Assembly: GCA_023212725.1 (NCBI GenBank)
Contig: JALBYF010000006.1
Span: 186,001 to 250,000 of the forward strand
Length of the DNA stretch: 64,000 nucleotides
DNA from: Tranzscheliella williamsii
Lineage: Eukaryota; Basidiomycota; Ustilaginomycetes; Ustilaginales; Ustilaginaceae
Direction: 5' to 3'
Shown: piece after piece, positions 1 through 64,000 of the stretch
How the letters are laid out: every line of letters begins with the position of its first letter
Position numbering within the stretch: the stretch's first letter is position 1
The notes under the pieces: generated by a model
Databases searched by the model: none
What the model was told of the DNA's origin: nothing
The model's input: the letters and a program-made list of their open reading frames with translations, nothing else
Made by a program: the position numbers and the translations under genes

Positions 1-1338
1 GTTCTTCCGCTCTTTCTTGCTGTTCTTGCCGATCTCGGAAACGTCCTTGTCCGCAAGGTCCGCTTCAGCGTCTGACCAGTCGTCGTCACTGCGATCGCCA
101 GGGATAAATCCGGTCGAAAGGGAAGGGAGGAACACTGATGACGCTGTCGATTTCGACTTCTTGGATTTCTTTGGCGGCTTGCTCGCCGATGCGGGAGCTT
201 TGCGCTTCTTGCCGGGCAGCACAGAGGACGAGCTGGCCGTACTGAACCCCGAGTCAGAAGCCTCCGAGTCCGTCCCGCTAGACGAGTCAAGCTTGGAGTC
301 CGAGTCGGAGTCGGTGTCGGTGTCGGTGTCGTCCTCCGCGTCTCCCCGCTCCGACTCGCTCTTCGAGCTGCCAGTGTTGCTATCCGCTTCAGATCCTGAT
401 CCGATCATGCTGTCCCATTGTGAGAGATCCCCAAGCGCGGCAAGCTTTTGCTTTCCTATACGTGCCAATTCCTCTTCTTCGGCGTCATCATCCGCTTCGT
501 CAGCTTCCCGCAGCGGGGATTCTTCTTCGTCGGTCTCCTCACTCTCGGATCCCGACCAGACTCTCTCCTCGGCGGCACCGACACTTCCCTCTTTGGATCT
601 ACCCCTGCCCTTGGTCTCCTCATCTTCGACTGTCTTGTTTACTGTCGAAGCGTTGGTTTCGACTCCGGCCAAACGCTTCAGTTCTCCGACATATTTGCCG
701 ATCTGGTCCGCCAACACTTTCGAGGAGGTGACCTTTGCTTTCGCCCTCTCGTGTGCCTTGTCCGTCCGACTCGCGTGCTCTGTGAGGACTGACACTCCCA
801 GAAGTTCGTCGTCCCTCACCAACGGAAGATAAAGGAATGCTTCCCCGGCCTTGTCCGCTTCTGTAGGACGCGGTAGCAGCTTTGCCTTGGTCATCTTGGT
901 AATCAGCGCTCGTCCAGCAATGTAGTTGGTATCTATCGACTTGAGAGCTTCTAACTCTTGCTCTGCCGCTTCCGCCTCTACTGTCGAATCGCTTTTCTTC
1001 TGCAGAGCTTTGAGCTTTTTGACGAGCTTCTGGACTTCGAATGTTTTTGTCTTTTTGGTCGTTGCCCGCACCGCCTTTGCTATGAAATGAAGTTTGCCCT
1101 TCGCTTTGGCTAGATCGATGCTGGGGCCGGGTATCGAAAGCGCATTTTGCTCAGCTTTGCCTTCGCCGTCGCCGTCGCTATCGGCCTCGGCCTCAGAGTG
1201 GGAAGGCGCATCTGGATTATCATCGAGCTTCGAACGGCTCGTCGAAGCCTGCGAGAAGGTCGAGTCTGGGGAAGCCGAGCGTAACGAGTTCTCTCGAGCC
1301 GTCGTAGGCTGCATGACCTCGTCTTTGCTTGGCATCAT
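1..1338 (-). CDS. BUD22: BUD22/SRFBP1-family ribosome biogenesis protein, partial (3' end outside window)
   Basis: Read on the minus strand from the tandem ATG at 1338, this frame stays open to the window edge, so the C-terminus is missing. The N-terminal third has the basic stretch KLHFIAKAVRATTKKTKTFE followed by VQKLVKKLK and a helical segment ending LEALKSID. This is the typical opening of the Bud22/SRFBP1 family, nucleolar proteins needed for small-subunit rRNA processing in yeast. The rest alternates long Asp/Glu/Ser tracts with Lys-rich tracts (KKSKKSKS), as usual for nucleolar factors. The long serine-rich plus-strand frame over the same bases is its shadow. It is divergently arranged with the M20 amidase across about 300 bp. 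Family assignment rests on the N-terminal block only. Confidence 0.72.
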   Translation of the reverse strand, partial: MMPSKDEVMQPTTARENSLRSASPDSTFSQASTSRSKLDDNPDAPSHSEAEADSDGDGEGKAEQNALSIPGPSIDLAKAKGKLHFIAKAVRATTKKTKTFEVQKLVKKLKALQKKSDSTVEAEAAEQELEALKSIDTNYIAGRALITKMTKAKLLPRPTEADKAGEAFLYLPLVRDDELLGVSVLTEHASRTDKAHERAKAKVTSSKVLADQIGKYVGELKRLAGVETNASTVNKTVEDEETKGRGRSKEGSVGAAEERVWSGSESEETDEEESPLREADEADDDAEEEELARIGKQKLAALGDLSQWDSMIGSGSEADSNTGSSKSESERGDAEDDTDTDTDSDSDSKLDSSSGTDSEASDSGFSTASSSSVLPGKKRKAPASASKPPKKSKKSKSTASSVFLPSLSTGFIPGDRSDDDWSDAEADLADKDVSEIGKNSKKERKN

Positions 1339-1472
1339 GTGCTGATTGCTGAAGGAGCCGGGATGCGAGCTCAAAAGGTTAGGGAGCTGGACAAGGTCTT
1401 CTCCAATTGCAAGCTCAGGCAAAATTCCAAAGAAAACCTCGGGAGACGGGTAACTCTTATTGCAATCATCTA

Positions 1473-1483
1473 ACAATCACAAT
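1473..1483 (-). promoter_or_regulatory. ATTGTGATTGT motif in BUD22/M20 divergent promoter
   Basis: The bases read ACAATCACAAT on the plus strand. The same 11-mer occurs in three other divergent promoters in the window (see findings). It lies about 150 bp upstream of the M20 amidase start. Function unknown. Confidence 0.4.
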
Positions 1484-1636
1484 GCTTGAAGACTGTGACG
1501 CTCTCACCGGTGACCTGCCTGGCCTCTAGGTCGGGCCCGTTCCCTCAGCCAGTAGCCAGCAGTCAGGAGCGAAGGCAACCAACACCGTACCTCGCCTTCC
1601 TTTCGTCTACCTCATCGGGCGAGTCTAGCTGCGAGG

Positions 1637-3177
1637 ATGCTGGCACAATCAGTTAGGGCAAGTCTACGGAGAGGCGCGCAATCTTCTGGGACTCGTTCAA
1701 GCGTCGCTTATGGTCTTCGCTCGTACACCCCTGGTAGTCTGCAGATCAATGCGGAACGGATGATGAAGACGCTGCACGAAACGTGCGAATGGGGAGCCGC
1801 TCACCGCTATGGTTCTGGACCGTACGAAACGGGTATGGCACGATTGACCCTTGATGAAAACGACTTTCGAGCGCGGAGGTGGCTGACGGATGAGGTGCAG
1901 AAGCTGGGGTGCACGACTCAGATCGACCAGATGGGCAACATGTACATGGTTCGGAAAGGGCAAAAAGCGGGAGCACCTATCGCCCTCGGCAGTCACTTAG
2001 ACACGCAGCCGACTGGGGGCCGTTATGACGGCATCCTGGGCATCATGGCAGGGCTCGAAGCGCTTCGAACGATGCAGGAAAACAATGTCGAGACGCAGTA
2101 TCCTGTCGCTCTGGTGAATTGGACCAACGAGGAAGGCGCCAGATTCCCACAATCGATCGTCGGATCGGGCGTTTGGTGCGGCGACGTTCCGCTGGAGAAG
2201 GCTTGGAATCTCGGGGACGTCAAAGCTCCCTCGCTGACGATGAAGTCAGAGCTGGAAAAGGGAGGCTTCCTGGGCACCCTCGAGTGCAGCCATAAAGCGA
2301 TGCCGCTCGCTGCGCACTTTGAGCTGCACATTGAGCAAGGCCCGATCCTGGAGTCCACGGGTAAGAAAGTCGGGATAGTGCAGGGGGGTCAGGCATACAA
2401 ATGGTTCGATATCGACATTTTCGGGCGTGAGTGCCATACAGGTTCAACACCGTTCGCCACTCGTTCAGATGCAATGCTTTGCGCTTCCAAGATCATAGTG
2501 GAGAGCAACGAGATTGCGAAGCGACACCAGGGTCTAGCCAGCACAGTAAGTGCTGTAGATTACGAGCCACGTTTGCAAAAGCCATGCTGAACGGCTTCTT
2601 GACTGCTCTCCTCTCATCTTGTAGGGGATCCTGCGCCTTTCACCGGGCAGTGTCAACACCTGTGCTGGTCACGTCTTTTTGACTCTGGACGTTCGGCATC
2701 CTTGCGAAGAAAAGCTGCAAGAGCTGTGCATCGCTATCGAGAAGCGGGCTCAGCAAATCGCTGGTCAAGACAGCGAACAAGGCTGTCAGTTGGAATGGGT
2801 GGAAACGTTCAATAGCCCTGCCATCATTTTCCACTCCGACTGCATTGCAAGCGTCCGGAAAGCAGTGGAGGATAACTATGGGAAAGAGCAAGGCTTGGAC
2901 GTGTTTAGTGGCGCCGGCCACGACACGTGTTCGACGAGCAAGGTCTGTCCATCGTCGATGGTGTTCATCGCCAGCAAAGACGGTGTCTCGCACAATCCGC
3001 GAGAGTACTCCTCGCCAGAGGATTGGTGAGTGTCCGTGAAAAATGGCAGCTGACATCCGCGCTTCGACGACGCTGACCTTCTATCATGCTGATGTTGATG
3101 TATGTCTGAACAGTGCGATCGGAGCTCAAGTGTTGATGGATGCAGTGCTTTACCACGACTCCCAGCGCCGTGCCTAG
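1637..3177 (+). CDS. M20-family amidase (N-carbamoyl amino acid / beta-ureidopropionase type)
   Basis: Exons are 1637-2545, 2625-3025 and 3114-3177, giving 457 residues. Both introns are GT-AG and restore the frame. Family landmarks are the zinc-site motifs GSHLDTQ, GGRYDG, NEEGARF, FELHIEQGP and GAGHDT, in the order found in hydantoinase/carbamoylase amidases, including fungal beta-ureidopropionase and allantoate amidohydrolases. These enzymes hydrolyse a carbamoyl or ureido group in pyrimidine or purine-ureide catabolism. The exact substrate cannot be read from sequence. The first 30 residues are rich in Arg/Ser and lack acidic residues, so a mitochondrial presequence is possible. The last exon supplies the usual C-terminal helix (AIGAQVLMDAVL). 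Confidence 0.88.
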
Positions 3178-4631
3178 GCTTTGTAACGGTTGTCACCGTT
3201 TGCTGGCGCAACCCACTCACACTGATTAACTGAGCGAAGTGAGTTCAAGCTTGACTTCACGTACTGCGCATGTAGTATACGCTCGGCTTATTAGGTGGTC
3301 ATCAGGTGGGCGTCAAGGTCGAGCTAAATCGTTGCCTATGCTTAGCGCGGCCATATGCGGTCGGTAGCATCTATGCATTGACATTGAATCCGGCCAGTCT
3401 TTGGCCACCAGCAGATTATGGGTGTTACTAGAATAGCAGTAGAATCCGACAATCTAGCTGCGAATCATCCGAATGTTCCGACAGCTGCGGATACGCACTC
3501 CAGAAGTGGCTGAAAAGGCTTTCCTCATAATCCGCGACGCCACCTTGTAGATGCTAAAACCCACACAACGCATGTATATGAAGAGTGAAGAGATGAGCAT
3601 CCGACAACCTCACCTTACCGAGCAGAGGATTCATTCCCCACCTGAGACTATCGTATGTACAATAGAGAAGGGCACCGACATGCTGCGTTAGGATAAGGAA
3701 CGGAGTTTTACAGGGCAAGTATGGCTTACCCACGCTTGGCCCTTCTGGACCATGAAGACGAGGAGGTCGAGGCATCGGTTCGAATAGCCCCACTGGTTGT
3801 CGTAGCAAGAAACAAGCTTGACAAATATGTTGTTGAGCGTGATAGCGGCAGCCGATAAGTCCTGCAAGACGACAGCGTCCTCCGTGTATTCCAGAATGCC
3901 CTTCAGCTGGGCTTGCCGCTGAGCCATGCAATCACCTCGCCAACGGCCTTAGCGGGTCGCTTGTGGAACAGCACTGGACCACTAGCATTTGAGGACATCT
4001 GAAACGCGTTTCTAGGCACGCCGCTCCAGCTTAAAAGTGTTTCCAATGTGAATGCTTCTGGAAGCACGATTTGGTGCGTCGAAACGCGTTTTCAAAGGTG
4101 TTTGATCCGTAGTGAAAGGCAAAAGGCCTTCGGAATTGCGCTTGATTCTGTCAGGTTTGTGCACCACCGCTTGGGCCTCTTCTCGCCTAACCGTCCCGTT
4201 TCCCACGCAATCTAATCTTAAATTGGATCTTCTACCAGGTCCGATGAAAGTCTTGTAACTGCCAACGATGCTGTGTCCTTAATAGTGATTACATCCTGTA
4301 GCAACTAGTACGTGAGCGTAAAGTGCTGCCGAGTACGTTGCTCGACTTCTAGGCCCGAGGGTGTCAAGAAGCGGCATGCGAGGTGCAATGCAAGGACGCC
4401 GTCGTGCAGCAAGCGTGCGTGCATCTATGTCAACTGGTTGTGTGGGCTGACAGCTCAAGGTGCGGGTCTGTGCCATCTCTAGGCTCCCGCTCCCCCCAAC
4501 AGCGACATAAAATAAGGAGCTCTGAATACACGAGCAACGAACGACATTCCTTCCATCTTAGCCATTGGCAGCCCTTCTCTCTCGTCGAGATTGATCTTCT
4601 GACGTTGATTCCACCTAATCGCTTAGTCAGG
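3178..4631. other. long low-GC intergenic stretch
   Basis: Apart from the GAPDH relic listed separately, I see no supportable gene here. Short frames on both strands lack coding-like codon use or recognisable similarity. The right end serves as promoter for the GMC oxidoreductase. An in-frame extension from 4383 to 4632 is open but looks like untranslated leader. Confidence 0.5.
3735..3974 (-). pseudogene. degenerate glyceraldehyde-3-phosphate dehydrogenase (GAPDH) C-terminal relic
   Basis: Two GAPDH-like blocks lie on the minus strand in different frames. The first (about 3974-3922) reads [15 protein letters not shown], matching the family block AKAVGKVI...NGK, then hits a stop. The second (about 3918-3740) reads [13 protein letters not shown] and then [17 protein letters not shown], matching the conserved C-terminal blocks of GAPDH. 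The intervening 60 or so residues usual in the enzyme are missing. A further loss of roughly ten residues follows the TEDAVV block, and the near-invariant Trp of SWYDNE is Cys. No catalytic domain or NAD domain is present. It is a non-functional fragment of a duplicated or inserted GAPDH copy. The parent gene is not in this window. Confidence 0.7.
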
Positions 4632-6473
4632 ATGGCCATCGAGACCCCTTTCACCGATACCGGTGTTACGCCGCAGGAATTTTCGGAGTTCGACTATGTC
4701 ATCGTAGGAGGCGGCACGGCCGGTCTCGCCATTGCAGCCAGACTCTCTGAGGATCGCTCCGTATCCGTTGGTGTCATCGAGGCCGGTCGGTGGCGGCCTG
4801 AGGATGCTAAAATCAACTATCCTGCCTTTATCGGCCAAACGCTGATGAACCCTGACTACGATTGGTGTCTCGAGACCGAACCGCAGCCCTACTCAAACGG
4901 ACGCAAATACATCTGGCCACGAGGAAAGGTCCTTGGCGGAAGCAGTGCCCTCAACTTTCTGGTCTGGCAGCGCGGTTACAAGGGTGAATACGAAGACATT
5001 GGCAAGCTTGGCAACAAGGGGTGGTCGTGGGACGACTTTGCTTCGTATTGCCGTAAGAGCTCCACCTTAACCGTTCCGTCCACAGACTTGCAGAAAGCGA
5101 ACCTGGCCGTGTGCGACGAAGCGATTCACGGCACCGACGGTCCTATTCGAACGTCTTTTAGTGCCTGGTATGCCGAGCCTCAACGCCGTTGGTTTGAAGC
5201 GCTCAAAGGCCTGGGCCTCTCCAATACGAGTGACGGCCTAAATGGCAGCAACACCGGTTTCTGGGCATCTCCTTCCACTGTTTGCGGCAAAGAGTTTGTC
5301 CGATCTTATGCTGCCAGCGCTTACTATGCACCCAATGCCGATCGTCCGAACCTGAAAGTCCTAACAGGCGCACTTGCCAGCAAAATCGTCTTCGCTGATC
5401 AAAGCAAGCCAAATGGCGATCTGGTAGCCACCGGCGTGCAGTTCACTGTAGACGGCCAACAGTATGTAGTCAAGGCCAAGAAGGAGGTTGTGATCAGCGC
5501 TGGTACGATCAAGAGTCCTCATCTGCTCGAGCTCTCGGGGATCGGGCGGGCCGAGATCCTCAGGAACGCCGGCGTAGAGCCCTTTGTCGAGCTCGATGTG
5601 GGAGAAAACGTACAGGAGCATCTGTACTGCACAAGCTCATACAAGCTGAAGCCGGGCTTTGTCACCTGGGACAAGATGCGACAGGACGATTTTGCCAAGG
5701 CAGCTATGGAGCAGTACCATGCAAAAGGGGAAGATCGAGGCATCATTGCTTCCGCCTTTTCTGGATTCGCCTACGTTCCTCTGAAGCAATACCTCTCGGC
5801 TGAAGAAATTGCTCAGATCAAGGAGAATGTCAAGGCTGTAGACTGGTCCAAGTACTCCAAGGGCGTGCAGGAGGGTATCAAAATGCAGATAGCCCGCCTG
5901 GACGACGAAGATTGCCCCTTTACGGAGTTTATCTTTGCGCCTGGCTTCTTTGCGACCGCTTCCCCACCATCCGACGGGCAGGAGTACTACAGTATTCTAT
6001 CGGCGTTGCAACAGCCATTTTCTCGAGGCAACATTCACCTAGTCTCGTCTGACCCGACCGAGGCTCCCAAGATCGACCCCAAGTACTTTAGCGTCGACGC
6101 AGACCTGCAAATCCTATCCAAGGCGGTCAAGTACTGTGACAAGGTGGTGTCGGCTGCACCCCTGAAGGACATCACCGTGGCTCGCCAGGACCCGGATCCG
6201 GCCAAGTACTCGACGGAGGAGGACTTCCGAGAATTCACCAAGGATCAGTCGGTAACCGAGTATCACCATATCGGCAGCTGCTCCATGATGCCGCGGGACA
6301 AGGGCGGTGTTGTCGACGAAAGGCTCAGGGTATACGGCACTGGGAATCTCAGGGTGGCTGATGCTTCCATCCTCCCTCTCCATGTCTCCTCGCACATTGT
6401 CTCGGCCGTCTATGCCATTGGCGAGAAAGCCGCCGACATGATCAAGGAGGACGCACAGTCCAAGCTGCCCTAG
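4632..6473 (+). CDS. GMC-family FAD oxidoreductase (glucose-methanol-choline type)
   Basis: A single exon codes 613 residues from the ATG at 4632. The open frame continues upstream to 4383, but homology starts just after this Met. The FAD dinucleotide motif is YVIVGGGTAGLAIAARLSED (about residues 18-37). The second family block is GKVLGGSSALNFLVW. The C-terminal block has His545/His546 in EYHHIGSCSMM and His588 in LHVSSHI, fitting the catalytic His pair. Members oxidise alcohols, aryl alcohols, sugars or choline with O2 or another acceptor. Length and both signatures are normal and no signal peptide is seen, so an intracellular alcohol or choline oxidase/dehydrogenase-like role is likely. The substrate is unknown. 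Confidence 0.9.
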   Translation: MAIETPFTDTGVTPQEFSEFDYVIVGGGTAGLAIAARLSEDRSVSVGVIEAGRWRPEDAKINYPAFIGQTLMNPDYDWCLETEPQPYSNGRKYIWPRGKVLGGSSALNFLVWQRGYKGEYEDIGKLGNKGWSWDDFASYCRKSSTLTVPSTDLQKANLAVCDEAIHGTDGPIRTSFSAWYAEPQRRWFEALKGLGLSNTSDGLNGSNTGFWASPSTVCGKEFVRSYAASAYYAPNADRPNLKVLTGALASKIVFADQSKPNGDLVATGVQFTVDGQQYVVKAKKEVVISAGTIKSPHLLELSGIGRAEILRNAGVEPFVELDVGENVQEHLYCTSSYKLKPGFVTWDKMRQDDFAKAAMEQYHAKGEDRGIIASAFSGFAYVPLKQYLSAEEIAQIKENVKAVDWSKYSKGVQEGIKMQIARLDDEDCPFTEFIFAPGFFATASPPSDGQEYYSILSALQQPFSRGNIHLVSSDPTEAPKIDPKYFSVDADLQILSKAVKYCDKVVSAAPLKDITVARQDPDPAKYSTEEDFREFTKDQSVTEYHHIGSCSMMPRDKGGVVDERLRVYGTGNLRVADASILPLHVSSHIVSAVYAIGEKAADMIKEDAQSKLP

Positions 6474-7032
6474 GCGCATTCGCATGGTTCCCCACACCAC
6501 CCCCTACCCGGTCCGCCAAATCCATTGCGGCCACTTTGCACTTGGCGATGTATAGCTGCTGGAGACGCTGTGCGGGACGATGAGTAGAGTAGATGCAGAT
6601 GTAAACAATCATTCGGCTATGTCTATACTCGGGCATATTACCCGTGCTGTCGTGATGGCTCTAGTAACAGCGATCGCGAGACGCTCCTTGGCCTATGGAC
6701 GGACCTTTTCGGCCGACGTGAGAAGCTCTCGCAGAGGGATGAATCAGACTCGGTCAAAGCGGAGTCCCAAGCTAAGTAAGGTGAGATTTGAAAATCACTA
6801 ATCATCGTGCATCTTATGGAAGATGTGGAGGCAAGATGTGTTTTAATTGTGAGTTGTATCCGACTTTGGTTGTTGGCTTCTGCGGGGTTCTGAAGCCTGC
6901 ACCGATCGTGCGCTTTCGAGCGCAAGCTTGTGGGCGTTTTATATATAAGGAGCAGAGCTTGCCGACATTGCGGCAACGGGCTCCTTCCTCGAATCCTCTC
7001 GACACTGTAAGTACTGTAGCGCGGGCCCGGGT
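6474..7032. other. intergenic region, promoter of the dienelactone hydrolase
   Basis: No credible gene is seen. Several short frames on both strands look random. The region ends with a clear TATA element at 6942, and no ATG lies between that element and the downstream start at 7033. Confidence 0.5.
6942..6949 (+). promoter_or_regulatory. TATA box of dienelactone hydrolase gene
   Basis: TATATAAG sits about 91 bp before the first downstream ATG (7033). This supports translation from 7033 rather than from the internal ATG at 7244. Confidence 0.55.
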
Positions 7033-8078
7033 ATGCCTGGCATGGCAAAATACTTTTCGCCGACGTCGCTGCGTAATCTGAGCGCAACGCCCCGCGCGAC
7101 CCCGTCCAGAGGAGCCGTTGCCATCGCTTCCACTCGCCAGAACCAAGTGCTGAACAGTCATCCTTCTTTGCCGCCATCGCCGCTCCATTCTTCGCACGCC
7201 ATTTCCCGCACGACTAGCTTGCAGCACCGAAATCTAGCAACCATGGCCGCTAACACGAATCAAGCATGCTGCTCCATTCCTCCGGTTCAGTCCGACTAGT
7301 AAGTCCGGGCCATGCATACGATGTAGCAAAAAGATGTTGTACAGCTGCTAACGTTTCATGTGGTCTGGTCTCGATCGTCAGCACACCGAAGGGTACTATG
7401 GAGAAGATTGGCGGCCTCGATTCGTACGTCATTGGTCCCAAAGACTCGAAGAAGGCCATCGTCATGATCTATGACATCTTCGGCTTCTGGCCTACTACCC
7501 AGCAGGGCGCCGATCTTCTTGCGGAAGCCACCAAGGCGCGAGTCATTTTGCCTGACTTCTTCCGAGGGAAGCCGTACCCCCAGGAGGAGTACCCGCCCAA
7601 CACACCCGAAAGGAAGGCTCGCCTCCAGGCCTTCTTTGCCGATGCTGGCGATTTCCAAGCCCGCAAGCCGGACCTAGAAGCCGTCGGAGAGCAGCTCCGG
7701 AAGGACGGCGCCGCCAAGATCGGCCTCGCTGGCTTCTGCTGGGGCGGCAAGCTTGCCGTCCTTGCTGGCGGTGAAGGCACCAAATTCTCCTCTGTGGCTC
7801 AGATCCACCCCGCCATGGTTGACGCCAAGGATGCCTCCGCGCTGACCGTGCCGATTGCCAACTTCATCTCCAAGGATGAGCCCAAGGAAGCCGTTGAGGC
7901 CTTCGAGAAGGAGGTCAAGCAGAAGCCATTCGCCAAGGACAGCGTCTACAAGCTCTACGGCGAGAGCCACCACGGCTGGGCCGCCGCACGCGCCAACCTC
8001 AAGGACCAGCATAACTTTGACAACTTCCAAGATGTCTACCAGCGATTGGCTGACTTCTTTGGCAAAACGCTTGCCTAA
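7033..8078 (+). CDS. dienelactone hydrolase family protein, probably mitochondrial isoform
   Basis: Exons 7033-7298 and 7382-8078 give 320 residues. The intron splits a Tyr codon (SDY-TPKG). The body starts at the internal Met (7244) with NQACCSIPP, the usual start of fungal dienelactone hydrolase homologues. The extra 70 residues before it are Ser/Arg-rich, without acids, like a mitochondrial presequence. Two starts may therefore give two isoforms. The alpha/beta-hydrolase triad is inferred as Cys208 (GFCWGG), Asp254 (SKDEP) and His286 (ESHHGW). The Cys nucleophile is typical of this family, which hydrolyses dienelactones or related esters. The true fungal substrate is generally unknown. Confidence 0.88.
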
Positions 8079-8595
8079 GCGCCCGGTTGCGGAACGTCGT
8101 ACGTCTTGATCTGTAATATTGCATTCAGCCCGCACCGGAAGGTTTGTCTATCCGTGTCTGGTGTGAGACGTAATTTGCCTGCGTGGCGGGACGAGCTTAA
8201 ACATTGTGAGTGCAAGTGTGTTTAGCAAGCAGATCAGGTTGCAGTCTGGCGTCGATGGGATGAAGCGAGAGCGGGCGCGAAATCAACTTGGCCCTGCGAT
8301 GTCGACATACGTCTGCGACCTGTAGGAGGGGGCATCGGCAGGACGGTGGTGGTCTTGCGCGGGTATGTGATGAGGTGGGGTGAACGCAGTTGCATGTGGG
8401 TTCCTAGGGTGAACTGGCCGGATGAGAGGCGGGGCGGGTGCGCAGTGGGGACTTCATCTGGGGCAACTTGGGCCGGGGCGGGCGCGCAAGGGTTTGCTGG
8501 CAGGGGGAAGGGGGGGGGTTTCGGTTGGTATCGAGCCTTCCACAAGGTGGTCACTTGCTCGGCGGCGATACCACTGCAGAGGTTGGACGTCTACG
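8079..8595. other. intergenic region with G-rich tract
   Basis: It contains the 3' flank of the hydrolase and the leader of the next gene. Bases 8473-8518 carry several G runs ending in nine consecutive Gs (8510-8518), compatible with a G-quadruplex. No separate gene is evident. Confidence 0.45.
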
Positions 8596-10371
8596 ATGGA
8601 GATGCTGGTTCGCGATGCGGCGGGGGTGTCTCGGCGGGCGGTGCTGGCGCGCGAGCGCGAGGTGCATGGCGCGTACGACCCTGTCCGCCTTGCGCGCAAC
8701 CCGGCGTTCCTGCGCCGACAGCGTGCACCCTCCCGCGCTCGCGACACGCTCCCGCCAACAAGGCTCGCCAGAAGGGGCGCCCCCATCGACTGGAGCGCCC
8801 CCACCATCCCCAACATCTCCAACCCCGCGGACCGTGACCACGACCCCAACATCCCGCCCAGCGACCACCCCGGCCAGCCGCTCCCCTCCGCCCCCGCCAA
8901 CTCGGGTTACTCCGACTCGGCCTTCTTCCGGCCAAGCGCCACCAACAACACCACGGATGCGAGCCCCAACGACACCACCACCCCCACCCTCCCGCTTGCA
9001 CCCGACCAGACAGACACATCGCTGGCAGGCGCCACCTCATCACCAGGCCTCCCCAAGGACACAGGCGGAAAGGACAGTGTAGCCGGCATCACCGTAGGCG
9101 CCCTCTTTATGGCCGCCATCCTGGCGGCGCTAGGCTATTTCCTGTATCGTTTCAAGCGCAAGACAACAGCGACCCACAAGGTCGGAGGCAGGGGCGCGCG
9201 GTTCAGCAGCCACAAGCTCAGCTCTGTAGATGACCTGGGCTCTTCTGGACGCTCGAGAAGCGCCAAACACGCTCCTGCACCGTTCGCAGCCCCGCAGATC
9301 CAAGTCCAACAAGAAGAGTGGCGTTCCCCGAGCTGCCAGCAACCGGGAGAGTGTAAGCCAGGGCCACTGGATCGGTCAGCTGAGTCTCGCCATGACCATG
9401 ACTTCCGACATAGCCTGCCATTCCAGCAGTGGGAAAGCATCGCCGTAGGTGAGACCGAATCGCCGGCTCCTCGAAAATTGCTGCATGTAGACAGGGAGCG
9501 TCGCATGGCGACTCTAGCCCATCAAAAATCGCTCGAATCGATCCCGGAAGCACAGGAGTCCAAATCAAGCACCTCGATGCAGTTCCCTTGCTTGCCGCCG
9601 GAGTCGCCCGGTGTTGCGCGGGAGCGTCCATCGACGTGTACTGTGCATGAAGCCAAGCACGATCTGGGCGGCAACCGCCCTGTGACGTCGCCCGGCCGAG
9701 TCACAGACCTGAGCACGCCGGGGAACGAGGATAGTTTGGGTGCGGCAAAGAGTGGCAAGAAGGAGAACTCGCCGGTACGCGACGGCCTGTTCTCTCCCGG
9801 CCGGCTCCACTCTAGTCGAGGTGGAAAGCATAGCGATGTCGAGATGACGAAGCGCGGGTCGACATTGACGATCCGCGATCGGCCGAGTACGGCGACGCTT
9901 CGACGGCCTCTCTCGAGCGCGGGCAACGGTCTGCTGTCCGTCTTTGGGCGGCCCAAGTCGGCATCCGACACGCTGAGTGCCGGTATGGGCAGCCGACACA
10001 CGATCTGCATCGACACGGACGACATGGTCGATCGGGACGGTGAACATCCCCTCCAATCGCTCACCCTTCAAGCAGCCCCGCTTCGGGCGGTTTCTGCGCA
10101 CAAGGAGCGCAAGCCATCCCAGCGGCCCAAGGAGGAAGCGTCGTGGGCAAGGACGCTGGGCGACGACCTCAACGCACACGGCAGCTGGCACAGCTCGCAT
10201 TTCAGCGTCAACACCACCCGGTCCTTGGCACACGGCTCGCTCGCCAACAGCACCTCTCCTTGCGGCAGTTTCAGCTTCGAAATCAAAGACGCCGTCAGGA
10301 AAGACCTGATCGAGGACATCCCCATCAGCATCAAAATCGACAAGCACGACGACCTATCCGCTTCCAAATAG
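8596..10371 (+). CDS. single-pass membrane protein with long basic/Ser-rich cytoplasmic tail
   Basis: The 591-residue frame from the ATG at 8596 is intron-free. An in-frame ATG at 8422 would add 58 residues of low-complexity Gly/Ala/Arg sequence and is less likely. Residues about 60-160 are rich in Pro, Asn, Thr and Ser, suiting a glycosylated exterior. One transmembrane helix follows (VAGITVGALFMAAILAALGY, about 162-184), then a stop-transfer cluster (FKRKTT). The remaining 400 residues are Ser/Arg-rich and predicted disordered. This arrangement recalls Skg6/Axl2/Mid2-like surface proteins, but there is no sequence match I would name and no clear signal peptide. It may be a signal-anchored cell-surface or polarity protein. 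Function unknown. Confidence 0.65.
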   Translation: MEMLVRDAAGVSRRAVLAREREVHGAYDPVRLARNPAFLRRQRAPSRARDTLPPTRLARRGAPIDWSAPTIPNISNPADRDHDPNIPPSDHPGQPLPSAPANSGYSDSAFFRPSATNNTTDASPNDTTTPTLPLAPDQTDTSLAGATSSPGLPKDTGGKDSVAGITVGALFMAAILAALGYFLYRFKRKTTATHKVGGRGARFSSHKLSSVDDLGSSGRSRSAKHAPAPFAAPQIQVQQEEWRSPSCQQPGECKPGPLDRSAESRHDHDFRHSLPFQQWESIAVGETESPAPRKLLHVDRERRMATLAHQKSLESIPEAQESKSSTSMQFPCLPPESPGVARERPSTCTVHEAKHDLGGNRPVTSPGRVTDLSTPGNEDSLGAAKSGKKENSPVRDGLFSPGRLHSSRGGKHSDVEMTKRGSTLTIRDRPSTATLRRPLSSAGNGLLSVFGRPKSASDTLSAGMGSRHTICIDTDDMVDRDGEHPLQSLTLQAAPLRAVSAHKERKPSQRPKEEASWARTLGDDLNAHGSWHSSHFSVNTTRSLAHGSLANSTSPCGSFSFEIKDAVRKDLIEDIPISIKIDKHDDLSASK

Positions 10372-11251
10372 CTGGAGGATCCCCGCCGGAGCTTGGATCT
10401 GACGCCCATGTCCGCGAACGGAGAAGGCAAGCCGGCTGCGTTTGTCTCTCTGCGACGGCTCGCATGTTGCCGCCACTGCTGACCATTACCAGCGTCGTCC
10501 CCGGGCCCGAACCTCGTTTACTCTCACACTTGCGAGCCGTGACTCGGCCTGTATACATCATCATGCAAAGTGAATTTGATTCCTAGCAGTGAAGAATCTG
10601 ATTCCTAGCAGTGACGACATCGCCACGAAACTTACATTATGCAGCGCAGTCGCCACCAAATACGAAAACTACCAAAGTCTAATCGACTGAGTGTATTCGT
10701 TCATTCTACATGATCTACCGCGCGGGCTTTGACATTCACACGCCTTCACCCAGCAAGTTGCTCCTTTCACAAGACAAGGAAAATGGATCCTATGTACTGG
10801 AACGAAGTACGTTTCGCAGTCAACAAATATCCGTAGCCTGCATGCATGTCCAGAGCCGGTCTTTTTCAATCTAGCTCGAGTGCTAGCGGAGACTACAAGC
10901 TCGGGTTAACCCAATAGAACCGCACCCACCATCAGGTTGTGCGGGGAATACGCTCCCCATTACTTGACAGTGGCCTGCAAACGGATCTTTCGGGAACCGC
11001 CAACTAAGAAATGCGTGCAGCCCATTTGCATTGATAATGCCGTCTCAGTTGGAAGCTTGAGCGGCGGCAGCGGCTACCTGCTGTTACTCCGCATTCACAC
11101 CAGACAGGTCGCCACGCTCAAGGGGCGTCTCGTGCTATCTGGCCCGTAGCGCTCATATAACATCTTCTCTCCCTAACGTGTCGCTTCCAACAGCCCTGCT
11201 TGCCTACCCTCCAACTCCATCCTTCCTCGCCACACGTAGCCGTTTGCAAAG
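10372..11251. other. intergenic region, no gene seen
   Basis: This 880-bp, lower-GC spacer holds a 16-bp direct repeat near its left end (10577-10614). I see no coding-like frame. The right end is the promoter of the monooxygenase gene. A weak CATATAA lies near 11155. Confidence 0.45.
10577..10614. repeat. 16-bp direct repeat, period 22
   Basis: TGATTCCTAGCAGTGA occurs at 10577-10592 and again at 10599-10614, in the 3' flank of the membrane-protein gene. Confidence 0.6.
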
Positions 11252-12715
11252 ATGGGCTCACTCTCGCAGTACGACGACTCCGACGTCCTCGACCTCCTCA
11301 TCATCGGTGCTGGTATCTCTGGCATCAACGCCGCCTACCGGTTGCACGAGGAGAACCCCGAGAAAAAGTACCTGATCCTCGAGGGCCGAGCCAGCCTTGG
11401 CGGTACCTGGGATCTTTTCCAATACCCCGGTATCAGGTCGGATTCCGACTTGCACACGTTCGGCTACGCCTTCAAGGAATGGACCGGCGCTGATATTGCC
11501 GATGGCTCCGAGATCAAAAAGTACCTCAAGAAAGTCTCTGACGAACACGGCATCACGGAGCGCACTCGTTACGAGACCAAGGTGGTGAGCGCCGACTATG
11601 TTACCGAGGAGCGAGCCTGGTATGTCACCGCCACCCACAACGGCCAAGAACAGCACTACCGAACGCGATTCCTCTACAACTGCACTGGCTACTACAACTA
11701 CCATGCCGCTCTGGAAGCCGACATCCCGGGCATCAAGAACTTCAAGGGCAAAGTGGTACATCCGCAGTTCTGGAACGTCACCGAAGACGACTACCGGGGT
11801 AAGCGTGTGGCGGTCATCGGCTCGGGCGCCACCGCCATTACACTGCTCCCCTCCATGGCTGAAGTAGCGAAAGACGTGACTATTGTTCAGCGCTCGCCAA
11901 GCTATATCGTCTCGCTGCACAAGCACGACCCCATTGCCAAGTTTATCCGAGTCTTCCTGCCTCGAAAGGCCGCTGCTTTTATCATCCGACAGAAGAACAT
12001 TCTCCGGATTTACGGCTCGTATCATCTGTTCAGGACCTTCCCTGGCTTTGCTAAGAGGGTCATTGGTACCATGGCCAAGTTCCAGCTGCCCAAGGACATT
12101 CCACTCGACCCGCATTTCAAGCCGAGCTACAACCCATGGGATCAGCGGCTCTGCATCTGCCCTGACGGCGATTTCTACAAGTGTCTCAAGGAGGGTAAGG
12201 GCCACATCGCTACCGGCCACATTGACCAGATCACCAGCAACGAGATCATTCTCAAGAACGGCGAACGCATCCCCGCAGACCTGATTGTCACCGCCACTGG
12301 GCTCAAGATCCAGCTTGGCGGTGGTGTCGAGACGACCGTCGACAAGACGCCCGTCAAGGTGAACGAGCGGTTTGTCTGGAAAGGAGCCATGATCGAGGGG
12401 ATGCCGAACTACGCCATCTCGGTGGGCTACACCAATGCCTCCTGGACGCTGGGCTCGGACTGCACCGCGCAGTTTGTCACGCGTCTGCTCCGACACATGG
12501 ACCAATACCACAAGTCGCATGTCGAGCCCAAGCCCTCGGATCGCAACAAGCTCGAGCCAGCGTCGTTGCTCAACCTCACCTCGACCTACGTCAAGAGGGC
12601 CGAGAAGGACATCCCCAAGGCCGCCACCACCGGGCCCTGGCGCGCGCGTACCAACTACTGGTACGATCTCCTCCAGGCCAAGTACGGCGGCTTCGAAGGC
12701 CTCGTCTTCAAGTAG
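11252..12715 (+). CDS. flavin-containing (Baeyer-Villiger-type) monooxygenase
   Basis: This is an intron-free 487-residue protein. The FAD motif GAGISG is at residues 19-24. The Baeyer-Villiger fingerprint FxGxxxHxxxW is matched exactly by FKGKVVHPQFW (164-174). A second Rossmann motif GSGATA for NADPH begins at about residue 190. Members use FAD, NADPH and O2 to insert oxygen next to a carbonyl, or oxidise N or S centres. The length is on the short side for classical cyclohexanone-type enzymes but fits the EthA-like subgroup. The long minus-strand frame opposite it is a shadow. The substrate is unknown. The neighbouring downstream gene is convergent. Confidence 0.88.
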   Translation: MGSLSQYDDSDVLDLLIIGAGISGINAAYRLHEENPEKKYLILEGRASLGGTWDLFQYPGIRSDSDLHTFGYAFKEWTGADIADGSEIKKYLKKVSDEHGITERTRYETKVVSADYVTEERAWYVTATHNGQEQHYRTRFLYNCTGYYNYHAALEADIPGIKNFKGKVVHPQFWNVTEDDYRGKRVAVIGSGATAITLLPSMAEVAKDVTIVQRSPSYIVSLHKHDPIAKFIRVFLPRKAAAFIIRQKNILRIYGSYHLFRTFPGFAKRVIGTMAKFQLPKDIPLDPHFKPSYNPWDQRLCICPDGDFYKCLKEGKGHIATGHIDQITSNEIILKNGERIPADLIVTATGLKIQLGGGVETTVDKTPVKVNERFVWKGAMIEGMPNYAISVGYTNASWTLGSDCTAQFVTRLLRHMDQYHKSHVEPKPSDRNKLEPASLLNLTSTYVKRAEKDIPKAATTGPWRARTNYWYDLLQAKYGGFEGLVFK

Positions 12716-12990
12716 AGCCGTTCTGTTTCCTGCTTTCGCCGTGGCCTCTGTCTTTTCCTTTTCCTCATACCAGCTGCCAACTCTTGCACTTTCCTCCGCG
12801 CGGATAGAGACGAGGCGCACATTGCCACTCTTTCTCTTACAACCATCTGTCTTGCCCTCGCCCGTGATGTATGTTTAGCTTCCTCTTGCACCTGGATCGA
12901 AACAGTTTGTTGCCCGGGATGGATCTGTATGCGATAGGCTGGGTGTGTGGACGCGGGGCAGTGCGGCGTGCAGGGGAAGCAGAAAGCGCG

Positions 12991-14541
12991 TCAGGAGCGG
13001 GACCAGGCGAGACGGCCGGCGACCCAGGTCTGCTTGACGGCGCCGGTGAGTCTGTCGAGGACGACAAGGTCGGCGTCGGCGCCGGGGCGAAGGAAGCCCT
13101 TGGTATTGTCGAGGCCGAGAAGGGTGGCGGGGTGGGCGGTGGCGCAGGCGGCGGCGGTGTGGAGGGGAATGGAGGCGTACTGTGCCAGGTTGGTGACGCA
13201 GTCGGCGAGGGGCACTCCGCTGCCGGCGAGCGTGTCGGTGCCGTGGAGGGTGAGCCGGTTGCCCTGCTTTGCGATGTCCTGGTTGGGGCGCCACGGGTAG
13301 ATGCCGTCTGGCTTGGCGGGGTCCATCCATGGCATGGCTGTGGGGGAGAAGCACGGTCAGCACACGAACCTCAGCCGCGGACAGGCACAGTACTCACCAT
13401 CCGACACCAGCACGCATCCGGCCGGGTGTGCCGAGTAGGCCATGCGCACCGAGCACGGGTGGCTGTGGAACCCATCGGCGATCAGCCCATAGTACGGCCG
13501 CGCCCTCCGCTCGCGTGGCCGCGCCACGCCGTTCGCCGCGTCCTTGGTGGAAACGCCGGCGGCGACGAGATCGTGCGTCGAGTCGCCCAGCAGGCCGATT
13601 ACACCCGGGTCGCGGTGGTTGAAGCTGCCCATGGCGTTGAAGAGATGCGTGATGAAGCTCGCTCCGCTCTCCTTGGCTGCCAGCGCCGTGTCGATTCCGG
13701 AGGCGGTATGGCCGAGCGAGACGGTCACGCCGCGCGCCACCAGCCCGGGAATCGCTGGCAGGATGCCGTCCACCTCGGGCGCCAGCGTCAGCAGCTTCAC
13801 CGCTGGCGCTGGCATGTCGAGCCCGTGTGGCCCGGCGCCGTACACCTCCTCCAACGCTGCGATGCCGCCATCGGCCGCGCGGATAAGCGACGAGCAGTGG
13901 GCGCCCTTCTTGTGCGGCGAGAGGAACGGCCCTTCGCAGTGGTATCCTAGCGAGGACGCCTGGCCCGGCCGCGACCGCGGCGCCAGCAAGGGAAGAATCT
14001 GGCACAGGCACAAGCACGCAGGCGAGAGGGGGTCGGTAAGCCGACTCTACGCATGCGAAGCGGCCAGCAGCTGCGTACTCACCTTGCGGTATGCTTCGGC
14101 CTTCTGGGTGATAATGGTCGGGACAAAACTGGTTACCCCTGTCTCTAGGATGCGCTGGGCGAAGGTGTCGAGCCGCGCAAGGTAGTCGGCAGCTGCGCTT
14201 GTACTGCCAGACGAAGCAGACGAGTCGTCGAACTCGGAAAAGTCGATTCCATAACCGCCGTTGACCTGCACATCGATAAAGCCGGGCACGAGAAAGTCGC
14301 CCTCCAGATCGATACTCTGAGTGAAGGCGGCCTTGCCATCGAAGAATGCATGCTGTCCGTCGACGATCTTGCCCGAGACCGGGTCAACGTGCAGCGAATA
14401 TGTCGTGATGTCGCGGGGAAGCGACCCGTCAGGCAGGAGCGCTTGGCAGTTGGTAAATCGAAGCAGCTCGTTCGAGCCCAGCATTGTTGATGTGGCATGG
14501 GCGGCCTCTGCCGTAGTTTTGCTTGCTGCAACGGACGGCAT
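12991..14541 (-). CDS. DAC1: N-acetylglucosamine-6-phosphate deacetylase
   Basis: Minus-strand exons are 14541-14083, 13998-13398 and 13337-12991, coding 468 residues. Both introns are GT-AG and restore frame. The enzyme removes acetate from GlcNAc-6-P to give GlcN-6-P, the second step of GlcNAc catabolism. Family signatures appear in order: FLVPGFIDVQVNGGYGIDFS, YHCEGPFLSPHKKGAH (metal-binding Glu at about residue 175), SLGHTAS, THLFNAMGSFNHRDPG, IADGFHSHP and VSDAM (split by intron 2). The last is the catalytic Asp block. The upstream bases to 14550 are in frame but begin with TTG, so the ATG at 14541 is chosen. It opens the GlcNAc cluster and is divergent from the GIG1 homologue. Confidence 0.93.
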
Positions 14542-14928
14542 ACTTTTCAAGCGTCTTTCTCGGCGTCAGAAGGAGTCACTGCTCGATATCAGCAATGCCA
14601 AACGGCGACGCATCCAACTTTCAGTCGAGAGCATCGTTCTTTTATTAAAGCGCACTGGGTAGCCTAAGCCGAGCACGGTCACCAGACCGGAGCTCCGGCC
14701 GGCGAAGAGAGCCAAATCGGAGGCATGGCCTTCAAGCCTGGGCAGGAGCAAACGGTGTGTTATCAGCAGGCAGAGAGACTGGCAGAGGTGGAGGGCCGAC
14801 CGCGGGAGCAGCAGCAGGATTCACCGCGACTGATTGCGCAGTCGGCAGCCTTCACCGACGCACCTCGGTCGGGCTCGGACCGACAAGCGCGCGCCAGTGG
14901 CAGGATTGAAATTCGTTACCTGACAGTT

Positions 14929-14976
14929 TGAGAGCTCCAAATTGAGGCATCATGAGAGCTCCAAATCAAGGCGTCA
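14929..14976. repeat. 24-bp tandem direct repeat (two copies)
   Basis: Copies at 14929-14952 and 14953-14976 match at 21 of 24 positions and share the core TGAGAGCTCCAAAT. They lie in the DAC1/GIG1 divergent promoter. Confidence 0.7.
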
Positions 14977-15304
14977 GGGCCAGACTGCCATGGCCAGGCT
15001 CTTTTTGCCGATGGGAACGTTGTCGGCGACCTAGTTGTATGCTCTATTGGCCGCTTCTCCTACTGCCTTCTGGAACCACTGCCGCATTGAAGGCCGTTTG
15101 TAATGACCGCTACCAAGGCTGTCGGCTTAAGCCGTCTACATAGTGAGAGTAGTGTGGGCATCACCAATCTGCCTGGATTAGTATGGAATGTGCAAGGCGC
15201 AAGCGCACTTCGGGAGCGCCGATGATGGTACAGAGGAATCTCCCACCGAGCAACAAGGTTATGCGCATTTTCGGTCATCACGATAAGCGTTGCAACGTGT
15301 CCAG

Positions 15305-15340
15305 GCTCTGGCACACTCCCGCGCTCTGGCACACTCCCAC
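15305..15340. repeat. 18-bp tandem direct repeat (two copies)
   Basis: Copies at 15305-15322 and 15323-15340 differ at one base and share GCTCTGGCACACTCCC. They lie about 310 bp upstream of the GIG1 start. Confidence 0.7.
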
Positions 15341-15652
15341 GTTCGGTGCAAGCAGGCCGCATCCGTACCGATGCAAGCCGTCAGTTGGCCGTCACGGCTA
15401 GCCTCGCAGTTTTTGTTGCGCCGGTAGAGCTCCAGCGTTGCTTCCAATTGCACTACTTGGCACTGCCTGTCTCGTCCCCTTGCTCTGTCACCACCACCAA
15501 AGCTAGCTAGCTCTACTTTAGTTTAACTACACCAAACCGGCTTGCGCTTAGATCTTGCCCAAAATCGCCTACATCGACAAGTTTCTGCTGTTCGGCCAGA
15601 GTCCGTTTGCCAGCTTTAACCCTCAGCCAACGTAGAGCGCACCACTGCGGCG

Positions 15653-16547
15653 ATGCTGGCGTCCACAGAAACCTCTTGCTCGGTCCTACGCGAGCCAGGC
15701 CAAGGCCAGCTCCTCCTCCGCGGTGCCAAGGACGGCGAGCTCGGTGCTCACTCTGGGCCTGCGACAAGCGCGCTACGAGCGCCTCTCTTTACCTGGGAGG
15801 ACCTCTGCGGGATAGTAGGTGAGTGCATGCATGTTGCAGATGGCATCTCGCCGCACGTCGAAAGGCGCACTGCTGACTTGGATGTTCCTGTTCGGCGCGC
15901 AAGGCAGTGGCAATTTACAAAAACTGTCGCGGCATCCGGCCGACCTGGAAGAGTACTTTGCGTGGATGGACGAGATCAAGCAGACGTATGGGTCGGTGCA
16001 AGCGTATCTGCTTGCGGAGAAGTTGACGGCGGCGCAGCTTGTCCGTGCCGCATCTTCGCGTGCGGCGGGGGTGGATGGAGCGCGGTGCTTCCAGGCGTGG
16101 TTCGCGCCGGGGCGGGAATGCGAGGTGCTGGTGAACGACTGGCCGTACTCGGTGCCGGCGGATGTGACGCACTTTGTGGTGTGGTCCTGCGTGCCGGTAC
16201 TGGATGCGGCGCTGGTGGCAACGGCGCCCGCCGACGTGGCTGAGGTTGCCTGGCGGCTCATCGCCAAGCGCGGCCTCTGCGGGACGCTCGTGCGCGGCGC
16301 ACTGCGCGTTCCCAGCATCGACGACCACTTGCACCACCTCCCCGCCCTCCGCCCCGCCGTCGCCGCCCCCCACATCCAAGCCGCCCTCGCCTCCACCCTC
16401 CGCGACGCCACCACCCACCTCGTCCGCTTCATCGCACACAACTGGGACCTCGCCACCACCGACGCCGTCTTCTTCGCCAACCCGCCCAGCCTCCAGTCCG
16501 TCCCCGCACTCGCCCACTTCCACGTCCTTGTCAAGCACCACACGTAG
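15653..16547 (+). CDS. GIG1: DUF3605 protein, homologue of GlcNAc-induced protein GIG1
   Basis: Exons 15653-15818 and 15904-16547 give 269 residues. Splicing joins LFTWEDLCGIV to GSGNLQKLSRHPADLEEY. The block LFTWEDL...LSRHP..LEEYFAWMDEIK followed by YGSVQAYLLAEKL is the hallmark start of the DUF3605 family, as I recall it. The middle has the family-typical NDWPYSVPADVTHFVVWSC, and the C-terminus has FFANPPSLQSVPALAHFHVL. Candida albicans GIG1, induced by GlcNAc and linked to nikkomycin sensitivity, belongs to this family. The biochemical role is unknown. Position between deacetylase and GlcNAc kinase genes supports a role in GlcNAc metabolism. The codon third position switches sharply from G to C along the second exon. 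Confidence 0.8.
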
Positions 16548-16862
16548 CCCTCTCCCACCTTCCACTTTAGATAGTAGACACTCGACACCTGTAACTAGAA
16601 GACCCAGTCCCGACATGTAGCCATATCGACATAGCATCTGCGTCAGCACAAACGGAGAGCCGCGGACCTGTGAGCGAGCCGAGCACGGGCGCACATGCAC
16701 ACGGTGCCAGGAGAAGGTCCTATGTGAGGGTTGCATGTGATTGTCCGCGCTTTGGGTAATATGCAGGGAACGGGGAGCAGGCGACGATGCTGGCTTGGGG
16801 ATCCGTGGCAAAAGTCCGGAGCATGCAGGGGCAAGGTGGATGGGGAGGCGAGGGAGGGGATG
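16548..16862. other. convergent intergenic spacer
   Basis: This spacer holds the 3' flanks of the GIG1 homologue (plus strand) and the GlcNAc kinase (minus strand). I see nothing else in it. Confidence 0.5.
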
Positions 16863-18176
16863 TCAGAGCGGGACGGAAGTGCCAAGAAAGCGCTGGGCCA
16901 GGTAGGCGAGCGCTTCGTGGGCAGGGCTCTTGACGACGTGGATGTTCTTAAAGTCGTCCCTGCCCTGGGCATTCCACATGGTGTGGAGGAGGTCGAGAAA
17001 CTTGGCGTTGGACCAGAGACCGCCGCCGAGGACGAGGGTGGATGCGGCGGGCCGGACCAGCTCGGCGGGACGGCAGAGCTTCGAGATGGATGCGATGCAG
17101 TCGGCGACGGCCTCATTGAGGAGCTGATCCGCGAGCTCCTTTCCACTCCGTCCGGCGTCCTCAAATGCGTAGTCAAAGACGACGCGTGTGGTCTCCGCCA
17201 GCCAGCGCTTGCGTGCGTCCTCGGCATGGAAAAAGTTGCCGCCCTTGGCACATACCCGGTCCTGGTATGCCGCATAGATGAGTTCGATTGGCGTTGTGAC
17301 GCCGAGCGTGCGACAGACAGCGTCCTCGAAATCGGTTAAAGGAAGCGCTGTGAACTGACGCTCCTCCTCACGCGCGAGCATCAGCTGGATGGTAGACAGG
17401 CCAATCGACCAGCCGCTACCACGGTCGCCGAGCAGATAGCCCCATCCGCCTGTCTTGCTGACCGTGGCTAGGCCAGGCAAATCTTCATTCTCTCCTGCTG
17501 ATGGCGGTGCCGCATCGGCGGTCAACGCGGTGGCGGATGAATCAAGAGGGGCAGTGCGGCGAAAGGCGAAGCCGGCGCTCCCGGTTCCTGCTATCAGACA
17601 GACGCAGGACGGTGTAGACGGGTCTCGAAGCATCGGCGCAGACAGCAGCACGGCATCGTTTGTGATCCAAATGCACGTGTTGTCGTCTGCGAGATGATAT
17701 TCTTGCAGGACTTGTGATAGCTGGTGACGGTAGCTGCTGATGACGGCGGACGAAGAAAGACCCGCCGAGCCTATCCAGATAGCCTTGACCCTCGGGCGTG
17801 AGACAGGGGCTGAAGTAGAACAGGATGCAGTGGCGACAGGATATCCATCGGCAGACGAGATGTCGTTTTCCGAGACCGAGAGCGGTGGTGTCGTGACGCC
17901 CTCTGTTTCGCCGGCGTCGATCAGTTCAAAGAAAGTAGCAAAGCCGGCGGATATCAAAGCGTCCCTGACGGCTCTGAGGATGACATGGCTTGCAGCCTCT
18001 AGCCCCAACGTCGCGCAGTTCCCGCAGCCGGCCTGACCGGTGTAGGTCATCTTGGAGCCCACCGCCGCAGCCACGGCCAGGGTCTTGGTGCCCCCCGCAT
18101 CGACACAAAGCACGACATCGCTGCAAGTGTCGGAGAGCGGTAGCTGCGACGAGGATGCCTCGCTAGCGACGGGCAT
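16863..18176 (-). CDS. NAGK: N-acetylglucosamine kinase, BadF/BadG ATPase family (NAGK-like)
   Basis: The 437-residue protein starts at the ATG at 18176, just before the phosphate-binding block LCVDAGGTKTLAVAAA. The open frame runs 145 codons further upstream, but that part is low-complexity and has no family similarity. Further landmarks are GQAGCGNC, the ATP-site LIAGTGSAGFAF, GGWGYLLGDRGSGWSIG and LGGGLWSNAKF, in the order seen in animal NAGK. It would phosphorylate GlcNAc to GlcNAc-6-P, the substrate of the adjacent deacetylase. Extra Ser/Ala-rich loops explain the length (animal NAGK is about 345). Ascomycete GlcNAc clusters use a hexokinase-fold kinase instead, so a BadF-fold kinase here is notable. 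It is divergent from the deaminase gene. Confidence 0.88.
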   Translation of the reverse strand: MPVASEASSSQLPLSDTCSDVVLCVDAGGTKTLAVAAAVGSKMTYTGQAGCGNCATLGLEAASHVILRAVRDALISAGFATFFELIDAGETEGVTTPPLSVSENDISSADGYPVATASCSTSAPVSRPRVKAIWIGSAGLSSSAVISSYRHQLSQVLQEYHLADDNTCIWITNDAVLLSAPMLRDPSTPSCVCLIAGTGSAGFAFRRTAPLDSSATALTADAAPPSAGENEDLPGLATVSKTGGWGYLLGDRGSGWSIGLSTIQLMLAREEERQFTALPLTDFEDAVCRTLGVTTPIELIYAAYQDRVCAKGGNFFHAEDARKRWLAETTRVVFDYAFEDAGRSGKELADQLLNEAVADCIASISKLCRPAELVRPAASTLVLGGGLWSNAKFLDLLHTMWNAQGRDDFKNIHVVKSPAHEALAYLAQRFLGTSVPL

Positions 18177-18964
18177 GCTGTCCGTAAGAGCAAAGCCTAT
18201 AACTCTCTGAATGGGATACCGTTGCGAAACTGCGCGACGTGGATCGGAGTATGACCAGGATGTTGAGCAAGAGTATTTGAGCGAGCGCGAGACAAAGAAA
18301 GAGACAGGCACGACGACGAGGGCGCAGGAGAGGTGACCAGATGAAGCGCCGTGGGAGGAAGGAAGCGAGCGGATGGTAGAAGACAAGGACGGGTGATATA
18401 CCGGACGCTGAAGCGAACGGGAAGGATCGTCCTTCGTGGGGATCGGCTGCCTGTGTTGCTGGGAAGGGGAGGGGCCGAGCGGTCCGAGGGCACAAGCAAG
18501 GGCAGCTCTGCGAGGAATGCAGACGAATAGAAGCGGAGGATGGCTACCACTGCTGGGACGGACGGCTGCCGCTGACCACGCTTGGATGCACCGTAGGCGG
18601 TGAGATAGCACGAGCTAGGTGGTCGGAATGGGACGCAGTGAGAAGGGCCAGAGCCGCAAAGTAGGTGTGTTCGGAGAGGCCGAGCCAGCGAGATGGAAGC
18701 GAAAGCTAAGATGGGCGAGCTTGCGATTCGGCGATCGGAGCGATGTAGCCAACTCTATCGGTTGCAAGTGCGAATCACCGCGATAGCAATACTATCTAAC
18801 CGCGACTGTGACTGGAACTGCGCAGTGTGGAGCGTTGCGTTTGCTCGCCGTTCCTTTCCAGTGGGGTTTTCCAAAGCCGGCCAAAAGGGACCGACCGGCG
18901 CCTTGGCTTGTTTTTCGAGAGGGAATTGCATATACTGCTTTGGCCACCGCAGCCATCCATGATT

Positions 18965-19012
18965 GATTGCGATTGTGATTGCGATTGTGATTGTGATTGT
19001 GATTGTGATTGT
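18965..19012 (+). repeat. hexanucleotide microsatellite (GATTGT/GATTGC), eight units
   Basis: Eight contiguous GATTG(T/C) units: the first and third read GATTGC and the others GATTGT. They contain several copies of ATTGTGATTGT, the 11-mer found in other divergent promoters of the window. Confidence 0.85.
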
Positions 19013-19556
19013 AATGCCCCAGCCACAGTGCCGCCGTTCATGTTTGCCACAATGCATGCTGCAACTGGCCGGGGCCGACAACGGCCAATTCGACTTGCAT
19101 AATCGGCCCTTCCTTTCGCCAACATGCAATACGGAGCGGCTACAGCTAACTACAGTCCAGTCAGAGGAGACTCCAAATTGGTCTGCTGTTTTTGTTTTCG
19201 TGCTCAACTTCGGGGCGACACCGAGGCTTCAAGCTGTAATCCTCAATCGATTGTGATTATTTAGCCTCCATCTCGCCTTTTTCGGCGGTGGATGCTTGGG
19301 GCATCGGTCCGAGCGCGCCGAGATACACTCAAGCCGGTGGATCGGTGGACCGGGTATCTGCATCCACACCGCACTTCATGGCTGCTTCTGGCTCCATCCT
19401 TGCCTGCCCCAGGTTCGCTGCAACCTTCGAGATGCGGGTCTAGCCTGGCAGTAGGCTCAATGTGCTGATCTGTCCGCGTACCGCATCCCTGCGCGCAGTA
19501 TTTCGACGCTTGCCATGAATCGCATTGAACTGCCTCTATGTCCGCTACAATCCCTG

Positions 19557-19562
19557 TATAAG
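19557..19562 (+). promoter_or_regulatory. TATA-like element of NAG1
   Basis: TATAAG lies about 115 bp upstream of the NAG1 ATG at 19678. Confidence 0.4.
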
Positions 19563-19677
19563 AGCCGTGTAGCGGTGGACAGGGCGCAGTCTTGCGCCGT
19601 CCACCCTCCGGTCAGCATCCTTTCCTAGTTCACGCCAGACACTTCGCTTTACCTGCCTACGAAGTCCTTGCTCAGCT

Positions 19678-20640
19678 ATGCGATACATTATTCGAGACGA
19701 CAAGACGGCGGTTGGAGACTACGTAAGTGCGCCAGACAGCTATGTACGCGAGTGATGGAAGCTGAGCTAGCGTCCATCTCGATGCTTTGCAAGGTAGGTG
19801 GGTGAATATGTCGCAAAGCGCATCAATGCGCACTTCGAGGTGACCGATCGGCCGTTTGTGCTGGGGTGCCCCACCGGCTCGTCTCCCATGGATACCTACA
19901 AAAAGTTGATCCAGATCCACAAGGAAGGACGAGTGTCGTTCAAGAACGTGGTCACCTTCAACATGGACGAGTATGTGGGCCTGCCCAAGTCGCATCCCGA
20001 GTCGTACCACTCGTTTATGTGGAACAACTTTTTCAGCCACGTCGATGTCCAGCCTCAGAATGTGCACATTCTGAACGGCAACGCGCCGGATCTGGTGGCT
20101 GAGTGCCAGGCGTACGAGGCCAAGATCCAGGCGGTGGGCGGGATCGACTTGTTCATGGCGGGTGTTGGGTCGGATGGGCACATTGCGTTTAACGAGCCGG
20201 GGTCGTCGCTGGCGTCGCGGACGCGGATCAAGACGCTGGCCTACGACACGGTGCTGGACAACTCGCGCTTCTTCGGCAACGACCCGCTCAAGGTGCCGCG
20301 CATGGCGCTGACCGTGGGCGTGCAGACGGTCATGGACGCGCGTGAGATTCTGGTCATCATCGTAGGCCAGCACAAGTCGCACGCGCTCGCCAAGTGTGTC
20401 GAGGAGGGCGTCAACCACATGAACACCGTCTCCTGCATCCAGCTCCACCCCAACGCCCTGCTCGTCTCCGACGACGACGCCACCGCCGAGCTCAGAGTCC
20501 GCACCGTCCGCTACTTCAAGGGCATCGAGCGCGCCCAGGACGAGATCGAACGCCTCTACGGCCTCCACGGTCACAAAAAGAGCCCCTCCAGCGGCGGCAG
20601 CCCGCTCCTCAACGGCGCCTTTAACGGCAGCGCAAACTAG
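19678..20640 (+). CDS. NAG1: glucosamine-6-phosphate deaminase
   Basis: Exon 1 (19678-19722) codes only [15 protein letters not shown]. Exon 2 (19798-20640) continues [10 protein letters not shown], giving 295 residues. The enzyme converts GlcN-6-P to fructose-6-P and ammonia, feeding GlcNAc carbon into glycolysis. Family landmarks are [13 protein letters not shown] (phosphate binding), [11 protein letters not shown] with the catalytic Asp, [20 protein letters not shown] with the active-site loop and His, and [14 protein letters not shown]. The length is normal for eukaryotic NagB/GNPDA. The C-terminal tail is Ser/Gly-rich. Codons in the middle favour G at the third position and those at the end favour C (see findings). 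Confidence 0.95.
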
Positions 20641-20797
20641 CCCACTCGTATTTTGTTTTCTGTAAATAGACCCCTGCGAGCCTTTTTCCACCTTCCCCTC
20701 AGCTGTGAGTGGCTTGCTCCACTGTACTGTGCTATGCAGTCTATGTATCCAAGCGTGGGGCAGGGCAGAGAACGATATTCGTGTTTCTGGGCAGTAG

Positions 20798-23251
20798 CTA
20801 GGCTGTGGCCTCGACGCCGGTGAGCTGTTCTGCGAGGGCGTCGGCGGCGTCGTAAGCCGGATGCTTTACGGGCTCGTAGCGGATGCCCTGGTTGTTGTGG
20901 ACGCGGATGGTGGCGGTGCAGGCTGCAAGCTCGGTGGAGTAAGCGCGTACGAAGGGGCCAACGAGGCGGAGGATGGTGTGTTTGTGGGCGGCTGTGGTGA
21001 GGCCGGATCGGCTGAGCAGGCGAGCGGGCGAGCAGAGGGTGAGCAGGTACGAGGTGCAGGCCGCAAGCCAGAAGTGGCAGACGGAGGGCAGGGCAGCCAG
21101 CCGGCCTACGAAGCCGGCTTGCGGCCGCATCAGCACGGCGAGCACGTCCATGCACGCGTTGCGCCGCGCGTCCGCGTGCGCAAAGTACCGCGCCAGCACA
21201 TCCCCACTGCCTTCCGCATCCCCCAGCGAGAGCATGTAGGCATAGGCAAGCCGGTAGTGCAGATCCACCGTCTCATCCAACAGCCCCGCCTCGCCGCCCG
21301 CCACATTAATGCGCAGCTTGGTTGCGCAGAAGCTGCCCGTAAGCTGCTCCACAAGCCGCTGCCGGCGCTCGGCGTGCTTCTCGTTTCTCGCCTGTGCCGA
21401 GAGATAGGCGGCCTTGGCGAAGAAGACGAGCGCCACGTCTTGCTTCGACACGCTGCCGGGCAAGGAAGGGCTCGACGTCGACGAGCCCTCGCTGAAGCTG
21501 TCCGCCAGAAGGATCGTCGCGTACTGTTCGGGGTCGGAAAGCTCGGTAATCGAGTCTTTGCCGTGGATCAGGCACTGGTGCAGCTCAGCGACGTAGGCGC
21601 TCAGCCAGACGCGCACCCGGTCGAGCATGCTGACGTGCCGCACCGGTGGGAGGATGGCCACGATTTCGCCGACCGTCGGCCCGGCGTGCGGCCCTTGCTC
21701 GTAGCTGCACCTTTCGCTCCACCAGCGTGCGGCCCTTGCCACCCTCCATGCGTCCTCGGAGCCTTCGTAGCTGCTCCAGATGCAAGCGCCGATCACCTCC
21801 TCGGTTCCTATGCCGCTCTCGGGATTGAATTCCTCCTCGAAGCGCGCGGGAAAGTAGGGTACACACCGCTCCAGCACATCTTTCCGGAGGTCAAGATGCT
21901 TGCCGCGGATATGAGGAGCCGCCGAATGAAGAGAGGCCGTGGACACGATGGCCGAGAGCAGCACCGGCGTCAGCTCGGCAGAGGCTGGGAAGTCCGGAAA
22001 GCCAAGCCCGATCGGCTCGAACCGCTTGGCGTATAGGGCAAAGAGGGCCCTCGCCTCGTGTGTGCTAAGCAGACCGAGCCGGATGGCATCTAGCCGTGGG
22101 TCATCACGTCCCAACGTCAGGTCCGGGTATCTATACTGACTTGGCCTTGTCAAAAGAGCCTTCTGAGGCCGAGGACAGTCTGGCGAGCGTGCGCGAATCC
22201 TGCTGCCTGGGAAAGGCAACGAGCCCCGCGATCTGATAGCTGCAACGACAGCCTGGCTATTGTCACCTTGCGGCGTTGACAGGTTGGTTGCATCTGCTTC
22301 ATCCTGCGCTAGCTCTCTCGGACCAGATGGAGGTTGGTACTCGGCAGTAGAAAGAGCCAAACCGTGCTCGGCAAAGCCATTCGCGTTGCCATAATGATGC
22401 CAATTCGAGCTGTGCGTTTCCGCCAAGGGGCCGTAGCTGAGAAGATGCGGGTCTCCCCTATGTATGGGCGCCCGATGCAAGGATGGAGGCCGAGACCAAG
22501 CGCTGGGTGGGGTGGACGGTCGCCGTGTCCCGTTCTGAGCTCGGAGGCGGGCATGAGCCTCGGGACGAGCGCCGGATGAAGTAGGGAAGTTGAAGTCCAA
22601 AGCCTCTGTATGCCGTGAGAGCATTGGATTCATTCGGGCACGAGATTGCGGCCTATCCTCCAAAGCAGTTCCATCTGGATCACTGTCTTGCTGCATCGTC
22701 ACTGAATTTGCAAGTGGCGTTTCCGTATCGTCCGGAGGCTGACTTGCGCGTCCATAATGTGCGGAAGTAGATTCACGTCCTTGGTGCTCGCTTGACCTCG
22801 TTGCAGCCCTGTAGGCGGACGGCGAGCTGAGATCGCCCGCTCCAGCGACGAGGTCTTCCTCTACCGCCTTTCTTTTCAGCTGTGGCCGGGGAAGATGGTC
22901 CTGCTGGACTAGCGAGTTGATCGCTTCCACGAGCTTTCCGAGCGTCTCGTCCGTCTTGACGCGCCATTCGTCGTGGGCATAGCTTTGGCCTTCACGTGGC
23001 TTGAAAGTACATTCGTATCCGCCGTTCCGACAGCGCTTGCACGGCGAGGTGCCGTCGTGCTGACACCTGACTTTGGACCTCCTGCAGCTGAGACACGCGC
23101 CCAGGGGCTTCCGTGTGCCTAGGAGCTCTTCCCTCTGCGACCCGGCTACGCCCTCACCGCTGCTGCCGAGATGCGCAGCGGATGCGGAGGAGTTGGAGGA
23201 GAACGATGCAGAGCGGCGGTCGTCTTGGTGCTGGCTATACGGCATCATCAT
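20798..23251 (-). CDS. Zn2Cys6 binuclear-cluster transcription factor
   Basis: This is an intron-free 817-residue protein. The DNA-binding domain is at residues 53-81, with cysteines 53, 56, 63, 71, 74 and 81 (CLSCRRSKVRCQHDGTSP then CKRCRNGGYEC). A short basic linker and a likely coiled segment (TLGKLVEAINSLVQ) follow. The middle is disordered and Pro/Ser-rich. The C-terminal half (about residues 370-800) is helical and matches the general fungal transcription factor middle-homology layout (LFALYAKRFEPIGLGFPDF; RAARWWSERC). Such proteins bind CGG/CCG triplets. Being inside the GlcNAc cluster, convergent with NAG1 and divergent from the phosphomutase, it is the obvious candidate pathway regulator, though nothing in sequence proves its targets. 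Confidence 0.9.
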   Translation of the reverse strand: MMMPYSQHQDDRRSASFSSNSSASAAHLGSSGEGVAGSQREELLGTRKPLGACLSCRRSKVRCQHDGTSPCKRCRNGGYECTFKPREGQSYAHDEWRVKTDETLGKLVEAINSLVQQDHLPRPQLKRKAVEEDLVAGAGDLSSPSAYRAATRSSEHQGRESTSAHYGRASQPPDDTETPLANSVTMQQDSDPDGTALEDRPQSRARMNPMLSRHTEALDFNFPTSSGARPEAHARLRAQNGTRRPSTPPSAWSRPPSLHRAPIHRGDPHLLSYGPLAETHSSNWHHYGNANGFAEHGLALSTAEYQPPSGPRELAQDEADATNLSTPQGDNSQAVVAAIRSRGSLPFPGSRIRARSPDCPRPQKALLTRPSQYRYPDLTLGRDDPRLDAIRLGLLSTHEARALFALYAKRFEPIGLGFPDFPASAELTPVLLSAIVSTASLHSAAPHIRGKHLDLRKDVLERCVPYFPARFEEEFNPESGIGTEEVIGACIWSSYEGSEDAWRVARAARWWSERCSYEQGPHAGPTVGEIVAILPPVRHVSMLDRVRVWLSAYVAELHQCLIHGKDSITELSDPEQYATILLADSFSEGSSTSSPSLPGSVSKQDVALVFFAKAAYLSAQARNEKHAERRQRLVEQLTGSFCATKLRINVAGGEAGLLDETVDLHYRLAYAYMLSLGDAEGSGDVLARYFAHADARRNACMDVLAVLMRPQAGFVGRLAALPSVCHFWLAACTSYLLTLCSPARLLSRSGLTTAAHKHTILRLVGPFVRAYSTELAACTATIRVHNNQGIRYEPVKHPAYDAADALAEQLTGVEATA

Positions 23252-23760
23252 CTACTGGCATTCGCTGTGCCGGAGAAGGACATCGCATCGAGGCTGGGAA
23301 GCAAGTCTGTCACAATCACAATGGACCCCAACGAAGAGGTGAGTGAAGCCAATTGCTTCGAGCTACCGATGCACTGAGCTCAATCCAGCGGTGCTTGTCC
23401 GCGCGCCAAAGAGCAGGCCAGATGAAAGGGTCAATGTGAGTGTGAGTGCAAGCCGAGGCTTGAGAGAGGTTGCTACAAGAGCGCGGGCAATCGTACCTGA
23501 GAGATACGGTTGCGCTTGCATGTGGGGAAGCGCGGCGAAACTGCCGAAATTGGAGGCGCATGTTAAGCCGACGATGCTGGTGGGGCCGGTCTTAACAATG
23601 CTATTTTCGCCGGCCATCTCCGAGAAAGGATCGACACTCACACTCACACTCACCGTGCTGATGGACTGCAGCGGCAGTGCTCATACTTTGATCGCAAGGA
23701 GTCAGTTCCTTTGCTTAGTACTGCATACCCTCTGCTCTACCATTATCACTAAGCCTCAAG
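23252..23760. promoter_or_regulatory. divergent promoter region between the Zn2Cys6 factor and PGM2-type gene
   Basis: It contains the 11-mer ACAATCACAAT at 23312-23322, 61 bp upstream of the regulator start. It also has GTGAGTGTGAGTG at 23436-23448 and the complementary CACTCACACTCAC array at 23635-23653. These arms could pair across about 190 bp. No gene is seen. Confidence 0.5.
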
Positions 23761-25762
23761 ATGGCAGCTGATCTATCTGTCCAGGCCAAAGCTTGGCTCG
23801 AAAAGGACCCCGATCCGGCAACCAAGGAGCAGCTGGCTCGCTTTATCGACCAGAACGACACCAAGCAGCTGCAGTCTAGCTTCAATGGCCGCCTCGAGTT
23901 TGGAACGGCAGGCCTACGCGGTGTCATGGGTGTCGGCCCCAGCAAGATGAACGTATGTGTTTGAGATTGCTGCGCTGTACGTGAAACCCAGCTAACCTTT
24001 TGATTTGTTCTGATGTAGCTGCTTACTGTCTTGGAGACGACGGCTGGGCTGGCTGAGTATCTCCTGCGCACCGATAAGGACAAGGCCGTCAGCAAAGGAG
24101 TTGCGATCGCCTTTGATGGCCGGTTCGGCAGCCGCGACTTTGCCTATGCCTCGGCGCAGCATTTCGCCCACAGGGGCATTCCGTCCAGCATCTATCCCAC
24201 CCCTACCCCCACCCCCATGTGCGGATACGCCGTAAAGAAGCTCGGCCTGGCGGGCGGGATCGTAGTCACCGCGAGCCACAACCCCAAGGAATACAATGGC
24301 TACAAAGTGTACGGCCCAGCGGGAACGCAGATCAACACGCCTGTAGACGGCCAGATCGCTGACGAGATCCTCAAAATCGCAGAGCAGACCCAGGCCCCAA
24401 CCCTCAAGGACCTCGAACAGTGCAAGAAGGACGGCCAGCTAAAGGAGTTCGGAGATGAAATGTTGACCGCCTATGTTACAGACGTCCAGAAGCTAGGAAT
24501 GTTCAAGGCCCAGCCGGCAAAGGGCGGAGAGGCGCCCATTACGGTAGCCTACAGCCCTCTGCACGGCGTTGGCGCTGCTTCCATTGAACGTCTCTCCAAG
24601 CAGGTCGCCGGCCTGACCGAAGGGACCAACTTCTGGATTTCGGCGGAACAGCGAGAACCTGATGGCGCATTCCCAACACTCGAGTTTCCCAGTACGTACA
24701 CGGACTAAGCTTTGATCCTCCGCGACGACCGACGGCATGGCACTTCGGATTGTTGACCTTTTACATCGCCTGCATTGTTCAGATCCTGAGGAACTGTCGA
24801 CGCTAGAGTTGGTACACAAGCTGTCGGATGAGCACAAAACCGGCCTGGCCATCGTCAACGACCCCGACGCGGACCGTCTAGCTGTTTCGGCCAGAGACAG
24901 GGACGGCCACCTGCGCGCATTTACCGGAGACCAGCTTGGCACTCTGTTTGGTGATGAGATCCTGCGTCGGTCTCACCAGGCCCAGGGCAAAGGGCTGTGG
25001 ACGCTGAGCACCATCGTCTCGAGCCGTCTGTTGGCCAGGCTGTCGCAGCATTGGGGAGGCAAGCATGTCGAGACGCTGACGGGATTCAAGTGGCTCGGCA
25101 ATGTAGCGCGGGGTATCGAGGCGCGTGAAGGCCCTGGCTCTTTCGGATTTGGCTACGAAGAGGCGCTGGGCTACATGGCGGCCAGCTCCGTGTGGGACAA
25201 GGACGGACTGTCATCCTACCTTCTCATCCTTTCGCTAGCCTTTGAGCTGGCCAGGGAAGGCAAGACGCTGTGGGATCGCCTCGAGGAGATTCATGGCCTG
25301 GTCGGGCTTTCGGTGACCATGCAAAAGATCATCAAGCTGGGCCCTACGATGAAGGGCACAGACGTGATGGCTAAGCTGCGCGCCGAACTCGCCTCCGGTA
25401 AGAGCCGCGTGGAGCAGGCCGGTAAAACCTTCACCTTTAGCCTGGTGGATGATCTGCAAGCGCGGCCTGCCTACGACGAAGCCAAAGCAGAGGCGGGTGA
25501 CGTAAGCATACCGAGGAACGACGTGCTGCGATTCTACGTTCCGCCTAGCCACGTCGACACATCCCGCCAGCGTCAGAGGGAAGAAATCATGCTCGCCGAC
25601 ATCCGGGTCATCGTGCGGCCCTCTGGCACAGAGCCCAAGGTCAAGGTCTACACCGAGGCTCTGGGCCAGTTCCGCGAGCGAGAATCCTACCCGGACGCGG
25701 TGAAACGTGTCACGGCCGAACTCGAGGAGGTGGTCAGCGCTTTCTGGTCCTGGATGAGCTGA
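23761..25762 (+). CDS. PGM2: phosphoglucomutase-2 / phosphopentomutase family
   Basis: Exons 23761-23952, 24019-24691 and 24783-25762 give 614 residues, with all splice phases consistent. The active-site phosphoserine block is VTASHNPKEYNGYKVY (Ser150). The metal loop is NDPDADRLAV, restored by intron 2 removal just upstream (EFPNPEE). The sugar-specificity loop is TGFKWLGNVARGI, and the phosphate-binding block is VRPSGTEPKVKVYTE. The FGTAGLRGVMG start and FKWLGN loop place it with mammalian PGM2 / yeast PGM3 (phosphopentomutase) rather than classical PGM1 or the GlcNAc-phosphate mutase family. It interconverts ribose or hexose 1- and 6(5)-phosphates. Whether it serves GlcNAc use or is a chance neighbour is not clear. 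Confidence 0.92.
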
Positions 25763-26273
25763 TAAGCCATGCATCGTGCACGCTTTGCACAGGACCCCCC
25801 CCATCGACTGTTCTCTGGCCAATACACACAACAACCATCACACTGAAACGTCGACTACGGTTCATCACAGCGAGGCGTGCTGGCATGTGTGGTTGAGCAG
25901 GCGGTGAAACTTCAGGAAAGGATGTTAGGTTGAGAATACCCCATTTATACATGTTAGATCGACGTTAACGATTCCGGTGATTAATTTGGCTGTTAAGGCT
26001 TGTGAAGGTTGGCGGGGCATTCACATTGCCACCCGCAGAAGATGCGCGTGAGAAAGCTGGTAACCCCACCGCAACGTCACTTGGCTGCGTAGAGGCGATG
26101 TAGATCCAGCTCAGCCGACGAAATCTTGGGCCCAGACATCCGACCTAGCCATCATCTACCTTGCCATTTCGAAGCGCAGTCACCGAGGTGAACGGAGATG
26201 TGAAAACTTTTGAGTCCCCACGCCTATCCTACTCTTGCTACCACGATCATCTCGTCGAAGTTGGCACGCAAAG
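25763..26273. other. intergenic region, no gene seen
   Basis: The 3' flank of the phosphomutase gene and the promoter of the lipase gene. It is moderately AT-rich around 25940-26010. No convincing frame or repeat. Confidence 0.45.
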
Positions 26274-28865
26274 ATGGCTACCGATCCACCGGGCTCTTAC
26301 GACGACGTTTCGGTCGCCGACAGTGCAGATCCAACCATGCCCACTCTGGCACCATCCACGAACGAGGGTACGAGCATAGACAGTGGGGCTATTCTGGCGG
26401 AACAAAAGTCTGCCGAGGAGGACGAAGAGGAGAAAGAAGAGGCAAAGAGCCTGAGCGAGGCTGCTCTGTCTATCCCCGACTCGGAAGCAGGAGACGTGGC
26501 CTCTTCGAGCGACGGTCAGCAAGTCGTGGCCTCGGATTCGGGTCATGCCGGTGTTGTTGCCCATCCTCCTACGACCGACTGGCAGGGTCTGCTCGGCCAT
26601 TCGGCGTCCGGTGCAGGCGCTGCCACCGCCGCCACGTCCGCCTACTTCAACTTTGCCAAGATGGCCACCTCGTTCGGCCTCAATGTCGCCAAGCGCGTCA
26701 CTCAGGGTGTCGTAGCTGTGCCCACCTTCCTCGCGGATGGCGCCCTGACGGGCACCGCCCCGGGCGTTGGCAACAACACCCCGTCGATTGCCAAGGTGGC
26801 GCATTCCGGCATCGCCAGCTTCTTCGATACCATCTCTCTGCTTGCTGTCGGAGGCATCGACCTGACCAGTGCCGTCACCAGTGCTGGGCTCGGCGCCGTC
26901 GGCTCCGGATGCGAGGGTGTCCGTCGCGCTCTAGGCTCCGAAGTACTCCGCAGTCTAGCAGAGTTTTCCCGGCTCGTCAAGCGAGAATGGGCGGTAGAGG
27001 ACGACTCGCTGCCCCCGGGCGGCATCCCCGGATACTCCCTCATCGGCATTACCAAAGCCCTCTCCACCTGGGTCTCCATCCAGCTGGTCACGCGGCGATT
27101 CCAAGAGGCTAGGATGTTGCAGGGCCTCGAAGAAATTGATCTGGCCAAGTTGAAAGAGGATGTGGACTCTCTCCGGCATTCCCATCACGTCGACACTGCT
27201 AGCGCAAATGCTGTTGCCCTTACTGCTCACAGGGCTGGAGAGGGCGCAGCCACACAGGCCTCGAATGACGTCCGCATCACCTCCTCCAACCCAATGCAGG
27301 GCTACTCGGGCAACGTCATCGGCGCCGAGATCGGTACCAAAGCGGGCTCGAGCCATCGTCTTCCCGGCTCGACGCACTCGGACGAACCGGCACGGCCATT
27401 GACAGATGCCGAAGCCGTGCACAATCTGCAGCGATACTCAAAGCTCGTCTTGGGCGTCTACGGCGGCATGGCTCTGTATTGGCTTAAAGGCATCCCGGAA
27501 CAGGTCAAAAGCGCTCGGACCGCAGCACAGGCGCGGTCCCAGCCCAATGAAATTGTCTTTTCAGCTGAAGAAGAGTTTATGCGCCAAGATCAGGCCGAGT
27601 TCCTCGAAGCCGCTGCGCAGATGGAACTGCAAGACGAAGAGGGAGACACCAACACGGGACTCGAAAACGGCCAGGCGCGGACAGAGCCTGCGTCCGGAAA
27701 CCCAGTGCCAGCTGACTCGTACAACCTCTGGGATGTGATTTCCGGGACCCACGACAACGACCTTTTCCACCACACTGCCAGCCTCGACAAAGGCACTGCA
27801 ATGGAGGGACGCTACGTCGAGGATAACCGAGAGCTGGCGGGACGAGCAAATCCGATGGACGAGAAAGCCAAGCCGAGCAAGCCGCGCTTCTACGTCGTCA
27901 CTGATCATCTGCGCAAGACCATCATCCTCGTGCTGCGCGGTACGCTTTCGGTCGGTGATGTTGCCGCCGACCTGACGTGCGAGAGTGTGCCCTTTATCTT
28001 CGATGCCGAGGTCTTGTCGAATCTGTCCAAGCGGCCAAGTGCAGCGACGCCCGCGGGCCTGCCGAAGCGGTTTGTCGACGAGGAGGGCGAGTATCTGTGC
28101 CACGAGGGCATGTACATCACTGCCAAAGAGATCGGCTCGCGCGGCCGGTCGGTCCACCGGAGCGTAGCCACGGCGCTGGCAGGCAACGAGGGCTACTCGA
28201 TCGACATTACCGGCCACTCGCTGGGTGCGGGTGTAGCGGCGGTGCTGGCGATGATGTGGGCGGACCCGGTCACGGGGCTGACGACCAGGTCGTCGGGGCT
28301 GCCTGCGGGGCGGCGGCTGCACGCGTACTGCTTCGGAGTGCCGTGCGTGACCAACGAGGCGCTCGGCCAGCGGCTGGGGGGGATCATCACCTCGTACACG
28401 TTCTCCTACGACCTGATCTGCCGGCTGTCGCTGGGGGCGATCCAGGACATCCGCAACGCATGTGCCTGGCTCTGCTTCCAGGACCGCGAGGCGGGACACG
28501 GCCCGGGGACGATGAACGTGCTCATGCGCCGCGCGTTCGACTACCAGGCTGGCCGGCTCGACGCCGACGAGGCCGCCGCGGTCGAGTCCGAGCTGCTCGT
28601 CCTGCGCAAGACGCTCGAGGCCAACATGCACAACACCCACCTCTTCCCCCCGGGCAAGGTCCTCTACTCGCTGCGCGCCGGCGACGACCTCCTCCCGCCG
28701 CCCGCACCCGCTCAGCCGCCCCCGCGCCCGCACAGGCTCTTCTCCGTCCGACCCGACCGCGACGCCCTCCGCAACGTCTACGGCCAGATCGTCTTCTCCC
28801 GCAACATGCTCTCTTGCCACATGCCCAACGTCTACGACGACATGCTCCACTCCCTCGCGCGGTAA
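26274..28865 (+). CDS. class 3 lipase / sn-1-specific diacylglycerol lipase-like protein
   Basis: This is an intron-free 863-residue protein starting at MATDPPGSYDD (26274). The upstream in-frame extension is ignored. The first 120 residues are acidic and disordered. Residues 120-260 are Ala/Gly-rich hydrophobic segments that may be membrane-associated. The hydrolase domain runs from about residue 545, beginning with RFYVVTDHLRKTIILVLRG, the lipase-3 opening strand. The nucleophile elbow is GHSLGAG with Ser649, followed by HAYCFGVPCV and a region fitting the Asp/His of the triad. The combination of membrane segments, a lipase-3 domain and large inserts resembles fungal diacylglycerol lipases that make monoacylglycerol and free fatty acid. 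The substrate is unproven. It separates GIG2 from the rest of the GlcNAc genes. Confidence 0.85.
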   Translation: MATDPPGSYDDVSVADSADPTMPTLAPSTNEGTSIDSGAILAEQKSAEEDEEEKEEAKSLSEAALSIPDSEAGDVASSSDGQQVVASDSGHAGVVAHPPTTDWQGLLGHSASGAGAATAATSAYFNFAKMATSFGLNVAKRVTQGVVAVPTFLADGALTGTAPGVGNNTPSIAKVAHSGIASFFDTISLLAVGGIDLTSAVTSAGLGAVGSGCEGVRRALGSEVLRSLAEFSRLVKREWAVEDDSLPPGGIPGYSLIGITKALSTWVSIQLVTRRFQEARMLQGLEEIDLAKLKEDVDSLRHSHHVDTASANAVALTAHRAGEGAATQASNDVRITSSNPMQGYSGNVIGAEIGTKAGSSHRLPGSTHSDEPARPLTDAEAVHNLQRYSKLVLGVYGGMALYWLKGIPEQVKSARTAAQARSQPNEIVFSAEEEFMRQDQAEFLEAAAQMELQDEEGDTNTGLENGQARTEPASGNPVPADSYNLWDVISGTHDNDLFHHTASLDKGTAMEGRYVEDNRELAGRANPMDEKAKPSKPRFYVVTDHLRKTIILVLRGTLSVGDVAADLTCESVPFIFDAEVLSNLSKRPSAATPAGLPKRFVDEEGEYLCHEGMYITAKEIGSRGRSVHRSVATALAGNEGYSIDITGHSLGAGVAAVLAMMWADPVTGLTTRSSGLPAGRRLHAYCFGVPCVTNEALGQRLGGIITSYTFSYDLICRLSLGAIQDIRNACAWLCFQDREAGHGPGTMNVLMRRAFDYQAGRLDADEAAAVESELLVLRKTLEANMHNTHLFPPGKVLYSLRAGDDLLPPPAPAQPPPRPHRLFSVRPDRDALRNVYGQIVFSRNMLSCHMPNVYDDMLHSLAR

Positions 28866-28954
28866 CCCGCCGCCATCCCCATCCTGTACTTTACCTGCTC
28901 CACAGTACTCCACACAGGCAATTCGAAGCGCTGCTACGGCATGACTTGGTTGCG

Positions 28955-30529
28955 TTAGTGGTGCAGGGGCTCGAGCTGGGCGTTGCACCAGCGGAGCAGC
29001 TCGGCCTCGGCGGGGGGCGTGGCGGCGGGGATGTCGAAGGGGAGGAGGCCGAGGGCGCTGCGTGCGTCGGGGGGGTGGACGTCGGCGGGGCGCGCGCGGT
29101 CGGGGAAGGCGGCCTCGCCGGGCCCGCCGGGGAAGTCGGGCGGCGGGGTGCCGGCGGCGAAGGCGCGCTTCTGGCGGAGGATATACTGCCAGTTGTGCGC
29201 GGTGGTGGGGATGGCGGGGATGTAGAAAACCGAGCTGTCTGCGTGTCCGGCATGGGAGCCTTCGACGGCGTGGACAGCGTCGCAGTGCCAGAGAACCATG
29301 TCGCCGGGGGCGACGTGGGGGATGCTGGTCATGGTGCGGTCGAGCTGGAGGTGGGGGTGGGTGGTGTTGTCGAGCTCGAGGTTGTGGCCGAGCGAGCAGC
29401 CGGGGAAGCGGTGGGAGGGGTCGAGGCACCAGTTGGCGGGGGCTAGGAAGGCGGAGTCGGAGGGGCAGGCGGCGCGGGTGCGGCGCGGGTGGAAGAAGGG
29501 GCGGAGGATGATGTAGGCGGTGGCTTCGCGGAGGAAGGGGAGGATGCGGAGGGTGCCCTGGTTGGCGCGGGTCGTGGAGAGCGAGAGCCAGCCCTGGAGG
29601 GGGCGGAACACCCCGCACTGGCCCGGCCCGCCGTACATGTCGGTGCGCGCGTGCAGGCGGGCGTCGGCTGGGCCTAGCGACCAGGGGTCGTGGGCGCGCC
29701 AGCTGGGTCCGGCGAGGATGTGATGCCAGAGGGAGCGGAAGCGGGCGCACTCCCATCGCTCGATGCCGCCGCCGTCGACGTGGGCGCCGAGCGCGAAGCG
29801 TGCATCGCCCGGGTGGCGGATACGAACGCGGTCGACATAGGTCAGCGGCCGCGAGAGCGCCACACCACCGCCCGCGCTGTCGGCGGCTTCGTGGAAGAGG
29901 CCCAGCAAGGCGCGCGACGCCGCGAGCACGTTGGGGTGCGCGCGCGCCGCCACCTGCGCGCGCGACCAGTACACCTCCCACACCTGCGGATCGTCGGCAG
30001 GAAACCCCTTGGCCCCGTTCGTCGCCGCGTACGCCCCCACCGCCGCCGCATACCCCTCCGCCTCCGCCGCCGGCACCACCCCCCGCACCACCACCACCCC
30101 CCGCTCCCGTACCGCCCCCACCGTCGCCGCATCCGCCCACCCCTCCACCCCCTCGTGCGCCCGTCCAGCACCCAAAAATTCCACCTCGGGAATACAACCC
30201 CCACCGCGCTCCGCCACCTCGGCCACCCGCTCCTCCAGCGCCGCCAACACGGACTCCCACGCGCGCGTCAACTGCGCCGCGTGCGACTCGGTCCCCATCA
30301 GCTCGCGCTTCAGCGCCGCAAACCGTTCCGGCAGCGCATCTTCCAAGCTCCCGCCGGAGAGCGAAGCAAATACCGATGCGATCGTGCCCTCCTCCTTGCC
30401 CTCGTTCCGTGTCGGTGTCGGGGCCGCGGTGGCAAGCGTAGCGTTGTGGCGCCGGAGCACGGCGCTGCCCGTAGGATACCGGCCAAATACGCCTGTCACG
30501 GCGCGCGAAACCAGCCGTCTTGCTATCAT
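28955..30529 (-). CDS. GIG2: DUF1479 (Gig2-like) 2-oxoglutarate/Fe(II) oxygenase-fold protein
   Basis: The 524-residue protein starts at MIARRLVSRAVTG (30529), 62 bp inside a TATATAG element. An earlier in-frame codon at 30568 is not needed. The N-terminus is Arg/Ser/Ala-rich like a mitochondrial presequence. Family landmarks as I recall them are DDPQVWEVYWSRAQVAAR, a jelly-roll Fe site with HVDGGGIERW (His-x-Asp) and MVLWHCDAVHAVEGSH (distal His), LQGWLSLSTTRANQGTLRI and FYIPAIP near the end. DUF1479 includes Candida albicans GIG2, a GlcNAc-induced gene, and bacterial YbiU. The catalytic reaction is not established. Its proximity to a GIG1 homologue and the GlcNAc enzymes supports a role in amino-sugar metabolism. 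The coding strand is G-rich in its 5' half and C-rich in its 3' half. Confidence 0.83.
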   Translation of the reverse strand: MIARRLVSRAVTGVFGRYPTGSAVLRRHNATLATAAPTPTRNEGKEEGTIASVFASLSGGSLEDALPERFAALKRELMGTESHAAQLTRAWESVLAALEERVAEVAERGGGCIPEVEFLGAGRAHEGVEGWADAATVGAVRERGVVVVRGVVPAAEAEGYAAAVGAYAATNGAKGFPADDPQVWEVYWSRAQVAARAHPNVLAASRALLGLFHEAADSAGGGVALSRPLTYVDRVRIRHPGDARFALGAHVDGGGIERWECARFRSLWHHILAGPSWRAHDPWSLGPADARLHARTDMYGGPGQCGVFRPLQGWLSLSTTRANQGTLRILPFLREATAYIILRPFFHPRRTRAACPSDSAFLAPANWCLDPSHRFPGCSLGHNLELDNTTHPHLQLDRTMTSIPHVAPGDMVLWHCDAVHAVEGSHAGHADSSVFYIPAIPTTAHNWQYILRQKRAFAAGTPPPDFPGGPGEAAFPDRARPADVHPPDARSALGLLPFDIPAATPPAEAELLRWCNAQLEPLHH

Positions 30530-31106
30530 GGTCCTGCGATCCGTCGAGCGAGTGGCCTGCGGAGCCAAGGCACGCCTGCCAGGCTTGTGGCTATATAGGC
30601 AGCAGCGCCCGTAGAGGACCGCAGGCTACGCGCCATCTGTCCGCCCCGGTACAGCAGTGTGAGCTGCTGACCACGGCGGGCCAGGCGGCGAAATGGGCCG
30701 ATACCATCCCCGCCACGGCCATCGTCCTCTCGCACACCGAGCGTCGGCGCATTTAGACGCCGAGCGCGCCGTTGCCACCCCAGCATCAAGACACGCGACC
30801 CTGCCCGCGCCCAGCATCACCCACAGATTGTCGCAGCGCATGTACCCCGGTCGCAGGCAGCAGGCAGTGTCCACCGAGATGGATCCTGCGCCACGTCCAT
30901 CTACGCATCCCTCACTGTCCAAGTCAACAAAAGCGAATGCATAACGATTTTCGATGCCGAGGCCCCGCTGACCATAGGCTAGAGGATCGGTGGCGGACAT
31001 GCGCGGCGTGGCGTCGCTCCCGTTGAAGCGGATGTTTCCTTGTTTCCGCAGCCTGCGTCGGTGAAGGGGAAAGCGAGAGCATACAAACGGACGGCGGGGC
31101 GAGGGG
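30530..31106. other. intergenic region upstream of GIG2 / 3' of P450
   Basis: No gene is supported. It contains the GIG2 TATA element near its left end and the P450 3' flank on its right. Confidence 0.45.
30591..30598 (-). promoter_or_regulatory. TATA box of GIG2 homologue
   Basis: CTATATAG, self-complementary, lies about 62 bp upstream of the chosen GIG2 ATG on the minus strand. Confidence 0.5.
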
Positions 31107-32822
31107 CTAGCGGCGCACGACGGTGGCGGTGTACATTTCGGAGGGGTGAGTGACCGAGTTGAGGTAGCGGAGGGGCCAGTGTGCCTTTTGGCCGTGGTGG
31201 GGGGGAGCCCAGGCCAGGTCGTAGCGGGGGAGGAGGGCGGCGGTGAGGCTGAGGGCCTCGTAGTTGGCGAGGTTCATGCCGAGGCAGAGGCGCGGGCCTG
31301 CGTTGAAGACGTGGAACTTCCACTGGCCGAAGTTGCGGAGCGTGCGGGAGCGGGAGCCGTCGGGAGCGGTGGTGGATTCCAGGAAGCGATCCGGGCGGAA
31401 CTCGGCGCAGTCGGGGCCCCAGACGTCCGGGTTGCGCGCCAGTGCCCAGTCGGACCAGGCCACCTGCTCGCCAGCATAGACGCGGATCGGCGGCAGCCCC
31501 GCCGCCCCCTCCCCCTGCGGCACCAGCACATCGTCGCGCACCACCAGCTTGCTGTTCTTCGGCACCGGCGGATGCAGCCGCAGCGCCTCGTTGAAGCACG
31601 CCTGCGTAAAGACGAGCTGCTTGGCCTCCTCGTACGCCAGCTTCCGCACCCCTCCCGCCCCATCCCCCAGCACCGCCCGCACCTCCGCCCGAATCTCGTC
31701 GGCATACTCCGGATGCCGCATCAGCTCGTAAAACAGCCACGACAGCCCCTGCGCCGTCGTATCGCGGCCAGCAATGATAAAGTTGAGCACCACCGCAATC
31801 AGGTCCTCGCGGTCCGTCGTCATTTCCATGAACAGGTCGAGCAGATCCTTGCCCTCCTTTGCCTCGGCGCTCTTCTCCTCGCCCGCCTCCTTTTGCCGCA
31901 GCCGCTGTTCGATGATGTCCAGGGAAAAGTCGCGGATCAGCTGGACCTTTTCGCGCACCTTGCGTCCCTCGGCCGAGAAGCGCTCGACGAGCTGCCACAT
32001 GGGTGTACGGAAGCGCTTTTCGATGACGACCTGGACGTAGTCGAACGCGCTCGCGAACGGGACCTCCTCGGCGAGGCAGGCGGGATCAGCGGAAAGACAG
32101 TGTATATCCGAGCCAAAGGCCATCTTGCCGAATGAAGAAAGCGTATACCGAAAGAAAAGATCGGGCAGGAGGAGCGTGGCGGGTTCCGAGGCGGACTTGC
32201 CCGCGGTAAGGCCGTCGAGAACCGAGAGGACGCTCTCCAGCTCCTTGTGGACCACCACCTGGACCCAGGTGCGGAACTGGTAGACGGAAAAGATGTGCGA
32301 GGCCATCTTGCGCTGCCGCTTCCACGAGTGGCCGTCGGCGCTGAAGATGCCATTGCCGAGGAGGTCCTGGAAGCGCAGCTTGAAGCGGGAGCCCTTGATG
32401 AAGTTTTCAAAGTTGGTCTTTTGGATGTACTCGATGTATTCGGGCCGGTTGACCAGGTGGATCATGGAGACGCCTGAGCCAAGCATGGAGAATGAAGCGC
32501 CGATGGGTGCCTTGACCAGGATTTCCTGGAAGTAGTCGAGTACCCCGTCTTGCGCGCGCCGCATCATCTGGAGTGTGTGGCCGAGGAGCGGGTAGGCAGG
32601 CGGATAGTAGAGCTCCTTGCGGGGCGGATGCGCAAAGAGGAGGCGATTGTGGTAGCGCACGGCGCAGAAGGCAACGGCGAGCGCCAGTGCCGGCAGCAGC
32701 AGGCCGGTCCGCTCGACAACGGCGCCCACGCTGCGCACGAGTGCCCGGGCGGCCGGATGCTCAAAATGTAGCATCAACGGCAGCACGGACGACGTATCTC
32801 CCGAGCCATGAAAGGCGGGCAT
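31107..32822 (-). CDS. cytochrome P450 monooxygenase (fatty-acid hydroxylase-like)
   Basis: The 571-residue protein starts at the ATG at 32822 (MPAFHGSGD). The frame continues to 32879 but that codon is TTG. An N-terminal membrane anchor is seen (LLLPALALAVAFCAVRYH). P450 landmarks in order are the I-helix FIIAGRDTTAQGLSW, the K-helix ExxR FNEALRLHPPVPKNSK, the PERF-like FRPDRFL, and the heme loop FNAGPRLCLGMNLA with the Cys thiolate. The wording of the heme loop and HPPVPKNSK resembles CYP52/CYP86-type fatty-acid omega-hydroxylases, so a fatty-acid or alkane substrate is a reasonable guess. It sits next to the GIG2 gene on the same strand. No introns. Confidence 0.92.
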   Translation of the reverse strand: MPAFHGSGDTSSVLPLMLHFEHPAARALVRSVGAVVERTGLLLPALALAVAFCAVRYHNRLLFAHPPRKELYYPPAYPLLGHTLQMMRRAQDGVLDYFQEILVKAPIGASFSMLGSGVSMIHLVNRPEYIEYIQKTNFENFIKGSRFKLRFQDLLGNGIFSADGHSWKRQRKMASHIFSVYQFRTWVQVVVHKELESVLSVLDGLTAGKSASEPATLLLPDLFFRYTLSSFGKMAFGSDIHCLSADPACLAEEVPFASAFDYVQVVIEKRFRTPMWQLVERFSAEGRKVREKVQLIRDFSLDIIEQRLRQKEAGEEKSAEAKEGKDLLDLFMEMTTDREDLIAVVLNFIIAGRDTTAQGLSWLFYELMRHPEYADEIRAEVRAVLGDGAGGVRKLAYEEAKQLVFTQACFNEALRLHPPVPKNSKLVVRDDVLVPQGEGAAGLPPIRVYAGEQVAWSDWALARNPDVWGPDCAEFRPDRFLESTTAPDGSRSRTLRNFGQWKFHVFNAGPRLCLGMNLANYEALSLTAALLPRYDLAWAPPHHGQKAHWPLRYLNSVTHPSEMYTATVVRR

Positions 32823-33468
32823 GGCGAGGTGCACAAGGCAGGTAGGAGGAGCTAGCAAAGGCCCATCGATCGCGAGCAACGTCGAAGCAGGACGGCAAGC
32901 GCCTTATCGACGATCCGTCACGTTCGGCCATGTCGACGAGAATAAGAGACAGGCGAGCGAGTGAGGGATCCGGCAACGTCGCAGCCGGCGTTGGTCAGAT
33001 GATGCGGTTCCACGCGCCTAACAGGCCTTGGCAGTGACGGAGAAAAGGCCCCTCGGCTGCAAGGCCGCTCTGCAGCAACGCCTTTAGGTCATACGCCTTA
33101 CCTACTTCTGCCTTGTGCGGTCACCTTCCATGTTTCGCTCAGCTCATGCGGGCGGCACACCTCGAAACGGAGGCGCACCCAAGCGTCGACGAGCGTCGCA
33201 CACCTTTCAATAGCACAAGGGCACGCGAGCAGCGAGCGAGAAGACGAGCAAGGCAAAGCCGGAGGTGACAGCGCGGGGTAGCGGCATGCATTGACAGGTT
33301 ACCGCCTCGTTTGACCGGCTGTACAAGGGACGGCGATCTAACAGACCATGCACACTGAGCCTGTTAGATCAACAAAGCTTGCTCCTCCTTCGGCCAAGGC
33401 ACAGATCAGAGATGCGGATGTTGGTTGGGTCGGTGTTCGCATGCGAGCCGCTGGGTGGTGAGGGTGGA
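32823..33468. other. intergenic region upstream of P450
   Basis: No gene is seen. It is the P450 promoter and the 3' flank of the next minus-strand gene. No clear TATA element. Confidence 0.45.
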
Positions 33469-34269
33469 TTACAGCGAGCGAAAGTGGTGGCGGAGCTGGT
33501 CGAGCCAGGGGGCGGGGAGTTGGATGGGGCCTTCGAAGCCGGTGACGAGGCGGTAGGAGGCGTTGGGTTCGTAGGTGGCAGGGTCGAGGATGCCGTCGAC
33601 AAAGGCGATGGAGGCGAGGATGTTGTCGGGGGTTGCGATGCGGCCGGGCATGAGGGGGTGTCTGCGGTCGGTGAGGTGGGCCCAGCCGGAGGAGCGGGTT
33701 TGCGCCTCGAACTGGAGGAGGGGGTCAGTGGGGGCGATGTGGTGCTGGAGGAAGGTGTGCAGGGTGGACCAGCCGGCGGGGTGGATGCGGACGCGGTCGG
33801 GGTGTGCGCGCGCGTATGCGGCGGGGTCGGCGGGACGCGTGCGTGTTCCCTGAGGCGGCAGCACGTACGCGATCACCGCACGTTCCACCGGCGCCGTCGC
33901 CACGAACGACACCGCCCACACCTCGACCATCGCCGCCTCTACGCCGCCCTCGACGCGCACCGCCGTCGCATGATAGTACAGCCCCGTCTCCGCCTCCCAA
34001 TCCTGCACCACCTCGTCCGCCGCCCCACCCTCCCCCACACCGCTGCTCATCCCCCTCCCAGCAGCACACACCGCCCTGGCCGCGCCCCGAGCTCGGCGAG
34101 CTCGCACCACCAAGGCGCTCCTGCTGGCCAGACGCCGCTGCGGTAAGATCGGCGCCGAGACAGCCACCGCGCTGCCACTCCTTCGCAGCCACGGCGCAGC
34201 TTCCCCAGCGCCGGCTCGGCACAGCAACGGCCGCGCTGCGGACGCGACTAATGCAGTGAACAACGGCAT
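33469..34269 (-). CDS. hypothetical protein, probably mitochondrial
   Basis: A 266-residue frame starts at the ATG at 34269. The first 75 residues are Ala/Arg-rich with almost no acidic residues (PLFTALVASAARPLLCRAG), consistent with a mitochondrial targeting sequence. The remainder has a folded, conserved look: ETGLYYHATAVRVEGG, WSTLHTFLQHHI, ATPDNILASIAFVDGILD, and the C-terminal PNASYRLVTGFEGPIQLP. I do not recognise a characterised family. The strong G/C third-position bias and the even mix of hydrophobic segments argue that it is real. The C-rich plus-strand bases over its 5' half and G-rich bases over its 3' half follow the codon switch seen in other genes here. Confidence 0.65.
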   Translation of the reverse strand: MPLFTALVASAARPLLCRAGAGEAAPWLRRSGSAVAVSAPILPQRRLASRSALVVRARRARGAARAVCAAGRGMSSGVGEGGAADEVVQDWEAETGLYYHATAVRVEGGVEAAMVEVWAVSFVATAPVERAVIAYVLPPQGTRTRPADPAAYARAHPDRVRIHPAGWSTLHTFLQHHIAPTDPLLQFEAQTRSSGWAHLTDRRHPLMPGRIATPDNILASIAFVDGILDPATYEPNASYRLVTGFEGPIQLPAPWLDQLRHHFRSL

Positions 34270-34624
34270 TGTTTGACGACCGGTGGCAATGTGGATGTGG
34301 TGCTGCAAGCAAGACCGACGCTGAGCTTGCCGTTGCTTCTTCGTGGTGGAGGCTTTACAAGCAAAACAAAAATGTGGCTGCGAAGCGCTGTTAAGTTGCA
34401 CGGCTCCGGACCGGTTCGTTACGCGCGTGTTAGTTCCGCATTATCGCCGTGTTGAGCTCATCAACAACAACCCTCTCGTTAATTTGCCCCCCCAACCCCC
34501 GTAACATATCGCGCGCTGCGAGCTGACGACGACTCCTGTAGAGATTCATACTCATAGCTTTCCAATGACAATATGTGCACAATCTTCCGGGGGAAAGGAG
34601 GGGAGGATGGGGTTGGGGGACCTC
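34270..34624. other. short intergenic region
   Basis: It holds the promoter of the hypothetical mitochondrial protein and the 3' flank of the GPI-protein gene, with a C-run near 34488. Nothing else is seen. Confidence 0.45.
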
Positions 34625-35256
34625 TTAGAGAAGATAGGCGCCAGCGAGGACAGCGGCGAAGCTGACGGTGGCGAGGCTGATGGCGGAGGCGGGGAGGTCG
34701 AGTGCGGCGCGGGCGGCATTGCCAGAGCTAGTCTGGGAGGCGTCCGAAGACGATGAGCGGGAGGCGGACTGGGTGGCACTGCCGCTGGGGGCGGAGGCGG
34801 ATGTTTGGCCGCTGAGGATGCCGTCGCTGACGATGGACGAGTAGATCGAGCTAGCCTCGGCTGCCGGCACACTGCCACTGTTCGCCAGCAGCGACGACGC
34901 AATGCCCAGGTACGAGTACGCTTCGCTCTGCGCGGCCAGCAGCGTAGCCGATGCCTCGGGCGCCACGGCGAGCCCGGATGAAAACACGTTGGCGATCTCC
35001 TCCGACACCGACGCGATCCCTGGCAAATCCGTAATCTTCGACGGGTCGATGCCCCCAACTGCAGCACAAGAGTGTCAGTAAGCATACCCTCCAGCGTCGA
35101 AGCCCATCACGTCACCTGCCGAACGCAGCAGTAGCGGCAGAGACGAAAATACTCACGCTGTCGCCTCGCAGGCGCCGGGGTAGGCTGCACCGCCGTCGCA
35201 TCCACTGCAATGGCCGCAAGCAGAACCACCGAGATACTGGCGAGGATGCTCTTCAT
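34625..35256 (-). CDS. small secreted, probably GPI-anchored cell-surface protein
   Basis: Exons 35256-35157 and 35058-34625 give 177 residues. Intron removal joins PAPARRQ to LGGIDPSKITD. The N-terminus is a clear signal peptide (KSILASISVVLLAAIAVDA). The middle is Ala/Ser-rich. The C-terminus has a Ser-rich stretch (SGSATQSASRSSSSDASQ), a likely omega site in the SSGNAA region, then a hydrophobic tail ending LATVSFAAVLAGAYLL. That is the layout of a GPI-anchored fungal wall protein. No catalytic domain is present. Paired Arg before LGG could be a Kex2-type processing site. It could be a structural wall protein or a host-interaction protein. The sequence does not decide. Confidence 0.8.
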
Positions 35257-36160
35257 TGTGGATAGTCCGAGAATAGGAACGGTGGTAGTACGAGGTCAGA
35301 GGGGATAGACGAGCCAAAGGAGGGCTCGCCCACGGCAGATGGCAACGAAATCCGAGCCCTTTAATACCCCGCCGGCCGCAGTTGCTGCTAAGCAAGAACA
35401 CGTTTCGGCAAAGGCAAGGACACGGCTCGGCAAGGCACCGCGGGGGCTGCGGTTTCAGGCTGGGACACGACGGGGGGCGGAAGGCGATGGCAAACGCATC
35501 GTCTGGCAGGGGCGAGTCGTTGTTGACGCCGAGTGCCCTGACACTCACACTAAAGGCAGGCGGCCGATCCAGCGCGGCACACAGAACGATTCTCCACGGA
35601 AGCTTTGCTTCGCCATAGCAGCAGAATAGCGAGCCAAACAGATGTGATATGCGTCAATGCACGCGCTTAGCAAGCTTGCCAGTCTGGCTGTTGCGTGCAC
35701 AGAAATAAGTTTGCAAGGCGCGGGGAGGCTCGCCTGGATCTGCAAGAGAGAGACACTGCCTTGGAACATTCCATACCCTCAGGAACCCCAGTGATGGTGG
35801 CTGCCGGCTGTCCATGGCCAACAACGCCCCTTGCAGCTGCGGTGGCCTGCACACGAGCGAAGATCAACGTGCGGCCTCCAGGTAAGTCCACGGATAGCAA
35901 AATCCCCGATGGCGAGAACCCGACGGTGATCCCCCGATTATGAAGTCCCCGATGCTGTGATATTTGCCGATGTGGCCCGATGGTGCGCCCGATCCACACG
36001 AGCGTCATGTGCTAGGACGCAGTTGCAGTGGCTTGCGTTGCATGGGCGCAACGAGGAACTCTATCGATTTCATGGTGCCTGCGCGGCCACATCACGTGCT
36101 ATACAACGAAGGGCATGGGAAGCGAAACAAGTCGGGGAAGAAGAAGGAACAGGGCCCGGC
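35257..36160. other. intergenic region with CCGAT cluster
   Basis: This 900-bp spacer lies upstream of the GPI-protein gene and 3' of APS kinase. Six CCGAT pentamers in one orientation lie between 35906 and 35993. No gene is supported. Confidence 0.5.
35906..35993 (+). repeat. cluster of six CCGAT motifs
   Basis: CCGAT starts at 35906, 35934, 35949, 35967, 35977 and 35989, most preceded by C or CC. The intervals are irregular (10-28 bp), so this is a motif cluster and not a tandem array. Confidence 0.6.
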
Positions 36161-36772
36161 TCAGAGCTTGATGATGCCTTTGTTGATAAGGTACTCGGTG
36201 ATGATGCGGACGGCCTCCTCGATCGAGGTGGTATCGGCGTTGATGTGGATCTCTGGATTTTCGGGCTTTTCGTAGGGGGCCGAGATGCCGGTGAACTCCT
36301 TGATCTCGCCGGCCTTGGCCTTCTTGTAGAGGCCCTTGGGGTCGCGCTGCTCACACGTCTCGATGGACGCGTCGACAAAGACCTCGATGAAAGGAAGCCG
36401 GGGAACGTGGGCCTCGTGCAGCCGCCTAGCGATCTCTCGGTCCGCCTTGTACGGCGAGATGAACGAGGTGATGGTGATGGCCGTGGACGAGGCGAAGAGC
36501 AGCGAGACCTCAGAGATGCGGCGAATGTTCTCCTCGCGGTCCTTGGGGCTGAAGCCGAGGTCCTTGTTCAGGCCGAACCGGATGTTGTCCCCATCCAGCC
36601 TGTAGGCCGACTTGTTGAGGCTCAGCAGATGCTGCTCGAGCGCCGTAGCGATCGTCGACTTGCCCGAGGCAGACAGGCCGGTCAGCCACAAGGTGACGCC
36701 GTTCTGGTTCAGCAGCGCCGAGCGCTCATCGTACGAGACGTGCCCGGGATGGAAGGTGATGTTGGTAGCCAT
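36161..36772 (-). CDS. MET14: adenylylsulfate (APS) kinase
   Basis: The 203-residue protein starts at [10 protein letters not shown] (36772). The Walker A motif is GLSASGKST (about residues 32-40). [19 protein letters not shown] follows, the APS-binding block, then [22 protein letters not shown] and [21 protein letters not shown]. Length and all signatures are standard for fungal MET14/CysC. It phosphorylates adenylyl sulfate to PAPS in sulfate assimilation, in the cytosol. It is divergent from HTD2 over 500 bp. No intron. Confidence 0.97.
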
Positions 36773-37271
36773 GGCGAAACAAATGCTCTGGATTGCAGTG
36801 GCAGGTGGCAGCAAAGCAAGTCGAACAAGACGCCCACCGCCAACCGAATGTTCTCAACTGTTGCCTGGCTCTCGCCGAGTTCCAGTCGACTCAAAACGTC
36901 ACCAAGCTTTAACAAACTTTGCTGCCAAGGTCAAGTCCCGTAGTACGTGTGATCGGTCTTGCAGCTAGGCGCCATTCCCGGTTCATGGCCGCTCTAACAA
37001 GCTCCGGTTTGAACGCCAAGTCCGGAGCCGTGGATAAAGCCGCAACTCGCTCGAATTTACGGCAGTGCAACCGCCATTCACATTGCCATTCCCTTCGACA
37101 GCGTGCTCGGCAGGTGAGTGGGAGTCGAGTGTCAGTGTCCATGTGCAGTCCAAGGCTCCAGCTCGCTGCATGGCGCCCGCATCGGACTGCCCTCGGACTC
37201 CTATATATATGCAAGGACATCACTGCTGTCGAGACTGTTTTGCAACGCGGTCGGGAGGCTTGTGCCACGAA
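36773..37271. promoter_or_regulatory. divergent promoter region MET14 / HTD2
   Basis: No gene is seen. A strong TATATATAT at 37202-37210 lies about 62 bp before the HTD2 ATG. Confidence 0.5.
37202..37210 (+). promoter_or_regulatory. TATA box of HTD2
   Basis: TATATATAT, about 62 bp upstream of the ATG at 37272. This supports that start over the longer upstream open frame. Confidence 0.55.
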
Positions 37272-38448
37272 ATGCTGCGGTTACTGACGACGACAACGGG
37301 CCGGGTGGCACGGCTGGGCCATCTGAGCGGGAGCAGGCTTCTCCATGCGAGTGCGGCGGTGAGTGACTCGGGGCTAACGCCGGCGCTGCAGGGGTGGGTG
37401 GACGAGGTGCGGTCGCAGGGGGCGACGCTGCACGACACTGCCGATCTCAACCGGGCGCGGCAGCTGGCGCTGTGTCTTCCGGGTCCGGGAGCGCGCGCCG
37501 CGGGGGCGCCCGCCAAGCACTCGACCGAGGCGGTGCTGCAGCTCGCCGCCGGCACACCGATGCCGCTGGGCTCCGAACTGGTGCTCTTCCATCCCCTCCT
37601 CTCCGAGCATCTGCTGGGCGCGGACGGCACCGAGAGAACATTCGGCCCGCCGGGCGGGCTCAACCAGCGCATGTGGGCCAGCGGGTCGTTCCACTTCGAC
37701 GCGCACAACACGCTCAAGATCGGCGAGCCGCTCACCTGCAACGTCGCCGTCGAGCAGGTCGACGCCAAGTCCAGCGCAAAGACAGGTGACATGGTCTTTG
37801 TCACCCGCAAACTCGTCTACGCCAACGCCCGCGGTACCGTCTCCACAGAGCGCAGGTGCCACATGTACCGCAGGCCCCGCCCCGCTGCAGAACGCAAGTA
37901 CATCCCGCCAACGCCCACATCAGCTACACCCAAGATATCCAGAGGTAAGCATCAAGCCAACCTGCCCGCGAAAGCATGGTGACTGGCGAGTATGCGTCGC
38001 TGACACACTGCAGCACAGTCGATGAACCACCGTCCGACTTCGGCTGGGACTACCACGCCTCGCGCGCCACGTTATTCAGGTACTCGGCCGCCACGTTCAA
38101 CGCGCACCGGATCCACCTGGACCCGGCGTACTGCAGGGACGAGGAAGGACATCCAGGTACGTCGTTCCGTTCGGCCAGCATGCGGGAGAGCACAGACTGA
38201 CCTCGACTCTCGCCGCAGACTGTCTCGTCCATGGACCGCTGACCGCGACGCTGCTGATGAATCTCGCAGCCGCAGCATCACCGCACCGCCTCGAAGCGTT
38301 CGAGTATCGGGCCACGGCGCCCCTCACGGTCGAGCAGACCGTCCGGCTGCGCGGAAGGTGGAATGCCGACGACGCCAAGCAGGCGCATCTGTGGGCCCTC
38401 AACGAGAATGGCACGGTCTGTATGACAGCCAAGGCCCGTTTCTACTAG
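37272..38448 (+). CDS. HTD2: mitochondrial 3-hydroxyacyl-thioester dehydratase (HTD2-type)
   Basis: Exons 37272-37944, 38019-38156 and 38219-38448 give 346 residues. Both introns split codons and the frame is restored. The N-terminus (LRLLTTTTGRVARLGHLSGS) is a mitochondrial presequence. The body has the double hot-dog layout of fungal HTD2: GGLNQRMWASGSFHFDAHNT and FVTRKLVY in the N-terminal half, then the hydratase-2 motif LFRYSAATFNAHRIHLDPAY with the catalytic Asn/His. Then comes LVHGPLTATLLMNL. HTD2 dehydrates 3-hydroxyacyl-ACP in mitochondrial type II fatty acid synthesis, which supplies lipoic acid precursor. The length matches the family. Confidence 0.9.
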
Positions 38449-38548
38449 CTCTGCCGGACGTGCAAGATGATCGCCATGATAACGCCTCTATATGTACATA
38501 CGAAGGACAGGACAGGAAACAGCGCGTGTGGCGTGATGCACGCACGGA

Positions 38549-39235
38549 TCAAATCTTGGCGTCATCTTCGGAAAAGTTCAGAGAGACGCTGTTGACGCAG
38601 TGCCGCTCATTGGTGGGTGTCTTGAAGCCCTCTCCTTTGAAAACGTGTCCGAGATGGCCGCCGCAGTTCTTGCAGGTGATTTCGATGCGTTCCATGCCCC
38701 AGGAAATGTCGCTGTGGCGGTCGATGGCGCCGGGAATCGCGTCGAAGAAAGCGGGCCAGCCACAGCCCGAGTCGAACTTGGTGGTCGCCTTGTACAGCGG
38801 CGAGTTGCAGCCAGCACATGTGTAGACGCCGTCGCTGGGATAGTGCTTATTGAACTTGCCCGTGCCGGCCATCTCGGTCCCCTTTTCGCGCAGAATGCGG
38901 AACTGCTCGGCATTGAGCTTGGTGCGCCACTCGGAATCGGCCATTCCCTTGGGAAACGACTCGGACGGCGCCTGCGGAGATGACGCTGTGCTTCCCATCT
39001 TGGACATGCTTGGCCGTGTCGAAGCGTAGGCGCGTTGCAGCTGATAGGCAGGCCACGCGGGCGACAGAGAACCGAAGCTAGAAGAAGCGATCAGAGCTTG
39101 TCTCGACGAAGAGGCGAGCGGGCTAGAGCTGCTGGCAGCAACAGCAACACTGACGGCGGTGGACAACCAAACTGTACGGCGGAAGGGAGGCGTCGACAAC
39201 AGCTTTGCGGACAGAGTGGAACGGGTCAAGAGCAT
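38549..39235 (-). CDS. peptide-methionine (R)-S-oxide reductase (MsrB), mitochondrial
   Basis: The 228-residue protein starts at MLLTRSTLSAKLL (39235). The first 85 residues are Ser/Ala/Arg-rich and resemble a mitochondrial presequence. Internal Met starts after it could give a cytosolic form. The MsrB domain has zinc cysteines in CAGC and CKNC pairs, the block FDSGCGWPAFFDAIPGAIDR, LGHVFKGEG, and the catalytic Cys in RHCVNSVSL. It reduces methionine-R-sulfoxide in oxidised proteins using thioredoxin. It is convergent with HTD2 across a 100-bp spacer. No intron. Confidence 0.95.
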   Translation of the reverse strand: MLLTRSTLSAKLLSTPPFRRTVWLSTAVSVAVAASSSSPLASSSRQALIASSSFGSLSPAWPAYQLQRAYASTRPSMSKMGSTASSPQAPSESFPKGMADSEWRTKLNAEQFRILREKGTEMAGTGKFNKHYPSDGVYTCAGCNSPLYKATTKFDSGCGWPAFFDAIPGAIDRHSDISWGMERIEITCKNCGGHLGHVFKGEGFKTPTNERHCVNSVSLNFSEDDAKI

Positions 39236-39824
39236 AGAGTCACACTCGACATTGAATGATGGATGAACAGAGAAGAGTGGCAGCCAAAGTGTCGTGTGCT
39301 GGTCAACTGAAGGTGGTCTGGTGGCTAAGTCCGGCTTGCCCACGGCCGGCGAATCTGCGCTTTGCCGTCACCCGTCACACTCGCACTGTGACTGCCACCG
39401 CCTGCCACAGCCACAGCCACACGTCCTCCTACCTGCTCACCACCTTAGCCCACGAACGTGAAATTGTGATTGTCAGAATGCGAATTTGCTGACGCTTATA
39501 CCACAGATAGGTTGCCGAAACTGCGCCTCCACATTCGGCACGTTATAAGGCCTGAAGTCTAACAAGTGAATTGCCGAAAGAAGGTGGGTAGTCTGTGAAG
39601 GCGACGCGCACGACGCGTAGAGTGGGTGGCGCAGCAGAAAGCGAAAAAGCGGAAATACGCGTCGTGGCTGTTAGTTTCACAGGCAAAGGTGGAGTCGGCA
39701 GGGAGGAAAGAGCCTCAGTGGCAAGCAAACCCGGTCTGCCCTTTCGCCTTGCCTTGCTTGCCATTCTATCCCATCTTCGCAGGCACGCAGCAAAGCTACC
39801 GGTCCAACAGTTTTCGGAGAAGAG
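39236..39824. promoter_or_regulatory. divergent promoter region MsrB / Cdt2
   Basis: It contains ATTGTGATTGT at 39463-39473 and TTATAAGG at 39543-39550. No gene is seen. Confidence 0.5.
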
Positions 39825-42107
39825 ATGGGCTTGCCGCCGTCGTCTCCTTCGGTGCTGGCGAGCTCGTCGAGGCAGAACCTGCCACGACCACCCTCTGTCG
39901 CAGCGGAGCAAAAGTCGCTTCGCCTCTTCCTCGGACAGCAATCGGACGACGACAGCGAGGACGAGGAGAACAACCCCTTCTTTCTTCTGGGTTCGGCGGA
40001 CTCCTACCATATCGACAATGACAGTGGCAGCGTCCGCTCAGGACAGAGCAGCGCAGCCTCCTCACCGCGTAAGGTCGCTCGCGTCCACCAGACCGACAGT
40101 GCCAGCAGGAACGCGCGAATGGCCAGACCAACCTGCAAGTCACCACAAAAGGGATTGTTGACAACTCCAACAAAGCGTAAGAAAGGCTTTCTTGTTCAAG
40201 GAAATGTAACACCGTCTAGAGCGTTCAGTATCTTCAAGGCCGCTAAAGAGAGAAAAGAGGAACGACACCGCCACGACAGCAGGCACGGACTCATGACGCC
40301 GCCGACTTCCTCTCCATTATGCCCGATCATGCTGACGGATGCTGACTCTGACGACGATATCCACGCAAGCCCCAGCAAGCGCCGACAGGCTCGAAGGCAG
40401 ACTCTCCAGTCCCCTTCCTCCCCCTCGCTTTCCGGCAGCAGGTTGAGGCCAGCCGCCGGCCATGCAAGCGCGCACTTTCTCTCGCCACGAAAGCTGCTAC
40501 AGCCGCCGCCGGTTTCCGCCTTCACAGGAAACGCAGGCGCCTATCGACCCAGCGCATTTCTGTCCGTTCCCGACACATTGCTCGCCCTCCGCACGCGTCA
40601 GACCATGTCTTCGCAAATGGCGCTCCGATCGATCATGTCCCGCCCGACCATCGACACGACTGGCTTCTTGGAAACCTTTGTCTCGCCTCCAACGGCGCGG
40701 CATCGGATCGCGTCTTGGCGCAGCGACGCTGGCTTTTCCCATCCGATCTCGGCGGCCTACAGCTATTCGTCACGCGCCGCCCGTCCCTCGGCGCAGTGGC
40801 TGGCGGTGGGAGACGACGAAGGCAGGATCACGCTGATCGACACGCTGCCCTCACAGGATGTCTCTGCTGAGTCCTATCCGTGTCATCCGCAATGGGATGC
40901 GAGCTGCAGCGGCGGCACGGGCACGGCGGCCGCCATCTTCGAGGTTGTATGGCGGTTCGATGACCGTGCGATACTGTCAGGCTCGAGCGACTACAGCATC
41001 CGCAGCTGGGACACCGAGTACCAGAAGTGCACCGGGCAGTTCGACGGACACGCTGGCTCGCCCCGCACCATTGTGTACGATCCTACGAGCAACGGTGATG
41101 GCGGCTGTGGCCATGTTTTCGCCAGCGCCGGCAGAGACGGCAGCATCCGGATCTGGGATGCGCGCTCGCGCTCCCGGTCGGCAGACTGTAGTGGCGGCGA
41201 CGGGCTCGACTCGGTGGAGGGCATAGCGCCGGTGATGACGATCGAGGCGGCGCATACGCCGGTCGTCGCCAAAGGCAGAGCGAAGCGCGGCGGGGCCAAG
41301 GTACTGCGGCACCAGCAGCAGATCAAGGCCGGCGTCACCGCGCTGGCCTATCTGCCGGATGCGAGCGGGCACAAGCTGCTCAGCGGAGGTTCGGCCAACG
41401 CGGTTGTCAAATGCTGGGACCTGCGGCATGTTCGCGCGCACCCCGCTGTCGAGGTCGACACTGGCGCCGTGGAGAGCGCGCTGCCGAAGGCCGTGGCGGC
41501 CGAGTGGGGCACGCCGGATCTGTCGCTGCCGCCCTTCGCGTCGGTGGTGGGCACGGGGCAGACACATCGACGCTCACACGGGCTCTCGCAGATTGTGGCC
41601 TCGGCGACGGATCTCTTCGCCTCGTGCACGGGCGGGCGCATCGCGGTGCTGCCGCTCGCTGCCTTTCTCGACGCGGCGGTACCTGCCAGCCAGGTGGAAA
41701 CGCTCTACGACCAGGTCCAGTGCCAGAACACGCTCTTCTCCCGCATGGCCCTCTTTGACGACCACTTGCTCGCCGTCGGTTGCAACTCGGGCGACGTCGC
41801 CCTCTGGGACGTCCGGCGCCGACGCCACCACGCTCCCCCGACGCATCCCGCCGCCGACCGCGACCTCGAGGAGGAGACCCGCGCCGCTACTTCCCTCGAC
41901 ACCGCCTTCGCTTACCGCTCCCCCTCCTCCACCGCCGTCGTCTGCACCCACGGCCACACGCCCCACACCGAGGTCAACAGCGTCGCATGGGCCAACGGCC
42001 CCAACGGCCCCACCCTCGCCTCGGTCGGCGACGACGCCAACATCCGCACCTGGTTCCCCGATCGCGACCTCCGCACCCACATCTCCCACCTCGCCACACA
42101 GGACTGA
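39825..42107 (+). CDS. CDT2: WD40 protein, Cdt2/DTL-like CRL4 substrate receptor
   Basis: The intron-free 760-residue protein begins with a disordered 250-residue segment (acidic DDDSEDEENN, several Ser-Pro sites). A WD40 domain then fills the rest. Repeats are visible at WLAVGDDEGRITLIDT, AILSGSSDYSIRSWDT, VFASAGRDGSIRIWDARSR, KLLSGGSANAVVKCWDLRHV and TLASVGDDANIRTWFPD. A long insert between the GRDGSIRIWD and VKCWDLR repeats, containing basic residues, is characteristic of Cdt2/DTL. Cdt2 recruits Cdt1 and other PCNA-bound proteins to CUL4-DDB1 for degradation in S phase. The WD-Arg ends (WDAR, WDLR) fit DDB1-binding repeats. Assignment as Cdt2 and not another WD40 receptor is good but not certain. 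Confidence 0.75.
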   Translation: MGLPPSSPSVLASSSRQNLPRPPSVAAEQKSLRLFLGQQSDDDSEDEENNPFFLLGSADSYHIDNDSGSVRSGQSSAASSPRKVARVHQTDSASRNARMARPTCKSPQKGLLTTPTKRKKGFLVQGNVTPSRAFSIFKAAKERKEERHRHDSRHGLMTPPTSSPLCPIMLTDADSDDDIHASPSKRRQARRQTLQSPSSPSLSGSRLRPAAGHASAHFLSPRKLLQPPPVSAFTGNAGAYRPSAFLSVPDTLLALRTRQTMSSQMALRSIMSRPTIDTTGFLETFVSPPTARHRIASWRSDAGFSHPISAAYSYSSRAARPSAQWLAVGDDEGRITLIDTLPSQDVSAESYPCHPQWDASCSGGTGTAAAIFEVVWRFDDRAILSGSSDYSIRSWDTEYQKCTGQFDGHAGSPRTIVYDPTSNGDGGCGHVFASAGRDGSIRIWDARSRSRSADCSGGDGLDSVEGIAPVMTIEAAHTPVVAKGRAKRGGAKVLRHQQQIKAGVTALAYLPDASGHKLLSGGSANAVVKCWDLRHVRAHPAVEVDTGAVESALPKAVAAEWGTPDLSLPPFASVVGTGQTHRRSHGLSQIVASATDLFASCTGGRIAVLPLAAFLDAAVPASQVETLYDQVQCQNTLFSRMALFDDHLLAVGCNSGDVALWDVRRRRHHAPPTHPAADRDLEEETRAATSLDTAFAYRSPSSTAVVCTHGHTPHTEVNSVAWANGPNGPTLASVGDDANIRTWFPDRDLRTHISHLATQD

Positions 42108-42269
42108 CCACCTCAACTTGCCTTCCTCCCCCTCTGCCACGCCTGCATACATATACCCCCAGCGCCTCTCCCGTGGACGCCATTGTAACGCCTGTTTCAT
42201 CGCATAGCACAGCAAATTTATCCTCGCGGTATGCCGCAACACGATCAGATTCGGCAGGGCAGATCAAGG

Positions 42270-43600
42270 CTACTCGGGCGAGTCCCAGACATGCATGGTG
42301 GTGTCGTAGAAGGAGCAGCTGTAGACGCGTCGTTGGCGGCGGTGCGCGGGGGGGTGGGGAGCTCTGTCCCAGTCGCAGCCGTAGGCGAGGCTGTTGTGTT
42401 GGTCAAAGGAGGTGACGATGTCGAGCTGGTCGGTGACGGGGTTGGTGGCGGCCGGGTCGAGGGCGGGAGTGTGGAGGATGTGGAAGCCGGCGTGCATGGC
42501 GGCGACGAGGAGGGTGGATGGGTCGGAGGGGTGCCACTTGACGCGCCAGAGGCCGGCGGGGGTGGGGGTGACGGAGAGCGGGCGTGCGGGGGCGCGGGCG
42601 TCGAAGAGGCGGAGGTGTGCGTCGTAGCTGCCGACGGCCCAGAGGTGGGGGCGGGCGGGGTGGTTCTGCAGGCAGGTGATGCCGCCGTCGAAGCCCTTGC
42701 GGGTGGTGAATGTGGGGGTGCGGCCGGCGGGGGTGCGCGGCGTGCGTGTGTCCCAGCCGCGCAGCGCCAGGTCGTCGCCGCCGGACCAGAGCACCGCCGG
42801 CTGGTCGGTCGCGCTGCCCACCGCCCACGCCTCGTGGTCGTGCCCGTGCCACGTCTCCAGCCCCTGCGCCCGCCCCGCAAACGCCGCGTTCAGCGCCGTA
42901 TCCCGCGCAACCGCCCCCTCGTCCTCACTCGTCTCTTCCTCGTCGTCGTCCTCCGCGCGCGCTGCCCCGGTCGTGCTCGCTTCGGCGACAGGCGCAGCAC
43001 CGCTCAGTGCGCGCTCGAGGCTGGGAAGGTGCGCTAGCGAGCCATTGCTCTGCGAGACTACGAGCCCAATGTCGCCAGCCCCCCCCCCGCGCGTCGTCCA
43101 GTCGAGGCTCAGGCACAGCGCACCGCCGTCGTTGATCCGCAGCACACCCAGCTCGTCCAGCCCCGCGCCACCCGCGCGCAGCCGGTGCACCTCCACCCTC
43201 CCGCCCGCATCCGCAACCCCCAACGTCGCGCCCCCCGCCCCCTCCCACCACTTCATATCCAGCACCGCACGCGTCCCCACCGTCTGCACCACCTCGCACC
43301 CCACCCCCTCCCCCGAGCCCGTCACTCGGTACAGCGTGCACGTCCCCCGCCGCGTATACGCCGGCGAGCTCGACGCACTCCCCTCCTTACCCTCGTCTTG
43401 GTCCACCTGATAGGTGCCCAGCGCAAATAACCCCTCCTCGCCCGGCACCGCCTCCACCGAGTCCGCACACAGCCCCGTCGACGCCGTGTACAGAGACCGC
43501 CCCGCGGCTGCAAAGCGCATCGGCATCAACACCGTCAGTCCACCTCGCCTATCTCTTCCACGGAGAACGGACGTTTGCACTCACCCGGCACAGCTGCCAT
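42270..43600 (-). CDS. DPH7: diphthine methyltransferase (Dph7/WDR85-like WD40 protein)
   Basis: Exon 1 (43600-43585) codes only MAAVP plus one base. Intron 43584-43508 removes a stretch where the frame would otherwise begin at an upstream Met. Exon 2 (43507-42270) continues AAGRSLYTASTGLCADSVEA, total 417 residues. WD-type blocks follow: LFALGTYQVDQDE, ALCLSLDWTTR, LWSGGDDLALRGWDTR, LWAVGSYDAHLRLFDAR, GGxWRVKWHP-like GLWRVKWHPSD, and VYSCSFYDTTMHVWD at the end. The order and wording match Dph7, the demethylase acting in the last steps of diphthamide formation on eEF2. Translation from a read-through start would add unrelated residues, so splicing is preferred. It is convergent with CDT2. Confidence 0.88.
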
Positions 43601-43901
43601 CTTTGACATTGACATAGATGGTAGTGCAACAGACTGTTACCTACCCTATCAAAAATCTGTCACGCCGCGAAATTCGCCGTGATGCATGTTGCCTCCGGCA
43701 CTGGAAAACGGCGTTAAAACCGTCGGAAATGGACCAGAAAAAGAGGGCTCGCACAGATGCAAATGGGCATCAACCAGTGTATTGCCGCAAGGACAGGGTT
43801 CTGCGCAACGTTGGCGGGCAAGGGAGAGTTGCTCCACAGTGTCCGCTATGAAGTGCTAGTGGGAAGATCAGGCCAACGTCCCTCGAAGGCCCGCTGCGAA
43901 T

Positions 43902-43973
43902 CTAGCCTTCGACGAAGGCCTGGCCGGTGAAGAGGAGCACGGCGAGGGTCCAGACCTTGGAACTCAGGCTCAT
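43902..43973 (-). CDS. possible 23-residue hydrophobic small ORF
   Basis: ATG at 43973 to TAG at 43902 codes a 23-residue peptide with core VWTLAVLLFTGQAFVEG. Fifteen of 23 codons end in C although the surrounding spacer is AT-richer, which is why it is noted. It could be a tiny membrane peptide, the last exon of an unrecognised small gene, or chance. I do not recognise it. Confidence 0.25.
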   Translation of the reverse strand: MSLSSKVWTLAVLLFTGQAFVEG

Positions 43974-44019
43974 GTGTCAATGCCCTGATCACATCGTAAA
44001 AAGTCCTGTTTTGAGCCGC

Positions 44020-44092
44020 AAGCCAGACGTCAAAGCCAGACAAACAGGATAACCAGTTTGGTGTGATTGAATACAAAGTTGACGTCTGGCTT
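44020..44092. repeat. perfect 14-nt inverted repeat (hairpin)
   Basis: AAGCCAGACGTCAA at 44020-44033 is the exact reverse complement of TTGACGTCTGGCTT at 44079-44092, with a 45-nt loop. Each arm contains GACGTC, a CREB/ATF-like core. Confidence 0.75.
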
Positions 44093-44309
44093 GGCGCGCT
44101 CAGCCTCCACCTTGACTTGATGTGCCCATCGGGATCGGGACGATTGCGGCCCCGATTTGTGCCTCTCGTACCGTACCGAGAGCCGCATGCTGCTCAAAAA
44201 ATTTGCCGGGAAATTGGGAAATCCTAACAAAAAATCAGGGCTGTCCTTCCCCAGACCGTATTCTCGCGGCCGGCCTACACGGCTACCACCTTGCACAACA
44301 CAACACACC

Positions 44310-46022
44310 ATGTCAGCCGTTGCAGAAAAAGCGCTGGAGGACAGGGCCAAGTCGCTCCACAAAAAGGAGAAGAAGCAAGCTGCCGCCGCGTCCACCAGTG
44401 TCCCGGCTTCGCCGTCGCCTGAGAAGAGCAAGGTCAAGAAGGACAAGAAGCGGGGCGCAGACGAGTCTGTCGACGCCGATGCTTCCGACGACAAGGAGGC
44501 CAAGAGGCGGAGGAAGGAGGAGAAGAAGGCAAAGAAGGCCGCTGCCAAGGCTGCGGCCGCTGGCACTTCAGCAGATGTAGTCCCAGCGGGTACGGCCGCG
44601 TCGACGCCGGCGGCCTCGGCCGGTGCGTTCGTCGCGACAGATCCAGCGGCAGCTCGAGCGTTTGTGGAGGCAAACAAGATCACCATCGAGGCACCAGAAG
44701 ACTCGAACGAGCGCCCACCGCTGCCCATGGTGGAGTTCCGAGAGCTGGACGGCAAGATCGATGCCGCCGTCAAAAAGACGCTCGACGCCCAGGGCTTCAC
44801 CACGCCCACCCCCATCCAGGCCTGCTGCTGGCCCGTCTTGCTACAGAACAAGGATGTGGTGGGTATCGCCGAGACTGGTTCAGGCAAGACATTTGCTTTC
44901 GGCCTGCCGGCTCTCCAGCATCTGGTGACCAAGCACAAGGTGCTCGAGGGCGGCAAGAAGAAGAGCGGCAAGGGAAACGCACAGATCAACGTGCTGGTTG
45001 TGGCGCCTACACGAGAGCTGGCCATCCAGACGGAAGACAACATGGCCAAGCTGGGCAAGTCGATGGGCATCGGCATGATCTGCCTGTACGGAGGTGTTTC
45101 CAAGCAGGAGCAGGTCCGGTTGCTCAACCAGACCCCGCCCGTCCGCATCGTCGTCGGCACGCCTGGACGAGTGCTGGACATGGCGAGGGAAGGATCGCTT
45201 GACCTCTCCAATGTCACCTACCTGGTCTTGGACGAGGCGGATCGTATGCTGGACAAGGGGTTCGAGCCCGACATTCGCGCCATCATCGGTATGTGCACGT
45301 CGCGCGAGCAGGGCCGCCACACGTCCATGTTCAGCGCCACCTGGCCGCCGGCTGTCCGTGGCCTTGCCGAGAGCTTTATGAACGAGCCGGTCCGCGTGAC
45401 AGTCGGCTCGGATGAGCTGTCGGCCAACCGACGTGTCGAACAAACCGTCGAAGTCCTTGCCGACGGCTATGCCAAGGAGCGCCGTCTCAACGACTTTCTC
45501 AGGTCCGTCAACGCGCAGCGTTCCAAGGACAAGATTCTCATCTTTGCCCTCTACAAAAAGGAGGCACAGCGCGTCGAGCAGACCCTGCGACGCGGCGGCT
45601 TCCAAGTCTCGAGCATCCACGGAGATCTTGGCCAGCACGAGCGCATCGCCTCGCTAGAACGCTTCAAGACCGCCGAGACACCGCTGCTGGTCGCCACCGA
45701 CGTAGCAGCGCGAGGCCTGGACATCCCCAACGTCGAGTACGTGATCAACTACACCTTCCCGCTGACCATCGAGGACTATGTCCACCGCATTGGCCGTACA
45801 GGCCGAGGCGGCAAGACCGGCAAGAGCCTCACCTTCTTCACCGAGATGGACAAGGCGCATGCGGGCGAACTGATCCGCGTGCTCAAAGACGCCGATCAGC
45901 AGGTGCCCGCCGAACTGAACAAGTTCCCCACCACGATCAAGAAGAAGAGCCACTCCAGCTACGGGGACCACTTCAAGGAGCTCGTCCCCGGCAAGGCCAA
46001 GAAGATCACCTTTGACGACTGA
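44310..46022 (+). CDS. DBP3: DEAD-box RNA helicase Dbp3-like
   Basis: The 570-residue protein starts at MSAVAEKALEDRAK (44310). Open frame upstream to 44157 is leader. The N-terminus is Lys/Ala-rich and nucleolar in type (KKDKKRG, RRRKEEKKAKKAAAKAAA). The helicase core has the Q motif (GFTTPTPIQ), Walker A AETGSGKT, PTRELAI, TPGR, DEAD (VLDEADRML), SAT, ARGLDIPNV and HRIGRTGR. An acidic-basic N-terminus plus this core and a C-terminal KSHSSYGDHFKEL fit Dbp3, which acts in 60S pre-rRNA processing. No intron. The ORF opposite it is a shadow. Confidence 0.92.
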   Translation: MSAVAEKALEDRAKSLHKKEKKQAAAASTSVPASPSPEKSKVKKDKKRGADESVDADASDDKEAKRRRKEEKKAKKAAAKAAAAGTSADVVPAGTAASTPAASAGAFVATDPAAARAFVEANKITIEAPEDSNERPPLPMVEFRELDGKIDAAVKKTLDAQGFTTPTPIQACCWPVLLQNKDVVGIAETGSGKTFAFGLPALQHLVTKHKVLEGGKKKSGKGNAQINVLVVAPTRELAIQTEDNMAKLGKSMGIGMICLYGGVSKQEQVRLLNQTPPVRIVVGTPGRVLDMAREGSLDLSNVTYLVLDEADRMLDKGFEPDIRAIIGMCTSREQGRHTSMFSATWPPAVRGLAESFMNEPVRVTVGSDELSANRRVEQTVEVLADGYAKERRLNDFLRSVNAQRSKDKILIFALYKKEAQRVEQTLRRGGFQVSSIHGDLGQHERIASLERFKTAETPLLVATDVAARGLDIPNVEYVINYTFPLTIEDYVHRIGRTGRGGKTGKSLTFFTEMDKAHAGELIRVLKDADQQVPAELNKFPTTIKKKSHSSYGDHFKELVPGKAKKITFDD

Positions 46023-46422
46023 CCGCTGTTGCCCTGCCTCTGTTTCCTGTTGTATTCGATCGTCATTGTTGGTAATAGATAGACCCGCATGCACCTGCGC
46101 TCGCTGTGCACCTCGCACTTTTCTGTTGAACTCGCCCGGCTTACCATCTCGATGTGGCTTGGCAGCGGCGATGTGGAGGATCTGACATGATGGAGTAATT
46201 CCCGTTGCTGGACCCTGACTCACTCTGCATGCCCATGACAGCTGCGCTGCTGCCGGCTTAGGTGATACGATCCCCCACCTGAGCGCCTGTTGCTTAGGCA
46301 TGTGTCTGCACTCCTGCCGTGGGCAGGATGGGTCGCATTATGTATATAAGCTGGCGGGTGGATGGTCCGCACGGCGTAACGCAGACCTTACTGAATCGTA
46401 GATTCCTCATAAAAGGTTGACC
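46023..46422. other. intergenic region, promoter of SDR gene
   Basis: No gene is seen. A TATA box lies at 46343. Confidence 0.45.
46343..46350 (+). promoter_or_regulatory. TATA box of SDR gene
   Basis: TATATAAG, 73 bp before the first coding ATG at 46423. Confidence 0.55.
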
Positions 46423-47346
46423 ATGGTGCCCAATGTAGCAGTCATCCAAGGCACGGGGAGCGGTAAGTGCTGATTTGTGCGGCGGTTTTGGCGCTAAGTT
46501 GTGCAACGCTGACCTGTTTGTCCGGGTTGGCGGGACTGTGCAGGGATTGGCCTGCATCTTGCGCGGCAGTATCTGGCGCGGACGTCGATGCAGGTGGTTG
46601 CGCTTTCGCGGGATGGCGCTCGGGCGAAGGAGGTGATTCTGTCGGCGACGGGGGGCGGGGTGGACGGATCGAAGCTGGACGGGGAGCGGCTGCACGCGCT
46701 GGACATTGACGCTGCGTCGGAGCAGTCGTACGCGGCCGTAGCGAGCGAGCTCGAGTCGCGCTTCGGCGGGTCGTGCCTGCGTGCGCTGTGGAACGTCAAC
46801 GGGATCCTGCGCACCGAGAAGAACCTGGCCCAGATCTCGCTGCAGGACGTGTGGGACTCGTTTGGCGTCAACACGTTCTCGCATCTGCTGGCGTATAAGC
46901 ACTTTGTCCCGCTCATCCCGCGCGGCGCGCAGGCCAAGCTGGCCGCACAGAACTCCGCCGACGACCCCGCCCGCGACATCCTCCCCCCCCTCCTCTCGGT
47001 CGTTGCCAGCCTCAGCGCCCGCGTCGGCAGCATCGCAGACAACCACAAGGGCGGCTGGTACTCGTACCGCTCCAGCAAGGCCGCCCTCAACCAGCTCGTC
47101 AAAACCCTCTCCAAGGAGCTCGAGCTCCGCAGCGTCCCCGCCATCGCCGTCGGCCTCCACCCCGGCACCGTCCGCAGCGACCTCAGCAAGCACTTCACCG
47201 GCGGCCCCGACAGCGACCAGCCCCTCACAAAAGGCCAGTTCGAAGCCTACCAGGCAGCTGAAAACCTCGTCAATGTCGTCTCCCAACTCTCCCAGAAGGA
47301 CAATGGCTCGTTCCTCGACTACAAGAATCAAACCGTCCCGTGGTAG
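46423..47346 (+). CDS. short-chain dehydrogenase/reductase (CsgA-like)
   Basis: Exon 1 (46423-46462) codes MVPNVAVIQGTGS plus one base. Exon 2 (46544-47346) gives GIGLHLARQYLART, total 280 residues. Splicing restores the Rossmann motif GTGSGIG for NAD(P) binding. Further SDR landmarks are WNVNGILRTEKNL (the NNAG region, altered to NVNG), VVASLSARVGSI, the catalytic YxxxK as YRSSK, and VGLHPGTVRSDLS. The HPGTVxxD ending is typical of the C-factor/CsgA-like SDR subgroup. The substrate is unknown. The 5' half uses G-ending codons and the 3' half C-ending codons. Confidence 0.88.
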
Positions 47347-47679
47347 TAGCACCCGCCTCCGCGGCTTTTTGCGCTGCTGATTTTGTAGCATACTACAGCC
47401 GCCTCCAGACAGAGTTCACCTCCATGAGGCAGTGCCGGCAGTGCCGGCAGCGCGCAGCTCGCCCTTACTGGTGCAATGTGGGCGCAGCGACGTGTAGCCC
47501 CGTCGGGCGGATTGAGATGAAAGTGCCGCCCACCACTGAGCTCATGTGGTGGAAATGAAGCCCGAGGCAAGACGACCATAGCTAGCCCGCAGCGTAGGGC
47601 CTCGCTCAAGTGTCTGTGGTTTTGCTCTTCCTTACCTGCTTGACTACAGCATCTCTTTCACACTAGCCAATCCACAGCG
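47347..47679. other. intergenic region
   Basis: It contains a short GCAGTGCCG tandem near 47430. No gene is seen. Confidence 0.45.
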
Positions 47680-48671
47680 ATGAGGGTCCAGATCGTTAAG
47701 CAGTGGTGGTTGGTCGCCCTAGCATGCAGCCCCGCTGTGGTTTATGGACAAGAGCCTGCCCCGGGCCCGCCGACAGCCAAGGTGAGTGTCGGAAGGTCGC
47801 TGTGCTTGTGCGAGGGACGGCACCGCTGCTGACCACCATCTGCCTATGGGCATGGGTATAGGGCGCCACCAACACGAGCGATGGCCACGATGTTGGCTCC
47901 GCGCCGAACGCTCCCAAGGCGGTTGCGCCGAACGCTCTCAAGGGAGTTGCGCCAAACGCTGCCAAGGGGGCTGCACCGCTACCTGGCGCCGGTGGCAGGG
48001 ATGGAGGAGGCGAGGCGGCTGGCCGGCCCGATGCTAGTGCTGCCGAAGCGCTACCGGGTCCTATCGGGGCGGGTGCAACGGCGGTGGATGCGGAGCTGCT
48101 GGCGGGAGATGCCAGTGCTGGCAACGCGGAAGCCGATGGCGATGTGGACGAGCGGATGAAAGCAATGATGGCCAGCCAGGCAGCGCGTGTGATCGCGCAG
48201 CAGGCGTCGTTCGGCCTGACCGAGATCGATATGATCCTGTCGGGCGAGATGGACTCGCTCCATCCAGCGCTGCTCACCAACGGGAGCTTCGGCCTCGACC
48301 TTTTTTCACAGGGCGGCATTCTGCCCGTCGTCAGCTCGGCGGCCGACAAGAACCACGATGGCGTGATCACGGTGGACGAGCTGCTCGGCAGCTTCTTCCA
48401 CGCATCCCAGCTCGAGCAGACGTTCATCGCCATCCAGGACCGCGCCGAGCAGAGACTCGGCAAGAAAGAGAAGAAGCAGATCATCCGCGAGCACACCCCC
48501 GTCCTCCACCACACCATCAAGAAGGTCGCCGGCCGCAGAGGATGGGGCCTCCAAGACGCGCGCTTCACCGAAGATGTCGCCCGCGACAGTCCATTCTGCG
48601 ACTACAGCACCTTTGTCAAGACAATGAGAGACGCCCTCATGGTCCCCGACACCGTCGAGGATTCCACCTAG
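47680..48671 (+). CDS. secreted EF-hand protein with short internal repeats
   Basis: Exons 47680-47781 and 47862-48671 give 303 residues. The N-terminus is a signal peptide (VKQWWLVALACSPAVVYG) with cleavage expected before QEP. Residues 48-71 are three 8-residue repeats of the type APNAxKGV, encoded by three 24-bp units (47901-47972). A Gly/Ala-rich linker follows, then a helical region with one canonical EF-hand loop DKNHDGVITVDE, flanked by helices. The C-terminal half is charged and folded (RAEQRLGKKEKKQII). A secreted or ER-luminal calcium-binding role is inferred. I do not recognise a named family. A third frame over the repeat region is also open, but EF-hand and signal peptide support this frame. 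Confidence 0.75.
47901..47972 (+). repeat. 24-bp coding repeat, three copies
   Basis: Units 47901-47924, 47925-47948 and 47949-47972 encode APNAPKAV, APNALKGV and APNAAKGA in the secreted EF-hand protein. Confidence 0.8.
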
Positions 48672-48939
48672 CCCGGCTACACGCTTTCCCTTGACCCCTC
48701 AACGCCCTCTCGATCGCTACGCCTTCCCCCCTTGCTATTGACAAAGAAAAATCGACTGTTGCCCATCTGTTTGAGCCTTGCATACCGTCTGAACCTGCAG
48801 ACCAAGCCGTGCTCGGACAGGTCGCAGCGAGATTGTGCGGAGAAGAGGGTGTGAACAAGTCGAGAGCGGGGAGGCTCTCGTGGTATATTTGCAATGCAGA
48901 AGGAGAAACATACGGATCGCAGTGCAAGGACCAACCAAC

Positions 48940-49981
<1,042 letters not shown>

Positions 49982-50762
49982 CTTGCCTTACCTTGGCAGC
50001 TGCAGGCTTATCGGTGCTGGCCTTGCTTATGTATTGGAGTATGAGACGCGAACGGCTTTATCCAGCAATGCTCGGGTTGAATTGGTGACTGCGAGCGACG
50101 ACCACTGCTACAGCGTTGGGACGGCTGTGTCGGTGGACCCTTGCCGCGGAATAGGTGGAGCGGCAAGAGATGCAACAGATAACGGAAATCAGGCAATTCG
50201 CTATATCTATGACGGTGACGGCAGGCTTCGTCCGGGGCGACAAGGAATAAGGTAGAACAGATTGCCGCCTATGTGCGATGAGACCCGTGTGAAGGGTGAG
50301 GGTGAGGACAGCCAGGTGTATGGTAGGGTGTCGATGACAAGATGCATATCGGTCTGATTCGTGAATCAGTTCGAGGGTGGACTCCTAAGCTTGGCTGCTC
50401 AGTTAGTGCACGAAAGATGCACGGCTGCTGCAAGGCTGGGCAGCATCGGATCTGTTAGACTCGCTTCAGCGCCACTCGATCTCGCGCGAGTCGGCATGCA
50501 GCAAGTACGGAAGTCGGAAACAGTCTACCAAAGTAAGACTACGAGCAACGACTTGAGAGTGTGAAATTCTGGCTGGCCGAAGCGGGAAGGAAAGAGGCGT
50601 GCTAAGCATCGCAACGCTCACATTCCCATTCTCATCTAGCCTGCGAGTTTCAAGTGCGAAACAGTCCGCAAAGACCGTACGTTCGATATCCTTCTGGCCT
50701 GCAACGCACCACCTCACGAAGGGGTTGGCGAGTATTCATCGCTCGCAGGCGGGTTTGCCGTA
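49982..50762. other. divergent intergenic region Rab4 / GIR2
   Basis: No gene is supported. The 90-codon plus-strand frame at 49983 lacks family similarity and coding-like codon use. Confidence 0.45.
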
Positions 50763-51680
50763 ATGCCGTCGCAGGAGGAGTACGAGGCGGTGCTGGCAGA
50801 GGAATTGGAAGTGCTCGAAAGTATCTACATCGACGAACTGGAAAAGGTGTCGCCGGAAGAGCTCCATATCCGAATCCAGCCCGAGGAAGAGACACTACCT
50901 CTTCTGTTTGCCATTGGCCTTTCGCCGGGCCAAGTACCGAGCGAGAGCATCGAGCTGGGATCGCCGTCGCCGATCGAACTATCGCTGCAAATCAAGTATA
51001 CATCCGACTACCCAGATGCGCCCCCCCACATGTCAATAGCGGTCGTCCGCGACACCAAGGGCGTCCTCGGTCCAAAGATCGGCGCAGATGATCAAGAAGA
51101 TCCTGACCCGACGCTACGTTTTGACGAATCAAGCATTCAAGAACTCCAGGCTGGACTGGACCAAGTAGCCGACGAGAGTTTGGGGATGGCAATGGTATTC
51201 ACACTGGCTTCGCATCTGCGAGAAAGTCTGACCACTCTGATCCACCGCCGGGTCAATCTGATCGAGTCCGTCGCCAGCGCGCGGCGAGAAGCCGAGATCG
51301 AAGCCGAGGCGGAGAAGTTCCGCGGGACAGCAGTGACGCCGGAACGGTTCGCAGATTGGAAGAAGGCCTTTCTGGCCGAGATGGCCGAAAAGGAACGAAA
51401 ACAAGAAGAGGCCAAGCTGGCCAAGCTGTCTGCCAAAGAGCGTGAAGAGTACAAAAGGTCCAAGCTCAAGCCAAGCGGCAAGCAGATGTTTGAAAAGGGC
51501 GGCACGCTCGACGAAGACGAACCGCAGGACGACGAAGGTGCGCAAGAAGTAGACTGGAGCCTCTACACACGAGAGCAGCGCGAAAAGGAGCGTAGAGAGG
51601 CTGAGCAGCGCCAAGAACTCGAAAGCCGCACAGACGCACTCGCCTTTGACGACGACGACGACGACGACAATGGACCGTAG
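50763..51680 (+). CDS. GIR2: RWD-domain protein Gir2-like
   Basis: This is an intron-free 305-residue protein. The N-terminal RWD domain (about residues 4-165) starts QEEYEAVLAEELEVLESIYI and includes KYTSDYPDAPPHMSI, both RWD hallmarks. The C-terminal half is a charged helical segment (AEMAEKERKQEEAKLAKLSA) ending in a poly-Asp tail. This RWD plus acidic/charged tail arrangement is that of yeast Gir2 and animal RWDD1, which bind Gcn1 and the Rbg2/DRG GTPase and dampen Gcn2 signalling. The length matches. Confidence 0.9.
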   Translation: MPSQEEYEAVLAEELEVLESIYIDELEKVSPEELHIRIQPEEETLPLLFAIGLSPGQVPSESIELGSPSPIELSLQIKYTSDYPDAPPHMSIAVVRDTKGVLGPKIGADDQEDPDPTLRFDESSIQELQAGLDQVADESLGMAMVFTLASHLRESLTTLIHRRVNLIESVASARREAEIEAEAEKFRGTAVTPERFADWKKAFLAEMAEKERKQEEAKLAKLSAKEREEYKRSKLKPSGKQMFEKGGTLDEDEPQDDEGAQEVDWSLYTREQREKERREAEQRQELESRTDALAFDDDDDDDNGP

Positions 51681-52091
51681 CGTGGCGCGAGCTGCCATGC
51701 GCCGCCACTTGCACCCAGCCCAGCTCATCTGTACTTTTACACATACACTCGTCTCTCCATCCGCAGCAACCACGCTGCTTTGTCCGCTACCGTTTCGCAG
51801 CGCCCGTCTGTGCAAGGCTCTATGCTCTCTCCCGCGTTCCGTTCAGACCGCCCTGACCGGGCTGTGAGTGCAGTTACCTCTGCCGGGAAGGATGCTACTG
51901 GAAGTACAACCCGTCCCGCATCTTCTGCAGCCTCATTAATAATTTGGCTGTTCGACGGCGCGAAGCACCGTTCTGAATTGTGCATGTGGATGGGCCATTA
52001 TGGCGTGTTCTTGCAGTGCGGATAGGGTCTGATTGCGCGTGCCGGGCCCGTGTCGTCTCACCACCACATCGCTCTCGACGCCGTTGCCGCC
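51681..52091. other. intergenic region
   Basis: The 3' flank of GIR2 and the promoter of the EXPERA gene. No gene or clear motif is seen. Confidence 0.45.
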
Positions 52092-54117
52092 ATGGGTACC
52101 TCGGCGGTATCGACGCACAAGCCGCGCACGTTGATCTCGGCGTGGTTCCTGCTAAGCAGCATCGTAGTCATCTGGGATGTCGGCTATATCCTGCTCCGCC
52201 CGCGCTCGATGCTGGGCGGCGATCTGCACTGGATCTGGTCGCCGTATGCACTCTACATGAACGTCGACTACAACTACGGACTGCCATCGTGGGACGCCAG
52301 CGACGGCTTTCCCGCAGCTCAGTCATTGATGAACGTCGCCGAGAGCACGCTCAATCTGTTCTACCTCTACCTCGTATACGTCAACAGCTCCGACAAGGCA
52401 AGAGCCGTCGCCCCCGTCTGGGGCCTCATCGCAGTCGTCATGACGCTCAGCAAGACGGTGCTCTATGTTCTAAATGTAAGTAGGAGCGGCCGCCCACTAG
52501 CAGCTGCACTGGCCGTTGGAGGGGGCTAGCAGCGCTACCAACCTGTCTGACATGTTCCTTTTGCGCGTACCAGGACTACTGCTGCGGTTGGTGCAAGACG
52601 GGGCACAACGACTTCAAGACGCTGTTGGTCTACTACCTCCTCCCCAACGGCTTCTGGATCGTTGCCCCTGCTATTATCAGCTACGTGCTGGTGGCCGAGA
52701 TCTCTGACAACTTGGCTCGGGCTGCCGGAGCCCAACAAGGTACGCCGCCTCGACTTCGGCCGCCCTCGTTGCGAGCGAATGGATCCCATGCAGGCAGAAA
52801 GAATGACCATGGCAATCCGTATCTCGTTGATCACTCGCAGCTTCCAGACTGGGCGCAGGACAACGCGTGGATCATCAACGGCTATCGGCGGCCGGGGGGC
52901 ACAGCGGCCAAGGAGGCCGAAAAGATCTATGAACACAACACGCTCTACAAGTGCTGGTGCAGCATCTGGATGTACTGGCACAACGAGACCGGTAAGTGGG
53001 AACGTCCGCCTTTGCTTCCGGTCCGCTTTGAGAGTTGATCACTAACCATTACAGTGCACCGCTGCCTGTCTGGCCGCTTGCAGTCAACATCCACACGCAT
53101 CTCTGGGGTGCTGTCTTCTCGGTGGTTTTGATTGCGCTCCACCTCCTGGCCCACTTTGACCAGCTCCCGCCGTTGCTCCGTCCGCTCTCGCATCATGCTA
53201 TCTTTTATCCTTCCAGTCTCACCTTCACCACCAGCACGGGCAAGGTCTTGCGGCTGGCATCGCCTTCCTACCCGGCTAGCACGTCATCCGCTTCGTCGGC
53301 ATTGGCAGTGGGCGGAGCTTCCGCCTCTGGCTCCCAGGCGACCTCGGTGGTTGGCAAGATGCTTGGCAAGGCTAGTGCATCTCTCTTGGGTGTTTGGGCC
53401 GCAGCGGGGCCGAGTTCGGGGCCACTCGCCGCGCGCGGATCGCTGACGATGCGGCCGCCGGACTGGCTGGACGTGTTGGGTTTTGGCGTCTTCTTCTTGG
53501 CTGCGGTGGTGTGTCTGGGCTTCAGCTCGACGTACCACGCGGTGCAGTGCCACTCGTACGCGGTGTCGAAGCAGTTCAACAAGCTGGACTATGTCGGGAT
53601 TGTGGTGATGATTGTCGGCTCGTTTTTGCCGGCGCTGCACTATGGGTTCTACTGCCAAGCGCGCTGGCAGCTGGTCTACTCGGTCGGTGTCACTGTGCTG
53701 GGCGCGGCGGCGATGTACACGGTGGTGACGCCGCGGTATGCGACGCCGGCGTTCCGGGTGTATCGGACCGCCGTCTTTCTGGTGCTCGGGCTGTCGGCGG
53801 TGGTGCCCGTCGCGCACCTCGTCGCGCTGTACGGGTACGCAACCGTGAGCTACACCATGGGCCTGCGCTACCTCGTCACCTCCGGCGCGCTCTACGTGGC
53901 AGGCGCGCTTCTCTACGCTGCCCGCATCCCCGAACGCTTCGCCCCCGGCCGCTTCGACACCCTCGGCGCCAGCCACCAGATCTTCCACCTCTTCATCCTC
54001 GCCGCTGCCGCCGCACACTACATCTCCCTCCGCCGCGCCTATGCATTCTGGCACACCGTCGAGGCCGTCGCCGGCCACCCCGGCAAGCTTGGCACCTGCC
54101 TCGCCCTCCAGCACTAG
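52092..54117 (+). CDS. EXPERA-domain / PAQR (haemolysin III) predicted fusion membrane protein
   Basis: Predicted exons are 52092-52475, 52574-52991 and 53084-54117, 611 residues. The first part (to about residue 185) is an EXPERA-domain membrane protein: ISAWFLLSSIVVIWDVGY, LYMNVDYNYGLP, AAQSLMNVAESTLNLFYLYL, DYCCGWCKTGHNDFKTLLVY and LPNGFWIVAPAIISYVL. The same frame continues without stop into a PAQR receptor: LPDWAQDNAWIINGYRRPGG, CWCSIWMYWHNETVNIHTHL, FSSTYHAVQCHS and SHQIFHLFILAAAAAHY (metal-site His). There is no in-frame ATG before the PAQR part. A 54-nt stretch (52740-52793) with GT-AG ends could be a further intron, and removing it keeps the frame. EXPERA proteins relate to sterol isomerases, and PAQR to sterol/sphingolipid and zinc homeostasis. 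Two genes cannot be excluded without transcripts. Confidence 0.65.
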
Positions 54118-54144
54118 CCCCTCGACGCTGGCACAGCTCGGCGC

Positions 54145-55560
54145 CTAGTCAGACCCGCGATGGGCGGCGAGGCTGATCAGCAGCGCCATCCCCCCGACGA
54201 ACACCATAAAGACCATGCCATACTTGAGGAACCACTCCTCCCCCCTGATCGGATACGCTGCTGCGGAGCGGTATGTGCGGGTGGATCTGTCGCGCGAGGT
54301 TGCTGAGGGATGGCCTGGGGAGCGGTGGAGTTGGGCGTGTGCTAACGTGTCGGCGATGGTGTCGATCTTGGCGGCGAGCGCGGCGATGTCTGTGCGGGCG
54401 GGCTGCGGGGGGAGGGCGTCGCGGACGGCTGCGGCGACGGTGGCCTGGAGGGCTTGAAGTGCGGGTGCGGTGGGGGATGGGGGGACCGCGTCGGCGGGCG
54501 GGGGTGCGGGCGGGTGGGTAGATGCTGCGAGGAGGTGCATGCGGTGGAGGAGGGCGATTTTGGCGCGGAGGGTGAGCAGGAGGGCGTCGAGGGCGGTGGG
54601 GAGGTGGTCGTCGGCAGGTGGGGGTGGGGTGGCGGGCGGGGTGCGCGCTCGGAGGTGGGCGAGGTCGGTGCGGGTGATCGGGACGAGCAGCCGGTCCTGT
54701 TCGGCGGTGCTGGCCACGGCCTGGATCCACTCGAGGGTGTCGGCCTCGGAGGGGGGTAGCTGGGCGGTGTTGATGTCCTCGAGGAGGGCGCGTGTGTGCG
54801 CTGCGGCGGTGCCAGCCTCTGCTGCGTCTGGCTGGTCGTAGGCTCGCCGGGCAGCTGTCGCCTCGACCCAGGCGACATACACCTGGCTGGACCAGCGGAC
54901 GAGTTTCTCGGTGAGCCTGTCGGCTGGTTTGGCGGCAGCGCTGCGACGGAGGGGGTCGGAGACGAGGGTGCGGATCTGCTCGCCGTGCGGCAGCAGCACG
55001 GGGTGCGGGAAGGGGGCACGCAGCAGCAGGTCGGTCGAGTAGCGTGCCGGATCGAGGTGCGAGGCGGGGACACGCCAGTTGTGGGCCAGCCCCAGCGGCT
55101 CGCCCTCGTCCAAGCTCCAGGCATGCTTGCTGCGCACGTCGAGCAGCCCAGCCAGCGCCGGCAGCACCCCCAGCACCCCCGCCACCCGCCGCGCCACCCC
55201 CAGGCCAACCCACACATCATCGTGCGGCTCCAACCCCGCCAAACTCAGCGAATACTCCGCCGGCTCCACCCCCACCCGCACCAACCCCTGCATCACACTC
55301 CCCCCGCTCGCCACCAGCATCGGCGCCAGCGACACATACGGCATCCGGTGCTCCGGATCCAGAATCCGCAGCACCGCATGAACCCCCCCCATCACCCCAG
55401 GCAGCTCCACCTGCAGACACGGACACAGACTCGCATTCGCCCGCCGCGACCGCAGCAACACAAACCGCACCGCCAGCGGCCGCCGCAACGCCAGCTCCCC
55501 CCACAGCGCCTCGGCACCATCGACCAGAACTTCGTCGTCGTGACCCGTGCCGTCCACCAT
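54145..55560 (-). CDS. Bqt4-like APSES-domain, tail-anchored (inner nuclear membrane) protein
   Basis: The 471-residue frame starts at the first ATG in frame (55560). Residues about 35-170 look like a divergent APSES/KilA-N DNA-binding fold: AVLRILDPEHRMPYVSLAPM, then DDVWVGLGVARRVAGVLGV followed by LLD, comparable to the WVPL..A..LA....V..LL.PLLD block of APSES proteins. The middle is disordered, Ala/Pro-rich with a helical segment. The C-terminus is a single transmembrane helix (YGMVFMVFVGGMALLISLAA) with only seven residues after it, so it is tail-anchored. This domain pairing is that of fission yeast Bqt4, which tethers telomeres to the nuclear envelope. The match is at layout level. An upstream exon altering the N-terminus is possible. 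It is convergent with the PAQR gene. Confidence 0.6.
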   Translation of the reverse strand: MVDGTGHDDEVLVDGAEALWGELALRRPLAVRFVLLRSRRANASLCPCLQVELPGVMGGVHAVLRILDPEHRMPYVSLAPMLVASGGSVMQGLVRVGVEPAEYSLSLAGLEPHDDVWVGLGVARRVAGVLGVLPALAGLLDVRSKHAWSLDEGEPLGLAHNWRVPASHLDPARYSTDLLLRAPFPHPVLLPHGEQIRTLVSDPLRRSAAAKPADRLTEKLVRWSSQVYVAWVEATAARRAYDQPDAAEAGTAAAHTRALLEDINTAQLPPSEADTLEWIQAVASTAEQDRLLVPITRTDLAHLRARTPPATPPPPADDHLPTALDALLLTLRAKIALLHRMHLLAASTHPPAPPPADAVPPSPTAPALQALQATVAAAVRDALPPQPARTDIAALAAKIDTIADTLAHAQLHRSPGHPSATSRDRSTRTYRSAAAYPIRGEEWFLKYGMVFMVFVGGMALLISLAAHRGSD

Positions 55561-55881
55561 CTTGCAACGCAGTCCTCCCCAGTCTTCTGAGGTACACCTC
55601 CGGATCACTGGCCTTGGCCGGATAGTTGCTCTTCTGCCACGAGTGGTTGTGGAAGGGTAAATAGAGACACGCACATGGCGTCCGCCTATTTTCCGGGTTC
55701 AACTCTTGTTGCTCAACGTTCTTCGCTCAGACAGTCACGGATGCGTGATGTTATTATATGTACGTGCAGCGCTCGTGATCACCGTCTTCGACACTATAAC
55801 GCTAGGAGAAAATACATATAGGCCAGACTGGCCGGGTGAGTGTGAGTGAGATGCATGCTTTCGTGGCGCACGGGTGCCTTT

Positions 55882-57148
55882 TCATTCGTGTTTTTTGCCG
55901 TCGACAGCGACGGATTCTCTCCAAGCCTTCCTGGCCTTCCAGCCAAACTCCTCCTCGCCGCTGCACCACCACATGCTGGCGGCAAACCCGGGGCCACCCA
56001 CGAGCGAGGCAAGCAAGAACCCTTTCGTCGTCTTTTCCAGCCACGGGCTGCCAGCAGGCGCCTTGAGAATGGCCTTGTCGCATTCCATGTCGAGAGCCGA
56101 GCGGGGCTCTCCGGAGATGGGATGCTTGCTGCTCTTGTTTCGGTAGGTCAGCTTCTCGGTAAACACGATCAGAGTGATGGCGCACCAGAGGGCGGCGGCA
56201 TCAAAGAGCCAGAAGACCGTCACCGCGTTGGGTTTGGCGCCTTCGATCCAGATACCGCGGATGACACGGTTGATGCCATACCAGTAGATGATGGCGGAGA
56301 AAGCGCCGATCTTTCGGTAGTAGGACCAGGTGCGTTCAAAGGCATAGCTGATCGCCTCGGCGTCGTAGGTGCGGACCGTATCTCGCGCTTTCTGCTGGTT
56401 ATTGATCTTGGGTGTGCGCACATTGACATATAGAACGGGAAGGTAGACCACAAAGAGAAACTGCAGAGCTAGGGCGGCATGGTGCCACAAGGGCCGTTGG
56501 TAGTCAGCAAAGACGGAGACGGCGAGGAGTGCGCCGGCAACGAGATGGACCAGGTTGCAGATGTAGATGTTGGATGCTGGCGTAGGCACCGGCGGTACAG
56601 CCGCTTTGCTGGACGTCATGGCCACGAGACAGCCAGGGATGTAGAAGAGAGCTGCAAAGATGTTGGCCCAGGGCCCGATGCCCAGGGCCATACCGACGGA
56701 GGTGACCAGCAGCAGTGGAATGGCGCCAAAGAGCTCGGTCTTGCGATTCGGCGAGACAGCTTGAAAAGAGAGCCGGTAGGTAAACGGGACGGTGAAAGCG
56801 ATCAAAATCGCAAACAGTCCGACGTTGAGCCGATTCTCGACACTCCTTCGGAAGAAGGGCATGGCCACGCAGAGAAGATTGTCGAGCAAAGGCAGACCGC
56901 CATGGGTGAGATCGGTGGACATTTTCTGTCGCGAAGGCAGATTGCAAGTCTCGAGCAAAGAGCGCAGAGAAGTATCCTGTAGTACCGCCACCGATGAATA
57001 CGGTCAGACTACGCCAGTACCACCTGCTCGTTCAGTCGCAAGGAATACTTACCTGTGACAAGAAAAGCGCACCATACTGGCTTCCAGCGCCTACCAGCAG
57101 GGCCAGGATGGCCATGGCGGCGACGGGCAGCCGATTTTTGACGGCCAT
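55882..57148 (-). CDS. uncharacterised multi-pass membrane protein
   Basis: Exons 57148-57053 and 56976-55882 give 396 residues. Splicing joins GALFLSQ to DTSLRSLLETC. The first exon is one hydrophobic segment (VAAMAILALLVGAGSQYGA). At least six further hydrophobic stretches follow, for example VGLFAILIAFTVPFTYRL, AIPLLLVTSVGMALGIG, WANIFAALFYIPGCLVAM, LVHLVAGALLAVSVFA, AALALQFLFVVYLPVLYV and VFWLFDAAALWCAITLIVF. The C-terminus is soluble. Polar motifs such as YYRKIGAFSAIIYWYGINR may be conserved. I do not recognise the family. Residue composition and intron placement support a real gene. Confidence 0.75.
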
Positions 57149-57693
57149 GGTGAGGCTAGCTTCAGACCGCGTTGGGATGGAGCGCCGGCGACGGGAGGAT
57201 GATGGAACTAATCAAGAAGGCGTGCGAGCTGCATGGGCGGTAATCATAGATTCCTATGATGCTATGAGAGCCGTCGGTCAGAGTGGAGAAATAACAAATG
57301 CGGAAGCTTCGCAGGGCCACCGCGTGGAAATTAGGCACCGACCTGATGCATCGATAGGTAATTTGAATTTAAAAAGAAGTGGAAATGGGAACGTGCCTCA
57401 AAGCCGAGCCGTGTTTCGTCGACCTAACTCGGCTGGCTAACCAAATCGGGCTCACGATTGCCAGATCCAGGTAGGGAGGGTAGCCTCGCGGTCTAACACA
57501 AGCAGTGACCTGATCTGAGCGTTATTCATGATTTCCCCTGAGACCTTCTTGGCTACAGAACCCTTCAATGACAACGAACAGTAACGCCGCTCCCAGACAG
57601 ACTCGTATACACTCAGTATCGACTAGCGCACGGTAGCGTTACGGCAGTCTCGTACAGATCCTTGTTCAACACAGTGCAGGGTGGCGGCTCAGA
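57149..57693. other. divergent intergenic region
   Basis: An AT-richer spacer between the multi-pass protein and the alpha/beta hydrolase. No gene or repeat is seen. Confidence 0.45.
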
Positions 57694-58794
57694 ATGGTTC
57701 TCGGTCTTGGCAAGAAGAACAAGGCGAAAGCTCATGGCAAGAATGGTTCCGGCGACGGCATAGGCGAAGGCTCCTCCACGAGTTCGCAAGTGCAGCAGCG
57801 AGGATCGTTGAAGCCGGCATCCGCTGCAGACGAAGCGTCTGCGCAACACGCCCGGGGACCGTTCCGGTACGGCAACGATGTCTCCAAAGCGACAGTGGAC
57901 CTCGCTGGGCTTCCTGTTCACGTGTTTGGCCTGAGCGAGCTGTCGCCAGTTCCTTCGCGGGCAAGCGCGCCAGCACCACCCCAGGTGTGCATCGTCATCC
58001 ATCTGCACGGACGAGGCGGTTCCGCCGACAATGAAGAGAAGATCGTGCGACAGCTTTACGACCGCATCCGACGGGACAAGGCGGCGCATCAGACACAGTC
58101 GGCGCCGCAACGCGACCATCTCGTCGTCTCCTTCGACGCACGCAACCATGGACACCGCACCACCAATCCCGAGGGCCAAGGCGCCTGGAAGCAGGGGAAT
58201 CAACGCCATGCTATGGACCTCTATGGCATGATTGTTGGGACAGCCCGAGATGCGTCGTTCGTCGTCGACCTTCTGGCGGCCTACTTGTTCCCGCATGACG
58301 AGAGGAGGGCCGCCGACTGGGTCATCACAGGCAAGTCGTTGGGAGGGCACGCGGTATGGCATGTGCTTGCCAACGACCCACGCATCAGGGTTGGCGTCCC
58401 CTTCATCGGTATGCCAGACTACAGCCGGCTTCTCAACTCGCGCACCAAGACCTCCTTCGTCACCAATGGACCGCCCTACGTCCCCGCTAGCCTCATCGAG
58501 CTCGTCGACCGGATAGACCCAGCAAAGACCGAGTACCAAAGTTGGGATCCGCGCAAAAACCCGTTCTGGGGCAAAAAGATATGTGTCCTCAGCGGTGCCA
58601 ATGATAAGCTGGTGCGCTGGGACTGGAACGACGACTTCCTCAAAGGCCTTGTCCTCGGCGAGCCTGGCGCCAGAGGCGCGATGGAAGGGCTCGGCATCCA
58701 TCGCAGAGAAGGCGTCGGACATGAGGTGACCGAAGAGATGGTAGAAGAAGCCGGCCAATGGATCTGGCGATGGGCGGTCGCACCGTCGTCGTAA
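57694..58794 (+). CDS. alpha/beta-hydrolase fold protein
   Basis: This is an intron-free 366-residue protein. After a disordered basic N-terminus (KKNKAKAHGKNGSG), the fold begins at VCIVIHLHGRGGSADNEE (oxyanion HGRGG). LVVSFDARNHGHR follows, then the nucleophile elbow TGKSLGGHAVWH with Ser215, and later GANDKLVRW (acid) and GVGHEVTEEM with the probable catalytic His. It resembles small fungal hydrolases of the dienelactone/peptidase S9-like group. The substrate is unknown. No signal peptide, so cytosolic. Confidence 0.85.
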   Translation: MVLGLGKKNKAKAHGKNGSGDGIGEGSSTSSQVQQRGSLKPASAADEASAQHARGPFRYGNDVSKATVDLAGLPVHVFGLSELSPVPSRASAPAPPQVCIVIHLHGRGGSADNEEKIVRQLYDRIRRDKAAHQTQSAPQRDHLVVSFDARNHGHRTTNPEGQGAWKQGNQRHAMDLYGMIVGTARDASFVVDLLAAYLFPHDERRAADWVITGKSLGGHAVWHVLANDPRIRVGVPFIGMPDYSRLLNSRTKTSFVTNGPPYVPASLIELVDRIDPAKTEYQSWDPRKNPFWGKKICVLSGANDKLVRWDWNDDFLKGLVLGEPGARGAMEGLGIHRREGVGHEVTEEMVEEAGQWIWRWAVAPSS

Positions 58795-59416
58795 ACGGCT
58801 CTGGCTTGCCCCTGTCCCCACCTATCAGCCTGACGTTCACGCAATGTGCCTGTGTGGCTGTACGCGCTCCCGCCGCAGAGCATACCCTTGTGCAGCACCT
58901 TTGCTACTGCAACCTTCACTCTGCTGGCCGCCTGATCATGCTTCGATAATACGACAGGACGGCGGAGCGGATCTCGACGGTCACAGTGAAGGAAGGGCTT
59001 GAGAGGCTTCTGTCGATGTTACATTATTGTGCTACACGGCCGAGTAGGAAATGTAACAGTCTTCGCGGTCTCGTTGCGTTGCTGGAAAGCCAAGCGCAAA
59101 GGAACGAATCAGGGCGGCGAAATTAGAAATCGTATTTTGAAAGCCGCCGATCTGCGCGATAATGCGGTCAGGCTAAGCGTTGTGAGGGCGAAAAGTCATG
59201 AATGTGAATCCGGCTAGTAAAGCGCGTCGACGGACCGGATTGGCTCAGTGCCGTGCGTCACTCGACTTGCGCACCCCACACCCTCGCCCAGCTACGCCTC
59301 CCACTTCCACCGCAGCACCTGCCATCGCCATCATCCTACGACATCACCTCGCCTTCCTCGTCGTGATAGCCGCTCTCAGCTCTCCCTTCCTACACCCAGA
59401 CGAAGAATCCGCAAAT
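58795..59416. other. intergenic region, no gene seen
   Basis: A 620-bp spacer with the cytochrome b5 leader at its right end, pyrimidine-rich from 59280 to 59400. No repeat or TATA element noted. Confidence 0.45.
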
Positions 59417-59887
59417 ATGGGCAAGCAGGTCGACGCCAACGAGCTCAAGAATCACAAGTCTGGTAGGTACAATGAACCCCACCCACTTTCCTCCCGGCTC
59501 CGTTCTACGTGCTTTGAGTCGGGGTCCTTTTTCAGCTGCTAATGGTGCCGTTTCTCTGTTCATACCCTATGTTCTGAACCGAGCAGAGGAATCAGCATGG
59601 GTGGTTGTAGAAAACAAGGTCTACGACGTCACTAGCTTTCTAGACGACGTAAGTACACCAATATGGCCTATCGCTCGGCTTTTCTGCTGGTGGCCTGACC
59701 ATGCATTCGTCTTTTTCTATTGCCCCGTTCCGCAAACTCACAGCATCCGGGAGGCAAGAAGATCCTCCTCAAGAACTGTGGTAAAGATGCGACCGAGGCC
59801 TTCTGGACGTATCACAGCGAGAAGATCCTCGAGAAGGTGGCTCAGGAGTTTCACATTGGCGAGTTCCAGGACACGGCCAAACTCTGA
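59417..59887 (+). CDS. small soluble cytochrome b5-domain protein
   Basis: Exons 59417-59462, 59587-59648 and 59744-59887 give only 83 residues. Exon 1 codes MGKQVDANELKNHKS. Exon 2 continues ESAWVVVENKVYDVTSFLDD, and exon 3 starts exactly at the heme motif HPGGKKILLKNCGKDATEAF. The two axial His are in HPGG and in TYHSEKIL. It ends EFQDTAKL without a transmembrane helix, so it is a soluble b5 domain and not the ER-anchored form. It likely acts as an electron carrier or heme-binding partner. The splice at ESAW is supported by both phase and similarity. Confidence 0.88.
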
Positions 59888-60310
59888 TCGTATCACCGCC
59901 TCGCATCCTCCCCTCTCTCCGCATGACATCTCTCCTTCGCCCTTTGTATCTTAATGCGCCACACCTATCAAGGCAACTCTCCCGAATATGCCGTCCTGTT
60001 ATAATGCCGTGCTGTTACGGTGTAATGCAGACCCCTCTGTCTTCCGATGCTTGGGTCGCTGGTGGCGACATTGGCCACAGTGGGCTCTCGTCTCACCTTT
60101 CCTGGGTTCCCGAACGGATATGTTCGCATTGAGAGGGTGCTGTTCTAAGAAGCAGCGTCGAAACAGCGAGCGAGCAGAGAAATACAGATGTAAGATTCCA
60201 TTCGGTCGAGATTTTCGAGCGCTTTCTCTTTCTTCCTCCATCGTTGGTTCGGTCTGCTCGTGCTTGTTGGGCGCTGGACGGTGGCGGCAGGAACAATTGC
60301 ACATGCTCTT
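59888..60310. other. intergenic region
   Basis: The 3' flank of the b5 gene and leader of RIT1. The RIT1 frame extends upstream to 60260 but starts with a non-conserved segment. Nothing else is seen. Confidence 0.45.
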
Positions 60311-61978
60311 ATGGGCGACTCTGTTAGGCAGTGTGCAGAAGGGGATGATTCTGCTGACCGGAGCGTCGAGCTGAGGACGCAAGCCCGTGGGGCGTGGTTC
60401 CAGAGCACGCAGCTGAAGCGGGAAGCACGGCATGTCTTCCACCGCCTGCACTCGATCGAGCACGACAGCCGCTTTGTCGCGCAGCTGGCGTCGCAGCTGC
60501 CGCGCTATGTAGTGGTTGCCAACCTGCGCTGCGGTGCATGGTACTGCGATCCGTCGCTGGCCGGCGCCGTGTCATACTTCAAGTCCACCGACGGCCACAT
60601 GCACCAGTGGAGCTTCTCGCTCAAGCGGTCCAATTTCCACCTCCTCCCGCACGTCCTTGCCGCGGGCGGTGCGCTGCTGGTCGACTCCACCACCCGCGGT
60701 AAAAGCATGCCCGACGCGCTCAGCAAGACCGTCCCCATCTGGTGCACCGTCCTCAATCGCGCGAGCAGCAAAAAGTACCGCGTCCCGCACCTGCATCGCC
60801 CCACCGACCCCAGCGCAGCAGAAAGCGTGGTGACACCGCCGTGGATCGTCCCGCCAACCGAACACGACCAGATAGAAGCAAGGATCGACGGCTTCGTCGA
60901 CGACTTGCTCGCCTCCGACCTCGCCATCCCCCAGCTCCACCTCCCTCTCCGCCCCTTCTTCGTAACCCCGCAGACCCAACACGAGCTGGCAGCTGCGCTG
61001 CGCGGCTCAGAAGCCGTCTGCACGCCTATCGTCCTTGTCTCTGCGAGCCGCTTCATCCCCGACTCGGACACCCTCGTCGGCAACGTGCCAGAGGAGAGCA
61101 TCCAACCTCCGCCTCTTGATCCTGCAAAGCGACGCGAGGACCGCGACCAACCGTACCTCTATGTGCAGGGCGCAGGCGACGACCACGAGAACTGGGCACG
61201 TGGTCTCACTCCGGATCTCTTCTGGCAGCACAAACAGAGGCTGCTCAGCTGCAGCAGGGAGACCATCGAAGCCGCCGTGGACCAGCTCGTCGAAGAGGCA
61301 CAATCGCAAAAGCGCGCAGGCAACACCGGCCGGTGGTTCTGTCCCACAGGCGGACTCACTCGGCAGATGGACGCAATGCAGATCCGCGACGTTGCGCACT
61401 CCGCCGTGCAAATAGGCGACACAGGCCTTTGGATGGGGAGCAGAAGCCCGCTAGACGAGGAAACAGACCGATATGCTTTGATCGTTCGATTCTCTGGCAC
61501 GCTTCCGGACGGTGAGCAGAGCGCCGAGGGGAGCGGTGTGAAAGACGGAAGCCCGGATGGCAAGAGAGGCAGGGTGCTGCAGCTGCCGCTGGGGCCGAAC
61601 AAAAAGGGGCTGGCTGGTATCCGGACGTGCTTTCCGCGAGCGGTGGACGAGGTGTATGCTGCACTGGGCGGGGGGTCGAGCGGCTGCGGCGCGCGTGTGC
61701 TGCTCTGCTGCGGCGGCGGACACGACGCTGCGGGTGCGTTGGCCGTCGCGGTGCTCGCGAGCTGCTTCGACGAGCACAAGGCGCTCGTCCGCGGCCGCGC
61801 CCAGCTCGACGAGCACCGCCGCACACTCACCAAGGACACCACCAGGCGCAGGCTCCAGTGGCTCGTCACCACCGACCCACAGCTCAGCCCCAGCCGCGCC
61901 TTTCTCCTCCGTGTCAACGAGCTCCTCCTCAGCGACCGGCACAAGCAGCAGCCGCATCCGCACCCCCTCCCGCAGTAG
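60311..61978 (+). CDS. RIT1: initiator tRNA 2'-O-ribosyl phosphate transferase (Rit1-like)
   Basis: The intron-free 555-residue protein starts at MGDSVRQCAEG (60311). The N-terminal domain has HRLHSIEHDSRFVAQ, VVANLRCGAWYCDP, YFKSTDGHMHQWSFSLKRSN, HLLPHVLAAGGALLVDSTTRGK and MPDALSKTVPIWCTVLNRA. These are highly characteristic of Rit1. The C-terminal phosphatase-like domain has VLLCCGGGHDAAGALAVAVL. Rit1 adds a ribosyl-phosphate at A64 of initiator tRNA-Met so that it is not used in elongation. The length matches yeast Rit1 (about 510) plus small inserts. Confidence 0.95.
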   Translation: MGDSVRQCAEGDDSADRSVELRTQARGAWFQSTQLKREARHVFHRLHSIEHDSRFVAQLASQLPRYVVVANLRCGAWYCDPSLAGAVSYFKSTDGHMHQWSFSLKRSNFHLLPHVLAAGGALLVDSTTRGKSMPDALSKTVPIWCTVLNRASSKKYRVPHLHRPTDPSAAESVVTPPWIVPPTEHDQIEARIDGFVDDLLASDLAIPQLHLPLRPFFVTPQTQHELAAALRGSEAVCTPIVLVSASRFIPDSDTLVGNVPEESIQPPPLDPAKRREDRDQPYLYVQGAGDDHENWARGLTPDLFWQHKQRLLSCSRETIEAAVDQLVEEAQSQKRAGNTGRWFCPTGGLTRQMDAMQIRDVAHSAVQIGDTGLWMGSRSPLDEETDRYALIVRFSGTLPDGEQSAEGSGVKDGSPDGKRGRVLQLPLGPNKKGLAGIRTCFPRAVDEVYAALGGGSSGCGARVLLCCGGGHDAAGALAVAVLASCFDEHKALVRGRAQLDEHRRTLTKDTTRRRLQWLVTTDPQLSPSRAFLLRVNELLLSDRHKQQPHPHPLPQ

Positions 61979-62133
61979 CACCGCACAGTCTACCGCTTGC
62001 ATCAGCCGTCTCGCCACCCACGCACATCATTGCTCGCATCCACTCCTCCACACTGTATACTATCCATTCTGCATGGCCGTAGCACACTTTGGCCACGCCC
62101 TAGTTGCATGGTATGGATCCTGCCGAGGTCGAT

Positions 62134-63291
62134 TTAGTGGAGGTCCAGGTCGCTGCCGGCGCCGCTGTGGTCGCGGAGGTCCGGGCTGCTGTGCATGCTG
62201 GCGTTGCTGCTTTGGCTGTCGTCCGAGTCGGTGTCGGCAGCGCGGGTCTCGCCGAGGACCATGCGGGCGTTGGTCCGTGGCTTGCGCTTTTTGGCGCGGC
62301 CTTGCGCCAGGTCCAGATCGGTGTGGGCGGGGTCGGGCTGGTCGAGGTCGCGCTCTACGTCGAGGCGGCGTGCGCGGAGGTTGCGGTCTCTGGCGGAGGC
62401 GTTGTCGGCGGGCCTGCGCTGTGTGGCCTTGGAGAAGAGTAGTGCTTCTTCGACGTCGGGCGTGTCTGTTGCGGTGGGGCCCGGCGCGCAGGTGGACTTG
62501 GCGTGCAGGTTCTCTTCGACGTAGAGCATCATGTTGATCACGCCCGAGTCGAGCGACTTGATCGGGCGGATCTTGGGCCGGGCGTCTGCGGGCGCGCCCG
62601 CGCTCGGCGGCGGTGGATGCCGGTCCGCGTGGCTCAGGTGCTCGCGCTCCGCCACGATCCAGTCGCCGGTCTCCGGCTCGTCCCGGCCGCGGCCCACGGG
62701 CACCTGCCCATCGTCCAGCATCTCGAGCACCACGGCAAACGTCAGCTCCCCATCACCGCCAGCATCACCGTGCAAGACCGGCATGTCGTACAACACGCCA
62801 TCGACCACCATCAGCTTCTGCAGAAAGCCGCGGTAGATCAGCTCGAGCTCGGCAGACGTGACATTGCTCGAGATCGCCAAATCGCGGTTGCGCGCGTCGA
62901 TCATACTCGCCGGCAGAACATACTCCAGCGCAAACACGAACCGCTCCAACGCCGCCGCATCACCCCCATCCGCACCGGCAGGCAGCACATTCCGCCGGAT
63001 GACCACGATCAGCTTGGCCACCTTGGACGCTTCGATCTCGCGCCGCGCCGACGCGAGCACCCGCGCAATGTACTCGTTCAGCCCCGGATGCCGCGACTGG
63101 TAGCACGGGTGGCTATACTTTTTCCGCTTCTGGAAGACGTCGTACGGATACACCCCGCGCAGACACAGGATCGTGTGCAAGGCCACCTCGAAAAATTCCA
63201 TCAGCGACGTCACCAGCTGGTTGTACGACAACGGCGAGTCCTCCACCCGCTCCTCCACCGCGCCCCCACTCCGTGCCTTTCCCTTCTCCAT
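62134..63291 (-). CDS. REV7: HORMA-domain Rev7-like (DNA polymerase zeta subunit) with long C-terminal tail
   Basis: The 385-residue protein starts at MEKGKARSGGAVEE (63291). The upstream in-frame stretch to 63453 has no family match. The HORMA domain opens SYNQLVTSLMEFFEVALHTI, then LCLRGVYPYDVFQKRKKY and HPGLNEYIARVL, which is the classic Rev7/Mad2B start. It continues through VLPAGADGG and FALEYVLPASMIDARNRDL. Rev7 links Rev1 and Rev3 in translesion synthesis. Beyond about residue 230 is a 150-residue extension with a basic cluster (RAKKRKPRT, a likely nuclear signal) and a Ser/Asp tail (TDSDDSQSSNASMHSSPD). Typical Rev7 is 210-250 residues. No intron is seen. Confidence 0.87.
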   Translation of the reverse strand: MEKGKARSGGAVEERVEDSPLSYNQLVTSLMEFFEVALHTILCLRGVYPYDVFQKRKKYSHPCYQSRHPGLNEYIARVLASARREIEASKVAKLIVVIRRNVLPAGADGGDAAALERFVFALEYVLPASMIDARNRDLAISSNVTSAELELIYRGFLQKLMVVDGVLYDMPVLHGDAGGDGELTFAVVLEMLDDGQVPVGRGRDEPETGDWIVAEREHLSHADRHPPPPSAGAPADARPKIRPIKSLDSGVINMMLYVEENLHAKSTCAPGPTATDTPDVEEALLFSKATQRRPADNASARDRNLRARRLDVERDLDQPDPAHTDLDLAQGRAKKRKPRTNARMVLGETRAADTDSDDSQSSNASMHSSPDLRDHSGAGSDLDLH

Positions 63292-63852
63292 CGTCCAAGT
63301 TCCGCCGGGACAGATCGTTCCTGTGCCGGTGTTAGCTTGTGCACCGCCGCAGCATCTTCGAATGCAGCGCCGTCGTTGTGGCGGAAAGGCAATGCTGAGC
63401 GGGCTGGCAATCTCGTGGCAGCTCCAGGGTCCAGCCACGATCTGCGCATGCAAAGGGCCGTCGCCGAGTCCCGGCCGAATAATTCACTCCACTTTCGTAC
63501 CGGCTTCCCTTTTCTTCTCGTCAATAGGCAGTAGGACCTTTCGCCTCGCACCGTGGCAAAACCCGCACAAGACCTGCTGGACAGCCTTGGCGCCGAGATG
63601 CTGAGCGTGGCTGTGGCGAGGAGGGTCCCCGCCGCCGGCCTGTCCCACTGCGTTTCGTTGAGCGCATTGAAATGTGGCTGCATCGCCAGCCAGCCGTACA
63701 CGTCGGCGTCGGCGTCGTCCTCGGCAACCACCGCCAAATGGGCCCAGCCAGAGAAGGGGACATTTCAGGGGAGGAGAGCTGGGCCAAGCCAGCGTCTCCA
63801 TGCAGGGGAATCTGACGATCCGAAACAGCGTCGATCTGCTGCTGTAACTAAA
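63292..63852. other. divergent intergenic region
   Basis: Overlapping minus-strand frames (63210-63787) give polypeptides with no similarity I recognise and overlap REV7, so none is called. It is the probable promoter region of REV7 and the right-edge ORF. Confidence 0.4.
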
Positions 63853-64000
63853 ATGAGCAGTAAAGAAGGAAGCAAGCAAATACCACCGGCTCGTACACAA
63901 AAGGTCAAACCGCCCCGCGTCCCAAAGACCACGGCAGGCGGGCGTTATGCTCGTCCTGCACCGGAGAGCGCTGGAATGACGTCTAGAAGCCGCGATGAAG
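63853..64000 (+). CDS. partial ORF of unknown function, runs off the right edge
   Basis: ATG at 63853 is followed by 49 codons open to the window end. The peptide is Pro/Lys/Arg-rich (PPARTQKVKPPRVPKTTAGG) and probably disordered. It could be the N-terminus of a nuclear protein. The family is not recognisable. The promoter would be shared with REV7. Confidence 0.35.
   Translation, partial: MSSKEGSKQIPPARTQKVKPPRVPKTTAGGRYARPAPESAGMTSRSRDE

Follow-up and report, generated by a model that had tools for sequence, protein, structure and literature searches.

Results

Gene content of the block

The window (the whole 64,000-nucleotide stretch analysed, positions 186001-250000 of contig C92) contains a block at 12991..30529 that runs from the nagA stop codon to the GIG2 start codon. 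A sequence-only reading had described it as a GlcNAc catabolic cluster with seven named genes, and gene models combined with Pfam and NCBIfam profile matches confirm all seven at the coordinates given here. Two divergent gene pairs form the core. In the first, nagA/DAC1, encoding GlcNAc-6-phosphate deacetylase (12991..14541, minus strand; splice model with exons 14541-14083, 13998-13398 and 13337-12991, 468 aa), is separated from a GIG1 homologue of the DUF3605/HTC family (15653..16547, plus strand; exons 15653-15818 and 15904-16547, 269 aa) by a 1.1 kb intergenic region (14542..15652, from the gene models). In the second, the gene for a BadF/NAGK-type kinase, putatively of GlcNAc (16863..18176, minus strand; 437 aa; PF01869), faces away from nagB/NAG1, encoding glucosamine-6-phosphate deaminase (19678..20640, plus strand; exons 19678-19722 and 19798-20640, 295 aa; TIGR00502), across 1.5 kb (18177..19677, likewise from the gene models). 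The nagA and nagB start codons are 5.1 kb apart with GIG1 and the kinase gene in between, which places GIG1 between the deacetylase and kinase genes.

Beyond nagB lie a Zn2Cys6 transcription factor gene (20798..23251, minus strand; PF00172), a PGM2-type phosphohexomutase (PGM/PMM) gene (24031..25762, plus strand; exon pieces 24031-24708 and 24737-25762; PF02878, PF02879, PF02880 and PF00408), a class 3 lipase gene (26235..28865, plus strand; PF01764) and a Gig2-like GIG2 homologue (28955..30529, minus strand; ATG at 30529; PF07350). The lipase gene, absent from the earlier gene list, separates the mutase from GIG2, and a cytochrome P450 gene on the minus strand comes next after GIG2 in window order.

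The deacetylase, kinase and deaminase genes read intact, and the proposal that the locus encodes these three catabolic enzymes is borne out. The nagA protein matches PF01979 and scores 201.8 bits against TIGR00221, below the bacterial equivalog cut-off of 225.65, and the nagB protein scores 377.6 bits against TIGR00502 (cut-off 236.9). Profile searches of the 18.18 Mb assembly (135 contigs), which for large families yield minimum numbers of loci, found one strong nagA locus with one weak 24-bit match elsewhere, and for PF01182 nagB and one other locus. As the latter matches this mixed family far more strongly, it probably encodes a 6-phosphogluconolactonase. Deacetylase and deaminase genes lie close together and the cluster includes a kinase gene, of BadF/NAGK rather than hexokinase type. 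The cluster holds no Ndt80-type regulator (RON1), the single PF05224 locus found being on contig C9, and a Pfam scan of 40 window ORF pieces, covering part of the window exons, gave no MFS match indicative of an NGT1-type transporter.

The Zn2Cys6 factor and the mutase, counted earlier as cluster members, are present, but nothing beyond position was found to link either gene to the pathway. The mutase was considered as a GlcNAc-phosphate mutase (AGM1) and this was rejected, given its PGM-type domains and a second piece whose best solved chains are the phosphoglucomutases 2fuv and 3na5. The nagA-GIG1 intergenic region is a possible shared promoter. The word CTCCAAAT has three copies in the window, all within the two core intergenic regions; because 18% of 2,000 random segment pairs also hold such an exclusive word, we do not claim it as a shared promoter motif. 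Nor do we claim the Zn2Cys6-like TCGGNCCGA, which has two copies, one per core intergenic region, and was selected after many words had been viewed. CRCAAAW, which we take to be an Ndt80-type site, occurs 17 times in the window and in none of the four promoters examined. The intergenic bounds used in these word tests lie within 24 bases of those in the final gene models.

A BadF-type kinase in the core

The kinase open frame scores 39.5 bits against PF01869 (cut-off 31.5) and is the only PF01869 locus found in the genome. Residues G243, G244, W245, G246, G250, D251, G253 and S254 are invariant in 17/17 sequences and spell GGWG..GD.GS, presumably the BadF/NAGK kinase signature. The protein is 67-78% identical to matches from the group of smuts named below for GIG1, and its profile matches MurNAc/GlcNAc kinase 8zo3 (1.1e-33) and NAGK 2ch5/2ch6 (1.2e-16). 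Like human NAGK and the bacterial MurNAc/GlcNAc kinase, it is a member of the BadF superfamily. Against the NCBIfam GlcNAc kinase equivalog NagK_SO3507, a model for bacterial and archaeal annotation, it reaches 34.3 bits (cut-off 370). Family and context together suggest GlcNAc as substrate, and MurNAc or GlcN may be an alternative. An additional hexokinase-type GlcNAc kinase was also considered and rejected: a genome search with PF03727 found two hexokinase-family loci, both on contigs other than that of the cluster, which by their motifs we take to be an ordinary hexokinase and a glucokinase.

The GlcNAc kinase of Yarrowia is described as hexokinase-like (PMC4376941), and those of Candida and T. 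reesei are hexokinase-type by name. For the basidiomycete C. oleaginosus, deacetylase and deaminase are reported with consecutive gene numbers and the kinase is described as a homologue of the Candida enzyme; a published kinase tree takes in, according to its legend, Tilletiaria and Cryptococcus sequences. Since the Candida, Yarrowia and T. reesei kinases are hexokinase-type and that of C. oleaginosus Candida-like, whereas here the kinase is BadF and the hexokinase-family loci lie on other contigs, the BadF kinase appears to have taken the place of the hexokinase-type kinase among smuts. The locus thus points to smuts using a protein of another superfamily for the kinase step.

GIG1 and a possible histidine triad fold

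GIG1 matches PF12239 (E 3e-28; 99.4 bits, cut-off 23.6) and is 47-53% identical to matches from Pseudozyma hubeiensis, Testicularia, Moesziomyces, Kalmanozyma, Ustilago and Sporisorium. Together with those of the kinase, these relatives assign the genome to the smut fungi. The genome holds two DUF3605 loci, the second at the end of contig C89, where it adjoins a frame judged by eye to be a GMC-type oxidoreductase. The chance that one of two DUF3605 genes falls inside the nagA-nagB core is 8e-4 under uniform placement, with the GIG genes taken as pre-named and other noticeable patterns uncounted.

The protein carries an HTC1-like fold with its histidine set, and an N, Q, S, H, H set is strictly conserved in the family alignment. 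Its motif L202-A-H204-F-H206-V-L (H204 and H206 in exon-2 numbering) departs from the canonical HIT motif H-x-H-x-H-x-x, with L202, invariant in 25 sequences, at the site of the first HIT histidine. In a Foldseek search against the PDB, all matches after HTC1 had a probability of 0.12 or less. HINT1 and other HIT proteins give a weak fold match and have the C-terminal N..QSV..H-x-HVL pattern in common with GIG1, and the alignment register puts H204 and H206 on His112 and His114. GIG1 differs from HIT proteins in its Leu for the first triad His and in its extra helical regions. A viral contig scan confirmed no viral relatives of DUF3605; Foldseek against viral models returned M1HNU7 and Tupanvirus and Terrestrivirus proteins at probability 0.97-1.0, with E above 1e-3.

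We tentatively suggest that, within a histidine-triad fold, the conserved Asn-Gln-Ser-His-x-His set may bind, and perhaps hydrolyse or transfer, a phosphate- or nucleotide-linked amino sugar. GIG1 could instead be an HTC protein with a chaperone-like or regulatory role, co-regulated with the catabolic genes and acting on protein folding or cell-wall stress without GlcNAc chemistry. HTC1/YPL067C (PDB 5kci) is a protein of S. cerevisiae, which is described as without NAG genes, and has a proposed anti-amyloid role. The missing first HIT histidine fits such a function, as does the reported lack of a commensal fitness defect in the Candida gig1 mutant, whereas strict conservation of all five residues seems beyond the need of a mere channel and linkage to catabolic genes also argues against it.

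Linkage across smuts and outgroups

Linkage fingerprints were built from the locus tags and the longest contig of each protein-search match, comparing 32 GIG1 matches, 65 kinase matches and the best 120 of 405 GIG2 matches; linkage was judged only for matches with a partner from the same genome. Among the GIG1 and kinase matches, nine records have the two genes on one contig: S. graminicola (tags 003795 and 003796), U. trichophora (tags 01899 and 01900), P. hubeiensis (1,089,200 bases), T. cyperi (1,379,322 bases), P. flocculosa (492,025 bases; linkage at contig level), an assembly under the name Cichorium endivia in which smut DNA is evidently present (29,615 bases; tags two apart) and three further contigs (22,131, 5,253 and 3,557 bases). 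In Violaceomyces they lie on separate scaffolds (62,044 and 36,566 bases).

GIG1 and GIG2 occur together on one contig in at least seven records among the matches listed, namely S. graminicola (tag +6, as in the window), P. hubeiensis, T. cyperi, Kalmanozyma (1,427,303 bases), U. trichophora (2,214,801 bases) and two further contigs (31,165 and 22,131 bases); in S. reilianum the kinase and GIG2 tags are five apart, again as in the window. They are apart in at least five of the records listed: P. flocculosa (PFL1_06613 and PFL1_00434; longest contigs 492,025 and 1,975,278 bases), Violaceomyces (62,044 and 67,108 bases), Leucosporidium (262,234 and 42,519 bases) and the Microbotryomycetes JL201 (364,769 and 875,821 bases) and JL221 (398,021 and 600,302 bases). 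For P. flocculosa the tags are firmer than the contig sizes because each match has two contigs.

Loss of adjacency in close relatives had been named earlier as a refuting outcome; adjacency is instead conserved in the close relatives listed. In P. flocculosa GIG2 is separate. Smut genomes are broadly collinear, so agreement among Ustilaginaceae is weak evidence and only distant comparison discriminates. The synteny weight is carried by the P. flocculosa contrast, a single case in which GIG1 is kept with the kinase, itself only 38% identical, and GIG2 is not. Inherited smut gene order alone, with GIG1 next to nagA by accident and without selection, would agree with linked records that are mostly close relatives and with a shared promoter motif not above chance. 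We consider this unlikely, given that GIG1 and the kinase still occupy one contig in P. flocculosa despite that divergence, with GIG2 separated, and that GlcNAc regulators are reported to control GIG1 in ascomycetes where it is unlinked.

GIG2 as a probable ordinary neighbour

GIG2 scores 462 bits against PF07350 (cut-off 27), and a single GIG2-like locus was found in the genome. H251, D253, H416 and H421 (numbering of the alignment's first row) are invariant in 14/14 sequences and include an H-x-D with a distal His, which we take to be the Fe(II)-binding motif of Fe(II)/2OG oxygenases; GIG2 is probably such an enzyme. It matches the solved Candida albicans GIG2 (PDB 6akz, E 2.1e-51) of the same Gig2-like family, to which the window protein adds a presequence-like N-terminal extension, arginine-rich and acid-free. 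No more than one acidic residue and four or more basic ones occur in the first 35 positions of 66 of the best 120 of 405 GIG2 homologues, of 0/32 GIG1 homologues and of 0/22 kinase homologues (the nearest 22 of 65), and a cut stricter on acids (no acidic, at least three basic) gave 31 of the 120 listed, 2/32 and 0/22, all these counts including fragments. GIG2 is perhaps mitochondrial. No bacterial relatives were confirmed in a scan of genome contigs with a fungal alignment.

Among the best 120 of 405 matches, members of the family occur widely in basidiomycetes and also in R. mucilaginosa. Failure of Rhodotorula mucilaginosa to grow on GlcNAc has been reported (PMC8650408), in strains that may differ from the GIG2-bearing one. 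The presequence-like N-terminus and this occurrence disfavour GIG2 as a dedicated cytosolic GlcNAc step, although it may handle products of the pathway. The possibility that the whole 18 kb block, with GIG1, GIG2, the Zn2Cys6 factor and the mutase, is one functional cluster draws on the single-locus GIG2 lying within 10 kb of nagB (chance of a sole GIG2 this near the core 1.5e-3, under the same placement assumptions and uncounted patterns as for GIG1), on a kinase-GIG2 spacing of +5 that recurs, in tags only, in S. graminicola and S. reilianum, and on a Candida review that puts GIG2 among GlcNAc metabolic genes repressed by Hxk1. It is nonetheless improbable: GIG2 is unlinked to GIG1 in P. flocculosa, Violaceomyces and three Microbotryomycetes, three genes including the lipase separate it from nagB, its mitochondrial-looking N-terminus is shared by many GIG2 homologues and by neither GIG1 nor kinase homologues at the first cut, and the family occurs in R. 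mucilaginosa. GIG2 looks more like an ordinary neighbour than a pathway partner.

Discussion

Our results are best explained by a GlcNAc catabolic cluster of a Ustilaginaceae-like smut in which nagA, GIG1, the kinase gene and nagB are co-induced and GIG1 is an auxiliary regulon member, a reading to which we give a probability of about 0.7. The kinase, deacetylase and deaminase, whose genes are evident in the sequence, would convert GlcNAc to GlcNAc-6-P, GlcN-6-P and fructose-6-P. GlcNAc would switch on the four core genes together, with GIG1 as a true accessory of that regulon. GIG2 would owe its place nearby to the gene order that smuts have in common; that it performs a direct pathway step is not supported.

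The locus thereby separates two genes that had been proposed together as true pathway members. For GIG1 the proposal is upheld by its position between the deacetylase and kinase genes, by the contigs shared with the kinase in nine records and by publications on Candida, Yarrowia and Trichoderma that put GIG1 under the control of GlcNAc regulators; for GIG2 it is not. There are counterpoints for GIG1. The T. reesei gig1 response is reported to occur within a minute and seemingly independently of GlcNAc import, unlike that of catabolic genes, a Histoplasma homologue is described as not GlcNAc-induced, and the Yarrowia paper itself says that a GIG1 role lacks direct proof. As GIG1 is reported to be co-regulated in Candida and Yarrowia yet located elsewhere in the genome, its presence inside a smut catabolic cluster represents evidence of another kind for pathway membership.

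The function of GIG1 has been named as an open question of the GlcNAc field (PMC7151181), and its link to the solved HTC1 fold makes the chemistry testable. By acting on, for example, UDP-GlcNAc, GIG1 might keep sugar-nucleotide pools in check during GlcNAc influx. A bolder and rather doubtful version has GIG1 as a working component so far missing from fungal GlcNAc catabolism, a HIT-fold enzyme that has lost the first His, kept the nucleophile position and cleaves or transfers an amino-sugar nucleotide such as UDP-GlcNAc. If true, GIG1 would shield the pool of cell wall precursors while the fungus feeds on GlcNAc, built into the smut core cluster beside an animal/bacterial-type kinase that replaces the ascomycete hexokinase-type kinase.

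The Candida albicans NAG cluster (HXK1, DAC1, NAG1) is reported to encode the same three reactions in adjacent genes with one divergent pair; it differs in its hexokinase-type kinase, and Candida GIG1 is at another site. The T. reesei cluster (hxk3, dac1, dam1, ron1, nag3) likewise groups deacetylase and deaminase with a kinase. An Ndt80-type RON1 is described as frequent in Pezizomycotina clusters and absent from that of Candida; unlike the T. reesei cluster, ours is without an Ndt80/RON1 or GH3 gene, and the genome search for GH3 found four loci, all on other contigs. The word GIG is absent from the main text of the T. reesei cluster paper, and a literature search short of most subscription papers, the original GIG1/GIG2 papers included, found no earlier account of GIG1 within a GlcNAc cluster. 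Clustering of DAC1 and NAG1 in Ustilago maydis has already been published, with the two lying within two genes of each other (PMC2880306); here the two genes in between are GIG1 and the kinase gene.

Discussion

Within the window, the word CTCCAAAT is confined to the two core intergenic regions, nagA/GIG1 (14542–15652) and kinase/nagB (18177–19677), with three copies in all, at 14935, 14959 and 19171. A comparably exclusive word is also present in 18% of random segment pairs (n = 2,000), so CTCCAAAT is not put forward as a shared promoter motif. By eye, a GATTGT-type imperfect tandem stretch is visible at 18961–19013 within the kinase/nagB intergenic region.

GIG2 (28955–30529, reverse strand) is adjoined by a cytochrome P450 gene at 31107–32879. 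A Ceratobasidium record (P0080 in our list of homologues) combines GIG2 and a P450 domain in a single annotated protein. The pairing of these neighbours may therefore be older than the smuts, or the joint protein may represent a gene-model fusion. One GIG2 protein from Microbotryomycetes (P0071) carries an extra PF04241 domain.

The genome encodes a diverged second DUF3605 gene (L002) at the end of another contig (C89:117989–118270), where the adjoining frame resembles, by eye, a GMC oxidoreductase. Foldseek comparison of viral models with the GIG1 fold returned M1HNU7, one Tupanvirus protein and one Terrestrivirus protein with probabilities of 0.97–1.0 at E > 1e-3; the Terrestrivirus look-alike is named histidine phosphatase domain-containing.

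Two proteins filed under Cichorium endivia, L1887_61341 and L1887_61339 (P0023 and P0153), are smut-like, and the kinase from the Cichorium endivia record is 78% identical to that of the window. On these sequence grounds the plant assembly probably contains fungal contamination. Records from two mushrooms and one Nemania (P0175, P0176 and P0179) fuse a GKRP-type SIS domain (PF22645) to the BadF-type kinase. One of these fusion proteins is named N-acetylmuramic acid 6-phosphate etherase, which suggests a combined kinase-etherase.
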